A stretch of 64,000 nt of DNA from Pegea sp. RAD2-039 (lineage: Eukaryota; Chordata; Thaliacea; Salpida; Salpidae), in NCBI GenBank assembly GCA_034620365.1, contig JAQGEQ010000081.1:248001-312000 (forward strand). The letters are read 5' to 3'. Shown here piece after piece: positions 1 to 64,000 of this stretch. A program made the position numbers and the translations under genes. The notes below the pieces were generated by a model. It saw only the letters and a list, made by a program, of their open reading frames with translations. It was not told the DNA's origin and did no database searches. Positions within the stretch are counted from its first letter, which is position 1; each line of letters starts with the position of its first letter.

Positions 1-422
1 TAAGATATAATTACATTAAAGCTTTGAAAAAAATTAAAAAAAAATTTTGCTTAATAGAAATAACTCCTATAAGCAACAGAGAAAATTACGGAGCATGAAA
101 AAATCCTGTCTTTAAGTATGATGTATGTTGAAAAGATAAATGAAAACAACTACCAAAAGAAAGACAACTCAAAAAGACAAGCGCTAGACATCAACAATAT
201 TTATGTTTTAAAGTAATTTTATCAAAAATGTCATATACAATTGCATATTAGTTTAAATGAATTTGAATTTTTAAAGAAAATAAAATACTTGAAAAAAAAT
301 GAAATATATTAATAAATACTAACTACAGTCATTACTTATTCCCACAAATATTTTACGAAACAAATCATTATCATCTTTATTTTTATTATTTAAGACTTTG
401 TGTAACTATTTTAGTTAAAGAC
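1..422. other. Module sequence without gene
   Basis: It matches the ACAACTACCAAAAGAAAGAC and AATAAATACTAACTACAGTC words found at 13975-14200, 52505-52740 and 42270-42310. No ORF, hairpin or RNA gene seen. Confidence 0.5.
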
Positions 423-559
423 AACTGAATATATCAGTCCCAAAATTTTAGACGGAAGATGGGAAACTTCAATGTCCTATCAACTAGTAAAACTAACCTT
501 ATATATAAGGCTGTTTTAGTCTCAAATTTGTGGGTTGAAACAGAAAAAAGTAAAAGTCA
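423..559 (+). promoter_or_regulatory. Cassette A1 (promoter-like)
   Basis: Type example of family A. CAACTGAATATATCAGTC is a palindrome with AACTGA/TCAGT arms. About 65 bp later comes TTATATATAAGG, then TTTTAGTCTCAAATTTGTGG and GTTGAAACAG. The order palindrome, TATA-like box, TTTGTGGGTT core recurs in all family members. No ORF follows. A promoter role is inferred from the spacing only. Confidence 0.6.
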
Positions 560-980
560 TAAAAATAAAGATTTAAAATTATTTTTTTTATTTGTTTGTA
601 TTATTATTTAATATTAAATTAAAGTTTTTAATGTATATTTAAAAAAAAAGAAAACATCTTTAGTAAATCTTGTATGTAAAAAAATATTTGTTTGTAAAAC
701 TAAAGTTAGAAAAGAATGTATTGGTCAAATAGAAGTAAATGTAATGAAAAACTCCTTGTCTTATTAGAGTGGAAATTAGATGTTAAGTAGTAATCAAATT
801 TTACCGAGTTAATTTATTGGGTTCAGCTCATATTATATCGCAAGGGATGCAGCTGGTAAAGCATTTCATTGTTTAAATAACTATATAATGAAATTGCGTA
901 AAAGTTTAAAGATTTTTCTTAAGTAAAATTAATTTGTTAAAATTATGTACTATTTACTCTTCATAAAAAATCTTATTTTT

Positions 981-1165
981 GCTTCACTAGCATTAGCGAT
1001 ATTTACCATAAAGTCACCCGTAAAAGTTGACAGATTCCAAAATGACATAAATATAAGCAACAAGAATGTACGTTGAATGCGTTGATGTTAAAAACTTTTA
1101 AGTCAAGTATTCACATTCTTTGTCTCATGTCTCAATAGTTTGTGGTTCTCAACAAAAATAATTTT
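981..1165 (+). repeat. Cassette B1, diverged
   Basis: TTCACTAGCATTAGCGATAT and CACCCGT are present, but the pairing ACGGG arm is lost. The core reads CAATAGTTTGTGGTTCTCAA. Confidence 0.6.
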
Positions 1166-1720
1166 TAAATTTTATAAGTAATTTATCTAAGGACAATATA
1201 TTTAATATAATCTCAAAATTTTACTTTCTAAAATTAAATTACAAAATTTTATGAACTTTATCTTTTAAAAACAATACTTTTACGATTTTAGTTTGTCTCT
1301 AATATAACTAGAAAGCAAATTACCAACTATATGAAGAAACTCACATTTACTGTTTTTTCAAGAAGTTAAAAAAATAAGGTGAATATACTAAAGTTAAATT
1401 AACTTTAACAAAAAAATAACAACATTAAAAACAACATAAAAATTTACAACTATCCCAAGTATTAGGAGTGAAAATTAGTTTTCTTAGTTTGACTATTCTT
1501 TAAATAATATTATTTGAAAGTATTATTATCTTTATCAAACAACAATCAGTAGATGAACGTAACTGAAATTTCTCTGCTACAATTTCTTTTATAGGTTTAT
1601 TTCGAAAATTTTCTAACTGAAGAAAGTAGAATAATATATTCTATATAGCAAATGTATTTAAATTTGTCATAATCATCTAAACTGAGAAAGAAATTTCATT
1701 TCAATAAAAAATATTTTCTA

Positions 1721-1915
1721 ATGCTTCACTAGCATCAACGTTATTTGCCATAAAATCACCCGTAAGAATAAACGGGCTCCAAATATAAAAATTGTTTAAA
1801 TAATTGCATATACGCAAATTGAGTTTAATCTCAAACCTTGTTTATAAAGTGGTCTCAATCTTATGTTTGTGGTGCTCAAAAAGATAGCTTAAAAATTTTA
1901 TTAAGTAATTTTTAA
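1721..1915 (+). repeat. Cassette B2 (type example)
   Basis: TTCACTAGCATCAACG, then the hairpin CACCCGTAAGAATAAACGGG, 55-60 bp later TTTATAAAGTGG and, about 20 bp on, ATGTTTGTGGTGCTCAA. It has the same order as family A but a different palindrome. No ORF follows. Confidence 0.65.
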
Positions 1916-2169
1916 AGACAATCAGAAAACTTTTCAAAGCATTTTCAATAATGATAGTGAAAATATCATTTCTTATATATTTCTATGTATTTGATGTTTA
2001 TAATGTTAAAATTGTATAATTTGTTAACTTCATTTAGTAAATTAATAATCTAATAAGTTTACACTTTCAGTAAATTATGTTGAAAATATTTTCCAGTTTT
2101 CGCAGTTCAGAAAAAATATTCAACAAACAAATTTAAAATGAAATAAAAAGAATGTAATATTTTAATAAT

Positions 2170-2400
2170 ATAGATCCCTAACAACTTCCAGTGTTTTTAG
2201 CTTGATATGTTCGTTTAAGTTTCTACTTTCATTAGAAAAACTATTTATATAATTTATAAGTTAAAACTTGTTCAACCTCAAAATAATAATCAATGGTAAT
2301 GTAAACAATAACACCTAAATATCAGGTAAAGCTTTGTTATACTCATCTTATATATTGTTGCATTTTAATCTCAGGTTTGTGAGTTAAAATTTTAAAATGT
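2170..2400 (+). repeat. Cassette C1
   Basis: Family C has TTCTACTTTCATTAGAAAAA, an imperfect palindrome AACTTGTTCAACCTC, then about 95 bp later CTTATATATTGTTGC and CAGGTTTGTGAGTTAAAA. The box-to-core distance is about 25 bp. Confidence 0.65.
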
Positions 2401-3303
2401 TTACTTACTACAGAATTTGGTAAATCTTTTAATTTTGAAATTATGCAATTTTTGCAAGATTTTATTATTCAGAAATTCCTTATCTTTCTTACTAAAGTCT
2501 TACTAATTTTATGTTTTAGTTGCATTGTGAAATTCTAAAAAACTTTTCTATATACTAAACTTGTTAATAAAGCAACTAATTTTGAAGAACTGTCTTGTTT
2601 GTTTTTTAATGCAATTTCTCTATAGACTTTCATCTCGTCAATTAATATTTTTCTTTTTTAAGAAAAATAACTTTTCTAAGTAATAAATTATTTATGTTTA
2701 AAAGTATCTTTAGGAAAAATGTCTTTTAAAAATGCTTAAAAGTTTAAATAATTTCGAAATTACAGAGAAATAAAAACGTGAAAAACAATAAAATATATAA
2801 ATAAATTCCATCTGCATTTTCTTATCAAAGTCGATTTGTTAATAGTAAATAGAGATTAAGATCTACAAAAAAATTAATCTATTAGCGTTTGTTTTAGATT
2901 ATAGGTAGCTTATATAATTTTGTGAAATACACAATTTCGTAAATTTTCTATTTTCCTTTTTTTTAAATGAAAAAAAAAATAAGTTTAATATAAATACATG
3001 ATTTTCTTCATGAAATTTAACATAAAATTTAAATTAATTTTAAGTTAGTAAGTTTAACTGTTTAAAAATTTTTAATATTATTAAATATATTATTAGAAAA
3101 CATTTCAAATAAAATGGTTTTTTTTCTATGTTTACGTAATCTACTTTGTACAGACTTTAGTTGATTTATTTTTAGCTAGTAAAGCATTTCATTGTTTAGG
3201 AAATATGAAATGAAATTGCTTACAATTTTAAGGATCTTTTTAAGTAAATTTAAATTGTTGGAGTTATGTAATACTTACTATTTATAAAAAACGTTTCTAT
3301 TTA

Positions 3304-3362
3304 GCTTCACTAGGATTAGCAATATTTATCTTTAAGTCAGCCGTAAAAAAAACGGGTTACGA
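3304..3362 (+). repeat. Half cassette B3, hairpin only
   Basis: CAGCCGTAAAAAAAACGGGT hairpin without box or core. It joins directly to the CATTAATGACAGAAG module. Confidence 0.65.
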
Positions 3363-4062
3363 AATAAAAAGAACAACACAAACTAGAATGTGGATTCAAT
3401 TTTGATGCATACACAAATCATTAATGACAGAAGTTGTTCATGACAAGTGTAATAATTTTAATAATTTGTTTTAAATACTTTATTGAACTTTGTTTAAATG
3501 TATCCTTGACTCGTAATATATTAACAAAGTTATATTTGTCATTAATACGATTGTCAGCACAAAATTTAGCAGATTAACAGTCTAAAACCTTTTCTATAAG
3601 AGCTAAGTAGCACCCATTAATATTTAATAGCACTTAACAAATTATTCTAGCTTTAAAATGTATTTTCAGAATTAGAAAAAAAAGTTAAAATCAAGTACCA
3701 ACAGCGTCAGCTAGCGACTGTTGTGATTTACAAACATATTGTTGGATTTTTAAGAAACAAAAAACTAAACCAAAAAACAAACATCCCTTGATTTTGTTAT
3801 TAGCGAGCAATTGTATAGAAGATCATATCAGCCCTTTAATTATTTGCTGCAATGTTCTGTTATGCTAAAACGATTAAAATACTCTTCCATGTGCAATAGT
3901 TGTAAAACTTTGCTAACTTCTGTAATGAACGTTTTAAAAATTAAAATGTACACTTACTCTGCAAACATTATAATTTTAAAAAGTTGAAAAATTAAAATAA
4001 AGTTAAAAATAGCCAAGGGTATTAATCTCTGAGAAATGATTATTAACAAATTCAATTTTTTT

Positions 4063-4195
4063 ACAAGTCTACACCACAAACACTAGACTATAAGATTCTT
4101 TTAAATAATAGTATACTCGTAACGTAACACATATGTACGGTTGGTTATATCAGGCAATCTTTTATTAATTTGAAGTTGAATAAGTTTCAACAAAT
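4063..4195 (-). repeat. Reverse cassette G1
   Basis: Read on the minus strand: palindrome GTTGAAACTTATTCAAC, about 75 bp later CTTATAGTC and TAGTGTTTGTGGTGTAGAC. This is the palindrome, TATA-like box, TGTTTGTGG order on the opposite strand to families A-D. Confidence 0.6.
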
Positions 4196-4435
4196 TTTAA
4201 TCAATATTACCAAGTAGAAATATGGTTACAATTCTATAGTTTTAATTTTAAATATTTTCCGGCTCAACTTGGTTTTCAATTTCTGGATAATAATTTTTAC
4301 TGGCGAAAATTTAATTAGTTGACAACGCACCTATTAGATTATGTACAAAAGTAAACTTTATAGTCTCTAAGCCTTTTTTGGTTCCCTTAAACAAAAAATT
4401 GCTTCTAAAGGATGAAAAATGTTTAGTTGTAAGCT

Positions 4436-4500
4436 GACAACTGTAACTGTTGTCTGTTTTGACTTATATAGTTTCTTGAACAATAAAATGATTTGATTAT
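4436..4500 (+). repeat. Family D palindrome-TATA motif (best copy; 14 copies)
   Basis: GACAACTGTAACTGTTGTC (4436-4454) is a near-perfect palindrome. It is followed within 12 bp by TTGACTTATATAG and CTTGAA. Other copies start near 5838, 10471, 12107, 15571, 31911, 35693, 38920, 40198, 50655, 54138, 56730, 59033 and 62444. Most keep the right arm (AACTGTTGTCTGTTTTGACT) and the TATATAG box. Here the palindrome is much nearer the box than in families A-C, and no TTTGTGG core follows. Confidence 0.7.
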
Positions 4501-4607
4501 ATATCTACATATATATGTATATTATAGAAACTGATTCAAACATTAAAATATATACATCCCATTCTTTTCATATGCTTAAATCAAAAACAATTTTGACGCT
4601 TACAATG

Positions 4608-4638
4608 CATTAATGACAGAAGTTTATCATGACAATTG
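4608..4638 (+). repeat. Family H motif, CATTAATGACAGAAG...CATGACA
   Basis: A conserved word of about 30 bp that usually follows family D by 100-150 bp. Copies lie near 3412, 10618, 15722, 30892, 32080, 35847, 39072, 54292 and 59186. Variants AACAGAAGCTGTTCATGACA (14945, 40354, 53518) form a small hairpin. Confidence 0.65.
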
Positions 4639-5021
4639 TAATAATATTATTAATCTGTTTTTATTAGTTTAATAAATTTGTGGAAATATATTTTTGGTAT
4701 GTAGTAGATTAATAAGGATTAGTTTATTTGTCAGTACAAAATAAAAGTAAATAAGATTGTCAGTACAAAAGTAGGCTGTTAAATAGTTAAAAACCAATTC
4801 TCTAATGGCTAGTGCCACATTTTAACATCAAGTTGTATTTAAGATTTAATTTATTTGTCAATAATAAGACTGTCAGTAAAAAAATAAGGAATTAAACAGT
4901 CTAAAATTAATTCATTAAGAGCTAAGTGCCACATTTAGTATCGAATCATACTAAAGAAAAAAATTCTGGTCTTAAAATGGTTGGTCAGAATGAGAAATCG
5001 AATTAAAAAAATATATAGTTT

Positions 5022-5065
5022 TACCAACAGCGACAGCTAGCGGATGTTGTGATTTACAAATAACT
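5022..5065 (+). repeat. Family F motif, CAACAGCGACAGCTAGCGG (best copy; 20 copies)
   Basis: A G+C-rich word with CAACA/TGTTG ends and two AGCG words, set in A+T-rich DNA and followed by TGTTGTGATTTACAAATAAC. Forward copies start near 3698, 5022, 5378, 10911, 12555, 14385, 16009, 31170, 32480, 36133, 39253, 39743, 51090, 52958, 54579, 59474, 62660 and 63200. Reverse copies lie at 18901-18942 and 19020-19055. A subtype ends AGCGACTGTTCAAG (12555, 39253, 51090, 62660). No coding frame runs through it. Confidence 0.8.
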
Positions 5066-5219
5066 TGTTTGATTTTTAAGAAGCAAAAAAAGATTAAACT
5101 AAACCAAAAACAAACAACTCGCTTGATTTTGTTATTACTGAACGTTTGTAGAGAAAATCAAATCATCCTTTAAATTATTTGCTGATATTTTATGTTAGAT
5201 TAAATCGATTAAAAGCATA

Positions 5220-6520
5220 TTTAGCACTGTAATTTGTTAACAAAATTTAATTTATTTGTCAGTAATACAATTTTCAGTACAAAAGTAAGCAGCAACTGTA
5301 AATCAGTAACTTTAGTTTGTTTTTACTTTGATTTTTCAGAATAAGAAATTGAATAAAAAATAAGATATATTAAAATGCCAACAGCGACATCTGGCGGATG
5401 TTGTGAATAACAAATAAATTGTTTGATTTTAAAGAAATAAAATAAATTAAAATAAGCCAAATACAAACAACTCCTTTGTTTAAAAACGTTAAGTTGACTT
5501 ATTTCAGTAAAATATTTATGAGGTTAACGCAAATGAAAGTTGATTTTGCTAAGAGCGGAAAATATAAGTTTTTAACTTTAAATTTTCTTTTATTTAATAT
5601 CAAAATAAAAAATATTTTTGATTGATGATTGAAGAACATAAATTCTTGATTCTCAATTTCTGGATTATATTTTTTACTAACAAAAATGAAAAATGTTTTT
5701 ATAACTCATTTAAAGTGCATTTGTTGAATTATCTACAAAAGGTACACTTTAAAGGTAAACAATATATTTCGTAAAACTGTTTTTGTTTTATTTCAACACG
5801 AAAATCTGTTTTTAGTAATAGAAATAATTGATACAAAATTGACATTTATAGCTGTTATCTATTTTGACTTATCTAGCTTCTTGAATGAGAAATGAATGGC
5901 ATAATTCATAGAATGTGATCTAAAAAGTAACAGTTTTCATGTAAATTATTTCTTATCTTAAAATAAAAAAATTGACGCAAATCATTAATAACAGAAGTTG
6001 TTCATGACAAACACAATGATATTAGTAATTTGTTTTTACTACTTTATGAAAATTATAAATCTATATTTTTGAACTGGAATACATTAATAAGACATAATCT
6101 ATATGTCAATGATACAATTGTTAGTTAAACAGTCAAAAATCAAATCTCTAAGAGCTAAGTGCAACAGTTTAATAACAAATTGTACTTAAACAAATATTAT
6201 TGTTTTGAAATGATTTTTCAGAATAATCGTTCTGATCGACAATAATTTAGATGTAGCCGTTAATCAAAATATAAATTTTATTTAAATAGAAACTTCAACT
6301 TAATATTTATAAAATTTTTATATATTCTGCATTATTTAAATTTATTTAGCATAAAAGATAGCGGAATTTATTTATGAATCAAAATTCATTTCTGGTTAAA
6401 CAATTTCTCAACTTTTATTTTTATAAAATGTTAGATTGTTTATAAATATAGAAAAAATAATTAAATTTGCTTTAAAATTATGTTAAAGCGTTTTTCGAGT
6501 AAATAAAAAATATCTTTTAT
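5220..6520 (+). repeat. 1.3-kb segmental duplication, copy 1
   Basis: It matches 39590-40805. It carries a variant F motif (ACATCTGGCGGATGTTG), a partial GGTTAACGCAAATGAAAG cassette and D2. The partner lacks about 60 bp matching 6320-6380. Confidence 0.88.
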
Positions 6521-6726
6521 TAGGATCACGAAGAATCTAATAATATCATAAAATCTTATCTCTTGCTTCATGTATGTTAAAAAGATGAACAAATACAACC
6601 ACCAGAAAAAAATATTCAGACGTTTTTTACACTCACAGTACTTGTTAACCTAATTAGAAACCGGCTTTAATAATAAATGATAATCAACAAAATCAACAAT
6701 CTGTAGAATGTCTGTGTTTTTAACTT

Positions 6727-6870
6727 CGACTGAATATATCAGTTTCAAAATGTTAGTATCAGGAGAATATCTTTCTGAATCTTGTCTACATGAAAAGAAG
6801 TTGACCTTATAAATAAGCCAGTTTTTGTATCATATTTGTGGGTTGAAACAGGAAAAAGTAAACTTCTTAA
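6727..6870 (+). repeat. Cassette A2
   Basis: Palindrome GACTGAATATATCAGTTTC, then TTATAAATAAG at 6808 and ATTTGTGGGTTGAAACAGG. Upstream arm, box and core are all intact. Confidence 0.7.
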
Positions 6871-7519
6871 AAATAAATTTTTATATAAAGTTTATTATTT
6901 ATTCATTATATATTTTAAAATAGAATTATCTTAACTATATGTTGTAACAGAGAAAATTAAATTTCATGAAAACAAAAGACAGAAAAAAGTTTTATATAAG
7001 TGACAAAATTAATTTCTTGATAATAATCAAATTAATAAAGTTTTCAATCATATATTTTTACACAATGTATATTTGAGATATTTTCGTTCAACTAAATTAA
7101 GTTGGCGAAAAAAAGACATGCTGCAACGAATTTTAATGCTTAAAGAAAGTTTTTCATAATATACAAAAGTAAATTTAGTTTATACTAAATGGTTAAACAT
7201 TGTAGAACAAATTTTAGATACAAATTAAAGATAACAGAAGTTGTTCTTGACAAATGTGATGTTAACCTATATTTAAAAACTATTTAGTTTTTTTGAAAAA
7301 TTGTTTTAAATACATTAATAGGATTTAAATAATATATCAGTAATACAATTTTCAGTAGAAAGTAGGAATAAATTAAATATTCTACATTCAATTCTATTGT
7401 TGTTAAGCGCCACAGTTTATTTGTTTATTTATTATAATAAATGCGAAGGAGGGTGCAATAAGGAAAAAGATAAAACAAAATTTTAACTTTACAATTTTAA
7501 GATCAATCAAAAACTTTTT

Positions 7520-7690
7520 CCTTGCCTTATTGTGTAATGACAATTTACCAAATAATCACCAGTAACAATAAACAGGTTGAAAAATAACAACAATAGGAAA
7601 AGATGGTTCAACACAGATTGTGTAGAATCTCAAAATTTCTATGTAAAGTGGCCTCAATCTTAAGATTGTTTTTTAGAAATACAGTAAAAA
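7520..7690 (+). repeat. Cassette B4, diverged
   Basis: AATCACCAGTAACAATAAAC is a decayed hairpin. AAGTGGCCTCAATCTTAAGA keeps the box-to-core stretch, but the core itself is lost. Confidence 0.55.
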
Positions 7691-7819
7691 CAACTGCACA
7701 ATTACATTTGTCAAAATAGAAACTTTTAATTTTAGTAATCCTGACATTCATAGCTAAAATATGTAGCAGCCACTCAAGCAAAGCAATCTGAGGGTAGCTA
7801 AATAATTTGATTTTTTCTT

Positions 7820-7990
7820 TCAACTGAAGATTTCAGTTTCAAAATTTTAGTTAAATTTCTTCAAAAATTTTTATTCAAGTTTACTAACCTTAATTTGAAA
7901 TTGAAAGTTTTATATAAACTTATTCCAGTTTTATGTCTGTGGGGTTAATACAAATGAAAGTTTATTTCGCTAAAAGCGGAAAATCTTTAT
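7820..7990 (+). repeat. Cassette A12, GGGGTTAATAC variant
   Basis: Palindrome CAACTGAAGATTTCAGTTTC, then TTATATAAAC and TATGTCTGTGGGGTTAATAC. It is followed by TTTCGCTAAAAGCGGAAAA, a hairpin (CGCT/AGCG) also seen at 37065, 5558 and 11720. Confidence 0.7.
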
Positions 7991-8876
7991 TTAAACTTTT
8001 CTTTTTCCTGTTTACTATTAAGATATACAATATCTTATTTGATGTTTACCGAATTTTTCTAATAAACATTTTTTGATTTCATTTTCACACAATAAAAGCC
8101 TTAAAATAAACAAAAAAAATATTTTTTAAGAGTTTTTCCATAAATATCTAACTGTAATTTCAAACGTTTTTTAATTCAACTTGTTTTTTAGAATATTGAT
8201 CATATGCTTTAATAGCAAAATCAAATACGTTTTTATTATCAAGAGCAACTTTTGAATTTTCGAGAAAAGGTATAATTAAAGATAAAATATAAAGTTTTGA
8301 GTGATCTTAAAATTGAAAAGTTAAAATTTTGTTTTATCTTTTTCTTCATTGCACCTTCCCTCACATTTTTTATAATAAATTAATAAATAAACTGTCGCGC
8401 TTAGCAACAATAGAATTGAATTTAGACTATTTAATATATTCCTACTTTCTACTGACAATCGTTTTACTAACATTTAATATAAATCTTATTAATGTATTTG
8501 AAATAATTATTCAATCAGACTAAATTTCTATAGAAGAATACAAACATAAGATAGAAACAAGAAGTTATTATTAGATTTAATAAGTTTAGATAAAATGCAC
8601 TAAGACATTAATATTTAAAAGCTAAAAAAAAGGTTTAGAGTTATGAAAAAAGTTGTTCTAAAAATTAAAAAATTTGTATTTGTTTAAAATTATCCTTTTT
8701 ATTTTATTTTGCAAATTGTGCTAAAACGGGAAAAGCAAGCAAAATTATAAATCCAAATGGTATTTTATTTTTAAATAGAATTTCTTTTTTAATTTGTTAA
8801 GAAATTAATGAATTAAAGGTCTGAAATTTGAATTTCACCAAAACTAACATGCTTTTAAAAAATTATGCTTTTAATT

Positions 8877-8980
8877 CAACTGAATGCTTCAGTTTCTTTC
8901 AACTAGTAAAAATAATCTTATAAATAAGCATGCTTTAGTCTCACATTTGTGAGATAAGACAGAAAAAAATAAAGTTACGA
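8877..8980 (+). repeat. Cassette A3, shortened
   Basis: CAACTGAATGCTTCAGTTTC is only about 20 bp from the TATAAATAAG region because of the 37-bp loss relative to A9. The core is degenerate (TTTGTGAGATAAGAC). Confidence 0.65.
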
Positions 8981-9807
8981 TAAATCCAAAATATGTTTTT
9001 TTTTAGTAAGATAATTATTTTTAAAATTTGTTAAGAAACTGATGAAATAGAAATCTGAAATTTATAATTATAATTACAAAACTTATGTGTTTTGTAGCAT
9101 AAAGTATAGTAAGATGTCATTATCCAGTTTATTTACTGATTTTTATCATTTTATTAGAATTAGAATCTTTTATAGTAGTTTCTATCGGTTTTTGATAGAA
9201 AGTAGCGTTTCTGTTTTTTGATTGCAATTTGAACAACTTACTTCAATAAATTGAAGAAATCTACTAATTTGTTTTACAAAAGAAAACAAAAATTAACTAA
9301 TTACAAATTTCTGAGAAAAAGAAACTTGTTTATGTAATAAATTTATTGAACAATTTTTCATAAATCTGTTAAATATCTTTTGATAAATCAATAACAGTAT
9401 GGTAACTTCTGACTAGTTCTTCTTATATGTAAATAAGGAGCTAAATTTAACAAAAAATCAAACTTTATATGGACTAGTTGTGTAAATTTCATCAGGATGG
9501 TTTTGTATAAATAGTTCTTCTTGACTAACCTCTTACAGTAGTTTTGAAAAAAAACCTAAAAAGGTTCAGCTGCAAAGAAACAACCATACAAAAGTAGAAT
9601 GACAATTAATTAATTTTAATAATAATTGATAAACAATAAAAACCAAAAATCTGTTAAAAATCTGTATTTTTAAATTCAAAAAAATGTTTCAGCTGAATTT
9701 TATGTAAAATACTGAAGTTAGTATTCCAAATATAAAAAAATCATGCTACTCCCAGTAAAAACCGAAAATGTTTATATTTGGTAATCAACAATGAGAAGCT
9801 AACTTTA

Positions 9808-9950
9808 ATTCAACTGAAGTTATCAGTTTCCAAATTCAACTTTCAAGAATCGAGTGATAAGAAATGTCAGTTGTAAAAATCCAGCCTTATAAGTAAAGCT
9901 GTTTCAATCTGATGTTTGTGGGTTAAAACAAATAAAAATTAATTTCATGA
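9808..9950 (+). repeat. Cassette A4
   Basis: CAACTGAAGTTATCAGTTTC, then TTATAAGTAAAG and GATGTTTGTGGGTTAAAAC. Near-identical to A10. Confidence 0.7.
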
Positions 9951-11283
9951 AAGAAAAACAAAATATCAAAAATAAATTAATAATAGTATTAGTATTGGTA
10001 ATAACAATAATAATTATGTAATAATATGCATCCATATTATTTTTTAGATGTTGAATTGTAGTTTTCGATTTATACTTAAAAATAAATGAAAATTAATTTT
10101 TTAGGAAAACTATATAATTGAAAATTGGTATCTGTTTGCAATATTAATAATTGAAAAGAATGTATGTGTTAAAAAGAAACTAATGTAATCAAATACTCCT
10201 TGTCTGAATACAGTTAAAATTAGATACAGCAAAAGCATAGAACAAAAAATAATGAAATTAATTTTTTAAACACTTTTCCAATTAAAGTTGTTATCAATTT
10301 ATAAATTATATTTTTACTAGATAAAATCAAATAAGTATGCAACAACTAGCGTATTTGCTAATTTATCAACAAAAGTAAACTTCGAAGGTAAATTATAAAA
10401 ATTCTAAAACTTTTTGTTGAATTTATTAAAGAAAAGATTTTTTCTAACGGAAGAAAAACATAGTTGAAAACTGACAGATATAACTGTGGTTTGTTTTGAC
10501 TTTTATAGCTTTTTAATCAGATAATTATTTGTTCATGATGGAAAGTAATCTAAAAGATAAACTTTTTCTTCGTATTCATTTCTAATGTTTATAATTAAAA
10601 ACAATCTTATAGCAAACTAATCATTAATGAGAGAAGATGTCGATGACAATTGTAATAGTATTATTAACTTGTTTTAAAAATTTTATTAGATTTTGTTAAA
10701 GTATATCTTTGACATGTAATTCATTAATAAGATTTAATTTATTTGTCAATAATACGATTGTCAGTACAAAAGTAAGGAGTTAAACAGTCTAAAATTTATT
10801 CATTAAGAGCTAAGTGCCACAGTTTAATATCGATTCATAATAAAGAAAAAAATTCTGGTCCTAAAATGGTTTGTCAGAATGAGAAATCGAATTAAAAAAA
10901 TATATATTTTACCAACAGCGACAGCTAGCGGATGTTGTGATTTACAAATAACTTGTCTGATTTTTAAGAAACAAAAAAAGATTAAACTAAACGAATAGCA
11001 AACATCTCGCTTGATTTTGTTATTACCGAACGTTTGTATACAAAATCAAATCGGCGTTTAAATTAATTGCTGATATTTTATGTTAAATTAATGCAATTAA
11101 AATAATTTTCCACACGTAGTAGAAGTAACCTTTTGCCAATTTCTTCAATAGTTCCCTTTTAATTTAAAATACACACTTAGTCAGCAAAATTTATATTTTA
11201 AAATAGTTAGTGAGTAAACAAAAGTTGAAACTAGCCAAGGGCTTTGAGCTTTGAAAAATTTATTTATAACAGTTTCAAGGTTT

Positions 11284-11430
11284 TACCAGTTTACACCAAA
11301 AACAGTAGATTATGAGAAGCTTATAACTAGCTTTTTACTGACTGAAAGAGATTAGGTACAACGGTCTGATTCGGTTGATTGACTAAATATCATATTAATT
11401 TGAAGTTGAATGGATTTCAACAAAACTGTA
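11284..11430 (-). repeat. Reverse cassette G2
   Basis: Palindrome GTTGAAATCCATTCAAC, CATAATCTACTG, and a core with one change (TGTTTTTGGTGTAAAC). Confidence 0.58.
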
Positions 11431-11627
11431 ATCAATATTACCAAGAAGTGTATCAACTGCTACCTTTTAACTTGCATATGGTTTCCTGGTATAATTTTCA
11501 AACGAAAAAAATAGGCTGTTATCGTTTATAAACGAAATTAGACCATACTTGACTTTTTAAAGCTTAGATTAACTCTCTATAGGATTTTTTTAAATAGATA
11601 ATCGATTTTGTAAAAGTAACTATATAT

Positions 11628-11719
11628 GGTTGTTGCTGCTTTGAAGTGGTTATTGCTGGTTTCTAATGTTTGGTGCTGGTTGGTATTGGTTGTTGCTGGT
11701 TGCTAGTGGTTGTTGCAGG
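11628..11719. repeat. Short minisatellite remnant, about 4-5 units
   Basis: Five degenerate units of the same 20-bp repeat. The right flank is the same as at 50253, so this is the homologous edge of the 5.4-kb duplication with a much shorter array. The left flank (TCGATTTTGTAAAAGTAAC) is the end of another module, so it marks a join. Confidence 0.95.
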
Positions 11720-12927
11720 TTTTCGCTGAAAACGGAATATCTGTTTCTAAGCTTTTTTTTTCCTGTTTACTATTAAGATACACAATATCTTAATTGATAT
11801 TTACCTAATTTTTCTAATAAACATTTTATGATTTGATTTCCACACAATAAAAGCCTTAAAACAAACAAAAAAAATATTTTTTTAAAGTTATTCTATAAAT
11901 ATCTAATTGTAATTTAAAACATTTTTCAATTGAATATGTTTTTAAAACATAGATCATATGTTTTACTAGCAAAATCAAAAAAGGTTTTATTATCAAGAGA
12001 ATTTTTTGAATTTTTGAGAAAAGGTATAATTAAAGATAAAATATAAAGTTTGTAAAACTGTTTTTGTTTGATTTCCGAACAAAAATTAGTTTTGGTAATC
12101 GAAATAATTAATCGAATACTGAAATTTATAACTGTTATCTATTTTATCTTATATAGCTTCTTGAATGAAAAATGATTTGAGTAATTGCTACAAAGTGATC
12201 TTAAATGTAACAGTTTTCTTGTATCTGTTTCTTAGTTTAAATAAAAAAAAATTAATGCAAATCATTATCACAAAAGTTTTTCATGACAAGTACAATAATA
12301 TTATTAATTAGTTTTCCAGACTTTATGAAATCGTGAAATACATTATTGAATTGTAATACATTATTAAGATTTAATTTTTCTGTAAGTAATACGATTGTCA
12401 GTACAAAAAGTAGTCAATTAAATAGTTAAAATCAATTGTCTAAATTCTAAGTGCCATAGTTTAATATAGAGTTGCCTTTAGGAAAAGTCTTCTTGTTTTG
12501 AAATGACTTCTAAGTATAAAAAATCAAATGAAAGATAGATAATTTAGCTTAAGGTCAACAGCGACAACTAGCGACTGTTCAAGTTTACAAATAATTTTAC
12601 AAAAATTTTTGAAACAAAAATAACTACGAAGTTAAGATTTTTAACAAAATATATTAATCTAAAATGACAACTTATTTGTTTTGCTATTAACAAACATTTG
12701 AATAAAAAATAGTTATAAATATATTTGCTGCAATGTTTTGTTAAACAGAAAAAATAAACTAATTTTCTACGCCCAGTAGGTGTAAAATTTTGCTAATTTC
12801 TTAGGTAATTTTTGTTAAATTTAAAATATACTCATACTCACTAAAAAATCAATTTTATAAATAAAAAAGTTGAAATTAGCCAAAGATATTGAGTTTGGAA
12901 TAGACAATTACTAACGAAATCACCTTT

Positions 12928-13060
12928 TTACCAGTTTACACCACAAACACTAGATTATATGAAGCTTTTATATAATAATAAACTCAAACTAAATTGCACT
13001 TCTAATAGATAATTGGTATTGAACTAATTTGGAGTTGAATAAATTTCAACAGACTTTAAT
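12928..13060 (-). repeat. Reverse cassette G3
   Basis: Palindrome GTTGAAATTTATTCAAC, CATATAATCTAG and TGTTTGTGGTGTAAACTGG. Confidence 0.62.
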
Positions 13061-13424
13061 TAATATTACCAAGGAGGTATATGGTCATAATGCTATAATT
13101 TTGCATCTAAGTTTTACTAACTCAACTTTTTTTACAATTTCTGGATTATAATTTTCACTAGCGATATTCAAAATTTTTTTATGCACCTAGATTTTGTTGC
13201 ATTATCTACAAAGGTAAACTTTAAAAGATACACTAAATGGTTCATAAGTCTGTTTTTGTTGGATCTTGTATACAAAAATTTGTTTCTAATGTAATGAAAA
13301 TGTATGTTTTGTAAAATAATTAATCTTTTTTCTACATTTTAAATTTAACTAAAGAAATCAGTAACAGTGTTTAATAAAAATATAAAATAACTATAATTAA
13401 TAATAATTTTTTTTTATGATATTT

Positions 13425-13640
13425 ATCTTTAACAACTCCAAATGTTTTGTAGCTTGATTTGTTCGCTTATGTTTCTACTTTTATTAGAAAAACAATTCAT
13501 ATGAATTATTAGTTGAAACTTAATCAACTTCAAAATAATAAAAAACAATAAGACCTAAATATGTGGTAAAATATCGTTATACTCATGTTATATATTATTG
13601 CATTTTAATCTAAGGTTTGTGAGTTGAACTTTTAAATGTT
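13425..13640 (+). repeat. Cassette C2
   Basis: GTTGAAACTTAATCAACTTC palindrome, GTTATATATTATTGC and AAGGTTTGTGAGTTGAA. Partner of C6. Confidence 0.65.
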
Positions 13641-16381
13641 TACTTTCTGCAAAATTTGGTAAATCTGTAATTTTTGAATTTATGCAATTTTTACTTGATT
13701 TCATTATTCAAAAAATCCTTATTTTTCTTACTAAAGTCTTACCAATGTTATGTTTTAGTTGCATTGTGAAAATTTTAAAAACTTTTCTATAAATTTAACT
13801 TGTAATTAAATCAACTAACTTTGTAATGTTTGATCTTATCATAGTCTAAAAAAACCGAAATATCAAAAGAATTTTTGGAATATATAGAAATAACTCTTAT
13901 AAGTAATACAGAAAATTACAATATATGAAAAGATTCTCCCTTTAAGTATTGTGTATGTTGAAAAAATTAATGAAAACAACCACCAAAAAAAAACAACTCA
14001 AATAAACAAATACTAGACAACAACAATATTTATGTTTAAAAGTAATTTTATCAAATTTGTCATATACAATTGCATATAAGTTTAAATTAATTTGAATTTT
14101 AAAGAAAATAAATTCATGATTAACAATAAAATATATTAATAAATACAAAATACATTCTCCACTTCCTAAAAGAAATATTTTACGAAACAAATGATTATCA
14201 ACTTTATTATTATTATAGACAACTGAACATATCAGTCTCAGAATTTTAAACGGAAGATGAGAAGCTTAACATGTTAATTCTATAAGAGCTAAATACCACA
14301 GTTTAATATCAAATCGTACTTACAAAAATATTCTTGCTTTAAAATCTATTTTCGGAATGAGAAAAGAAAAAGTTAAAATCAATTATCAACAGTGCCAGCT
14401 AGCGACTGTTGTGATTTACAAATAAATTGTTTGATTTTTAAGGGAAAAAAAAACTAAACCAAAAACAAACATCCCTTGATTTTGTTATTAGTGACCAATT
14501 GTACAGAAAATCAAATCAGCCCTTAAATTATTTGCTGCAATGTTCTGTTATACTAAAACGATTAAAATAATCTTCCACGTGCAATAGGTGTAAAACTTTG
14601 CTAACTTCTGTAATGAACATTTTGAAAAGTAAAGTATACACTTACTCAGCAAAACTTATATTTTTAAAAAGTTAAATAATTTTCTTAATTTGACTTTTGT
14701 TTAAATAATGTTATTTGAAAGCGTTTCTGTCTGTAATAAACAACAATCAGTAGTCGAACATAACTAAAATCTTGCTGCTACAATCTCTTTTAAAAGTTTC
14801 TTCCAAAAATATTCTAACAGATAATTAAATTCATACTTCTCATAGTTTAACTGTTAAACGAATTATCTTTAAAAAACAACAAGCTAATATATATAATATA
14901 CTGAAGATGTACAAACATATAATATTACATACAATTTAAAGGTAACAGAAGCTGTTCATGACAAATGTGATATTAACCTATATTTAAAAACTCTTTAGTC
15001 TTATTGAAAAATTATTTTATATACATTAATAAGATTTATATTAAACGTCAGTAAAACGATTATCAGTAGAAAGTAGGATTATTATAAATATTATAAAGTC
15101 AAGTCTATCATTGCTAAGAGCCACAGTTTATTTATTTATTATGCAATTTAACTATTAAAAAAAAAAAAGGATGAATTTCTAGAAACATATTCATCTTACA
15201 TTTACAGATGTTGTAAAACTGAAACATTTTCTTTTACCTTGAAATAATTGTATGACCTTAAAAACGGTTTATTTAAATTTTAAGTTAACCATTATAAGAG
15301 CTCAACTAAAAACTTTGTGCTACAGACTTTTTCTGATTTTTTTAAAAATGAATTTAATTTTGTCAACAATTTTCCAAATTCAAGTTGTTATCAACTTGTA
15401 GATTATATTTTTACTAGCTAAAATCCAAAAAGTATGCAACAACAAGCGCATTTGCTAAATTATCAACAAAAGTAAACTTTGAAGGTTATTTATAAAGAAT
15501 CTAAAGCTTTTTGTTGAATTTCATAAACAAAAAACTTTTTCTAACGGAAGAAAAATACATAGTTGAAAACTGACAGCAATAACTGTTGTTTGTTTTGACT
15601 TTTATAGCTTTTTGAATAAGAATATGATTTGTTCATCATGGAAACGGGTCTAAAAGTTAAACTTTTGCTTTGTATTGATTTACTATGTTTAAATAAAGAA
15701 CAAACTTGACGCAAACAAATCATTAATGACAGAAGATGTTCATGACAATTGCAAAAAGATTATTAATTTGTTTTAGATGCTTTACTGAAATTTGTTCAAG
15801 TGTATCTTTTACTTGTAATTTTAAAACAAGATTTAATTTATTTGTCAGTAATACGATTATCACTACAGAATTAAGCAGTTAAACAGTCTAAAATCGATTC
15901 TGTAAGAGCTAAGTGCAACAGTTTAATATCAAATCGTACTTAACAATACTACCATTGGTTTAAAATAGTTTTTCAGAATGAGAAATAAAAAAAAAGTTAA
16001 AATAAAGTACCAACAGCGACAGCCAGCGGAAATTGAGATTTACAAATAACTTGTTTGATTTTTAAAAAACAAAAAAAAGATAAACGGAGTCAAAAACAAA
16101 CAGCTTGCTTTATTTTAATATCACCGAACATTTGTATAAAAAATCATATCAGCCCTTAAATTGTATGCTGATACTTAATGTTAAATTAAAGCAATTAAAA
16201 TAATTATCCACACGTACTAGATGTGAACTTTAGCTTATTTTTTTAAGAGTTTTTTTTATATTTTAAAATACACATTTAGTCAGCAAAATATATATTTTAG
16301 AAAAGTTAGTAAGTAGAAAAAAGTTGAAATTAGTCAAGGGCATTGACTTCTGAAAAATTAATTTATAACGATTGCGCGGCT

Positions 16382-16530
16382 TTACCAGTTTACACCACAA
16401 ACAGTAGATTTTAAGAAGCTTCTATATAGCTATTGACTGAGTGAAAGAGATAAGGTACAATTGCCCAATTTAGTTGAAGTCTTAAACATCACAATAATTT
16501 GGAGTTGAATGAATTTCAACAAAATTTAAT
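16382..16530 (-). repeat. Reverse cassette G4
   Basis: Palindrome GTTGAAATTCATTCAAC and TGTTTGTGGTGTAAACTGG. The box is weaker (CTTAAAATCTAC). Confidence 0.6.
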
Positions 16531-18039
16531 CAATGTTACCAAGCAGTGTATCAACTACTACCTTCTAATTTGCATATGGTTTCCTCGTATAATTTTTAAA
16601 TATTAAAAATAGGTTATTTTCAATCATATAATAAATTAGACCATACTTGACGTTTTAAAGCTTAGATTAACTCTCTTTAGGATTTCTTTAAACAGAAAGT
16701 CGATTTTGTAATAGTAAATAGACATTAAGATCTGTAAAAAGAATTAACCTATTAGCGTTTGTTTTGATTATAAGTAGCTTGCTCAGCTGTTTTGAAATTT
16801 GTATTATTAGTATATATATTATTAGATGATATTTTAGATGAAATTGCTTGTTTCTAAGTTTAAAATGATTATTATTTAGGTTTAATTTTCCATGACTTTA
16901 TCTACTTTTTTCAGAATTTACTTAGACTAATTGTTATTAATAACAATTTGTATTACAATTAATTTTTTTATTATTAGAAATGTTATTCTTTTCATAAAAA
17001 TCCTTCAAAATTACTAGTTGTAATTTAATTGTCTAAAAAGTATTCATAAAATAATCAAAACTTTCTCATTTTCTCCAACAAATGAGCTTAATTGTTAATT
17101 TATAAACATTTGTTTATAATTATGTTTGTTGTGATCAACATTACTTAGACGTAGTAGTTAATCAAAATGTAAATCATATTTAAATAGAAACTTCAAACCA
17201 ATTTTTATCAAATTTTTATATATTCTGCATTAATTAAATTTATTTAGCATAAAATAGAGCGAAATTTATTTATGATTCGAAATTCATTTCTGGAAAAGAA
17301 CTTTCAAACTTTTGTTTTTAGAAAAAATTAGATTGTGTATAAATATACATAAAATAAATTAATTTGATTAAAAATTTAGTTAAAGCGTTTTTCGAATAAA
17401 TAAAAATTATCTTGTAAGAATCACAAATAATCTAATAATATCATAAAATCTCATCTCTTGCTACTTCAAACAATAATCCGTAGTTGAGCTCAACAAAATA
17501 GTATCTGCTCCAAATTCTTTCAAATTTTTCTTCCTAAAATATTGTAAGAGGTATCTAAAAAAATATAGAAAGAATCTAGAAAATACAGCAAACGAATTAT
17601 TTAATTGTATTGATGGTGCAATTTAAGGTATTTGAATAAGTAAGCACGATTAAGGGTAGGTAACACCTTATGACTACCAAAAGCACTTAATTTGTGTTTT
17701 ACTAACTTTGTAATACTTAATTACTTCTTAGTCACAAGAAATCAACAGATCAAAAATATTTTGTGGATCATGGTATCAAAAGGTTTAACTTAAAAATATT
17801 TTTAAACTTCAGCAACAACGTTTTTAAATAGAAACACGTCTTGTAAGCCATACAGAAAACTAAAAAGCATGAAAAAATCCTGTCTTTAAGTATGGTTTTA
17901 GTTGAAAAGATAAATGATAACAACCACAAAATAAAACGCAATTCTTGCACTTTCCGCAATTGTTAAACAGGTTAGAAGCGACTTTATTTAAAATTGATAA
18001 TCAATAATACCAAAAACTTGTCGATTAGTTTACTTTTAA

Positions 18040-18190
18040 TTCAACTGGAATTATCAGTTTTCAAATATATTACATTCAATCGAGAGAATATTTACCCTAA
18101 CTTTAATGTTAAGTGGAAAAGTCAAGCCTTATAAATAAGCCTGTTTTAGTCTCATGTTTGTGGGTAGAAACCGAGGAAAGTATACTTCTT
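18040..18190 (+). repeat. Cassette A5
   Basis: CAACTGGAATTATCAGTTTTC, TATAAATAAGCC and TCATGTTTGTGGGTAGAAAC. It is the last forward module before the inverted block. Confidence 0.7.
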
Positions 18191-18194
18191 GAAA

Positions 18195-18272
18195 AAAAAA
18201 AAAAACAGTAACTAATAATAATTATAATAATTAATTAATTAAATTAATTATTACTAATAATAATAATTCAAC
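18195..18272. repeat. A+T palindrome close to the inversion edge
   Basis: After a run of A, ACTAATAATAATTATAATAA is followed by TTAATTAATTAAATTAATTA and then TTACTAATAATAATAATT. The centre is self-complementary. It lies about 100 bp before the point where module orientation flips. Confidence 0.75.
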
Positions 18273-18494
18273 TTGATTTAAATTTTCTGGGTTTTATTCT
18301 TTACCAGCAAAAGTCAATAAAGTTTAAACACCTAGCACATTTCTTGAATTATCACAAAACGTAAACTATAGAGTTAAAACATAAAATTAGAAAGATAGTA
18401 GTAAAACACAAATTGCGAAATCTTACACAATAAAATCAAACAAAAATTGAATAATTTTAAAAATTAAAAGTTCATCAAAGTTTGTAAAACGTAA

Positions 18495-18715
18495 GGATTT
18501 TAAAATTTCAACCCACAAACATTTAATTAGAATGCAATAAGATATAACATGATTATTGCGGTGCAAAAGATAGTTTTGAAGTTTTCCAAATGTTAACTAA
18601 TATTTTGAATTTGTATAAGTTTCAACTTATAGATTATATAAATAATAGAACTATAGAAAGTAGATACATAAGCAAAACATATCAAGCTATAAAACACTTA
18701 ACGTTGCTTAAGATA
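18495..18715 (-). repeat. Cassette C7, inverted
   Basis: On the minus strand: TTATATAATCTATAAGTTG, GTTATATCTTATTGC and AAATGTTTGTGGGTTGAAA. Its core matches family A better than family C, which links the two families. Confidence 0.6.
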
Positions 18716-19439
18716 TCACCTGTAATCACTAATAATAGAAAAAATATATATAATATTAATAACATAAATAATAAGCAAATTTTTAAAGCGCTGATTTGAT
18801 TCTCTATACAAAGGTTTGCTAATAACAAAACCAAATGAGTTGGTTTTTGGTTTGTTTTTGGTTTAGTTTAATTTATTTTGTTTCTTAAAAATCAAAAAAG
18901 TTATTTGTAAATCATAACATCCGCAATCTGCCGCTGTTGGTACTTAATTTTATGTTTTTTATTGTTTGTTATCATATCAGTAATAGATTTTGTTTCATAA
19001 ACTTCTGTAAAATTATTTGTAAACTTGAACAGTCGATAGTTGTCGCTATTAACCATACGTTAAATTTATGATCTTTCATTTGAATTCTTAAACTGAGAAA
19101 TCATTTCTAGACAAAAAACCTTTTCTTAAATACAATTTGATTTGAAAATGTGGCACTAGCCATTAGAGAATTGTACTTTTAGTTAAAAGAAATTCTACAA
19201 AATTTATTCTTATTTTAAAAGTTTACACATAAATTCAAGCATTTTTATGGAATTCTTTCTATAAACTGTTTCTAACATGTCTTTAGTCATGCAAAAATAT
19301 TTGGAACTCAATGGTTTACAAACAAGAAAAATTATAAGTACTTTGAGTTAACATCAATCATAATTTTTCCGGAGAAAGGGTTGTACATTAAATTTATTCT
19401 TTAAAAAGATTCTATGTTCGCAGATATATCAAATAAATA

Positions 19440-20200
19440 ATTCAATCAAAATAAAATATATATCGATTTATTGATAAAATATCTTTTAGTTGCTGTAAAA
19501 ACTTGAAGTAATAAATCTTTATCAAATGTAAACGAGTAATTGTATGATTGTCGCTAGAAAAAATTTTAATCGATGATTTGAAAAATAAGTTTACCAAATT
19601 TTGGAAGATTTTTGAAGTCACGATTAGAAAATTATAAACAATCCTAGAAAAAAATTTCTTTAAAAAACTTGGTAAGTATCAATCAAAAATATTTTGTTTT
19701 TTGATAATAAGTAATAGAAAAATTAAAGTTAGAAAAGTATGTTTTCGGCTTTTAGCAAACTCAATTTTATTTGTATTAACCCCACAAACACAAAATTGAA
19801 AAAAGTTAATATAACAATTTGAGTTTCCTATGAAAACTAAGGCTATTTTTGATATTTGTTTAAGTATTCTTGTTTAATTTGAAAACTGAATTATTCAGTT
19901 GTATAAAGAATCGAACTCAATATACTCAAATTACTTTGATGAACGACGGTCAATTATGTTTGCTATGAGTGTCATACATGATATAATTTTAAGTTTTTGT
20001 TTTCCGACAACTCTAATTACAGAGAAGTGAAATTATTTCCTTCATTTAAAATTCTTTTGTATATATATTCCTAATTGTGATAAAATGGGAAGACAAACTA
20101 AATGATAAATTAAAGATGTAATTTACTTTTAAAATGAAAATTATTTTTTTAAGAGTCGTTAATAAAATTTTTAAGTAATTAATGAATTAATGAACTTAAT
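19440..20200 (+). repeat. Duplication with 43380-44080, copy 1
   Basis: The shared sequence includes CAAATTACTTTGATGAACGA, GCTATGAGTGTCATAC and TTTTCCGACAACTCTAATTA. The left part is an inverted cassette (19743-19902). The right part is in forward orientation, so the inversion edge itself was duplicated. Confidence 0.85.
19743..19902 (-). repeat. Cassette A13, inverted
   Basis: On the minus strand: CAACTGAATAATTCAGTTTTC, about 60 bp later TTATATTAAC, then TGTGTTTGTGGGGTTAATAC and GCTAAAAGCCGAAAAC. This proves the cassette architecture is kept in reverse. Confidence 0.7.
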
Positions 20201-20819
20201 TTTACAATTTTAAAAACTTACAAAATAAAATGTTTAAAAAACGTATCTTAACAATATAGAATTAAAAGGTTTGAAAGTTTTCTGTTAACTCAACATTTGT
20301 TTCTTCAAATTTTCTGATTTTTCTAAAAAATATCTTTCTTGACTTAGGTAGAGCTCCATAATGAGGCTGGTAAATTTTACATTTAATATCAAAGAAATTT
20401 GATCATATTATATTAGCCTTCTTTATTTATCTCTATTACTAACCAAAACATTATTGTGTGAACTTACTTACTTTGTAAAATCTTATCTTATTATAGTCTA
20501 ATGAACAACCTAAGGATCAAAAATTGTTTCTCTAGCACGCTGTCAAAAGCATTTTTTAATTTCTTTTAAAAGTTCAGGAACAAAAAGTGAAGGAACTAAC
20601 CACATATCTTTAAAGAAAGTAATCTTCAGAGTCATTAAAAAATAATTTGAATAAAATTGTTTAAGCAATTTAATTCAATTAGCGTTTTAAGAATAACAAT
20701 ATTTATTTTTTGAAAAGTTATTCACGTAGAATTTTAATCAAGTTTGACTCTTATACGTATTTTCATGACAAAATAGATGTGGCTTGATTAAAATTGTGCA
20801 ATAGATCTATTAGACAAAT

Positions 20820-20927
20820 TTAACAAAGTGAGTTTTTATGACGATTAACAGTTGACTTTTGAGAAAATCTTTTTCCACACACATCACACTGGAATGTCCA
20901 TTCACCATTGTGAGTTCTTTCAAATAA
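20820..20927 (-). CDS. C2H2-type zinc-finger C-terminal exon or fragment
   Basis: A 35-codon open frame on the minus strand reads [19 protein letters not shown] after the first codon, then [15 protein letters not shown] and a TAA stop. The finger is C-x2-C-x12-H-x4-C with Phe in the hydrophobic core, so the last ligand is Cys rather than His. RTHNGEWTF matches the RTHTGEKPF linker of tandem-finger DNA-binding proteins and implies at least one finger upstream. No upstream finger is found: A+T-rich DNA and then the minisatellite lie there. A possible acceptor is TTTGAAAG before the T-H codons, but it lacks a pyrimidine tract. It could be the last exon of a gene whose other exons lie elsewhere, or a fragment cut off by the array. 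It faces the same way as POLR2I. Confidence 0.65.
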
Positions 20928-20966
20928 TTATTATTTCTTATAATTATTAATTATTATTTTTTTCAG
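20925..20966. repeat. A+T-rich inverted repeat at the left edge of the large minisatellite
   Basis: Runs of TAATTATT and AATAATTA on both sides of TTTCTTATAA can fold into a hairpin. It ends in a pyrimidine run plus CAG directly before the first array unit. Confidence 0.6.
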
Positions 20967-23871
20967 TAATGGTTGTTGTTGGCTGCTAATGGTTGTTGCT
21001 AGTCGCTAATGGTTGTTGCTGGTTGCTAGTGGTTGTTGCTGGTTGGTAATAGTTGTTGCTGGCTTCTAATTGTTGGTGCTGGGTGGTATTGGCTGTTGCT
21101 GGCTGCCAGTGGTTGTTGCTGGGTGGTATTGTTTGTTGCCGGCTGCTAATGGTTGTTGCTGGTTGCAGTGGTTATTGCTGGCTGCAAGTGGTTTTTGCTG
21201 CTGTGAAGTGGTTGTTGCTGGTTGGTAATGGTTGTTTTTGGCTGCTAATGGCTGTTGCTTGTTGGTATTGGATGTTGCTTGGTGCTATTGGTTGTTGCAG
21301 GCTGCTAGTGGTTGCTATTGGTTGTTGCTTGGTGGTATTGGTTGTTGCTGTGTGCTATTGGTTGTTGCTGGGTACTAGTGGTTGTTGCTGGTTTCTAATG
21401 GTTTTTGCTGGCTACTAGTGGTGGTTGCTGGTTGGTAATAGTTGGTGCTGGGTGGTATTGGTTGTTGCTGGGTGATAGTGTTTGTTGCTGCCTGCTAATG
21501 GTTGTTACTGGTTGCAGTGGTTGTTGCTGGTTGAAAGGGTTTGTTGCTGGTTGCAAGTGATTTTTGCTTGCTGCTAATGGTTGTTGCTCCGTGGTATTGG
21601 TTGTTGCTGGGTGGTATTGGTTGTGGCTGGCTGCTAATGGTTGTTGATGCTTCGAAGTGTTTATTACTGGTTATTAATGGTTGTTGCTGGTTATTAGTGA
21701 TTGGTAGTGATTGTTGCTGGTTGCTAGTGGTTGTTGCTGGGTGGTATTGGTTGTGGCTGGCTGCTAATGGTTGTTGATGCTTTGAAGTGTTTGTTACTGG
21801 TTATTAATGGTTGTTGCTGGTTATTAGTGTTTGGTAGTGATTGTTGCTGGTTGCTAGTGGTTGTTGCTGGGTGGTATTGGTTGTTGTTGGCTGCTAAGGG
21901 TCGTTGCTAGTTGCTAATGATTGTTGCTGGTTGCTAGTGTTTGTTGCTTGGTGCTATTGGTTGTTGCTTGGTGCTATTGGTTGTTGCAGGCTGCTAGTAG
22001 TTGCTGCTGGTTGCTAGTGGTTGTTGCTGGGTGGTATTGATTGTTACTGGGTGCTAGTGGTTGTTGCTTGTTTCTAATGGATTTTGCTGGCTACTAGTGG
22101 TTGTTGCCGGCTGCAAATGGTTGTTGGTGCTTTGAAGTGGTTGTTGCTGGTTGGTAATAGTTGTTGCCGGTTTCTAAAGGTTGGTGCTGGATGGTATTGG
22201 TTGTTGCTGGCTGCCAGTGGTTGTTGCTGGGTGGTATTATTTGTTGCTGGCTGCTAATGGTTGTTGCTGGTTGCAGTTGTTGTTACTGGCTATTAGTGGT
22301 TGTTGCTGGCTGCAAGTGGTTGTTGGTGCTTTGAAGTGGTTGTTGCTGCTTTGAAGTGGTTGTTACTGGTTGGTAATTGTTGTTGCCGGTTTCTAAAGGT
22401 TGGTGCTGGGTGATATTGGTTGTTGCTGGCTGCCAGTGGTTGTTGCTGGGTGGTATTGGTTGTTGCTGGTTGCTATTGGTTGTTGCTGGGTGCTAGTGGT
22501 TGTTGCTGGTTTCTAATGGTTCTTGCTAGCTGCAAGTGGTTGTTGCTGCTTCGAAGTGGTTGTTGTTGGTTGCTAATGTTTGTTTCTGGCTGCTAGTTGG
22601 TGTTGCTGGTTGCTAGTGGTTGTTGATGATTGCTAATGGCTGTTGTTGGTTGGTAGTGGTTGTGGCTGGCTGCTAATTGTTGTTGCGGCTTCTAAGTGTT
22701 ATTTACTGGTTGTTGCTGGCTGCTAGTGGTTGTTGCTGGGTGGTATTGGTTGTTGCTGGTTGCTAGTGGTTTTTTCTGAGTGGTATTGGTTGTAGCTGGC
22801 TGCTAATGGTTGTTGCTGCTTCGAAATGTTTGTTACTGGTTATTAATGGTTGTTGCTGGTTGGTAGTGATTGTTGCTTGTTGCTACTGGTTGTTGTATGG
22901 TGGTATGGGTTGTTGCTGGTTCCTAGTGGTTGTTGCTGGGTGGTATTGGTTGTTGCTGGTTGCTGGTTGCTAATGGTTGTTGCTGCTTCGAAGTGGTTTT
23001 TGCTGGTTGGTAATGGTTGTTGTTGGCTGTTAATGGTTGTTGCTAGTTGCTAATGGTTGTTGCTGGTTGCTAGTGTTTGTTGCTTGGTGGTATTGGTTGT
23101 TGCTTGGTGCTATTGGTTGTTGCAAGCTGCTAGTGGTTGCAGCTGGTTGTTCTTGGTTGTTGCTTGGTGGTATTAGTTGTTGCTGGGTGGTATTGATTGT
23201 TACTAGGTGCTTGGGGTTGTTGCTGGTTTTTAATGGTTCTTGCTGGCTACTAGTGGTTGTTGCTGGCTGAAAGTGGTTGTTGCTGCTATGAAGTGGCTGT
23301 TGCTGATGGTAATAGTTGCTGCTGGTTTCTAATGGCTGGTGCTGGATGGTATTGGTTGTTGCGGGCTGCCAGTGGTTGTTGCTTGGTGGTATTGTTTGTT
23401 GCTGGCTGCTAATGGTTGTTGCTGGTTGCAGTGGTTGTTGCTAGCTGCAAGTGGTTGTTGCTGGTTGGTAATGGTTGTTGCTGGTTGGTACTGGTTGTTG
23501 CTGGTTGGTAATGGTTGTTGCTGGTTGCTAGTGGTTGTTGCTAGTTGCTAGTGGTTGTTGCTGGTTGCTAGTGGTTGTTGCTGCTTTGAAGTGGCTGTTG
23601 CTGGTTGGTAATGGTTGTTGTTGGCTGCTAATGGTTGTTGCTTGGTGCTATTGGTTGTTGCAGGCTGCTAGTTGTTCTTGGTTGTTGCTTGGTGGTATTG
23701 GTTGTTGCTGGGTGCTATTGGTTGTTGCTGGTTTCTAATGGCTGGTGCTGGATGGTATTGGTTGTTGCTGGCTGCAAGTGGCTGTTGCTGCTTCGAAGTG
23801 GTTGTTGCTGGCTGCTAATGGTTGTTGCTGGTTGCTAGTGCGTGTTGCTTGTTGCTAGTGGTTCTTGGTAG
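20967..23871. repeat. Large minisatellite, 20-bp unit, about 145 copies
   Basis: The unit is close to GGTTGTTGCTGGTTGCTAGT, with recurring variants ending in GGGTGGTATT, GGCTGCTAAT and GCTTCGAAGT. The plus strand is G/T-rich with a GG or GGG run every 5-10 bases. The period of 20 is not a multiple of three, so all forward frames stay open for stretches and yield Cys/Trp/Leu/Val-rich ORFs of 65-120 codons that are artefacts. Variants are interspersed and some longer blocks repeat internally (for example 21600-21720 and 21735-21840), which suggests growth by block duplication. The left border is an A+T-rich inverted-repeat stretch (20925-20966); the right border is the POLR2I 3' end. Confidence 0.97.
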
Positions 23872-24004
23872 CAAAATTTTGATGTTGAACAACTTTTTAA
23901 TGAAAAAAAAGAAGTATGCAATTTTTGCAACATATCGTTTTCTGCGAACAAGACACGAAATGAAAGCAAAAAGAAGCAGATGACGTCATGGAATAGAATC
24001 ATCA
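23872..24004 (-). terminator. POLR2I 3' UTR and likely polyadenylation signal
   Basis: About 130 bp separate the stop codon from the edge of the minisatellite. An ATTAAA hexamer lies on the minus strand at 23901-23896, so cleavage would fall close to the array border near 23871. The 3' UTR also holds a TGACGTCA. This is the best signal I see; no AATAAA lies in between. Confidence 0.55.
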
Positions 24005-24116
24005 TTAAGTCCAACGATGGCCACAAGAGGAGTTTGTACAAACAAAGTACAACTTCATCCCTGCCTCGTCTCTAGCTGATTCAGACTGGAAGAACACTGC
24101 TTCTTTATGGTGACAC
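24005..24116 (-). other. POLR2I: POLR2I coding exon 4
   Basis: This 112-nt exon encodes 36 residues, from [15 protein letters not shown] to SSCGHRWT, then TAA. It carries the C-terminal zinc ribbon. The plus strand has a TGACGTCA site just 3' of the stop codon. Confidence 0.97.
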
Positions 24117-25132
24117 CTAGTGGCAAAAATGAGCGCTGAAGAGCTTAGAGAGCTGATGACTTACTTAGGGCAGGGATTATCCTTTGTTCTTGGCAAGGTT
24201 GGATCCTGGGCTACATCAGGATTGATTTGAGACAATTCATCAACCTCATGTACAACTTTGTTGACATAAACACAAGGATTATCTGCCTTGATTTGAAAAC
24301 CACAATTGCGACACTAAAATGAACTAATTCATAAAAATGTTCATTGTAACTATTTCAATTTTCAACCAGCTATAAAAATGAATAACTCACAGCATACAGC
24401 AACTCTTTATTAATTTTGTCTTCTTTTGGATACAGCATGTTATTACTAAAAAAACACAAATTCAATGAATAAAAAAATAAAAATATCATTAGAAACATAA
24501 ACCAGCAAATAATTTTGAAACAGTAGATAAGAAAACCATAATTTTGTCTTATTAATTAGTTTAGTATAAATAATATTTTTATAACTTGTTCACCAAAAAA
24601 GGATTTTTATTTGATTTTCAAATCAATAAAACAAAATTGGATATTGGAAAATAATGAAAAAATAAAAAAGAAAATATAGTAGAAAAGAATATTTCATATT
24701 TTTCTTTTCCACTCATTAGTTATGGTATATTTTATATAAATAAAATAAAAAAAACTTTAGAATAAAACTTTATAAAAAACTGGAATAAATAATATATTTC
24801 ATATTTATGAAAATAAAACTTACTAAAACATGAATTAATAAGTCTAATTGACTTTATTATGCTTATTATATAATACTAATTATAATCATAAAATAATAAG
24901 ATAAATTACTACAAATTTATATTTTGAATAGTCTTTTAAAGTTATAGAAGACTTTTGAAGATAAATAATAAAATTAGAAATAAAATAGTACATAAGGATT
25001 AAAAAATATGGTAAGTACTTTATGTAGATATATTTCTAATAAAATTATAGAATTGAAAAACTAATAAAACAATTTTTACCATTCTTGACAGAACTTTATT
25101 CCAATAAAATTAGGCCCTCTGCTTGAACTCAT
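24005..25132 (-). CDS. POLR2I: RNA polymerase II subunit RPB9 (POLR2I), complete, four coding exons
   Basis: Coding exons on the minus strand are 25132-25080, 24445-24391, 24313-24165 and 24116-24005 (stop TAA at 24007-24005), giving 122 residues; human POLR2I has 125. Donors read GTAAAA, GTGAGT and GTAAGT, and every acceptor is AG; the reading frame is kept across all three joins. The N-terminal zinc ribbon is C15-x2-C18 and C37-x2-C40, with [10 protein letters not shown] between. The linker carries [13 protein letters not shown] and DPTLPRT. The C-terminal TFIIS-like ribbon is C84-x2-C87 and C112-x4-C117, followed by GHRW. RPB9 is a small subunit of nuclear RNA polymerase II involved in start-site choice, elongation and proofreading; that role is family knowledge. 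The start is the first ATG in frame after an upstream stop. The protein ends at ...HRWT without the final Glu of human and fly. No single exon gives a 60-residue ORF, so ORF calling misses the gene. Confidence 0.97.
24117..24164 (-). other. POLR2I intron 3 (48 bp)
   Basis: GTAAGT donor, CCACTAG acceptor, phase 2. At 48 nt it is close to the lower limit for animal introns. The plus strand across it has a 34-codon ORF that is only a shadow. Confidence 0.95.
24165..24313 (-). other. POLR2I: POLR2I coding exon 3
   Basis: This 149-nt exon encodes 49 residues from [14 protein letters not shown] to ...NPCP and two bases of Lys86. It holds the second half of the first zinc ribbon, the linker and the first Cys of the second ribbon. 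The donor is a consensus GTAAGT. Confidence 0.97.
24314..24390 (-). other. POLR2I intron 2 (77 bp)
   Basis: GTGAGT donor, TTCATTTTAG acceptor, phase 0. It separates the ...LLYA and CRNC codons. Confidence 0.95.
24391..24445 (-). other. POLR2I: POLR2I coding exon 2
   Basis: This 55-nt exon completes Cys18 and encodes [18 protein letters not shown], matching the human [18 protein letters not shown] segment. It ends in phase 0 before donor GTGAGT. Confidence 0.96.
24446..25079 (-). other. POLR2I intron 1 (634 bp)
   Basis: This A+T-rich intron runs from GTAAAA to TTTTTTTAG. I see no exon, RNA gene or module-family copy inside it. It is about ten times longer than the other two introns of the gene. 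Confidence 0.9.
25080..25132 (-). other. POLR2I: POLR2I coding exon 1
   Basis: It encodes 17 residues from [17 protein letters not shown] plus the first two bases of Cys18, so it ends in phase 2. The donor is GTAAAA, weaker than the other two. The N-terminus is two residues shorter than human up to the conserved F(V/I)GI(R/K)FC block. No convincing acceptor lies just upstream of the ATG, so a 5' UTR contiguous with this exon is likely but not proven. Confidence 0.93.
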
Positions 25133-26799
25133 TTTTTTCTTTATTGAAATAAAATCAATAAATAAAAGATGTAGTTATAAAGCTACAACAAACTGGACAT
25201 CACTATTGATTTCAATAAGTTTAACATTCAGCATTCAAAATATAAAAAAACTATATTTTGTTCTTCATTAGAAAACTATACAATTATTAAATCGTTTGAT
25301 TGTAGTTAATATTAAATACAAAAACAAATATATATATTTATTTAGAACGACTTTTCCAGACTTATTAAAATTAATAAGTTTTCTTTAATGTTTGAATAAC
25401 TATTTAAAATCCAATTTCTTGGCAAGAACTATTTGAATCATTCCTAGATTTGTTAAAGATCAAGAAAATCGTTTGATCATTGTTTAACCTTCATCATATT
25501 TCCTTTTCAATTTTCATTAGTAGGAAATGCTAAATTCTAACGCGAAATTTGCGATTGTAAAGCAAATTAAAAAGCTGTTTTTTGTTAAATTACTGTTTTT
25601 AAGTAATAATGATAATAAGTTGAGTTGCTTCATTTGCTAATGTGAATTTTTTTGAAACGAAAAATATGTTGGAAGAAAATTTATAAAGTTTCAAATAGAA
25701 AGTTGAAAACAGTTTCATTCAAATCATAACAAGTAGTATATCGACGCTATATTTAAAATAAAAACAAGTCTCTAAAACAAAATCAGTGAACCGAAACTTT
25801 TTCAGTCTGTTATGAAGTTTGATTAGATTTGATAAATAAAATATGATATGAAAATAAAACAGTTTGCTGAAAAATTACTATTGCCAAGAAGTTTCTGAGC
25901 TATATAAAATTGTAATCACATCAAAACCAGTAAATCAAACTTTTATTAAAATAACAGAATTAACAACTTTATGTTTCACTTCTGTATGTGATAAAAATTA
26001 TTTTTAGAATTAATTAAGAGGATGCAATTTTAATGACGTTTAAAAAAAAACTATTGAAAAGACATTCTAATATTTCAACTATAAATAAAAAGAAAATTAA
26101 GAACAATTTTCTTTCAAAAAAAACAATGTTGTAGATATTTTCTAGATTTTGATGTTTAAAAAAACGAATAATAATAGAAATGAAATAAGGATAAAATTAA
26201 TTTACTTTTTCGAATTTTGAATATTTTTAGCAAATGTTATTATTTATTACTTTATTTTCATGCAAATTAAGTATCAGTAATGTTGTTTTACAAAAGATCT
26301 TTTTCAATGTTTTTCAAGAATGATAATATTATGAAAAAGTAAAAATAAACAAAATAAATAAAATTATTAAGGAATAAAAACAGTAGCTTTTATTAGCAAA
26401 TTTAAAATTAAAATTATATAAATATTAAAATTTCATAAAAACAAAGAATATTTTTGAAAACAATCCAAATCTATTTCCTGTTTTGTTTTTCTCCATTAAT
26501 AGCTTTCCGAAAATAAATTTACTTCAAAATATTTCACATTGAAATTTCTAGCTTTGGATAAATCTAAGTTTTCAATAAAATTTACTTTTAAGGAAATTTT
26601 AGAATAAAAATTAATACTTTTATTTTTGAAAAAAACTTTTTATTAGCAGATAAAATTGTTCTACTTTTGTTAAATTAAAAGTAAACGAAAAAGGAGAAAA
26701 AGTAATTTATGAACTTTCTTTGAGTTAGCTATTTTAATGAATACTATTAAATCTGTTTTCTAAAAGATTATTAAAGAAATAATTTTGATTTTAAGAAAT
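25133..26799. other. Unique A+T-rich DNA upstream of POLR2I
   Basis: It is free of the module families. I see no exon or RNA gene. It should hold the POLR2I promoter and 5' UTR, but no distinct TATA or GC box stands out near the start codon. Confidence 0.6.
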
Positions 26800-27090
26800 A
26801 ATTGTATTTCTTTAATGGATTAATTTATAAGAACTCATCATTAAAATCATTATCATTAAGATCAACATCTTACCAATATCTGCATTTGATGCTCATCTTC
26901 ATTTTCCAAAAACTCTCCTTTCAAACTAAAAAACACACAAATCAATCACTGATGACGTCGCATGTTGATGACGTTATCTTCAATCGACACCAGATGTTAT
27001 TTTGAACTCATCAACTTCTGGCTTATTCATCTTTGTCAAAGATCGTGTTCCACTTCGCAGTGAGATCTTGTGGATTTTAAATCTGTTTTT
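26800..27090. promoter_or_regulatory. G+C-richer patch with paired CRE-like sites; possible promoter or exon
   Basis: Two direct copies of TGATGACGT (26949 and 26965 region) lie in a patch richer in G+C than its surroundings. On the minus strand an open stretch LKGEFLENEDEHQMQIL lies between TTTTTTAG and GTAAGA. On the plus strand an open frame runs from about 26980 to 27140 with no stop. Neither was recognised. An upstream promoter or 5' exon of POLR2I, or a fragment of another gene, are both possible. The patch sits between two similar 40-bp stretches (26747 and 27077). Confidence 0.35.
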
Positions 27091-27204
27091 GAGGAGATTA
27101 TTAAAACAGAATTATAATGTAGAATGTATCAGTCTTAGATAATTACACAATGAAAGTTCTCTATTTTTGGTATCGACCACTTGTCAATATATTATTATTA
27201 CAGT

Positions 27205-28640
27205 ATGTGGCTCTCAACAAAAATAACTTTTAAATTTTATAAGGAAATTTCTTAAGGATAATGCATGTAATATAATTTCAAAATTATACTTTCTAAAATT
27301 AAATTGTAAAATTTTATGAAGTATATCTTTTAAAACACAATACCTTTACGATTTTAGTTTGACTCTAATATAGCTAGAAAGCAAATACTAACTATATGAA
27401 GAAACTCACATTTACCGTTTTTTCAATAAATGAAATAAAAGGTGAATATACTAAAGTTTATTTAACTTTAACAAAAAATAACTACATTAAAAATAACATA
27501 AAAATTTACAACTATCCCAAGTATTAGGAGAAAAAATTGGTTTTCTTAGTTTAACTATTCTTTAAATAATGTTATTTGAAAGTATTATTATCTTTAACAA
27601 ACAACAATCAGTAGATTAACAAAACTGAAATTTCTCTGCTACAATTTCTTTTTAATGTTTCTTACGAAAATTTTCTAACAAAAGAAAGTAGAATAATAAG
27701 TAAATGTTGTAGCGCTTCAGAACAACGACAGCAAATATATTTAAATTAGTCATAATTATCTAAACCGAGATATAAATTTCATTTCAATACAAAATCTTTT
27801 ATAATGCTTCACTAGCATCAATGTTATTTACCGTAAAATCACCCATAAGAAGAAACGGGCTCCAAATATAAAAACTTTCTGGATGGATGCATCTACGCAG
27901 ATTGCGTCAAATATCAAACCTTATATATAAAGTGGTGTGAAAATAATTTGCATTTTTCGCAGTTTAGAAAAAATATTCAACAAATAAATTGTAAAAAAAA
28001 GATTTTTAAAAATTTATTAAAAAATCAAAATAAAACTTTCTAATAAAAATCTTTTCTATAAATTAAACTTGTTATTACAGCAACTAATTTTGAAGAACTG
28101 TCTTGGTTGTTTTCTAATGCAATTATTTTATAGAATTTCGCCAATTAATAACTTTCATTTTAAGGAAAAAGAACTTTTCTAAGTAACAAAGTATTTATGT
28201 TTAAAAGTAACTTTAGGAAAAATGTCCTTACAAAATGCTTAAAAGTTTAAATGATTTTGAAATTTAAGGGAAACAAAAAACGTGAAAAACAATAGAATAT
28301 ATAAATAAATTCTATCTGCATTTTCTTTTCTAAGTCGATTTGTTAATAGTAAATAGAGATTAAGATCTACAAAAAATTAATCTATTAGCGTTTGTTTTAG
28401 ATTATAGGTAGCTTATTTAATATTGTGAATCACACAATTTCGTAATTTTTCGATTTTACTTTTTTTAAAAAAAAATCAAATAAGTTTAAAATAAATACAT
28501 AATTAATTTGAAGTTGGTAAGTATAACTGTTTTAAAATTTGAAATATTAGTAAATATATTATTATAAAAAGTTTCAAATGAAATTGTTTGTTTCTATGTT
28601 TACGTAATCTAAATTTTAATGATTTTAGTTAATTTGTTTT
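27205..28640 (+). repeat. Module block B-C, copy 2, with internal deletion
   Basis: It follows 1145-3150 closely but jumps at about 27937, from AAAGTGGT to GTGAAAATAATTTGCATTTTTCGCAG. It therefore loses the TTTGTGGTG core of cassette B and all of cassette C. Confidence 0.85.
27805..27940 (+). repeat. Cassette B5, truncated before the core
   Basis: The hairpin CACCCATAAGAAGAAACGGG has one mismatch in the stem. TTATATATAAAGTGG is intact, after which the block jumps to another module. Confidence 0.65.
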
Positions 28641-29680
28641 TAGTTATAATGAATTATATAACAACAAAAATTTATATAAATAATAATGAAGTTACTTCCA
28701 AAGAACCCATTAAAATTATTTTTTGCATTTTGATTTTATAATAAATTTTTCTATGAAATATTTATAAAATAATCAAAACTTTATCAGTTTTATCCAAAAA
28801 CTTTTTGAAATATATTTTGTAATCAAATATACTTTAAAGTAAATTGCAATTTCCTTGAAAGAATAATAATACTTTTTTTAGTTAGTCAATAAAAACAAGA
28901 AGTTATTACTAGATTTAAATAGTTTAGATGAAATGTAACAAAAATTAATACTTTAAAGCTAATAAAAAGGTTTACAGCTGTCACAAAATTATTTCTAAAA
29001 ATTAAAATATTTTTCTTAGTTTTAATTAAAATTCTGAAATCTAAATTTAAATTTTAATTAAAAACCGTTTTTTCTTATGCATAAAATACAACAAGGACGT
29101 CATTATGCAGTTTTTTTACTGATTTCGAAAATATTATTAGAATTAAATGTTTCATGGTAATTTTCAAAGGTTTTCGATAGAATGTAGCGTTTCTGGTTTT
29201 TGTTTTTAAAATGAAAACTTGCTTTGATAAATTACAGAAATCTACTTTTGTTTTACAAAAGTAAACAAATATTAATTAAAAACAAAACTAAAAAAAAATA
29301 TTGAGCAGTTTTTCATAAATCTGTTAACTTATTGTTTGATAAATAAATAACAGTATGATAAACTTCTGACTAGTTTTTCTTAGATGTATATAAGAAGTTA
29401 AATTTGAAAAAAAAAATTAATTTCCAAATTGACTACTTGTGTAAATACTGTGAAGTTGTTTTGGCTTCAACAGTTCTGATTGACTAACTTTTTACAAAAA
29501 CTTTTTTCAATTATAACTGAAAACTGTTCAGCTTCAGAAAGAATGCATAGAAAAGTAAAACAATAAGTAAAAGATGCAACTAGTTTGCAGCACTTCAAAA
29601 ATCAATAGCAGATTGTTTAAATAAGTGATAATCATTTAAACACAGATAGCAACTTAGTTTTAATAAAAAAATCTTTTATA

Positions 29681-29850
29681 ATGCTTCACTAGCATAAAGA
29701 TTATTTACCATAAAATCACCCGTAACAACTAACGGGTTCCAAAAAAAATAACAATTTTGACGTTGATAAGCAGATTGTATTAAATCTCAAACATTATATA
29801 TCAAGTGGTTTTAATCCTATGTTTGTGGTGCTGAACAACAATAATTTTAA
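29681..29850 (+). repeat. Cassette B6
   Basis: Hairpin CACCCGTAACAACTAACGGG, TTATATATCAAGTGG and ATGTTTGTGGTGCTGAA. All three parts are kept. Confidence 0.68.
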
Positions 29851-30210
29851 AATTTTTTTAAGTAAATTTTAAAGGACAATTCGTGTAAATTAATATTAGA
29901 ATTATATTTTCTAAGAATCACTCAAAGTATCTTTTAGTCTTCTCACTCAAAAACACATAAACCCTTATAAAATATATCCTGTGCGTAATTATACTAAGGT
30001 GCACCTTATGAATACCAATAGTACTTACTCCGTGAACTTACTAACTTTGTAATATTTCATTTAAGATAGTCTAAAAATAAATGATAAACACTAAATAATA
30101 TAAATAAATACTAACTACAGTCTCTACTTCTTCACACAAATGTTTTACGAAACAAGTTGTTTTCATGTTTATTTTTATTATTATTATTCTTAGTATAGCT
30201 ATTATTATAG

Positions 30211-30355
30211 TCAACTGATTATATCAGTCTCAAAATGTTAAACGGAAGATGGGAAACTTCAAATAACCTTTCCACTGGTAAAGCTAACCTTATTAATAAG
30301 GCTGTTTTAGTCCCAAATTTGTGGGTTGAAAAATGAAAAAAGTAAAAGTCATGAA
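30211..30355 (+). repeat. Cassette A6
   Basis: Closest to A1, sharing AACGGAAGATGGGAAACTTC. The box reads TTATTAATAAGG and the core AAATTTGTGGGTTGAA. Confidence 0.7.
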
Positions 30356-30776
30356 AACCAACATTAAAAATAATATGTTTTATTTAATTGTTTGATTTTT
30401 TAATAATGAATTAAAGTTTTTGATTTTATTTAAAAAACAACGAAACCACAATCTTTAGTAAATTTTGTATGTAAAAAAATATTTCTTTGCAATACTAAAG
30501 TAAGAAAAGAATATATCTCTTAAATAGAAGTAATTGTAATGAAACACTCCTTGTCTTATTAGATTTGAAATTAGAGGTAAAGTAGTAACTTAAATTTTAA
30601 CGAGTTAATTGATTGGGGTCAACCCATATTATATCGCAAGGGATACAGATAGTAAAGCATTTCATTGTTTAAATAAACATGAAATGAAATTGCTTAAAAG
30701 TTTAAGGATCTTTTTAAGTAAATTTAAATTGTTGGAGTTATGTAATACTTACTATTTATAAAAATGTTTCTATTTA

Positions 30777-30842
30777 GCTTCACTAAGATTAGCAATATTT
30801 ATCTTTAAGTCAGCCGTAAAAAAAACGGGTTACGAAATAAAA
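30777..30842 (+). repeat. Half cassette B7, hairpin only
   Basis: Same as B3, as part of the 2-kb duplication. Confidence 0.65.
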
Positions 30843-31535
30843 AGAACAACACAAACTAGAATGTGGATTCAAGTTTAATGCATACACAAATCATTAATGA
30901 CAGAAGTTGTTCATGACAAGTGTAATAATTTTAATAATTTGTTTTAAATACCTTATTGAACTTTGTTTAAATGTATCCTTGACTCGTAATATATTAACAA
31001 GGTTATATTTGTCATTAATATGATTGTCAGCACAAAATTTAGCAGATAAACAGTCTAAAATCTTTTCTATAAGAGCTAAGTAGCACCCATTAATATTTAA
31101 TAGCACTTAACAAATTATTCTTGCTTTAAAATGTATTTTCAGAATTAGAAAAAAAAGTTAAAATCAAGTACCAACAGCGTAAGCTAGCGATTGTTGTGAT
31201 TTACAAACATATTGTTGGATTTTTAAGAAACAAAAAACTAAACCAAAAAACAAACATCACTTGATTTTGTTATTAGCGAGCAATTGTATAGAAGATAATA
31301 TCAGCCCTTTAATTATTTGCTGCAATGTTCTGTTATGCTAAAACGATTAAAATACTCTTCCACGTGCAATAGTTGTAAAACTTTGCTAACTTCTGTAATG
31401 AACGTTTTAAAAATTAAAATGTGCGCTTACTCTGCAAAAATTATAATTTTAAAAAGTTGAAAAATTAAAAAAAAGTTAAAATTAGCCAAGGGTATTAATC
31501 TCTGAGAAATGATTATTAAAAAATTCAATTTTTTT

Positions 31536-31670
31536 TCAAGTCTACACCACAAACACTAGACTATAAGATTCTTTTAAATAATAGTATACTCGAAACGTAA
31601 CACATATGTACGGTTGGTTATATCAGGCAATCTTTTATTAATTTGAAGTTGAATAAGTTTCAACAAATTT
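31536..31670 (-). repeat. Reverse cassette G5
   Basis: Partner of G1 in the 2-kb duplication. Core TGTTTGTGGTGTAGAC intact. Confidence 0.6.
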
Positions 31671-32849
31671 TAATCAATATTACCAATTAGAAATATGGTT
31701 ACAATTCTATAGTTTTAATTTTAAACATTTTCCAGCTCAACTTGGTTTTCAATTTCTGGATAATAATTTTTACTGGCGAAAATTTAATTAGTTGACAACG
31801 CACTTATTAGATTATGTACAAAAATAAACTTTATAGTTTCTCATCTTTTTTTGGTTCCCTTAAACAAAAAATTGTTTCTAAAGGATGAAAAATGTTCAGT
31901 TGTAAGCTGACAACTGTAACTGTTGTCTGTTTTGACTTATATAGTTTCTTGAACAATAAAATGATTTGATTATATATCTACATATATATGTATATTATAG
32001 AAACTGATTCAAACATTAAATTATATACTTCCCATTCTTTTCATATGCTTAAATCAAAAACACTTTTGACGCTTACAATGCATTAATGACAGAAGTTTTT
32101 CATGAAAATTGTAATAATATTATTAATCTGTTTTTATTAGTTTAATAAATTTGTGGAAATATATTTTTGGTATGTAGTAGATTAATAAGAATCAGTTTAT
32201 TTGTCAGTAATAAGATTGTCAGTACAAAAGTAGGCTGTTAAATAGTTAAAAACTAATTCTCTAATGGCTAGTGCCACATTTTACCATCAATTGTATTTAA
32301 GATTTAATTTATTTGTCAATAATAAGACTGTCAGTAAAAAAATAAGGAATTAAACAGTCTAAAATTATTTCATTAAGAGCTAAGTGCCACATTTAGTATC
32401 GAATCATACTAAAGAAAAAAATTCTGGTCTTAAAATGGTTGGTCAGAATGAGAAATCGAATTTAAAAATATATAGTTTTACCAACAGCGACAGCTAGCGG
32501 ATGTTGTGATTTACAAATAACTTGTTTGATTTTTAAGAAGCAAAAAAAGATTAAACTAAACCAAAAACAAACAACTCGCTTGATTTTGTTATTACTGAAC
32601 TTTTGTAGAGAAAATCAAATCATCCTTTAAATTATTTGCTGATATTTTATGTTAAATTAAATCGATTAAAATAATTTTCAACACGTAGTAGATTTAACCT
32701 TTTGCCAATTTCTTCAATAGTTCCTTTTTAATTTAAAATACATATTTAGTCAGCAAAATTTATATTTTAGAATAGTTAGTGAGTAAACAAAAGTTGAAAC
32801 TAGCCAAGGGCTTTGAGCTCTTGAAAATTTATTTATAACGATTTCAAGG

Positions 32850-33000
32850 TTTTACCAGTTTACACCAAAAACAGTAGATTATAAGAAGCTTACAAATAGC
32901 TTTATACTGAACGAAAGTGATTAGGTACAACGGTCTGATTCGGTTGATTGACTAAATATCATATTAATTTGAAGTTGAATGAATTTCAACAAAACTGCAA
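32850..33000 (-). repeat. Reverse cassette G6
   Basis: Palindrome GTTGAAATTCATTCAAC, TTATAATCTACTG, core TGTTTTTGGTGTAAAC. Confidence 0.58.
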
Positions 33001-33822
33001 TCAATATTACCAAGCAGTGTATCAACTACTACCTTTTAACTTGCATAAGGTTTCCTGGTATAATTTTCAAACGCAAAAAATAGGTTGTTATCGTTTATAA
33101 AAGAAATTAGACCATACTTGACTTTTTAAAGCTTAGATTAACTCTCTATGGGATTTTTTAAACCGAAAATCGATTTTGTAAAAGTAACTATAGATTAAGA
33201 ATTGAAAAAAAATTAACGTGTTAGCGATTGGTTTTGATTATAAGTAGCTTCCTTAGCTGTTTTGAAATTTTTATTATTAGTTAATATATTATTAGAAGAT
33301 ATTTTAAATGAAATTGCTTGTTTCTAAGTTTAAAATGATTATCATTGAGGTTTAATTTTTCATGACCTTATCAACTTTTTTTCAGAAGTTAGTTAGACTT
33401 ACTGTTATTTATAACCATTTGTATGACAATTAATTTTTTTATTATTAGTAAATTTATTTTTCTCAAGAAAATTCTTCAACATTACTATTTGTAACTTAAT
33501 TGTCTGAAAAGTATTCATAAAATAATCAAATCTTTCTCATTTTTCCACCAAATGAGCTTAATTGTTAATTTATAAACATTTATTTATTATTATGTTTGTT
33601 TGGATCAACATTACTTAGACGTAGTCGTTAATCAAGAGGAAAATATTTTTTAAATGCAAACATTAATCCAATATTTAATAAAAATTTCAATATTCGGCAT
33701 TATCTTAATTTAATTAACATAAAATAGAGCGGAATTTACATATGATTCAAAATTCATTTCTGGAAAAGAATTTTAATCTTTTATTTTTAGAAAAAAATGA
33801 GATTTTGTAAACATAACTAAAT

Positions 33823-33893
33823 CTACCTCGGTGGGAATCCAACCTGCCCCTGCAGCTTGGTAGGCGAAAAATCTACCACTGAGCCACAAATGC
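33823..33893 (-). mobile_element. tRNA-derived element (SINE head or tRNA-Gly-like pseudogene)
   Basis: The minus strand starts GCATTTGTGGCTCAGTGG and has a perfect A box (TGGCTCAGTGG) and a B box with one mismatch (GGTTGGATTCC), spaced as in a tRNA. The 5' end resembles tRNA-Gly, but the 3' end (CACCGAGGTAG) cannot pair with the 5' acceptor strand and the anticodon stem is weak. It is therefore not a working tRNA. It interrupts a module whose intact copies are at 17330 and 60880. No clear target-site duplication or A-tail is visible. Confidence 0.7.
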
Positions 33894-34200
33894 TGTAGAA
33901 TGACAAAACTTTTTAATAGTACAAATTATATCAGAACTTTGTTCATAAACAAACAAATCAAGCAAAAAATTTGTTAAATTTGTAGAATTATTGTAACTTG
34001 TATTATTTATCTGTGATAGAACTATTTATTTCAGTTAGTTAATTAATCACTATTTTAATAAATTAATAATTTTATAAAATCTGATTTTTTTAATTTAAAG
34101 AAAAATCAGATGATCAAAAATTGTTTTTCGAACGTGGTTTCAAAGCATTTTTTAAGAATTCTTTTCAAAATTCAAGAACAGCAATTTTTTATTCTTTAAG
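33894..34200. other. Non-module A+T-rich stretch
   Basis: Apart from the hairpin at 34079-34111 and a short GATCAAAAATTGTTTTTCGAA word shared with 20518, I see nothing in it. Confidence 0.5.
34079..34111. repeat. Perfect 11-bp stem hairpin
   Basis: ATCTGATTTTT and AAAAATCAGAT flank an 11-base A+T loop, in unique DNA next to the tRNA-derived element. Confidence 0.8.
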
Positions 34201-34299
34201 TTTTATTTAAGTTGAAAAAATAAACATAAACAAATACCGAAAGAAAGACAATTCAGAAAGACAAGAACCAGACAGCAAGCACAAAAAGACAATTACTTC

Positions 34300-34400
34300 A
34301 CTCATCTCAAACCTTCTATATAAAGTGGTCTCAATCTTATGTTTGTGGTGCTCAAAAAGATAGCTTAAAAATTTTATTAAGTAATTTTTAAAGACAATCA
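34300..34400 (+). repeat. Half cassette B8, box and core only
   Basis: CTATATAAAGTGGTCTCAAT and ATGTTTGTGGTGCTCAA without the upstream hairpin. The AAAGACAATTCAGAAAGAC module precedes it. Confidence 0.65.
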
Positions 34401-34639
34401 GAAAACTTTTCAAAGCATTTTCAATAATGATAGTAATAATAACATTTCTTATATATTTCTATGCATTTGATGTTTATAATGATAAAATTGTATAATTTGT
34501 AAACTTTATTTACTGAATTAATATTCTAATAAGTTTACACTTTCAGTAAACTATGTAGAAAATATTTTTCATTTTTCGCAGTTCAGAAAAATAACCAGCA
34601 AAAAATTTTAGAATAAAAAACTATTATAAGATTTCAATA

Positions 34640-34875
34640 ATCTAGATCCTTAGCAACTTCAAGCGTTTTGTAGCTTGATATGTTCGCTTATGTTTCTACT
34701 TTTATTAGAAAAACAATTTATATAAATTATAAGTTGGAACCATGTTCAACCTCAAAATAATAATTAATCATAATAATAATTACAATACCCAAATATAATG
34801 TAAAAATTCGTTATACTCATGTTATATATTATTGCATTTTAATCTAAGGTTTGTGAGTTAAAATTTTAACATGTT
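34640..34875 (+). repeat. Cassette C3
   Basis: CATGTTCAACCTC, GTTATATATTATTGC and AAGGTTTGTGAGTTAAAA. Confidence 0.65.
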
Positions 34876-34944
34876 TACTTACTGCAAAACTTGGTAAACC
34901 TTTTAATTTTGAAATTATGCAATTTTTGCAAGATATTATTATTC

Positions 34945-35840
34945 AAAGAAAGTTTCTTATTTATTCATTATATATTTTAAAATAGAATTGTCATAATTGT
35001 AAGTTGAAACAGAGAAAGGTAAATCTCATGAGAACATAAGACAAAAATAAGTTTTATATAAATGACAAAATTATTTTTCTTGATTTGTTTTGAATTATTT
35101 TTCTTGATTTGTTTTGAATTATTTTCACTAAAAATGCTTTGTACAGTTGTGAACTGCGATATAGTCTTAAATACATTGCAATAGTGTTTATTCGAGATAA
35201 GGATTTTTTTAATTTTATTTTCATTATAATCAACTTATTTTGATAATTTAATAAATCTGCATAGTATTACACGTATAGTACTCAATAAACAAAATTTATG
35301 TAAACTTTCTGATGTTACAGTTTAATACAGCAGCAGTCTAAAAAAATATTTCTTTACTTTTATTTTGCTTTTTTTTGATATTAAAATATATATTATATCT
35401 GATTGATGTTTAGCGACTTTTTTAAACAAAATTTTTAGGTTAATTTTCTAGATAGAAAAGTTTAGCACTAAAAAATAAGAAATTAATTTTTTTAATAATT
35501 TTCCAAATCAAGTTGTTATCAATTTGTAGATTATATTTTTACTAGCTAAAATCAAATAAATTTGCAAGATCTAGTGAATTTGTTAAATTATCAACAAAAG
35601 TAAACTTTGAAGGTAAATTACAAGGATTCTAAAATTTTTTTTTGGATTTCTTAAAAAAACAATTTTCTAACGGAAGAAAAAAAAATAGTTTAAAACTGAC
35701 AAATATAACTGTTGTTTGTTTTGACTTATATAGCTTTTTTATTAGAAAATGATTTATTCTTCATGGAAACTTATCTACAAAAGTAAATTTTTCTTTGTAT
35801 TTTTTTCTTATGTTCAAAATTAAAAACAATCTTAAAGCAC
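34945..35840 (+). repeat. Duplication with 61285-62590, copy 1
   Basis: Shared words include TTATTTATTCATTATATATT, GTTGTGAACTGC and the D motif at 35693. It holds a local tandem copy of TTTTCTTGATTTGTTTTGAA (35085-35130). Confidence 0.85.
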
Positions 35841-35967
35841 ACAAATCATTAATGACAGAAGATTCCTATGACAATTGCAATAGTATTATTAATTTGTTTC
35901 AGAACTTTTTAAATTTTTGTTCAATTATATCTTTGACATGTAATTCATTAATAAGATATAATTTATC

Positions 35968-36050
35968 TGTCAGTAATACGATTGTCAGTACAAAAGTAAG
36001 CAGTTAAACAGTCTAAAATCAATTCTACAAGAGCTAAGTGCCACAGTTTA
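35968..36050 (+). repeat. Family E motif, paired TTGTCAGTA words and GTGCCACAGTTTAAT
   Basis: CTGTCAGTAATACGATTGTC repeats the word TGTCAGTA 15 bp apart, followed by AAACAGTCTAAAATC and AAGAGCTAAGTGCCACAG. More than 15 copies occur, for example near 3537, 10743, 12378, 15838, 31013, 32330, 39623, 50918, 54410, 59305 and 63050. Confidence 0.7.
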
Positions 36051-36539
36051 TTATTAAATCGTACTAAAGAAAAATAATCTTGTTTTAAAATGGTTTTTCA
36101 GAATGAGAAATCAAATTAAAAAAAAATTTAGTACCAACAGCGACAGCCTGCGGATGTTGTGACTTAAAAGTAACTTGATTTATTTTTAACAAAATAAAGT
36201 AAACTAAACCTAAAAACAAACAACTTACTTGATTTTGTTATTAGCAAACATTTATGTAGAAAATAAAATCTACTATTAGGTTTTTTGCTGATATTTTATG
36301 TTGAATTAAATCTTATATAAATATTTTTCTATACGCAGTAGGTGTAAAACTTCTATTTTTTCAATAATTTTTTTTAATTTTAAATGTGAACTTAGTTAGC
36401 AAAAATTATAATTTATAAAATTTAATAATTAAAAAAAGGTTGAAATTAGCCAAAGGCATGTATTTTTCAACATTAAAATCTTTTCTTTGATATCAAGATC
36501 GAAAATCTATTCGATTGATGTTTACCGACATTTTTAAAT

Positions 36540-36930
36540 AACAAGTTGACGGTTTGGTTTATACGTAAAAATCAATACCACTGATATTACTGAAAAGCAA
36601 TGTACGAAGTTTGGTTTTCAGAAAATACTGTAAAAAACAAATAGGGTGAAAGTTCCACAAGCTGTATGTTCAAGGTTTGGACTCGATAAACGTAATCGCT
36701 TACAACTATCACCTAAAAAGCTGTCACTCCTTTACACGGTACATTAAGAAGCGTCAATGACGTCATCTGGCGATAAAAAGTCACGTCATGGAGTTTTGCT
36801 GAAGACGGTGCCTTTTTCTGGAAACGCGTTTTGCGCTTTTAATTCCACCCGAAATCAGTCATCCAAATCGGTCATCTTGACGTCACAAAGAGCGACGATC
36901 GTTGCTTTCCTAATCAAATCAAAACCTTAA
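36540..36930. other. CRE-rich, G+C-richer island of unknown origin
   Basis: Three GACGTCA-type sites lie within about 150 bp (TGACGTCATCTGG, CACGTCATGG, TTGACGTCAC), along with ACGCGTTTTGCGC. The patch is richer in G+C than the surrounding modules and is not repeated elsewhere in the window. No open frame of note lies on either strand. It could be a regulatory element or the remnant of a mobile element. Confidence 0.45.
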
Positions 36931-37009
36931 ACGGATCTGTCAAATATTATTGAGTATTTAGTAAGAGGGATATCAGAAGCTCTGGTTTTCATTTGAAATT
37001 AAAATTATT

Positions 37010-37085
37010 ATGTAAACTTATTTCAATTGTATGATTGTCGGGTTAATACAAATAAAATTGTTTTCGCTAAAAGCGGAAAACATAT
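37010..37085 (+). repeat. Cassette A15, lower half only
   Basis: TGTATGATTGTCGGGTTAAT, then TTTTCGCTAAAAGCGGAAAA. No palindrome precedes it; the CRE-rich island lies upstream instead. Confidence 0.6.
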
Positions 37086-38000
37086 TTTTTGACTTTTAAA
37101 TTTCTCTTTTACATATACATTCTTTATTCAGATACAAAATATTTTTGATTGATAATTATCGAATTTTTAAATAAACATTTTATGGATTGTTTTCTTAACA
37201 ATATTCTTTTTAATTTAGTATTACAAACAAATATTACTTTTTACATACAGAATTTACTAAAAGAATTTATTTTCGTTAGTTTTTAAGTATAAATTAACCA
37301 CTATAATTCAATCTAAGAAAATAGCATGAATGAATAAGAACTTCATTTGTAAATATTTAATATAACTATAAATTCGTCTCTTTGATAATATTTATTGTTT
37401 ACTTTTAAACCTAAGTAATTTTTAGAAAATATTAGATTTTACTTCATAAACTTTATTAAACTTAAGCAAAATTGATTGTTTTGTGTAAGTAAAATGTTTT
37501 GATAAAAATAATAAAAATCTAACTAATGATTTTTGAGTTTTATGTTTCTATAGTAGAAAAAGATGACGCTAGACGTCGCTGAAGATAAATAATTTTGAAA
37601 TCCTTGCATTGCTTCAGGCTATGTTGTTGTAAGTGACATTTAATAACGTGAAATTTAAGGTTTACTTTCAAACTTTGTTAAAATTTTGAATAACTATGTT
37701 TAAATTGAAAACAATACTGACTTAGCAAGTAACTCTTCGTATCAAACAAAATTAAAAATTGTATAGGAAATTATTTCTTTTATTTTAACTTTAAAGTAAA
37801 TTAAAACTTTTTAACATACATTTTTATGGAATAAAAAACTAACAAACTATCTACTATTTTACTTTGGCAGATCCTACCGTTTGAAAAAATTTTAATTTTC
37901 GTTTTATCTGAGTTTATTTAAAAATATAAAGGAATAATTTCCATAAAAATTAGAAAAATCTTAAATAAGGTAATCAAAATTATCAAAATATTCAACAAAA
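37086..38000. other. Mostly unique A+T-rich stretch
   Basis: It has weak similarity to the start of the TTTCGCTAAAAGCGG module, then unique sequence. A small patch with GACGCTAGACGTCGC lies at about 37564-37580. No gene seen. Confidence 0.5.
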
Positions 38001-38039
38001 AAATTAAGAATGAAATAAAATATTATAATATTTTTATAA

Positions 38040-38270
38040 TCTAGATCCTTAACAACTTCAAGTGTTTTGTAGCTTTATATGTTTGCTTTTGTTTCTACTT
38101 TTATCAGAAAAAGAATTTATATAATTTATAAGTTGAAACTTGTTCAACCTCAAAATAACAATAATCGATAATGATAGTAAGAATACCCAAATATCAGGTA
38201 AAATTTTTTTATACTCATCTTATATATTATCGCATTTTAATCTAATGTTTGTGAGTTAAAGTTTTAAAAT
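38040..38270 (+). repeat. Cassette C4
   Basis: GTTGAAACTTGTTCAACCTC, CTTATATATTATCGC and AATGTTTGTGAGTTAAAG. It has the TGTTTGTG core of families A and B. Confidence 0.65.
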
Positions 38271-38414
38271 GTCTACTTACTGCAAAATTTGGTAAATCTA
38301 TTGATTTTAAAATTATGCGATATATACAAGATTTTATTAACCAAAAATTCCTTATTTTTCTTACTACAGTCCTATTAATTTTTTATTTTAGTTGCATTGT
38401 GAAATTTGAAAAAA

Positions 38415-38780
38415 TTGTTATTTCAAAATGTATTCTATTTCTAGTAAGAAAATTATTTTTGCATTTAAAAAAAAATACATGAAAAAAAATCTTAAATTTA
38501 TAATTATAATTAAAGAATTCATGTTTATGTAATATAAAATTCAAGGAGACGTCATTATCCAGTATTTACGCTGATTTTTACATTTTATTTGAACTAAAAT
38601 CGTTCATAGTAGTTTTCATGGGTTTTCATTAGAATGTAGCGTTTCTAGTTTTTGTTTGCAATATAAACAACTTACTTCGATAAATTGAAGAAATCTACTC
38701 TTTTGTTTTACAAAAGTAAACAAATATTAACTAATTACAAACTTTTGGAATGGAAACTTATTTATGTAATAAATTGATTG
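38415..38780 (+). repeat. Duplication with 48838-49170, copy 1
   Basis: Both copies carry GACGTCATTATCCA and GAATGTAGCGTTTCTAG (family I). The two copies are flanked by different modules on both sides. Confidence 0.85.
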
Positions 38781-39589
38781 AGCAATATTTCATAAAGCTG
38801 TTAAAATATTGTTTGATAAATCAATAACAGTATGGTAACTTCTGACTAGTTTTTCTTAGATGTAAATAAGAAGTTAAATTTGAAAATTGTTTATAATAGG
38901 AAAAAAAATTTAGTTGAAAATTGACAGATAGAACTTTTGTCTATTTTGACTTATATAGCTTCTTGAATGGGAAATAATTTGTTTATCATACAAACTGATG
39001 TAAACAATAAACGTTTCTCTTGATTTTCATTTCTTTTGTTTTAATCTAAAACAATTTGAAAGAACACAAATCATTAATGACAGACGCTGTTGAAGACAGG
39101 CAAAATAATGTTATTATTTCCTTTTATATACTTTATCAAAATATTCTAATTGCAACAGTTTGTTATCAAATTTTATATAGGAAAATTATGTCTGTTTAAA
39201 AATGACTTACCAGTATAAGAAGTCAAATGAAGGATAGCTAATTTAACGTAAAGTCAACAGCAACAAATAGCGACTGTTTAAGTTCTCAAATAATTTGATA
39301 GAAGTTGAAACAAAATTTATTAAACTAAAATGACAACAACCAACTCGTTTTGTTTTGTTGTTAACAAACATTTGTATAGAAAATCTAATCAACTTAAGCT
39401 AGTAGATGATTTGCTGCTATGTAAATTATAGCGATTAAAATGATTTTCCACACGCAAAAGGAGTAACAATTTGCTAACTTCTTTAATAAACTGTTTTAAA
39501 TTTAACATCTAGACTTACGATAAGATAAGAAATTAAATAATTTTAGTTTACATAAATGATCTTATATATGATTTAAGTTAGCAAATTTA

Positions 39590-40805
39590 GCATTGTAATT
39601 TGTTAACAAGATTTAATTCATTTGTCAGTAATACAATTGTCAGTACAAAAGTAGGCAGCAACTGTAAAGCAGCAACTTTAGTCTGTTTTTACTTTGATAT
39701 TTCAGAATAAGAAATTGAATAAAAAAGAAGATAAAATAAAATGCCAACAGCGACAGCTGGCGGATGTTGTAAATAATTTGTTCGAATAAAATGTTAGAAA
39801 TAAAATAAATTAAACTAAGCCAATGACAAACAACTCGTTTCTTGAAAATTGTTCTGTTGACTTATTTCAGTACAATATTATTAGGGTTACCGCAAATGAA
39901 AATTGATTTTACTAAAAGCAGAAAATATATGTTTCTAACTTTAATTTTTCTTTTATTTAATATCAAAATAAAAAATATATTTGATCGATGATTGAATAAC
40001 AAAAATTCTTGATTTTCTATTTCGAAATTTTAGTTTTTACTAGCAAAATTGAAAAATATTTTTATATTTCATTTATAGTGCATTTGTTGAATTATCTACA
40101 AAAGGTACACTTTAAAGGTAAACAATATATATTGTAAAACTGTTTTTGTTTGATTTCAAAACAAAAACCTGTTTTTAGTAATAGAAATAATTAATCAAAA
40201 ATTTACATTTAAAGAATTTATCTATTTTGACTTTATATAACTTCTTGAATGAGAAATGATTCTCAAATTTCATAGAAAGTGATCTAAAAAGTAACAGTTT
40301 TCTTCTAAATTATTTCCTATGTTAAAATAAAAAAATTGCCGAAATAATTTATAACAGAAGCTGTTCATGACAAACACAATGATATTAGTAATTTTATTTT
40401 CTAAACTTTATTAGAATTATAAATCTATATTTTTGAATTGGAATACATTAATAAGATATAATTTATATGTCAATGATACCAGTGTCAGTTAAACAGTCTA
40501 AATTCAAATCTCTAATAGCTAAGTGCCACAGTTTAATAACAAATTGTATTTAAAAAAATATTATTGTTTTGAAATGATTTTTCAAAATAATTTTTCTGGT
40601 CGACAATAATTTAGATGTTGCCGTTAATCAAAATGTAAATCTTTTTTAAATAAAGACTTCAACTTAAAATTAATAAAATTTTTCTGGAAAAGAGTTTTTA
40701 AACTTTTATTTTTATAAAATATTAGATTGTTTTTAAATATAGATAAAATAAATAGATTTGCTTAAAAATTCGGCTAAAATGTTTTTCGACTAAATAAAAA
40801 ATATA
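39590..40805 (+). repeat. 1.3-kb segmental duplication, copy 2
   Basis: This is the partner of 5220-6520, with F copy 39743 and D copy 40198. It ends shortly before the coding relic region. Confidence 0.88.
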
Positions 40806-40999
40806 TTTTAGCATTTAGCTTATTTTGATAATTTTCTTTAAAATATTTACTCAAATTCTCTTACAAAAATGTTTAAATTTGATTAAGTAAGCGATTTGCA
40901 TATTACTTGTGATATTTTATTCTATCTGGATAAGAAAGTGATCTGAACTATAAAAGTGGCAAGACCATAGGTCCAGTATATAGATAAATTCTAACAAAC

Positions 41000-41504
41000 C
41001 GACTTCATCAAAACAAATTTGCCATTGACAATTCTGCAATAAAACTTGCTCTGGTGAAGATCTGCAAAAGTATGAAATAGTTGCTCTTTTGGTTTCATCT
41101 CACCTGTAGTGATGTAGGCAAGAAAATTTATGATATATTTGATCACAGCCTGATGGAGCAAATAAGATTTAAATGATCTCAATTGCAGATGTATATCCAC
41201 TCAATTGGTCCAAATTAATTCCGAAATTTGTAACGATAGACCAACGAAACAATTTCTAGTTTTTATATGTCAATTGATGGACTGGATACCTCTATAAAGA
41301 AAGTTGTCACATGGGTCTCAGTGGTTGGTGATTTCGATTCTTATAAAAATGCTAGCATGCTGTATTTTGTTGCCATGAAATACACCAAAAGTCACAAAAA
41401 ACTTACTTTCGACCGTGAAGACAGAAAAAACCAATGAAAAAAAATCATCAAAAATAAGGTCAATGAAACTGTGGAGAAGTTTAAAAATAAGTTAAGTCAT
41501 ATTT
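41000..41504 (+). pseudogene. Decayed coding relic of unknown family
   Basis: One plus-strand frame reads as protein-like over about 0.5 kb but is interrupted by several stops. The best stretch (41267-41437) is a 56-codon ORF containing VGDFDSYKNASMLYFVAM and YTKSHKKLTFDREDRKNQ, ending in a lysine-rich tail. Composition is unlike the flanking modules. I do not recognise the family. A host gene fragment or an old transposon remnant are both possible. Confidence 0.4.
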
Positions 41505-42440
41505 AATAAGTCGAAATTCTAGAATATTCAAGTCTTATTACCCAAGGCAATGTTTATAAATAATGCATTTAAAAATAAGTTTTCTGCATACTAATATCTT
41601 AAATGTTGCCTGAACAGATTCGATGTTTTTGACAATTTTTTCAATAAACTAAAAACCAAGAGGAAACTAATTAAATTAGGTTATATGTGATTAGAATTAA
41701 CTACATTAAAGCCTTAAAGGTTGACTTTTACCCCACATTTATTAGTAAAAAGTGTTTTTGTTACTTTAAAAAGCGACGTTTTTTCTTTAAAAATTTCATA
41801 TAGAATTTTATAATCTATTTCAAACAATAATCCGTAGTATAGCTCAATAAAATACTATCTGCTCCAAATTCTATTAAATTTTTCTTCCAAAATATTGTTA
41901 GAGATATCAAAAAAAATCTAGAAATATTAAATAGATACAGCAAACGAATTATTTAATTGTATTGATGATATAATTTAAAATATTACATTTTGTAAACACG
42001 TTTAAATGTAGGTTACACCTTATTACTACCACAGGTACTAAATCTATGAAGTTACTAACTTTGTAATACTTAATTATTTCTTAGTCAAAAAAAAATCAAA
42101 AGATCAAAAATATTTTGTGCATCACGGTATCAAAAGGATTAACTTAAAAATATTTTAAAACTTCAGCAACAACATTTTTTGACTAAATAGAAACACCTCT
42201 CATAAGCAATACAGAAAATTACAAGGTATGAAAGAATACTGTCTTTAATTATAATGTATGTTGAAAAGATAAATAAAAACATCCATCAAAAGAAAAACAA
42301 ATCAAAAAGACAACCACTAGACAACAACCACAAAAAGTCAATGGTTGGACTTTCCGCAATTGTTAAACTCATTACAAGCGACTTTATTGATAATTGATAA
42401 TCAACAATACCAACAACCAACTGAATAGTTTACTTTTCTT

Positions 42441-42562
42441 TTAACTGAAATTATCAGTTTCCAACATGAATAAGATCTAAAAAAAATTGACCGAAAAGTT
42501 CACAACTTTGATGGTAACAGGAAAAGTCAAGCCCTATAAATAAACCTGTTTTAGTCTCATGA
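42441..42562 (+). repeat. Cassette A7, core lost
   Basis: AACTGAAATTATCAGTTTCC and CTATAAATAAAC are present, but similarity stops inside TTTTAGTCTCATG, exactly where the core should begin. Unique DNA follows. Confidence 0.65.
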
Positions 42563-42565
42563 TTA

Positions 42566-43380
42566 ATGTAGTTTGCAAAATTGTTTTACAAAATCTCGTA
42601 AAAAGAAACAGACATGTTTGAACAAAATCTTATCTAAATTATTATTCTACACATGATATTAACGACCACTTAAATATTATGTTAAATATTTTTTATTTCT
42701 CTGAGTTTTCCACTAACGCTTGTTGTTTGAAGTATGACTTTTATATAATTAACTACACATGTCTTTGCTTTTCTATATCCATACAACAAATTGCAAAAAA
42801 AAAATTAATTTAACCGAAAATAAGTTTTACAACCTTTTTTATATTGTAGTAGTTTATAAATACATATAGAGATTTTAAGACTTTTCTAAATAAATATATT
42901 TAAAATAAAAACATTTAAGTAGTTGGTAGAAAGTGAAAAACATATTTTCTATTAACAGAAACCTAAAAATTTTGTTTAAACCACCAAATAATTTTCAGAT
43001 AAACATAAAAGAATATATAATTATTTATTTCTGTAAAATTTTCCCTTTATCGCCACTTAGAGGAATTATTACTATAATCTTACAATTTTAAAATTGTTAA
43101 CTTCTACAAATAACGTATGGATTATCATTACATATTTAGCTCTAATAACTTGTTTTTGGTTTTTTGGATACAATTTGGAAATGAAGACTTTTCAGCGCAG
43201 AAAGCTTTTAAGTAAACATATAAGAAGATTGTTTAAGATTAAGGAAGCATATTGATTGGAAATATCATCTGAATCATTTGGTGGTGAAACTAAAAAGACA
43301 ATGAAAACATCAAAAAAATTTAGAGTTAAAAATAATAAACTTTTTAATGATTGTAAAATTACATCATTTAAATTATTTTT
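42566..43380. other. Unique A+T-rich stretch between modules
   Basis: No gene is supported. A short plus-strand frame near 43178-43260 reads MKTFQRRKLLSKHIRRLFK, which only faintly recalls the second half of a C2H2 finger and has no Cys pair. Confidence 0.4.
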
Positions 43381-44080
43381 ATTACTTTAACAATAAACTT
43401 TTGTTTACAAAATCAAAAAAAATGAATATGTTATGTACTTCAACAAATGCGTTAGATGTTTATAAATTTTTAGATTTTCGCTAGAAAAAATTATAATCTA
43501 TAATTAAAAAACTAAGTTTACCAAGTTTTGGAAGATTTTTAAAATCAAAATAGAAAATTATAAACAATCTTAGAAAAATTTTTTTTTGTTCTATGGCGTT
43601 TTTGTTCAGAAAGCAAGCCATCAAATTTTATTTAAATTACTTGGTAAGTATCAATCAAATATATTTTGTTTTCTGATAATAAGTAATGGTCAAATTAAAG
43701 TTACAAAGTATGTTTTCGGCTTTTAGCGAAATCAATTTTATTTGTTTTAACCTCACAAACACCTAATTTAAATAAGATAATATATCAATTCTAATTTCCA
43801 ATGAGTATTTGCCCAAATTACTTTGATGAACGACGGTGAAATATTTTTGCTATGAGTGTCATACCTGATATAATTTTATTTTTGTTTTCCGACAACTCTA
43901 ATTACCGAAAGTGAAATTATTTTCTTCATTTAAAATTTATATATATATATATTCCTAATTGTTCTAAAATGGGAAGACAAACAAAATGTTGAATTCAAGA
44001 TGTATTTTGTTTTTAAAATGAATGTTATTTTTAACAGTTGTTAATAAAATTGTTAAGAAATTGATGAATTAAGGAACTTA
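43380..44080 (+). repeat. Duplication with 19440-20200, copy 2
   Basis: Same order and orientation as copy 1, including the inverted TTAACCTCACAAAC core at 43747-43760. About 90 bp holding the palindrome of the cassette are missing. Confidence 0.85.
43713..43790 (-). repeat. Cassette A14, inverted and partial
   Basis: Reverse GTGTTTGTGAGGTTAAAAC and GCTAAAAGCCGAAAAC. The palindrome is missing compared with A13. Confidence 0.6.
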
Positions 44081-44550
44081 AAATAACTTAATATAACTTA
44101 ATATAATCTCTAATATAACTAGAAAGCAAATTACAAAGTATATGAAGAAACTGACATTTACCGTTTTTTCAATAAATGAAATAAAAGGTGAATATACTAA
44201 AGTTTATTTAACTTTAACAATAAATAACAACATTAAAAATACCATAAAAATTTACAACTATCCCAAGTATTATGAGTAAAAATTAGTTTTTATAGTTTGA
44301 GTATTCTTTAAATAATGTTATTTGAAAGTATTATTATCTTTAACAAACAATAATCAGTAGATCAACATAACTGAAATTTCTCTGCTATAATTTCTTTGAA
44401 ATGTTTATTTCGAAAATTTTCTAACAGAAGAAAGTAGAATAATAAGTAAATGTTGTAGCACTTCAGACAACAACAGCAAATAAATTTAAATTAGTCATAA
44501 TCATCTAAACTGAGATAGAAATTTTATTTCAATAAAAAATCTTTTATAAT

Positions 44551-44760
44551 GCTTCACTAGCATTAATGTCATTTACCGTATAATCACCCGTAAGAAGAAA
44601 CGGGCTCCAAAAAGAGAAACTATCTGGATGGTTGTATTTACGCAGATTGCGTCAAATCTCAAAACTTACATATAAAGTGGTCTCAATCTTATATTTATGC
44701 TGCTCAAAAAAAAATCTTCAAAATTTTATCAAATAATTTTTTAATGACAATAAGAAAATT
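44551..44760 (+). repeat. Cassette B9
   Basis: Hairpin CACCCGTAAGAAGAAACGGG and CATATAAAGTGG are intact; the core is mutated to ATATTTATGCTGCTCAA. Confidence 0.65.
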
Positions 44761-44999
44761 TTCAAAGCATTTCCAATAATGACAGCGAAAATAACATTTC
44801 CTATATATTTCTATGTATTTGATGTTTATATTTTTAATATTGTATAATTAGCAAACTTTATTTATTAAATTAATATTCTAATAAGTTTACACTTTCAGTA
44901 AATTATGTTGAAAATATTTTCCATTTTTGCAGTTCAGAAAATATATTCAATAAAAAATTTAAGAATAAATAGAAATAATATAATATTTTAATAATATAG

Positions 45000-45225
45000 A
45001 TCCTCAATAACTTCCAGTGTTTTTAAGCTTGATATGTTCGCTTATGGTTCTACTTTTATTAGAAAAACTATTTATATAATTGATAAGTTGAAACTTGTTC
45101 AACTTCAAAATAATAATCAATGAAAATCTAAACAATAACAGCTGAATTTCAGATAAAACTTCGTTATACTCATCTTATATATTATTGCATTTTAATCTAA
45201 GGTTTGTGAGTTAAAGTTTTAAAAT
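45000..45225 (+). repeat. Cassette C5
   Basis: GTTGAAACTTGTTCAACTTC, CTTATATATTATTGC and AAGGTTTGTGAGTTAAAG. Confidence 0.65.
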
Positions 45226-47170
45226 GTTTACTTACTGCAAATTTTGGTAAATCTTTTAATTTTGAAATCATGCAGTTTTTGAAAGATTTTATTATTCATA
45301 AATTCCTTATCTTTCTTACTACAGTCCTACTAATTTTGAGTTTTAGTTGCAATGTGAAATTTAAAAAAACTTTTCAATAAACTAAACTTGTTATTAAAGC
45401 AACTAATTTTGAAAAACTGTCTTGTTTGTTTTCTAATGCATTTTTTTTATAGAATTTAATCTCTTCAATTAATAACTTTCATTTTTAAGAACAATAACTT
45501 TTCTAAGTAACAAATTATTTATGTTTAAAAGTATCTGTAGGCAAAATGTCTTTTAAAAATGCTTAAAATTATAAATAATTTCGAAATTAAAGGGAAATAA
45601 AAAACTTGAAAAACAATAAAATATATAAATAAATTCTATCTGCATTTTATTTTCCAAGTTGATTTGTTAACAGTAAATAGAGATTAAGATCTACAAACAA
45701 TTAATTTATTAGCGTTTGTTTTAGATTATAAGTAGATTATTTAATAATGTGAAGCACACAAATTCGTAATTTTTTTATTTTACTTTTTTTTAAATAAAAA
45801 AAAAAAAATAAGTTTAATATAGATACATAATCTTCTTCATGAGATTTAACATAAAATTTTAATTAATTTTAAGTCAGTAAGTTTAACTGTTTTGAAATTT
45901 GAAATATTAGTAAATAAATCATTAGAAACCATTTCAAATGAAATTGTCTTTTTTTATATTTACGTAATCTAATTTTTACAGACTTTTGTTAATTCATTTT
46001 ACTTATAATGAATTATATAACAACTAAAATTTATATAAATAAGGATGAATTTACTCTCTAAAAATCCTTCAAAATTATTATTTGTATTTTGATTTTATAA
46101 TAAATTTTTCTATGAAATATTATTAAAATAATCTAAACTTTATCAGTTTTATCCAAAAACTTTTTGAAATATATTTTGTAATCAAATATACTTTAAAGTA
46201 AATTGCAATTTCCATGAAAGAAAAATAATACTTTTTTCATTTAATTGATAAAAACAAGAAGTTATTATTAGATTTATTTAATTTAGATGAAATGTAGAAA
46301 AAATTTAATACTTTATAGCTAATAAAAAGGTTTACATCTATCAATAAAGTATTTCTAAAAATTAAAATAAATTTTCGTAGTTTAAAATTATCTCTCTTTA
46401 TTATATTTTGCTAACTGTGCTAAAACGGGAAGAAAAGCAAAATGATAAATTCAAAATGAAGTTTAAATTTAAAAAGAAAAATTTGTATTTAAAATTTCTT
46501 AAGGAATTGATTTATAATTTTGGGAAATATATAATTGCAAATAAGAAACGTTTTCCTTATGGATAAAATACAACAAAGACGTCATTATCCAGTTTTCTAC
46601 TGATTTTTAATATATCATTAGATTTAACTCTTTCATGGTAGTTTTTAAATGTTTTCGATAGAAGGTAGCGTTACTGGTTTTTATTTTTAATATGAACAAT
46701 TTGCTTCGATAAAATATAGAAATCTACGATTGTTTTACAAAAGTAAACAACTGTTAATTGAAAAACTTAAAACTTAAAAACTTAAAAAAACTGTTCTTAA
46801 AATACAACCACAAATTTAATTTCAAAAAAAAATATTAAACATTTTAGAATTATGAAATATTTTGAGCATAGTAAAAGGTTTCAAACAAAGCAATGAATAT
46901 GTTGAAAACTTTATTCATATTGTCTACATTAAAAAACTTTATTCTGCAACATAAATACTACAAGACGTTATTATTCATTTGTACACAATATTTATCTTTT
47001 ATATGCGTTTAGCATTTCATTGCACATACAGTTTTTGGTAGCAGTTTAGAGTTATCCCACATTTATGAGCCAAAACTAGTTTTTTTCCCTATAAAAAAGC
47101 GTTTTTTCTTTAAAAAATTTAAATACATAAAAAAAATTACCAATAATCTGTAGAAAGTTTTGCTTTTACT

Positions 47171-47300
47171 TTAACTGAATTTATCAGTCTCCAAATCTAA
47201 AACTGGTTTAGGGAATCATTGTTTAATCCATTTTACTTGCTGTTAAAAACCTACAAACATTATAAATAGGCGTGTTTTAGTTTCAAATTTGATTCATGGT
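47171..47300 (+). repeat. Cassette A8, diverged
   Basis: AACTGAATTTATCAGTCTCC and TTATAAATAGGCGTG are clear. The core has decayed to TTTCAAATTTGATTCATGG. Confidence 0.6.
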
Positions 47301-48129
47301 TCAAATATGGTTCAAAATACAAATTGCAAACTCTAAATTGACCTACACATTTTTATTTTATTTTATAAATTAAAAACCGGGAAGAAATTATCATAATTAG
47401 ACTATTTCTGATTAGATATAACTACATTAATGCTTTCAAGTTTAACAACTATCCCAAATTTATTAGTTAAAAGTGTTTTTGTTACTTTGAAAAGTGATGT
47501 TTGTTTTTTTAAAAATTTCATTTAAAATGTTTTTAATCTATTTTATATAATAATCCGTAGTTGAGCTCAACAAAATACCATCTGCTACAAATTCTTTCAA
47601 ATTTTTCTTTCCAAAATATTGTAAGAGATATCTGAAAAAAATATAGAATGATTAGAAGATAGAAAAAACGAATTATTTAATGGTATTGTTTACGTAATTA
47701 AAAATATTTTTAAAGTATCAGATTAATTTGAAGTTGAATGAATTTCAACAAACTTTAATCAATATTACCGAACAGTGTATCAACTACTACTGTTTATCTT
47801 GCACATGGTTTCTTCATATAATATTCAAACGTAAAAAAAAAGATAAAATGTTTTCCACATTTGTAGAATCATTCTTCAAAGAAATTAAACTATATTTGAC
47901 TTTTTAGAGCTTAGATTAACTCTCTATAGGATTTTTTTAAAAGAATATCGATTTTGTAAGTATAGATAAAGATATGAAAAAATTTAACTTAGTAGCGTTT
48001 GTTTTGGATTATAAGTAGCTTATTTAGCTGCTTTGAAATTTTGTATTATTAGTAAATATATTATTGACACAATATTCTTAATGACTTTGCTTGTTTCTAG
48101 TTTTAAAATGACTATCATTTTGGTTTAAT

Positions 48130-48837
48130 TTTAAGGTACTTCGAAATCTGTTATGATAAAACTGCTGAATTTTACCTATAACTTTATTGATATTTTCATT
48201 AGCAAGAAATTATAATTTTTTTCAAAATAAGTAGTTTCTTCATAAATATTAGTTATTTATATTAAATAACCTCTTCTTGCTTAGTTTGGAAATTAGACTG
48301 ACCAGTTATCTTCTTACGATACCACTTCAATCTATCCTTAGTAATTTCATTATTTAAGGTTCATCATTTTCTTTTCTGGTTAAATGCATTTTCTTGTCTG
48401 TAATCTATATTAATGAAAAATAAAAGTTTTCAAAATTTTTGAATTTCTTCTAAGAAGTACACTGAAAATTGTTTTGATGAATAAAGTTTACAGGAATATT
48501 CTTAAACTTTAAATTTGAGAAAATTGTAAATAGACAGATCAGCTTATATTTCAATTTTTAATTACAAATTTTTAGATATATTTTGACTCGAAGTTACAAC
48601 TAATACATAAACAACAGTAAACTGATTTAAAAATTAAAATATGAACTGTAGTTTGAATAAATGACAAATGTATATAAAACAAGCACACAAGTTAACCGAC
48701 TATTTTAATCTTTTCTCTACTAATTAAAGTAATTTAAATCTCATTCTTAGAATGCTAACAGGATGAAATTCCGGTTTTTGATAGTTTAAACATGTTAACA
48801 ATTTTCAACATTTCAAATCAAAAGCGCTTAATATATA
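48130..48837. other. Unique A+T-rich stretch between modules
   Basis: No gene is supported. A minus-strand open stretch near 48260-48350 reads EITKDRLKWYRKKITGQSNF but is short and has no recognised family. Confidence 0.4.
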
Positions 48838-49170
48838 ATAGAATTGTTATTCCAAAATGTATTCGATTTCTATTAAGAAAATTATTTTTGCGTTTTTAAA
48901 AAAATTAAATGAAAGAAAATCTTAAATTTATAATTATAATTAAAAATTTCATGTTTATGTAATATAAAATTCAACGAGACGTCATTATCCATTATTTACG
49001 CTGATTTTTACATTTTATTAGAATTAAAATCTTTTATAGTAGTTTTCATTGGTTTTCATTAGAATGTAGCGTTTCTAGTTTTTGTTTGCAATATAAACAA
49101 CTTACTTCGATAAATTGAAGAAATCTACTATTTTGTTTTACAAAAGTAAACAAATATTAACTAATTACAA
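48838..49170 (+). repeat. Duplication with 38415-38780, copy 2; family I best copy
   Basis: Family I is about 200 bp: GACGTCATTATCCA, then TTTTATAGTAGTTTTC, a small hairpin and GTAGCGTTTCTAG. Other copies start near 9110, 29095, 38548, 46578 and 57545, and a very diverged one near 56130. Confidence 0.8.
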
Positions 49171-49310
49171 TAAACAATAAAATATATAAATAAATACAAA
49201 CTACAGTCTCTACTTCTTCACACAAATGTTTTACAAAAGAAAGAATTATCATCTTTATTTAAACTATTATTAGTCTTTGTATAACTTTATTTTAATATAG
49301 ACAACTGAAT

Positions 49311-49361
49311 ATATCAATCTCAGAATAGGAAATAGAAGATGGGAAACTTAAAATGAAACTT
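49311..49361 (+). repeat. Cassette A fragment cut by the minisatellite
   Basis: CAACTGAATATATCAATCTC and GAAGATGGGAAACTT match A1, then the 20-bp array begins. The TATA-like box and core are absent. Confidence 0.7.
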
Positions 49362-50253
49362 GCGGGCTGCAACTGGTTGTTGATGCTTCGAAGTGGTTTT
49401 TACTGGTTGGTAATGGTTGTTGCTGCTACGAAGTGGTTGTTGCTGGTTGTTAATGGTTAAAGTTGGTTGCTAATGGCTGTTGCTGGTTGCTAGTAGTTGT
49501 TTCTGGCTGCAAGTGGTTGATGCTGGTTGCTAGAGGTTGATGCTGGTTGCTAGTGGTTGATGCTGGTTGCCGATGGTGGTGCTGGTTGCTAATGGTTTTT
49601 TCTGGCTATTAGTGGTTTTTGCTGGTTACAAGTGGTTTTTTTAGGTTGGTAATAGTTGTTGCTAGTTTCTAATGGTTGGTGCTGGGTTGTATTGGTTGTT
49701 GCTGGCTGCCAGTGGTTGTTGCAGGGTGGTATTGTTTGTTACTGCCTGCTAATGGTTGTTACTGGTTGCAGTGGTTATTGCTGGCTATTAGTGGTTGTTG
49801 CTGGTTGCAAGTGGTTTTTGCTTGCTGCTAGTGGTTGTTGCTCCGTGGTATTGGTTGTTGCTGGGTGGTATTGGTTGTGGCTGGCTGCTAATGGTTGTTG
49901 CTGCTTCAAAGTGTTTGTTACTGGTTATTAATGGTTGTTGCTGGTTGGTAGTGATTGATAGTGATTGTTGCTGGTTGCTAGTGGTTGTTGCTGGGTGGTA
50001 TTTGTTGTTGCTGGTTGCTAGTGGTTGTTGCTGAGTGGTATTGGTTGTTGCTGGTTGCTAATTGTTATTGCTGCTTCAAAGTGGTTGTTGCTGCTTTGAA
50101 GTGATTGTTGCTGCTTCGAAGTGGTTGTTGTTGGCTGCTAATGGTTGTTGCTAGTTGTTAGTGTTTGCTGCTTGGTGGTATCGGTTGTTGCTTGGTGCTA
50201 TTGGTTGTTGCAGGCTGCTAGTGGTTGCTGCTGGTTGCTAGTGGTTGTTGCAG
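49362..50253. repeat. Second minisatellite array, same 20-bp unit, about 45 copies
   Basis: Same unit and variants as the large array. The left junction interrupts an AACTGA-type cassette fragment (49311-49360). The right junction runs through TTGTTGCAGG into TTTTCGCTGAAAACGG, identical to the short array near 11.7 kb. Confidence 0.96.
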
Positions 50254-51463
50254 GTTTTCGCTGAAAACGGAATATCTGTTTCTAAGCTTTTCTTTTTCCT
50301 GTTTACTATTAAGATACACAATATCTTAATTGATATTTACCTAATTTTTCTAATAAACATTTTATGATTTGATTTCCACACAATAAAAGCCTTAAAACAA
50401 ACAAAAAAAATATTTTTTTAAAGTTATTCTATAAATATCTAATTGTAATTTAAAACATTTTTCAATTGAATATGTTTTTAAAACATAGATCATATGTTTT
50501 ACTAGCAAAATCAAAAAAGGTTTTATTATCAAGAAAATTTTTTGAATTTTTGAGAAAAGGTATAATTAAAGATAAAATATAAAGTTTGTAAAACTGTTTT
50601 TGTTTGATTTCCGAACAAAAATTAGTTTTGGTAATAGAAATAATTAATCGAATATTGAAATTTATAACTGTTATCTATTTTATCTTATATAGCTTCTTGA
50701 ATGAAAAATGATTTGAGTAATTGATACAAAGTGATCTTAAATGTAACAGTTTTCTTGTATCTGTTTCTTAGTTTAATCAAAAAAAAATTAATGCAAATCA
50801 TTATCACAGAAGTTTTTCATGACAAGTACAATAATATTATTAATTAGTGTTCCAGACTTTATGAAATCGTGAAATACATTATTGAATTGTAATACATTAT
50901 TAAGATTTAATTTTTCTGTAAGTAATACGATTGTCAGTACAAATGTAGTCAATTAAATAGTTAAAATCAATTGTCTAAATTCTAAGTGCCATAGTTTAAT
51001 ATAGAGTTGCCTTTAAGAAAAGTCTTCTTGTTTTGAAATGACTTCTAAGTATAAAAAATCAAATGAAAGATAGATAATTTAGCTTAAGGTCAACAGCGAC
51101 AACTAGCGACTGTTCAAGTTTACAAATAATTTTACAAAAATTTTTGAAACAAAAATAACTACAAAGTTAAGATTTTTAACAAAATATATTAATCTAAAAT
51201 GACAACTTATTTGTTTAGCTATTAACAAACATTTGAATAAGAAATAGTTATAAATATATTTGCTGCTATGTTTTGTTAAACAGAAAAAATAAAATAATTT
51301 TCTACGCCCAGTAGGTGTAAAATTTTGCTATTTTCTTGGGTAATTTTTGTTAAATTTAAAAGATACTCATACTCACTAAAAAATCAATTTTATATATAAA
51401 AAAGTTGAAATTAGCCAAAGATATTGAGTTTGGAATAGACGATTACTAACGAAATCAACTTTT

Positions 51464-51590
51464 TACCAGTTTACACCACAAACACTAGATTATATGAAGC
51501 TTTTATAATAATAATAAACTCAAACTAAACTCCACTTCTAATAGATAATTGGTATTGAACTAATTTGGAGTTGAATAAATTTCAACAGAC
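51464..51590 (-). repeat. Reverse cassette G7
   Basis: Partner of G3, with the full core TGTTTGTGGTGTAAACTGG. Confidence 0.62.
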
Positions 51591-51959
51591 TTGAAATAAT
51601 ATTACCAAGGAGATATATGGTCATAATGCTATAATTTTGCATCTAAGTTTTACTAACTCAACTTTTTTTTCAATTTCTGGATTATATTTTTCACTAGCGA
51701 TATTCAAAATTTTTTTATGCACCTAGATTTTGTTGAATTATCTACAAAGGTAAACTTTAAAAGATACACTAAATGGTTAATATGTCTGTTTTTGTTGGAT
51801 CTCTTATACAAAAATTTGTTTCTAATGTAATGAAAACATTTAGTATGTTTTGTAAAATAATTAATCTTTTTTCTACATTTTAAATTTAACTCAAGAAATC
51901 AGTAACAGTGTTTAATAAAAATATAAAATAACTATAATTAATAATAAATTTTTTTTATG

Positions 51960-52175
51960 ATATATATCTTTAAAAACTCCAAATGTTTTGTAGCTTGATC
52001 TGTTCGCTTATGTTTCTACTTTTATTAGAAAAACAATTTATATAAATTATTAGTTGAAACTTAATCAACTTCAAAATAATAAAAAACAATAAGACCTAAA
52101 TATTTGGTAAAATTTCGTTATACTCATGTTATATATTATTGCATTTTAATCTAAGGTTTGTGAGTTGAACTTTTA
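51960..52175 (+). repeat. Cassette C6
   Basis: Near-identical to C2 within the 5.4-kb duplication. Confidence 0.65.
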
Positions 52176-54948
52176 AATGTTTACTTTCTGCAAAATTTGG
52201 TAAATCTTTAACTTTTGAATTTATGCAATTTTTACTTGATTTTATTATTCAAAAAATCCTTATTTTTCTTACTAAAGTCTTAGCAATGTTATAATTTAGT
52301 TGCATTGTGAAAATTTTAAAAACTTTTCTATAAATTTAACTTGTAATTAAATCAACTAACTTTGTAATGTTTGATCTTATCATAGTCTAAAAAAACCGAA
52401 ATATTAAAAAAATTTTTGGAATATATAGAAATAACTCTTATAAGTAATACAGAAAATTACAATAAATGAAAAAATTCTCCCTTTAAGTATTGTGTATGTT
52501 GAAAAAATTAATAAAAACAACCACCAAAAAAAGCAACTCAAATAAACAAATACTAGACAACAACAATATTTATGTTTAAAAGTAATTTTATCAAATTTGT
52601 CATATACAATTGCATATTAGTTTACATTAATTTGAATTTTAAAGAAACTAAATTCATGATAAACAATAAAATATATTAATAAATACAAAATACATTCTCC
52701 ACTTCTTAAAAGAAATATTTTACGAAACAAATGATTATCAACTTTATTTTTATTATTCTTAGTCTTTGTATAACTTTATTTTTATTATAGACAACTGAAC
52801 ATATCAGTCTCAGAATTTTAAACGGAAGATGAGAAGCTTAACATGTTAATTCTATAAGAGCTAAATACCACAGTTTAATATCAAATCGTACTTTAAAAAA
52901 TATCCTTGTTTTAAAATCTATTTTCGGAATGAGAAAAGAAAAAGTTAAAATCAATTATCAACAGTGTCAACTAGCGACTGTTGTGATTTACAAATAAATT
53001 GTTTGATTTTTAAGGGAAAAAAAAACTAAACCAAAAACAAACATCCCTTGATTTTGTTATTAGCGAGCAATTGTATAGAAGATCATATCAGCCCTTAAAT
53101 TATTTGCTGCAATGTTCTGTTATACTAAAACGATTAAAATAATCTTCCACGTGCAATAGGTGTAAAACTTTGCTAATTTCTGTAATGAACATTTTGAAAA
53201 GTAAAGTATACACTTACTCAGCAAAACTTATATTTTTAAAAAGTTAAATAATTTTCTTAATTTGACTTTTGTTTAAATAATGTTATTTGAAAGCGTTTCT
53301 GTCTGTAATAAACAACAATCAGTAGTCGAACATAACTAAAATCTTGCTGCTACAATCTCTTTTAAAAGTTTCTTCCAAAAATATTCTAAAAGATAATTAA
53401 ATTCATACTTCTCATAGTTTAACTGTTAAACGAATTATCTTTAAAAAACAACAAGCTAATATATATAATATACTGAAGATGTACAAACATATAATATTAC
53501 ATACAATTTAAAGGTAACAGAAGCTGTTCATGACAGATGTGATATTAACCTATATTTAAAAACTATTTAGTCTTATTGAAAAATTATTTTATATACATTA
53601 ATAAGATTTATATTAAACGTCAGTAAAACGATTATCAGTAGAAAGTAGGATTATTATAAATATTCTAAATTCAAGTCTATCATTGCTAAGAGCCACAGTT
53701 TATTTATTTATTATGCAATTTAACTATTAAAAAAAAAGAATGAATTTCTAGAAACATATTCATCTTACATTTACAGATGTTGTAAAACTGAAACATTTTC
53801 TTTTACCTTGAAATAATTGTATGGCCTTAAAAACGGTTTATTTAAATTTTAAGTTAACCATTATAAGAGCTCAACTAAAAACTTTGTGCTACAGACTTTT
53901 TGTGATTTTTTTAAAAATGAATTTAATTTTGTCAACAATTTTCCAAATTCAAGTTGTTATCAATTTGTAGATTATATTTTTACTAGCTAAAATTCAAAAA
54001 GTATGCAACAACAAGCGCATTTGCTAAATTATCAACAAAAGTAAACTTTGAAGGTAAATTGTAAAGATTCTAAAATTTGTTGTTGAATTTCTTAAACAAA
54101 AAACTTTTTCTAACGGAAGAAAAATACATAGTTGAAAACTGACAGCTATAACTGTTGTTTGTTTTGACTTTTATAGCTTTTTGAATAAGAATATGATTTG
54201 TTCATCATGGAAACTGGTCTAAAAATTAAACTTTTGCTTTGCATTGATTTACTATGTTTAAATCAAGAACAAACTTGACGCAAACAAATCATTAATGACA
54301 GAAGATGTTCATGACAATTGTAAAAAGATTATTTATTTGTTTTAGATGCTTTACTGAAATTTGTTCAAGTGTATCTTTCACTTGTAATTTTTAAACAAGA
54401 TTTAATTTATTTGTCAGTAATACGATTATCACTACAGAATTAAGCAGTTAAACAGTCTAAAATCGATTCTAGAAGAGCTAAGTGCAACAGTTTAATATCG
54501 TATCGTACTTAACAGTATTACCATTGGATTAAAATAGGTTTTCAGAATGAGAAATAAAAAAATAGTTAAAATAAAGTACCAACAGCGACAGTCAGGGGAA
54601 GTTGTGATTTACAAATAACTTGTTTGATTTTTAAGAAACAAAAAAAAAGATAAACGAAGCCAAAAACAATAATTTGCTTTATTTTAATATCACCGAACAT
54701 TTGTATAAAAAATCAAATCAGCCCTTAAATTATATGCTGATACTTAATGTTAAATTAAAGCAATTAAAATAATTTTCCACACGTACTAGATGTAAACTTT
54801 TGGTAATTTATTTAATAGTTTTTCTTTTAATTTAAAATACACATTTAGTCAGCAAAATATATATTTTAGAAAAGTTAGTAAGTAAAAAAAAGTTGAAATT
54901 AGTCAAGGGCATTGACCTCTGAAAAATTAATTTATAACGATTTCAAGG

Positions 54949-55100
54949 TTTTACCAGTTTACACCACAAACAGTAGATTTTAAAAAGCTTGTATATAGCT
55001 ATTGACTGAGTGAAAGAGTTAAGGTACAATTGTCCGATTCAGTTGAAGTCTTAATCATCACATTAATTTGAGGTTGAATGAATTTCAACAAACTTTAATC
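54949..55100 (-). repeat. Reverse cassette G8
   Basis: Partner of G4. Core intact, box CTTTTTAAAATCTAC degenerate. Confidence 0.6.
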
Positions 55101-55624
55101 AATGTTACCAAGCAGTGTATCAACTACTACCTTTTAATTTGCATATGGTTTCCTCGTGTAATTTTCGAATGCAAAAATAGGGTATTATCGTTTTTAAAGG
55201 AAATTAGACCATACTTGACTTGTTAAAGCTTAAGTTAACTCTCTTTACGATTTCTTTCAACAGAAAGTAGATTTTGTAATAGTAAATAGAGATTAAGATC
55301 TGTAAAAAGAATTAACTTATTAGCGTTTTTTTTTATTATAAGTAGCTTGCTCAGCTGTTTTGAAATTTGTATTATTAGTATATATATTATTAAATGATAC
55401 TTTATATGAAATTGCTTGTTTCTAAGTTTAAAATGATTATTATTTAGGTTTAATTTTCCATGACTTTATCTACTTTTTTCAGAACTTACTTAGACTAATT
55501 GTTATTAATAACAATTTGTATGACAATTAATTTTTTTATTATTAGAAATTTATTTTTTTCATAAAAATCCTTCAAAATTACTATTTATTATTTAATTGTC
55601 TAAAAAGTATTCATAAAATAATTC

Positions 55625-55990
55625 ATGAAATTAACTTAGTTTGATAATTTAAAAATTCTACTTTTGTTCGAAAATTTTAACTTACATTAATCAATAACAA
55701 ATATTTATAAAGACTTTTAAATGTAATAATTTAAAACAACAGCCGTCTTAAAACAAAATGTCCTTATTTTGCGTTTATTCGCCATTAAAATATAAGTTAT
55801 ATCTGATTGAGCTTAGCAACTTTCTAGAACAAAATTTGATGGTTAATTTTCTACGCAGATAATCATAGCACAAAAAATATTTAATGAATATAATTTTGTC
55901 AACAATTTTCCAATCTAACTTGTTTTTAAAATCTAAATTATGTTTCTTACCATCGAAAATCAATTAAGTCTTCAACATGTAGCAGATTTA
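55625..55990 (+). repeat. Local direct repeat, unit 1
   Basis: It matches 56235-56605 in the same orientation, starting at GAAATTAACTTAGTTTGATA. Both share AACAGCCG/ACAGCCGACTTA and TATCTGATTGAG words. A degenerate family I stretch lies between the two units. Confidence 0.85.
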
Positions 55991-56234
55991 TTTGCGTTTT
56001 TTTGTTGCAAACAGTACTTTTATTTCAAACAATTTTAAGATGTTTTAAAAAAACAATAAGTATGTCAAAAACTTCTTTATTATTGTTTACAGTACAAAAC
56101 TTAATTCCTTGGCATAAATTCATCAAAGACACCATTATTTATTTTATACAGGAATTCAGGATTTTATTAAAGATAAAATCTTTTATCATAGTTCTTAGAG
56201 GTTTTAAATCTAAACTGGCATTTTTTTCTTTTAT

Positions 56235-56605
56235 TTTCAGTGAAATTAACTTAGTTTGATAATTTAAAAATCCACTTTTGTTCAAAGAAGTTGAAATATA
56301 TTAATTAATTACAAACATCCATAAAGACTTTTTAACGTAAAAGTTTAAAACGACAGCCGACTTATAACGAAATATCAATATCTTTATTTTGCTTTTATTG
56401 ACCGTTAAAATATGAATTATATCTGATTGAGTTTAGCAACTTCTTAGAATAAAATTTCATTGTTAATTTTCTACACAGATAATCATAGCATAAAAAGTAT
56501 TAAATGAATATAACTTTGTCCGGAATTTTCCAATTTAAATTTTTTTCAAATTCTAGATTATGTTTCTTACTAGCGAAAATCAAATAAGTTTTTAACATAT
56601 AGCGG
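56235..56605 (+). repeat. Local direct repeat, unit 2
   Basis: Partner of 55625-55990. It continues into a D motif (56730), which unit 1 lacks. Confidence 0.85.
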
Positions 56606-57272
56606 ATTTGTTAAATTATCAACAAAAGTCAACTTTCAAAGTAAATTATAAAGTTTCTACAAATTTCTTTTCGGGTTTCATAAACAAAATCTTTTCCTAA
56701 CGGAAGAAAAATATTTAGTTGAAAATCGACAGATATAACTGTTGTCTGTTTTGGCTTATACAACTTCTTGAATGAGAAAATGATCGGTGTCTATCTTAGA
56801 AACTGATCTAAACTTTAAAACTTTTGCTTCTTTTTCATTGCTTGATTTTGGTTAGTTTCAGTTTTTATAACAAATGTTATTTTGAATTATATTTTGTAAT
56901 CAAATATACTTAAAAGTAAATTGCAATTTCTATAAAAGAATACAAACATAAGATAAAACAAGAAGTTATTACTAGATTTATTGAGTTAAGATGAAATGTA
57001 CTAAAAAATTATTAATCTAAAGCAAGTAGAAAGGTTTAGAGTTATCAAAAAAGTATTTCTACAAAATAAAATATCTTGATTAGTTTAAAATTACCTTTCT
57101 CATTTTTTTGCTAATTGTGCTAAAACAGAAAAGCAAGCAAAATTATAAATACTAATGGTAATTTATTTTCAAATAGAATTTGTTTTTTAATTTGTTAAGA
57201 AATTGATGAATTATAGGTCTGAAATTTGAATTTCACCAAAACTAACATGCTTTTAAAAAATTATGCTTTTAA

Positions 57273-57415
57273 TTCAACTGAATGTTTCAGTTTCTAAATT
57301 TGCTCATAATACTCAATCATATTAACCTTTCTTTCAACTTGTAAAAATAATCTTATAAATAAGCCTGCTTTAGTCTCACATTTGTGGGATAAAACAGAAA
57401 AAAATAAAGTTACGA
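57273..57415 (+). repeat. Cassette A9
   Basis: CAACTGAATGTTTCAGTTTC with full spacing to TTATAAATAAGCC and CATTTGTGGGATAAAAC. It shows the longer ancestral form of A3. Confidence 0.7.
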
Positions 57416-57740
57416 TAAATCGAAAGTATGTTTTATTTTTAGTAAGATAATTATTTTTAAAATTTATTAAGAAACTGATGAAATAAAAATCTGAAATTTA
57501 TACTTATAATTACAAAACTTATGTGTTTTGTAGTATAAAGTATAGTAAGATTTCATTATCCAGTTTATTTACTGATTTTAATCATTTTATTAGAATTATA
57601 ATCTTTTATAGTAGTTTCTATCGGTTTTTGATAGATCGTAGCGTTTCTGTTTTTTGTTTGCAATATAAACAACTTACTTCAATAAATTAAAGAAATCTAC
57701 TAATTTGTTTTACAAAAGAAAAACAAAAATTAACTAATTA

Positions 57741-57850
57741 CAAATTTCTCCTTAGTTTGACTTTTCTTTAAATAATGTTTACTTTAATAAGTAAATGTTG
57801 CAGCACTTCAGAACAACAACAGCTATGTATTTAAATTGTTCATAATCATT
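57741..57850 (+). repeat. 110-bp insertion derived from another module, with a 20-bp direct repeat
   Basis: TTAACTAATTACAAATTTCT occurs before and after the extra stretch, but once at 9292 in the sister copy. The inserted bases match pieces of the module at 44280-44510 (TTTAAATAATGTT, AAGTAAATGTTG, GCACTTCAG, TCATAATCAT) with internal parts missing. Confidence 0.8.
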
Positions 57851-58370
57851 TTAACTAATTACAAATTTCTGAGAAAAATAAACTTGTTTATGTAAAAAAC
57901 TTATTGAGCAATTTTTCATAAATCTGTTAAATATCTTTTGATAAATCAATAACAGTTTGGTAACTTCTGACTAGTGCTTCTTATATGTAAATAAGAAGCT
58001 AAATTTAACAAAAAATCGAACTTTATATTGACTAGTTGTGTAAATTTCATCAGGATGGTTTTGTATAAATAGTTCTTCTTGATTAACCTCTTACAGTAGT
58101 TTTGAAAAAAAAAAAAACTGAAAAGGTTCGGCTGCAAAAAAAATACTATACAAAAGTAGAATGACAATTAATTAATTTTAATAATAAATGATAAACAATA
58201 AAAACCAAAAATCTGTTAAAAATCTGTATTTTTAAATTCAAAAAAATGTGTCAGCTGACTTTTATGTAAAATACTGAAGTTAGTATTCCAAATAGAAAAA
58301 AGTCATGCTACTCTCAGTAAAAACCGAAATTGTTGATATTTGGTGATCAACAATGAAAATCTAACTTTAA

Positions 58371-58510
58371 TTCAACTGAAGTTATCAGTTTCCAAATTCA
58401 CCTTTCAAAAATCGAGTGATAAGAAATGTCAGTTGAAAAAATCCAGCCTTATAAGTAAAGCTGTTTCAATCTCATGTTTGTGGGTTAAAACAAATAAAAA
58501 TTAACTTCAT
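58371..58510 (+). repeat. Cassette A10
   Basis: CAACTGAAGTTATCAGTTTC, TTATAAGTAAAG and TCATGTTTGTGGGTTAAAAC. Partner of A4 in the 3.1-kb duplication. Confidence 0.7.
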
Positions 58511-59843
58511 GAAAGAAAAATAAAATACCAAATATAAATTAATAATAGTATTAGTAATAATAATAATAATTATGTAATAATATACATCCATATTATTTTT
58601 TAGATGTTGAATTGTAGTTATCAATTTATACTTAAAAATAAATGAAAATTAATTTTTTAGTAAACTATAAAAGTGAAAATTGGTATCTGTTTGCAATATT
58701 AATAATTGAAAAGAATGTATGTGTTAAAAAGAAACTAATGTAATCAAATACTCCTTGTCTGAATAGAGTTAAAATTAGATACAGAAAAGCATAGAACAAA
58801 AAATAATGAAATTATGTTTTTTTAATTTTCTAATTCAAGTTGTTATCAATCTTTAGATTATATTTTTACTAGCTAAAATCAAATAAGTTTGCAACAAGTA
58901 TCGCATTTGCTAAATTATCAAAAAGTATCAACAAAAGTCAACTTTGAAGGTAGATTATAAAGATTCTAAAATTTTTGTTGAATTTCTTAAACGAAAAATG
59001 TTTTCTAACGGAAGAAAAAAACATAGTTGAAAACTGACAGATATAACTGTGGTTTGTTTTGACTTTTATAGCTTTTTAATCAGATAATTATTTGTTCATG
59101 ATGGAAAGTAATCTAAAAGATAAACTTTTTCTTCGTATTCATTTCTAATGTTTATAATTAAAAACAATCTTATAGCAGACTAATCATTAATGAGAGAAGA
59201 TGTCGATGACAATTGTAATAGTATTATTAATTTGCTTTAGAAATTTTATTAGATTTTGTTGAAGTATATCTTTGACATGTAATTCATTAATAAGATTGAA
59301 TTTAATTGTCAATAATACGATTGTCAGTACAAAAGTAAGGAGTTAAACAGTCTAAAATTTATTCATTAAGAGCTAAGTGCCACATTTTAATATCGAATCA
59401 TACTAAAGAAAAGAATTCTGGTCTTAAAATGGTTTGTCAGAATGAGAAATCGAATTAAAAAAATATTTATTGTACCAATAGCGAAAGCTAGCGGATGTTG
59501 TGATTTACAACTAACTTGTTTGATTTTTAAGAAACAAAAAAATATAAAACTAAACGAACAACAAACATCTCGCTTGATTTTGTTATTACCGAACGTTTGT
59601 ATAAAAAATCAAATCGGCGTTTAAATTAATTGCTGATATTTTATGTTAAATTAATGCAATTAAAATAATTTTCCACACGTAGTAGATGTAACCTTTTGCC
59701 AATTTCTTCAATAGTTCCTTTTTAATTTAAAATACACACTTAGTCAGCAAAATTTATATTTTAAAATAGTTAGTGAGTAAACAAAAGTTGAAACTAGCCA
59801 AGGGCTTTGAGCTTTGAAAAATTTATTTATAACAGTTTCAAGG

Positions 59844-59990
59844 TTTTACCAGTTTACACCAAAAACAGTAGATTATGAGAAGCTTATAAATAGCTTTATA
59901 CTGAACGAAAGAGATTAGGTACAACGGTCCGATTCGGTTGATTGACTAAATATCATATTAATTTGAAATTGAATGAATTTCAACAAAACT
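59844..59990 (-). repeat. Reverse cassette G9
   Basis: Partner of G2. The palindrome has one mismatch (TTGAAATTCATTCAAT). Confidence 0.58.
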
Positions 59991-60429
59991 GTAATCAATA
60001 TTACCAAGCAGTGTATCAACTGCTACCTTTTAACTTGCATATGGTTTCCTGGTATAATTTACAAACGCAAAAAATAGGTTGTTATAATTCTTTAAGGAAA
60101 TTAGACCATACTTGACTTTTTAAAGCTTTGATTAACTCTCTATAGGTCTTTTTTAAACAGAAAGTCGATTGTGTAATAGTAAATAGAGATTAACATCTGT
60201 AAAAAGAATTAACATATTAGCGTTTGTTTTGATTATAAGTAGCTTGCTCAGCTGTTTTGAAATTTGTATTATTAGTTTATATATTATTAGATGATATTTT
60301 AGATGAAATTGCTTGTTTCTAAGTTTAAAATGATTATTATTTAGGTTTAATTTTCCATGACTTTATCTACTTTTTTCAGAATTTACTTAGACTTATTGTT
60401 ATTAATAACAATTTGTATGACAATTAATT

Positions 60430-60600
60430 TTTTCAATATTAGAAATGTTATTCTTTTCATAAAAATTCTTCAAAATTACTATTTGTTATTTATTTGTCTT
60501 TAATATATTGTCTATAATGTTATTTTTTATTATTAGAAATTTATTTTTTTCATGAAAATTCTTCAACGTTACTATTTATAACTTAATTGTCTAAAAAGTA
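60430..60600 (+). repeat. Local tandem duplication
   Basis: ATTAGAAATGTTATTCTTTT and CAAAATTACTATTTGTTATT recur about 100 bp on as ATTAGAAATTTATTTTTTTC and CAACGTTACTATTTATAACT. The single-copy form is at 16970-17040. Confidence 0.75.
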
Positions 60601-61284
60601 TTCATAAAATAATCAAAACTTTCTCATCTTCTCCAACAAATGAGCTTAATTGTTAATTTATAAACATTTTTTTATAATTATGTTTGTTGTGATCAACATT
60701 ACTTAGACGTAGTAGTTAATCAAAATGTAAATCATATTTAAATAGAAACTTCAAAGCAATTTTTATCAAATTTCCATATATTCTGCATTAATTAAATTTA
60801 TTTAGCATAAAATATAGCGGAATTTATTCGTGATTCGAATTTCATTTCTGGAAAAGAACTTTTAAACTTTTGTTTTTAGAAAATATTAGATTATGTATAT
60901 ATATACATAAAATAAATAAATTTGATTAAAAATTCTGTTAAATCGTTTTTCGACTAAATAAAAATTATCTTGTAAGAATCACAAAGAATCTAATAATATC
61001 ATATAATCTGATCTCTTGCTACTTGTATGTTAAAAAGATGAGCAAATACAACCACCGGAAAATAAAATATTCAGACATTTTTTACACTCACAGTATTTGT
61101 GAACCTAATTAGAAACCGGCTTTAAGAATAATTGATAATCAACAAAATAAACAATGTTTAGAATGTCTGTGTTTTTAAATTCAGCTGAATATATCACTTT
61201 CAAAATGTTAGTATTAGGAGAAGAGCTTTCTAAAACTGGTTTACATAGAAAGTAAAATTCTTAAAACAAATTTTTAGAAATAAA

Positions 61285-62590
61285 GTTTCTTATTTATTCA
61301 TTATATATTTTAAAATAGAATTGTCATAATTGTAAGTTGAAACAGAGAAAAGTAAATCTCATGAGAACAAAAGACAAAAATAAGTATTATATAAATGACG
61401 AAATTATTTTTCTTGGTATGTTTTGAATTATTTTCACTAAAAGTTCAACTTCAGAAAGAATGCATAGAAAAGTAAAATAATAAGTAAACGATGCAACTAA
61501 GTTGTTGCACCTTATAAAATCAACAGCAAATTATTTAAATAAGTGAATTTTAAACAGAGATAGAAGTTTAGTTCAGTTTCAAAATGTTAGAAAAAAGACA
61601 AGAACCTTGTAAGACTTTTATATATGAAAGATATTGACCTTATAAATAAGCCAGATTTAGTCTCATATTTGTGGATTGAAACAGAAAAAAGTAAAGTTCT
61701 TGAAAACAAATTTTTAGAAAGGAAGTTCCTTATTTATTCATTATATATTTTAAAATAGAATTATTTTAATTTAAAGTTGAAACAGAGAAAAGTAGATTTC
61801 ATGATGACAAAAGACAAAGATAAGTTTTACATAAGTGACAGCAATATTTTTCCTGATTTGATTTGAATTATTTTCACTAAAAGTGCTTTGTATAGTTGTG
61901 AACTGCAATGCAGTCCTAAATGCATTCCAATGGTTTTTAAACGAGATTAGGATTTTTTGATTTTAGTTTCATTATAATTAATTTATTTTGATAATTTAAT
62001 AAATATACAAAATAATACACGTATAGTAATCAATAACTAAAATTTATGTAAACTTTTTGATTTAACAATTTAATACAAGAGCATTCTAATAGCATATTTT
62101 TTAACTTTTATTTTGCTTTTTTTAATATTAAAATATAAATTATATCTGATTGATACTTAGCGAAATTTTGAAATAAAATTTTTTGGTTAATTTTCTAGAT
62201 AGAAAAGAATAGCACTACAAAATATGAAATTAATTTTTTTTGACAATTTTCTAATTCAAGTTGTTATCAATTTATATATTATTTTTCTACTAGCTAGAAT
62301 CCAATAAGTTTGCAACAACAAGCGCATTCGTTAAATTATCAACAAAAGTAAACTTTGAAGGTAAATAATAAATATTCTAAATTCTTTTTGTTGAATTTCC
62401 TAAAAAAAAATTTTTCTAAGGAGGAAAAAAAAACATAGTTGAAAACTGACAGCTATAACTGTTGTTTGTTTTGACTTTTATAGCTTTTTGAATAAAAAAA
62501 TGATTTGTTCATCATGGAAACTGATCTACAAAATAAGCTTTTGCTTCGTATTGATTACTTATGTTTAAATCAAGAACAAACTTAACGCAA
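61285..62590 (+). repeat. Duplication with 34945-35840, copy 2, partly tandem
   Basis: The left 160 bp occur twice in a row here (61285-61445 and 61720-61880), around cassette A11. The right part runs through GTGAACTGCAATGCAG to the D motif at 62444. Confidence 0.83.
61571..61705 (+). repeat. Cassette A11
   Basis: The palindrome is reduced to CAGTTTC, while TTATAAATAAGCC and CATATTTGTGGATTGAAAC are intact. A second partial copy (61181-61260) keeps GCTGAATATATCA but has lost the box. Confidence 0.65.
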
Positions 62591-63567
62591 AGAAATATGT
62601 TTTGAAATGATTTTTCAGTTTAAGAAGTCAAATGAAAAATAAAAAAACTAACGTAAGGTTGACAGCGACAACTAGCGACTGTTCAAGCTTACAAATAATT
62701 CGACAAAAGTTTTTAAAACTAAATATATTAAACTAATATAACAAACAAACAACTGGTTTTGTTTTCTTATTAATAAAAATTTGAATAGAAAGTTGAATCA
62801 ACTTAGGCTACTAAATTATTTGCTGCTATGATCTATTAAATTCAAACCATTAAAATAATTTTCCGCAGGCAATAGCTGTAAAATTTTACTAATTTCTTAA
62901 GTAATTTTTGTTAAATTTAAAATGTACTCTTACTCAGCAAAAGTATTATAATTTTATAATAATTTTATAATACAACTGTTTTAAATACTTTATTCAAATT
63001 TGTTCAAGTATATCTTTGACTTGTAATTCATTAATTAGATATAATATATCTGTCAGTAATACGATTGTCATTACAAAAGTAAGCAGTTAAACAGTCTAAA
63101 TTCGATTCTATAAGAGATAAGTGCCGCAGTTTAATATCGAATCGTACTTAGTAAAAATACCATTGTTTTAAAATAGTTTTTCACAATGAGAAATAAAGTA
63201 CGAACAGCGACAGCTAGCAGTTATTGTGATTTACAAATAACTTGTTGGATTTTTAAGTAACAAAAAAAATTAAACTAAACCAAAAACAAACAACTCGCTT
63301 TGTTTTAATATCACCGAATTTTTGTATAGAAAATCAAATCAGCTTTTAAATTATTTGCTGATATTTAATGTTAATTTAAAGCGATTAAATTAATTTTCCA
63401 AACGTAGTAGACGTAAACGTTTGCCAATTTCTTCAATAGTTCTTTTTAAATTTAAAATACACACTTAGTCAGCAAAAATTATATTTTAGAAAAGTTAGTA
63501 AGTAAAAAAAGTTGAAATTAGCCAAAGGCTTTGAGCTCTGAAAAATTAATTTATAACGATCTCAAGG

Positions 63568-63712
63568 TTTTACCAGCTTACACCACAAACAGTAGATTAT
63601 AAGAAACTTTTATATAGCTATATACTGAGTGAAGAAGAATAAGTACATCTATCCAATTCAAATAAAGTGCTAAATAACTATTTATTTTGAAGTTGAATGA
63701 ATTTCAACAAAC
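63568..63712 (-). repeat. Reverse cassette G10
   Basis: Palindrome GTTGAAATTCATTCAAC, TTATAATCTACTG and TGTTTGTGGTGTAAGCTGG. All parts intact. Confidence 0.62.
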
Positions 63713-64000
63713 TTTAATCAATATTACCAAGCAGTGTATCAACTACTACTGTTTATCTTCCACATGGCTTCCTCATATAATATTCGAACGTAAAAAATAG
63801 GTTTATTATCATTTTTTAAAGAAATTAGATCAAATTTGACTTTTTAAAGCTTATATGGACTCTCTATAGGATCTTTTTAAACAGATTGTCAATTTTGTTA
63901 TAATAAATATAGATTACGAATTGAAAAAAAATAACAACTTTTTAACGTTTGTTTTGGATTATTAGCAGCTTATTTAGCTGTTTAGAATTTGTATTAAAAG

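Follow-up and report, generated by a model that had tools for sequence, protein, structure and literature searches.

A clustered family of predicted Sm-class snRNA genes with U7-like layout in an animal genome

Introduction

Spliceosomal and U7 snRNAs are normally under strong constraint and come in few kinds. According to excerpts of PMC7026596, U7 snRNA is about 60 nt long and combines a target-pairing 5' region, an Sm-type site and a 3' stem-loop that is not conserved in sequence. SmY RNAs, in the excerpted account of PMC11229312, have twelve genes in C. elegans and two stem-loops, the first of them conserved. The type-I piRNA clusters of nematodes appear in excerpts of PMC6436959 as large clusters of many small Pol II units with snRNA-derived promoters.

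Here we describe recurring cassettes in a window of 64,000 nt (the whole stretch of DNA analysed, C92:248001-312000, in a genome of 105.7 Mb and 387 contigs), which we consider very probably to be Sm-class snRNA genes of U7 layout, predicted on the strand opposite to that of a first-pass annotation; this assignment concerns anatomy and class, not guide function. They share with U7 snRNA, as excerpted, the size, the order of arm, Sm-type site and 3' stem-loop and a stem not conserved in sequence, but they are many diverged copies with differing arms and without a match over the cut-off to the Rfam U7 model, and their Sm-like site is of the spliceosomal rather than the U7 type. Like nematode SmY RNAs they are short, of the Sm class and present in several diverged copies; unlike them, they have a single hairpin and far more numerous loci, and the animal carries an ARMC4/ODAD2 gene. 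Type-I piRNA clusters, in the excerpted account, are likewise made of many small units with snRNA-derived promoters, whereas the cassettes have an Sm-like site and hairpin, a full PSE with a TATA box, and far fewer loci. The U1, U2 and U6 promoters of the same genome share the PSE sequence (and, for U1 and U2, the TATA position), but drive known spliceosomal RNAs. No description of such a cluster was found in the open-licence PMC literature.

Results

The first-pass annotation had proposed that a short palindrome, a spacer, a TATA-like box and a core recur in that order, and this order was found at all seven positions that it listed (528, 1865, 2375, 6836, 18156, 29820 and 58476), the core being TTTGTGG, or TTTGTGAG near 2376. 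As it had also noticed, box and core are common to families whose palindromes differ (among the copies compared). The core pattern TGTTTGTGG has 15 occurrences in the window; with 2264 genome-wide (105.7 Mb; 1319 for the reversed pattern), a stretch of this length should hold about 1.4. The core is the reverse complement of the PSE (CCACAAAC...) of the U1, U2 and U6 genes of the same genome, which puts the gene on the opposite strand and makes the core a PSE, not the start site for which it had been taken; the start is predicted about 57 nt past the core on that strand. The palindrome, formerly an upstream element, lies in RNA orientation at about PSE position 95-125, right behind an Sm-like site, and would form the RNA's 3' hairpin. 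The suggestion of arrayed promoters for non-coding RNA is supported; the roles given to the parts are not.

Matches over the cut-off were 13 of 15 for U6, 19 of 19 for U2 and 18 of 19 for U1, with no U1, U2 or U6 match on the cluster contigs. The same PSE motif stands in 7 of the 7 U6, 7 of the 8 U2 and 5 of the 5 U1 promoters read; in all but U2 copy L058 it consists of CCACAAAC (exact or with 1-2 changes) followed by ACTAAACT-like sequence. Counted by hand with the first C of the PSE as position 1, the TATA-like box lies within positions 27-35 in U1 and U2 (degenerate in 4 of the 7 U2 promoters having a PSE) and at 32-40 in U6. The cassettes have theirs at 27-35, the U1/U2 and not the U6 spacing, and therefore that of Pol II; judged by this spacing, they carry the Pol II form of the snRNA promoter. 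Taken from Rfam-defined gene starts, RNAs begin at position 56-58 in U1, 57-58 in U2 and 63-64 in U6 (58 in two lower-scoring U6 copies).

The difference of about 5 bp in PSE-to-TATA spacing between U1/U2 and U6 promoters (L045-L064) is possibly a polymerase code; for the nematode P. sambesii, excerpts of PMC6436959 report Pol II snRNA loci without TATA. In family A copies, including the one at 512-543, CTGTTTCAA stands directly upstream of the PSE and is similar to GTTTC in the nematode piRNA motif. The U1, U2 and U6 promoters read lack it there, although CTGTTTTA occurs a few bases farther upstream in U2 copy L054.

A PSE matrix trained only on U1, U2 and U6 promoters (16 of 20, leaving out three near-duplicates and L058) was scanned over 264 kb of the cluster. 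When a TATA box was demanded and stretches rich in G+C were masked, there were 53 hits in the cluster at threshold 11, 2 in the reversed cluster, 0 in one dinucleotide shuffle and 0 in control loci (36 kb), and 35, 2, 2 and 0, respectively, at threshold 12. With the mask alone, the cluster yielded 66 hits versus 25 (reversed), 11 (shuffle) and 4 (control loci); with neither mask nor TATA requirement, the reversed cluster exceeded the real one (101 versus 76).

Copies were numerous and clustered. A profile of box and core matched 120 times at E < 0.01 in the window, 200 kb of C92 and 18 kb of C134 and C283, and had no matches in two 6-kb control loci; setting aside 6 matches that could not be anchored and 12 identical to another left 102 copies, 64 of which differ by at least 10% (a few of these are anchored a few bases off) and 63 of those 64 were long enough for the Sm/hairpin test below. 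A covariance model gave 133 matches at E ≤ 0.01 in 44 sources (copies used for building it match by construction) and none in 10 control loci and 11 U6/U2 loci. These comprised 36 in the window, 86 in the 200 kb of C92 (83 once three cassettes split over locus ends, and so counted twice, are allowed for) and 11 in the 18 kb of C134 and C283, so that 264 kb of C92 including the window hold 119 cassettes. In the window, 23 matches lie on the minus and 13 on the plus strand (Table 1); a script found the Sm-like site and hairpin in 31 of the 36, a few in doubtful register, and not in the other 5, and further broken copies have lost the PSE or have a hairpin of doubtful register.

Beyond the scanned loci, a family C promoter pattern matched 71 times in the genome, with all 71 on four contigs (C92, 53; C134, 14; C283, 3; C96, 1) and 0 matches for the reversed pattern. 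As 22 of the 71 fall inside the 264 kb with 119 cassettes, extrapolation gives about 290 loci for C92 and a total of about 380, hence likely several hundred; the total may be too high because of possible separately assembled alleles. One locus (L044, C283:30001-38000) is collinear with the window from about 13231, sharing five cassettes at constant offset (99% identity at the one compared), and may represent such alleles or a recent duplication.

Table 1. Cassettes and their parts in the window. Rows from 1755..1882 onward rest on a covariance-model match and the Sm/hairpin script, except 61637..61685.
Feature	Coordinates	Strand	Basis or remark
PSE region, cassette of core 528	512..543	-	PSE position 1 = base 533; motif as in U1/U2/U6; model match 418-543
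TATA box TATATATAA, PSE positions 27-35	499..507	-	position as U1/U2 (27-35), not U6 (32-40); hand count
Predicted transcription start, PSE position 57-58	476..477	-	inferred from Rfam-defined U1 (56-58) and U2 (57-58) starts
Variable 5' arm	446..477	-	arm fold and pair tests
Sm-like site ATTTTGGG	439..446	-	sequence, script
3' hairpin GACTGA(TATAT)TCAGTT	423..439	-	script; pair counts over copies
Cassette, family B	1755..1882	-	hairpin GCCCGT/ACGGGT
Cassette, family C	2254..2392	-	
Cassette, family D	4064..4197	+	hairpin GTTGAA/TTCAAC
Cassette, family A	6723..6851	-	
Degenerate cassette	7555..7681	-	neither an intact PSE nor Sm/hairpin found
Cassette, family E-like	7817..7952	-	
Cassette, family A, shortened	8832..8962	-	hairpin register doubtful
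Cassette, family A	9807..9931	-	
Cassette, family D	11286..11427	+	
Cassette, family D	12931..13056	+	
Cassette, family C	13506..13632	-	
Cassette, family D	16385..16526	+	
Cassette, family A	18038..18173	-	
Cassette, C-like	18503..18632	+	hairpin register doubtful
Cassette, family E	19772..19905	+	
Partial cassette, family B	27836..27945	-	PSE lost
Cassette, family B	29715..29838	-	
Cassette, family A	30208..30334	-	
Cassette, family D	31537..31670	+	
Cassette, family D	32855..32996	+	
Family B promoter	34233..34358	-	without Sm/hairpin
Cassette, family C	34727..34866	-	hairpin mismatched
Cassette, family C	38126..38264	-	
Degenerate cassette	42438..42581	-	
PSE and TATA	43743..43871	+	Sm/hairpin not found
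Cassette, family B	44583..44710	-	altered PSE (GCATAAAT)
Cassette, family C	45081..45219	-	
Cassette, degenerate PSE	47168..47309	-	with hairpin
Cassette, family D	51466..51592	+	
Cassette, family C	52047..52173	-	
Cassette, family D	54954..55095	+	
Cassette, family A	57271..57397	-	
Cassette, family A	58369..58493	-	
Cassette, family D	59849..59990	+	hairpin register doubtful
Family A promoter (PSE and TATA)	61637..61685	-	3' hairpin cut off; outside the 36 model matches; box and core profile
Cassette, family D	63573..63714	+	hairpin register doubtful

The predicted RNA has a recurrent layout, in which an Sm-like site (A-T3/4-G-R in most copies; others have, for example, ATTTAG or a longer run of T) is followed at a near-fixed distance by a 3' hairpin with a stem of 5-8 bp. 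Both are in place in 50 of the 63 distinct full-length copies (100 shuffles: mean 7.0, maximum 13; neighbouring DNA: 6 of 64 upstream, 11 of 62 downstream), with position windows chosen after inspection of the copies. Where the hairpin is convincing, the distance from PSE position 57 to the hairpin's end mostly comes to 53-68 nt; the arm takes 28-46 nt (median 33.5, 50 copies).

Stem pairing was counted in an alignment of 38 copies, chosen partly for a detectable hairpin from 59 of 64 in which a first script had called one (several misplaced): 83.6% of cells pair in the named stem, compared with 14.7-48.2% after sliding it. Both sides of the stem have changed in 29 cells versus 11.8 in shuffles, confined to 2 of the 6 pairs (A-U/G-C and C-G/U-A); in the same alignment the number of pairs with double changes (2 versus 1.8) and that of further pair types (5 versus 7.3) were not above shuffles. 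RNAalifold predicted zero pairs from these 38 copies, in which the hairpin is short and family B does not share the register of the others; pairs of the named structure were therefore counted instead. Two inner pairs fail in 6 rows, which is the number of family B rows, and the stem of family B is a different one, of ACCCGT/ACGGGT type and in another register. Between families, the sequence of the stem changes while its position and pairing stay, which is the behaviour of an RNA stem.

A 5' stem-loop was sought in 50 arms, which showed no gain in folding over shuffles (mean z -0.20, with controls at +0.31 and -0.18). Family C departs from this in part: its arms can form a short 5' stem (ACCT..AGGT, ACCTGA..TCAGGT) whose sides change together. 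Exact matches to the arms on either strand were not in excess in control loci (mean 11.28 versus 11.21 shuffled) or snRNA loci (6.94 versus 7.74), and a genome search with one family C arm (at most 3 mismatches) gave 38 matches, all 38 on cluster contigs, and no target. At gathering score the window had no Rfam match, and in bases 1-20000 there was no U7, SmY or SL match at E ≤ 1 (one chance match only); the U7 model had 3 matches in the genome at E ≤ 1, none over the cut-off and none on C92, C134, C283 or C96.

The check that the first-pass annotation had proposed, of box and core conservation against the spacers, was run as identity relative to flanks in 48 non-overlapping pairs (99 of the 102 copies had enough flank). 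The PSE exceeded its flanks (+0.054, P = 9.5e-8, 48 pairs), as did the TATA box (+0.025, P = 0.027, 48 pairs) and the Sm/hairpin part (+0.025, P = 0.028, 47 pairs), whereas the spacer, that is, the arm, fell below them (-0.063, P = 0.0015, 47 pairs; lowest of 20 flank control windows, -0.032); the P values are uncorrected and seven regions were tested, so that only the PSE and arm results are firm. In family B, neither TATA nor Sm/hairpin exceeded the flanks. Arms were below flanks in 7 of 7 pairs for family B, 7 of 9 for D, 7 of 15 for A, 7 of 12 for C and 1 of 4 for E, and the extra arm divergence is thus carried mainly by families B and D. Indels may add misalignment to these comparisons and pairs of one family have common history; positive selection on the arms is a possibility rather than a result.

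The surroundings are A+T-rich (G+C 21-25% across most 2-kb steps of the window) and repetitive. Self-repeats make up 85% of the window, and long flanks are common to members of one family, so that the earlier description of the flanks as unrelated does not wholly hold. That no ORF follows the copies was borne out: the only ORF of at least 110 aa (ATG, GTG or TTG start) in the window lies in a minisatellite. Minisatellites with a 20-bp unit (TGGTTGTTGCTGGTTGCTAA-like) occur inside the array at 20967-23867, 49374-50256 and 11626-11721, and strand asymmetry is strong with them (G+C skew 0.53 at 22001-24000). A distinct repeated element, the hairpin CAACAGCGACAGCTAGCGGATGTTG followed by TGATTTACAAATAA, has 7 copies in the first 20 kb (3699, 5025, 5379, 10913, 12556, 14387 and 16011) and is possibly another small RNA or a MITE. 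ARAGORN called no tRNA in the window; a fragment at 33850-33890 on the minus strand, without such a call, presumably resembles tRNA-Gly. The C92 cluster also contains C2H2 zinc-finger ORFs (L033:3288-4172, L034:5859-6434, L035:277-1242 and L037:6410-7084) with a common N-terminal stretch (a Pfam scan covered the L035 ORF). Elsewhere, the assembly has animal-like genes for a fibronectin-III/Ig repeat protein and for ARMC4/ODAD2, an outer-dynein-arm docking protein, and three Argonaute-family loci (G000:C1:4599191-4600209, C11:1008927-1010184 and C3:1729834-1730901); the fragment on C11 is closer to Ago and that on C3 to Piwi.

Discussion

Together, these results suggest the following gene. A PSE, comprising CCACAAAC and about 14 more nt and presumed to be the SNAPc site, would be followed by a TATA box, whose PSE position of 27-35 is that of U1/U2 and hence of Pol II genes, and by a start near 57; the transcript would then run through a 28-46-nt 5' arm that folds in no consistent way and an Sm-like site to a 3' hairpin with a 5-8-bp stem. 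The predicted product, at about 55-70 nt, would match U7 snRNA in size and layout. By analogy with U7, such an RNA, if transcribed, would most likely assemble with an Sm ring into a small RNP whose 5' arm pairs with another RNA. The cluster would have been amplified by duplication, with more than 100 paralogues seen and several hundred likely. The cassettes are real, ordered and gene-like, and would make up a novel and unusually numerous type of Sm-class snRNA gene; they may be a U7-like family that has expanded greatly and whose arms are diversifying.

Several other explanations bear on the same evidence. The self-repeats, the minisatellites, the several broken copies and the marginal conservation of TATA and Sm/hairpin would all suit a selfish or decaying satellite-like array of duplicated snRNA-type pseudogenes without product; we nevertheless hold this to be unlikely, in that paired copies conserve the PSE much more than their flanks and most distinct copies (the 50 of 63) keep the Sm-like site and hairpin in place.

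It is quite improbable that the cassettes are an independent analogue of nematode type-I piRNA genes, with snRNA-type promoters producing short capped precursors whose 5' arm, and not the Sm/hairpin part, is loaded into Piwi. Nematode piRNA promoters derive from the SNAPc motif (excerpts of PMC6436959), the loci here are clustered, the arms variable and the C3 fragment nearer Piwi than Ago; but the excerpts describe no Sm site or hairpin in piRNA genes, and both would be left without a role. The loci, moreover, extrapolate to hundreds here versus the more than 10,000 given for C. elegans in the literature, and no T at one arm position is common to the four families tabulated (T is present at position 57 in 92% of family B, and at 62 and 64 in 87-93% of family C).

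SL RNAs or SmY-like RNAs serving trans-splicing are improbable to a similar degree, although size class, Sm-like site and PSE fit and the short 5' stem of family C arms is followed by GGT-like sequence. An SL leader is expected to be constant, whereas the arms differ between and within families and present no constant 5' leader with a splice donor. SmY RNAs have two stem-loops, the first conserved (excerpts of PMC11229312), whereas the 50 arms, family C partly excepted, fold no better than controls, and neither SL nor SmY was among the Rfam matches in bases 1-20000. That transcription starts at the core on the strand first read, downstream of the palindrome, is scarcely credible: the box-to-core distance does resemble a TATA-to-start distance, but the core is the U1/U2/U6 PSE in reverse complement, with the TATA box at the U1/U2 offset.

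Returning to Sm-class snRNA genes of U7 layout, a more far-reaching version is speculative and rather unlikely: that the U7 design has been turned into a guide-RNA arsenal of several hundred short Sm-ring snRNPs from one locus, alike in promoter, Sm site and hairpin, with arms that outpace the surrounding DNA in divergence and are selected for changing targets, such as transposons or other selfish transcripts. The cassettes as described here come with a predicted strand, 5' end and length at dozens of loci. If the assignment is true, the cluster would represent a guide-RNA system of a new kind or else a remarkable instance of unchecked gene amplification, and would bear on the recruitment of snRNA promoters for guide RNAs in nematodes.
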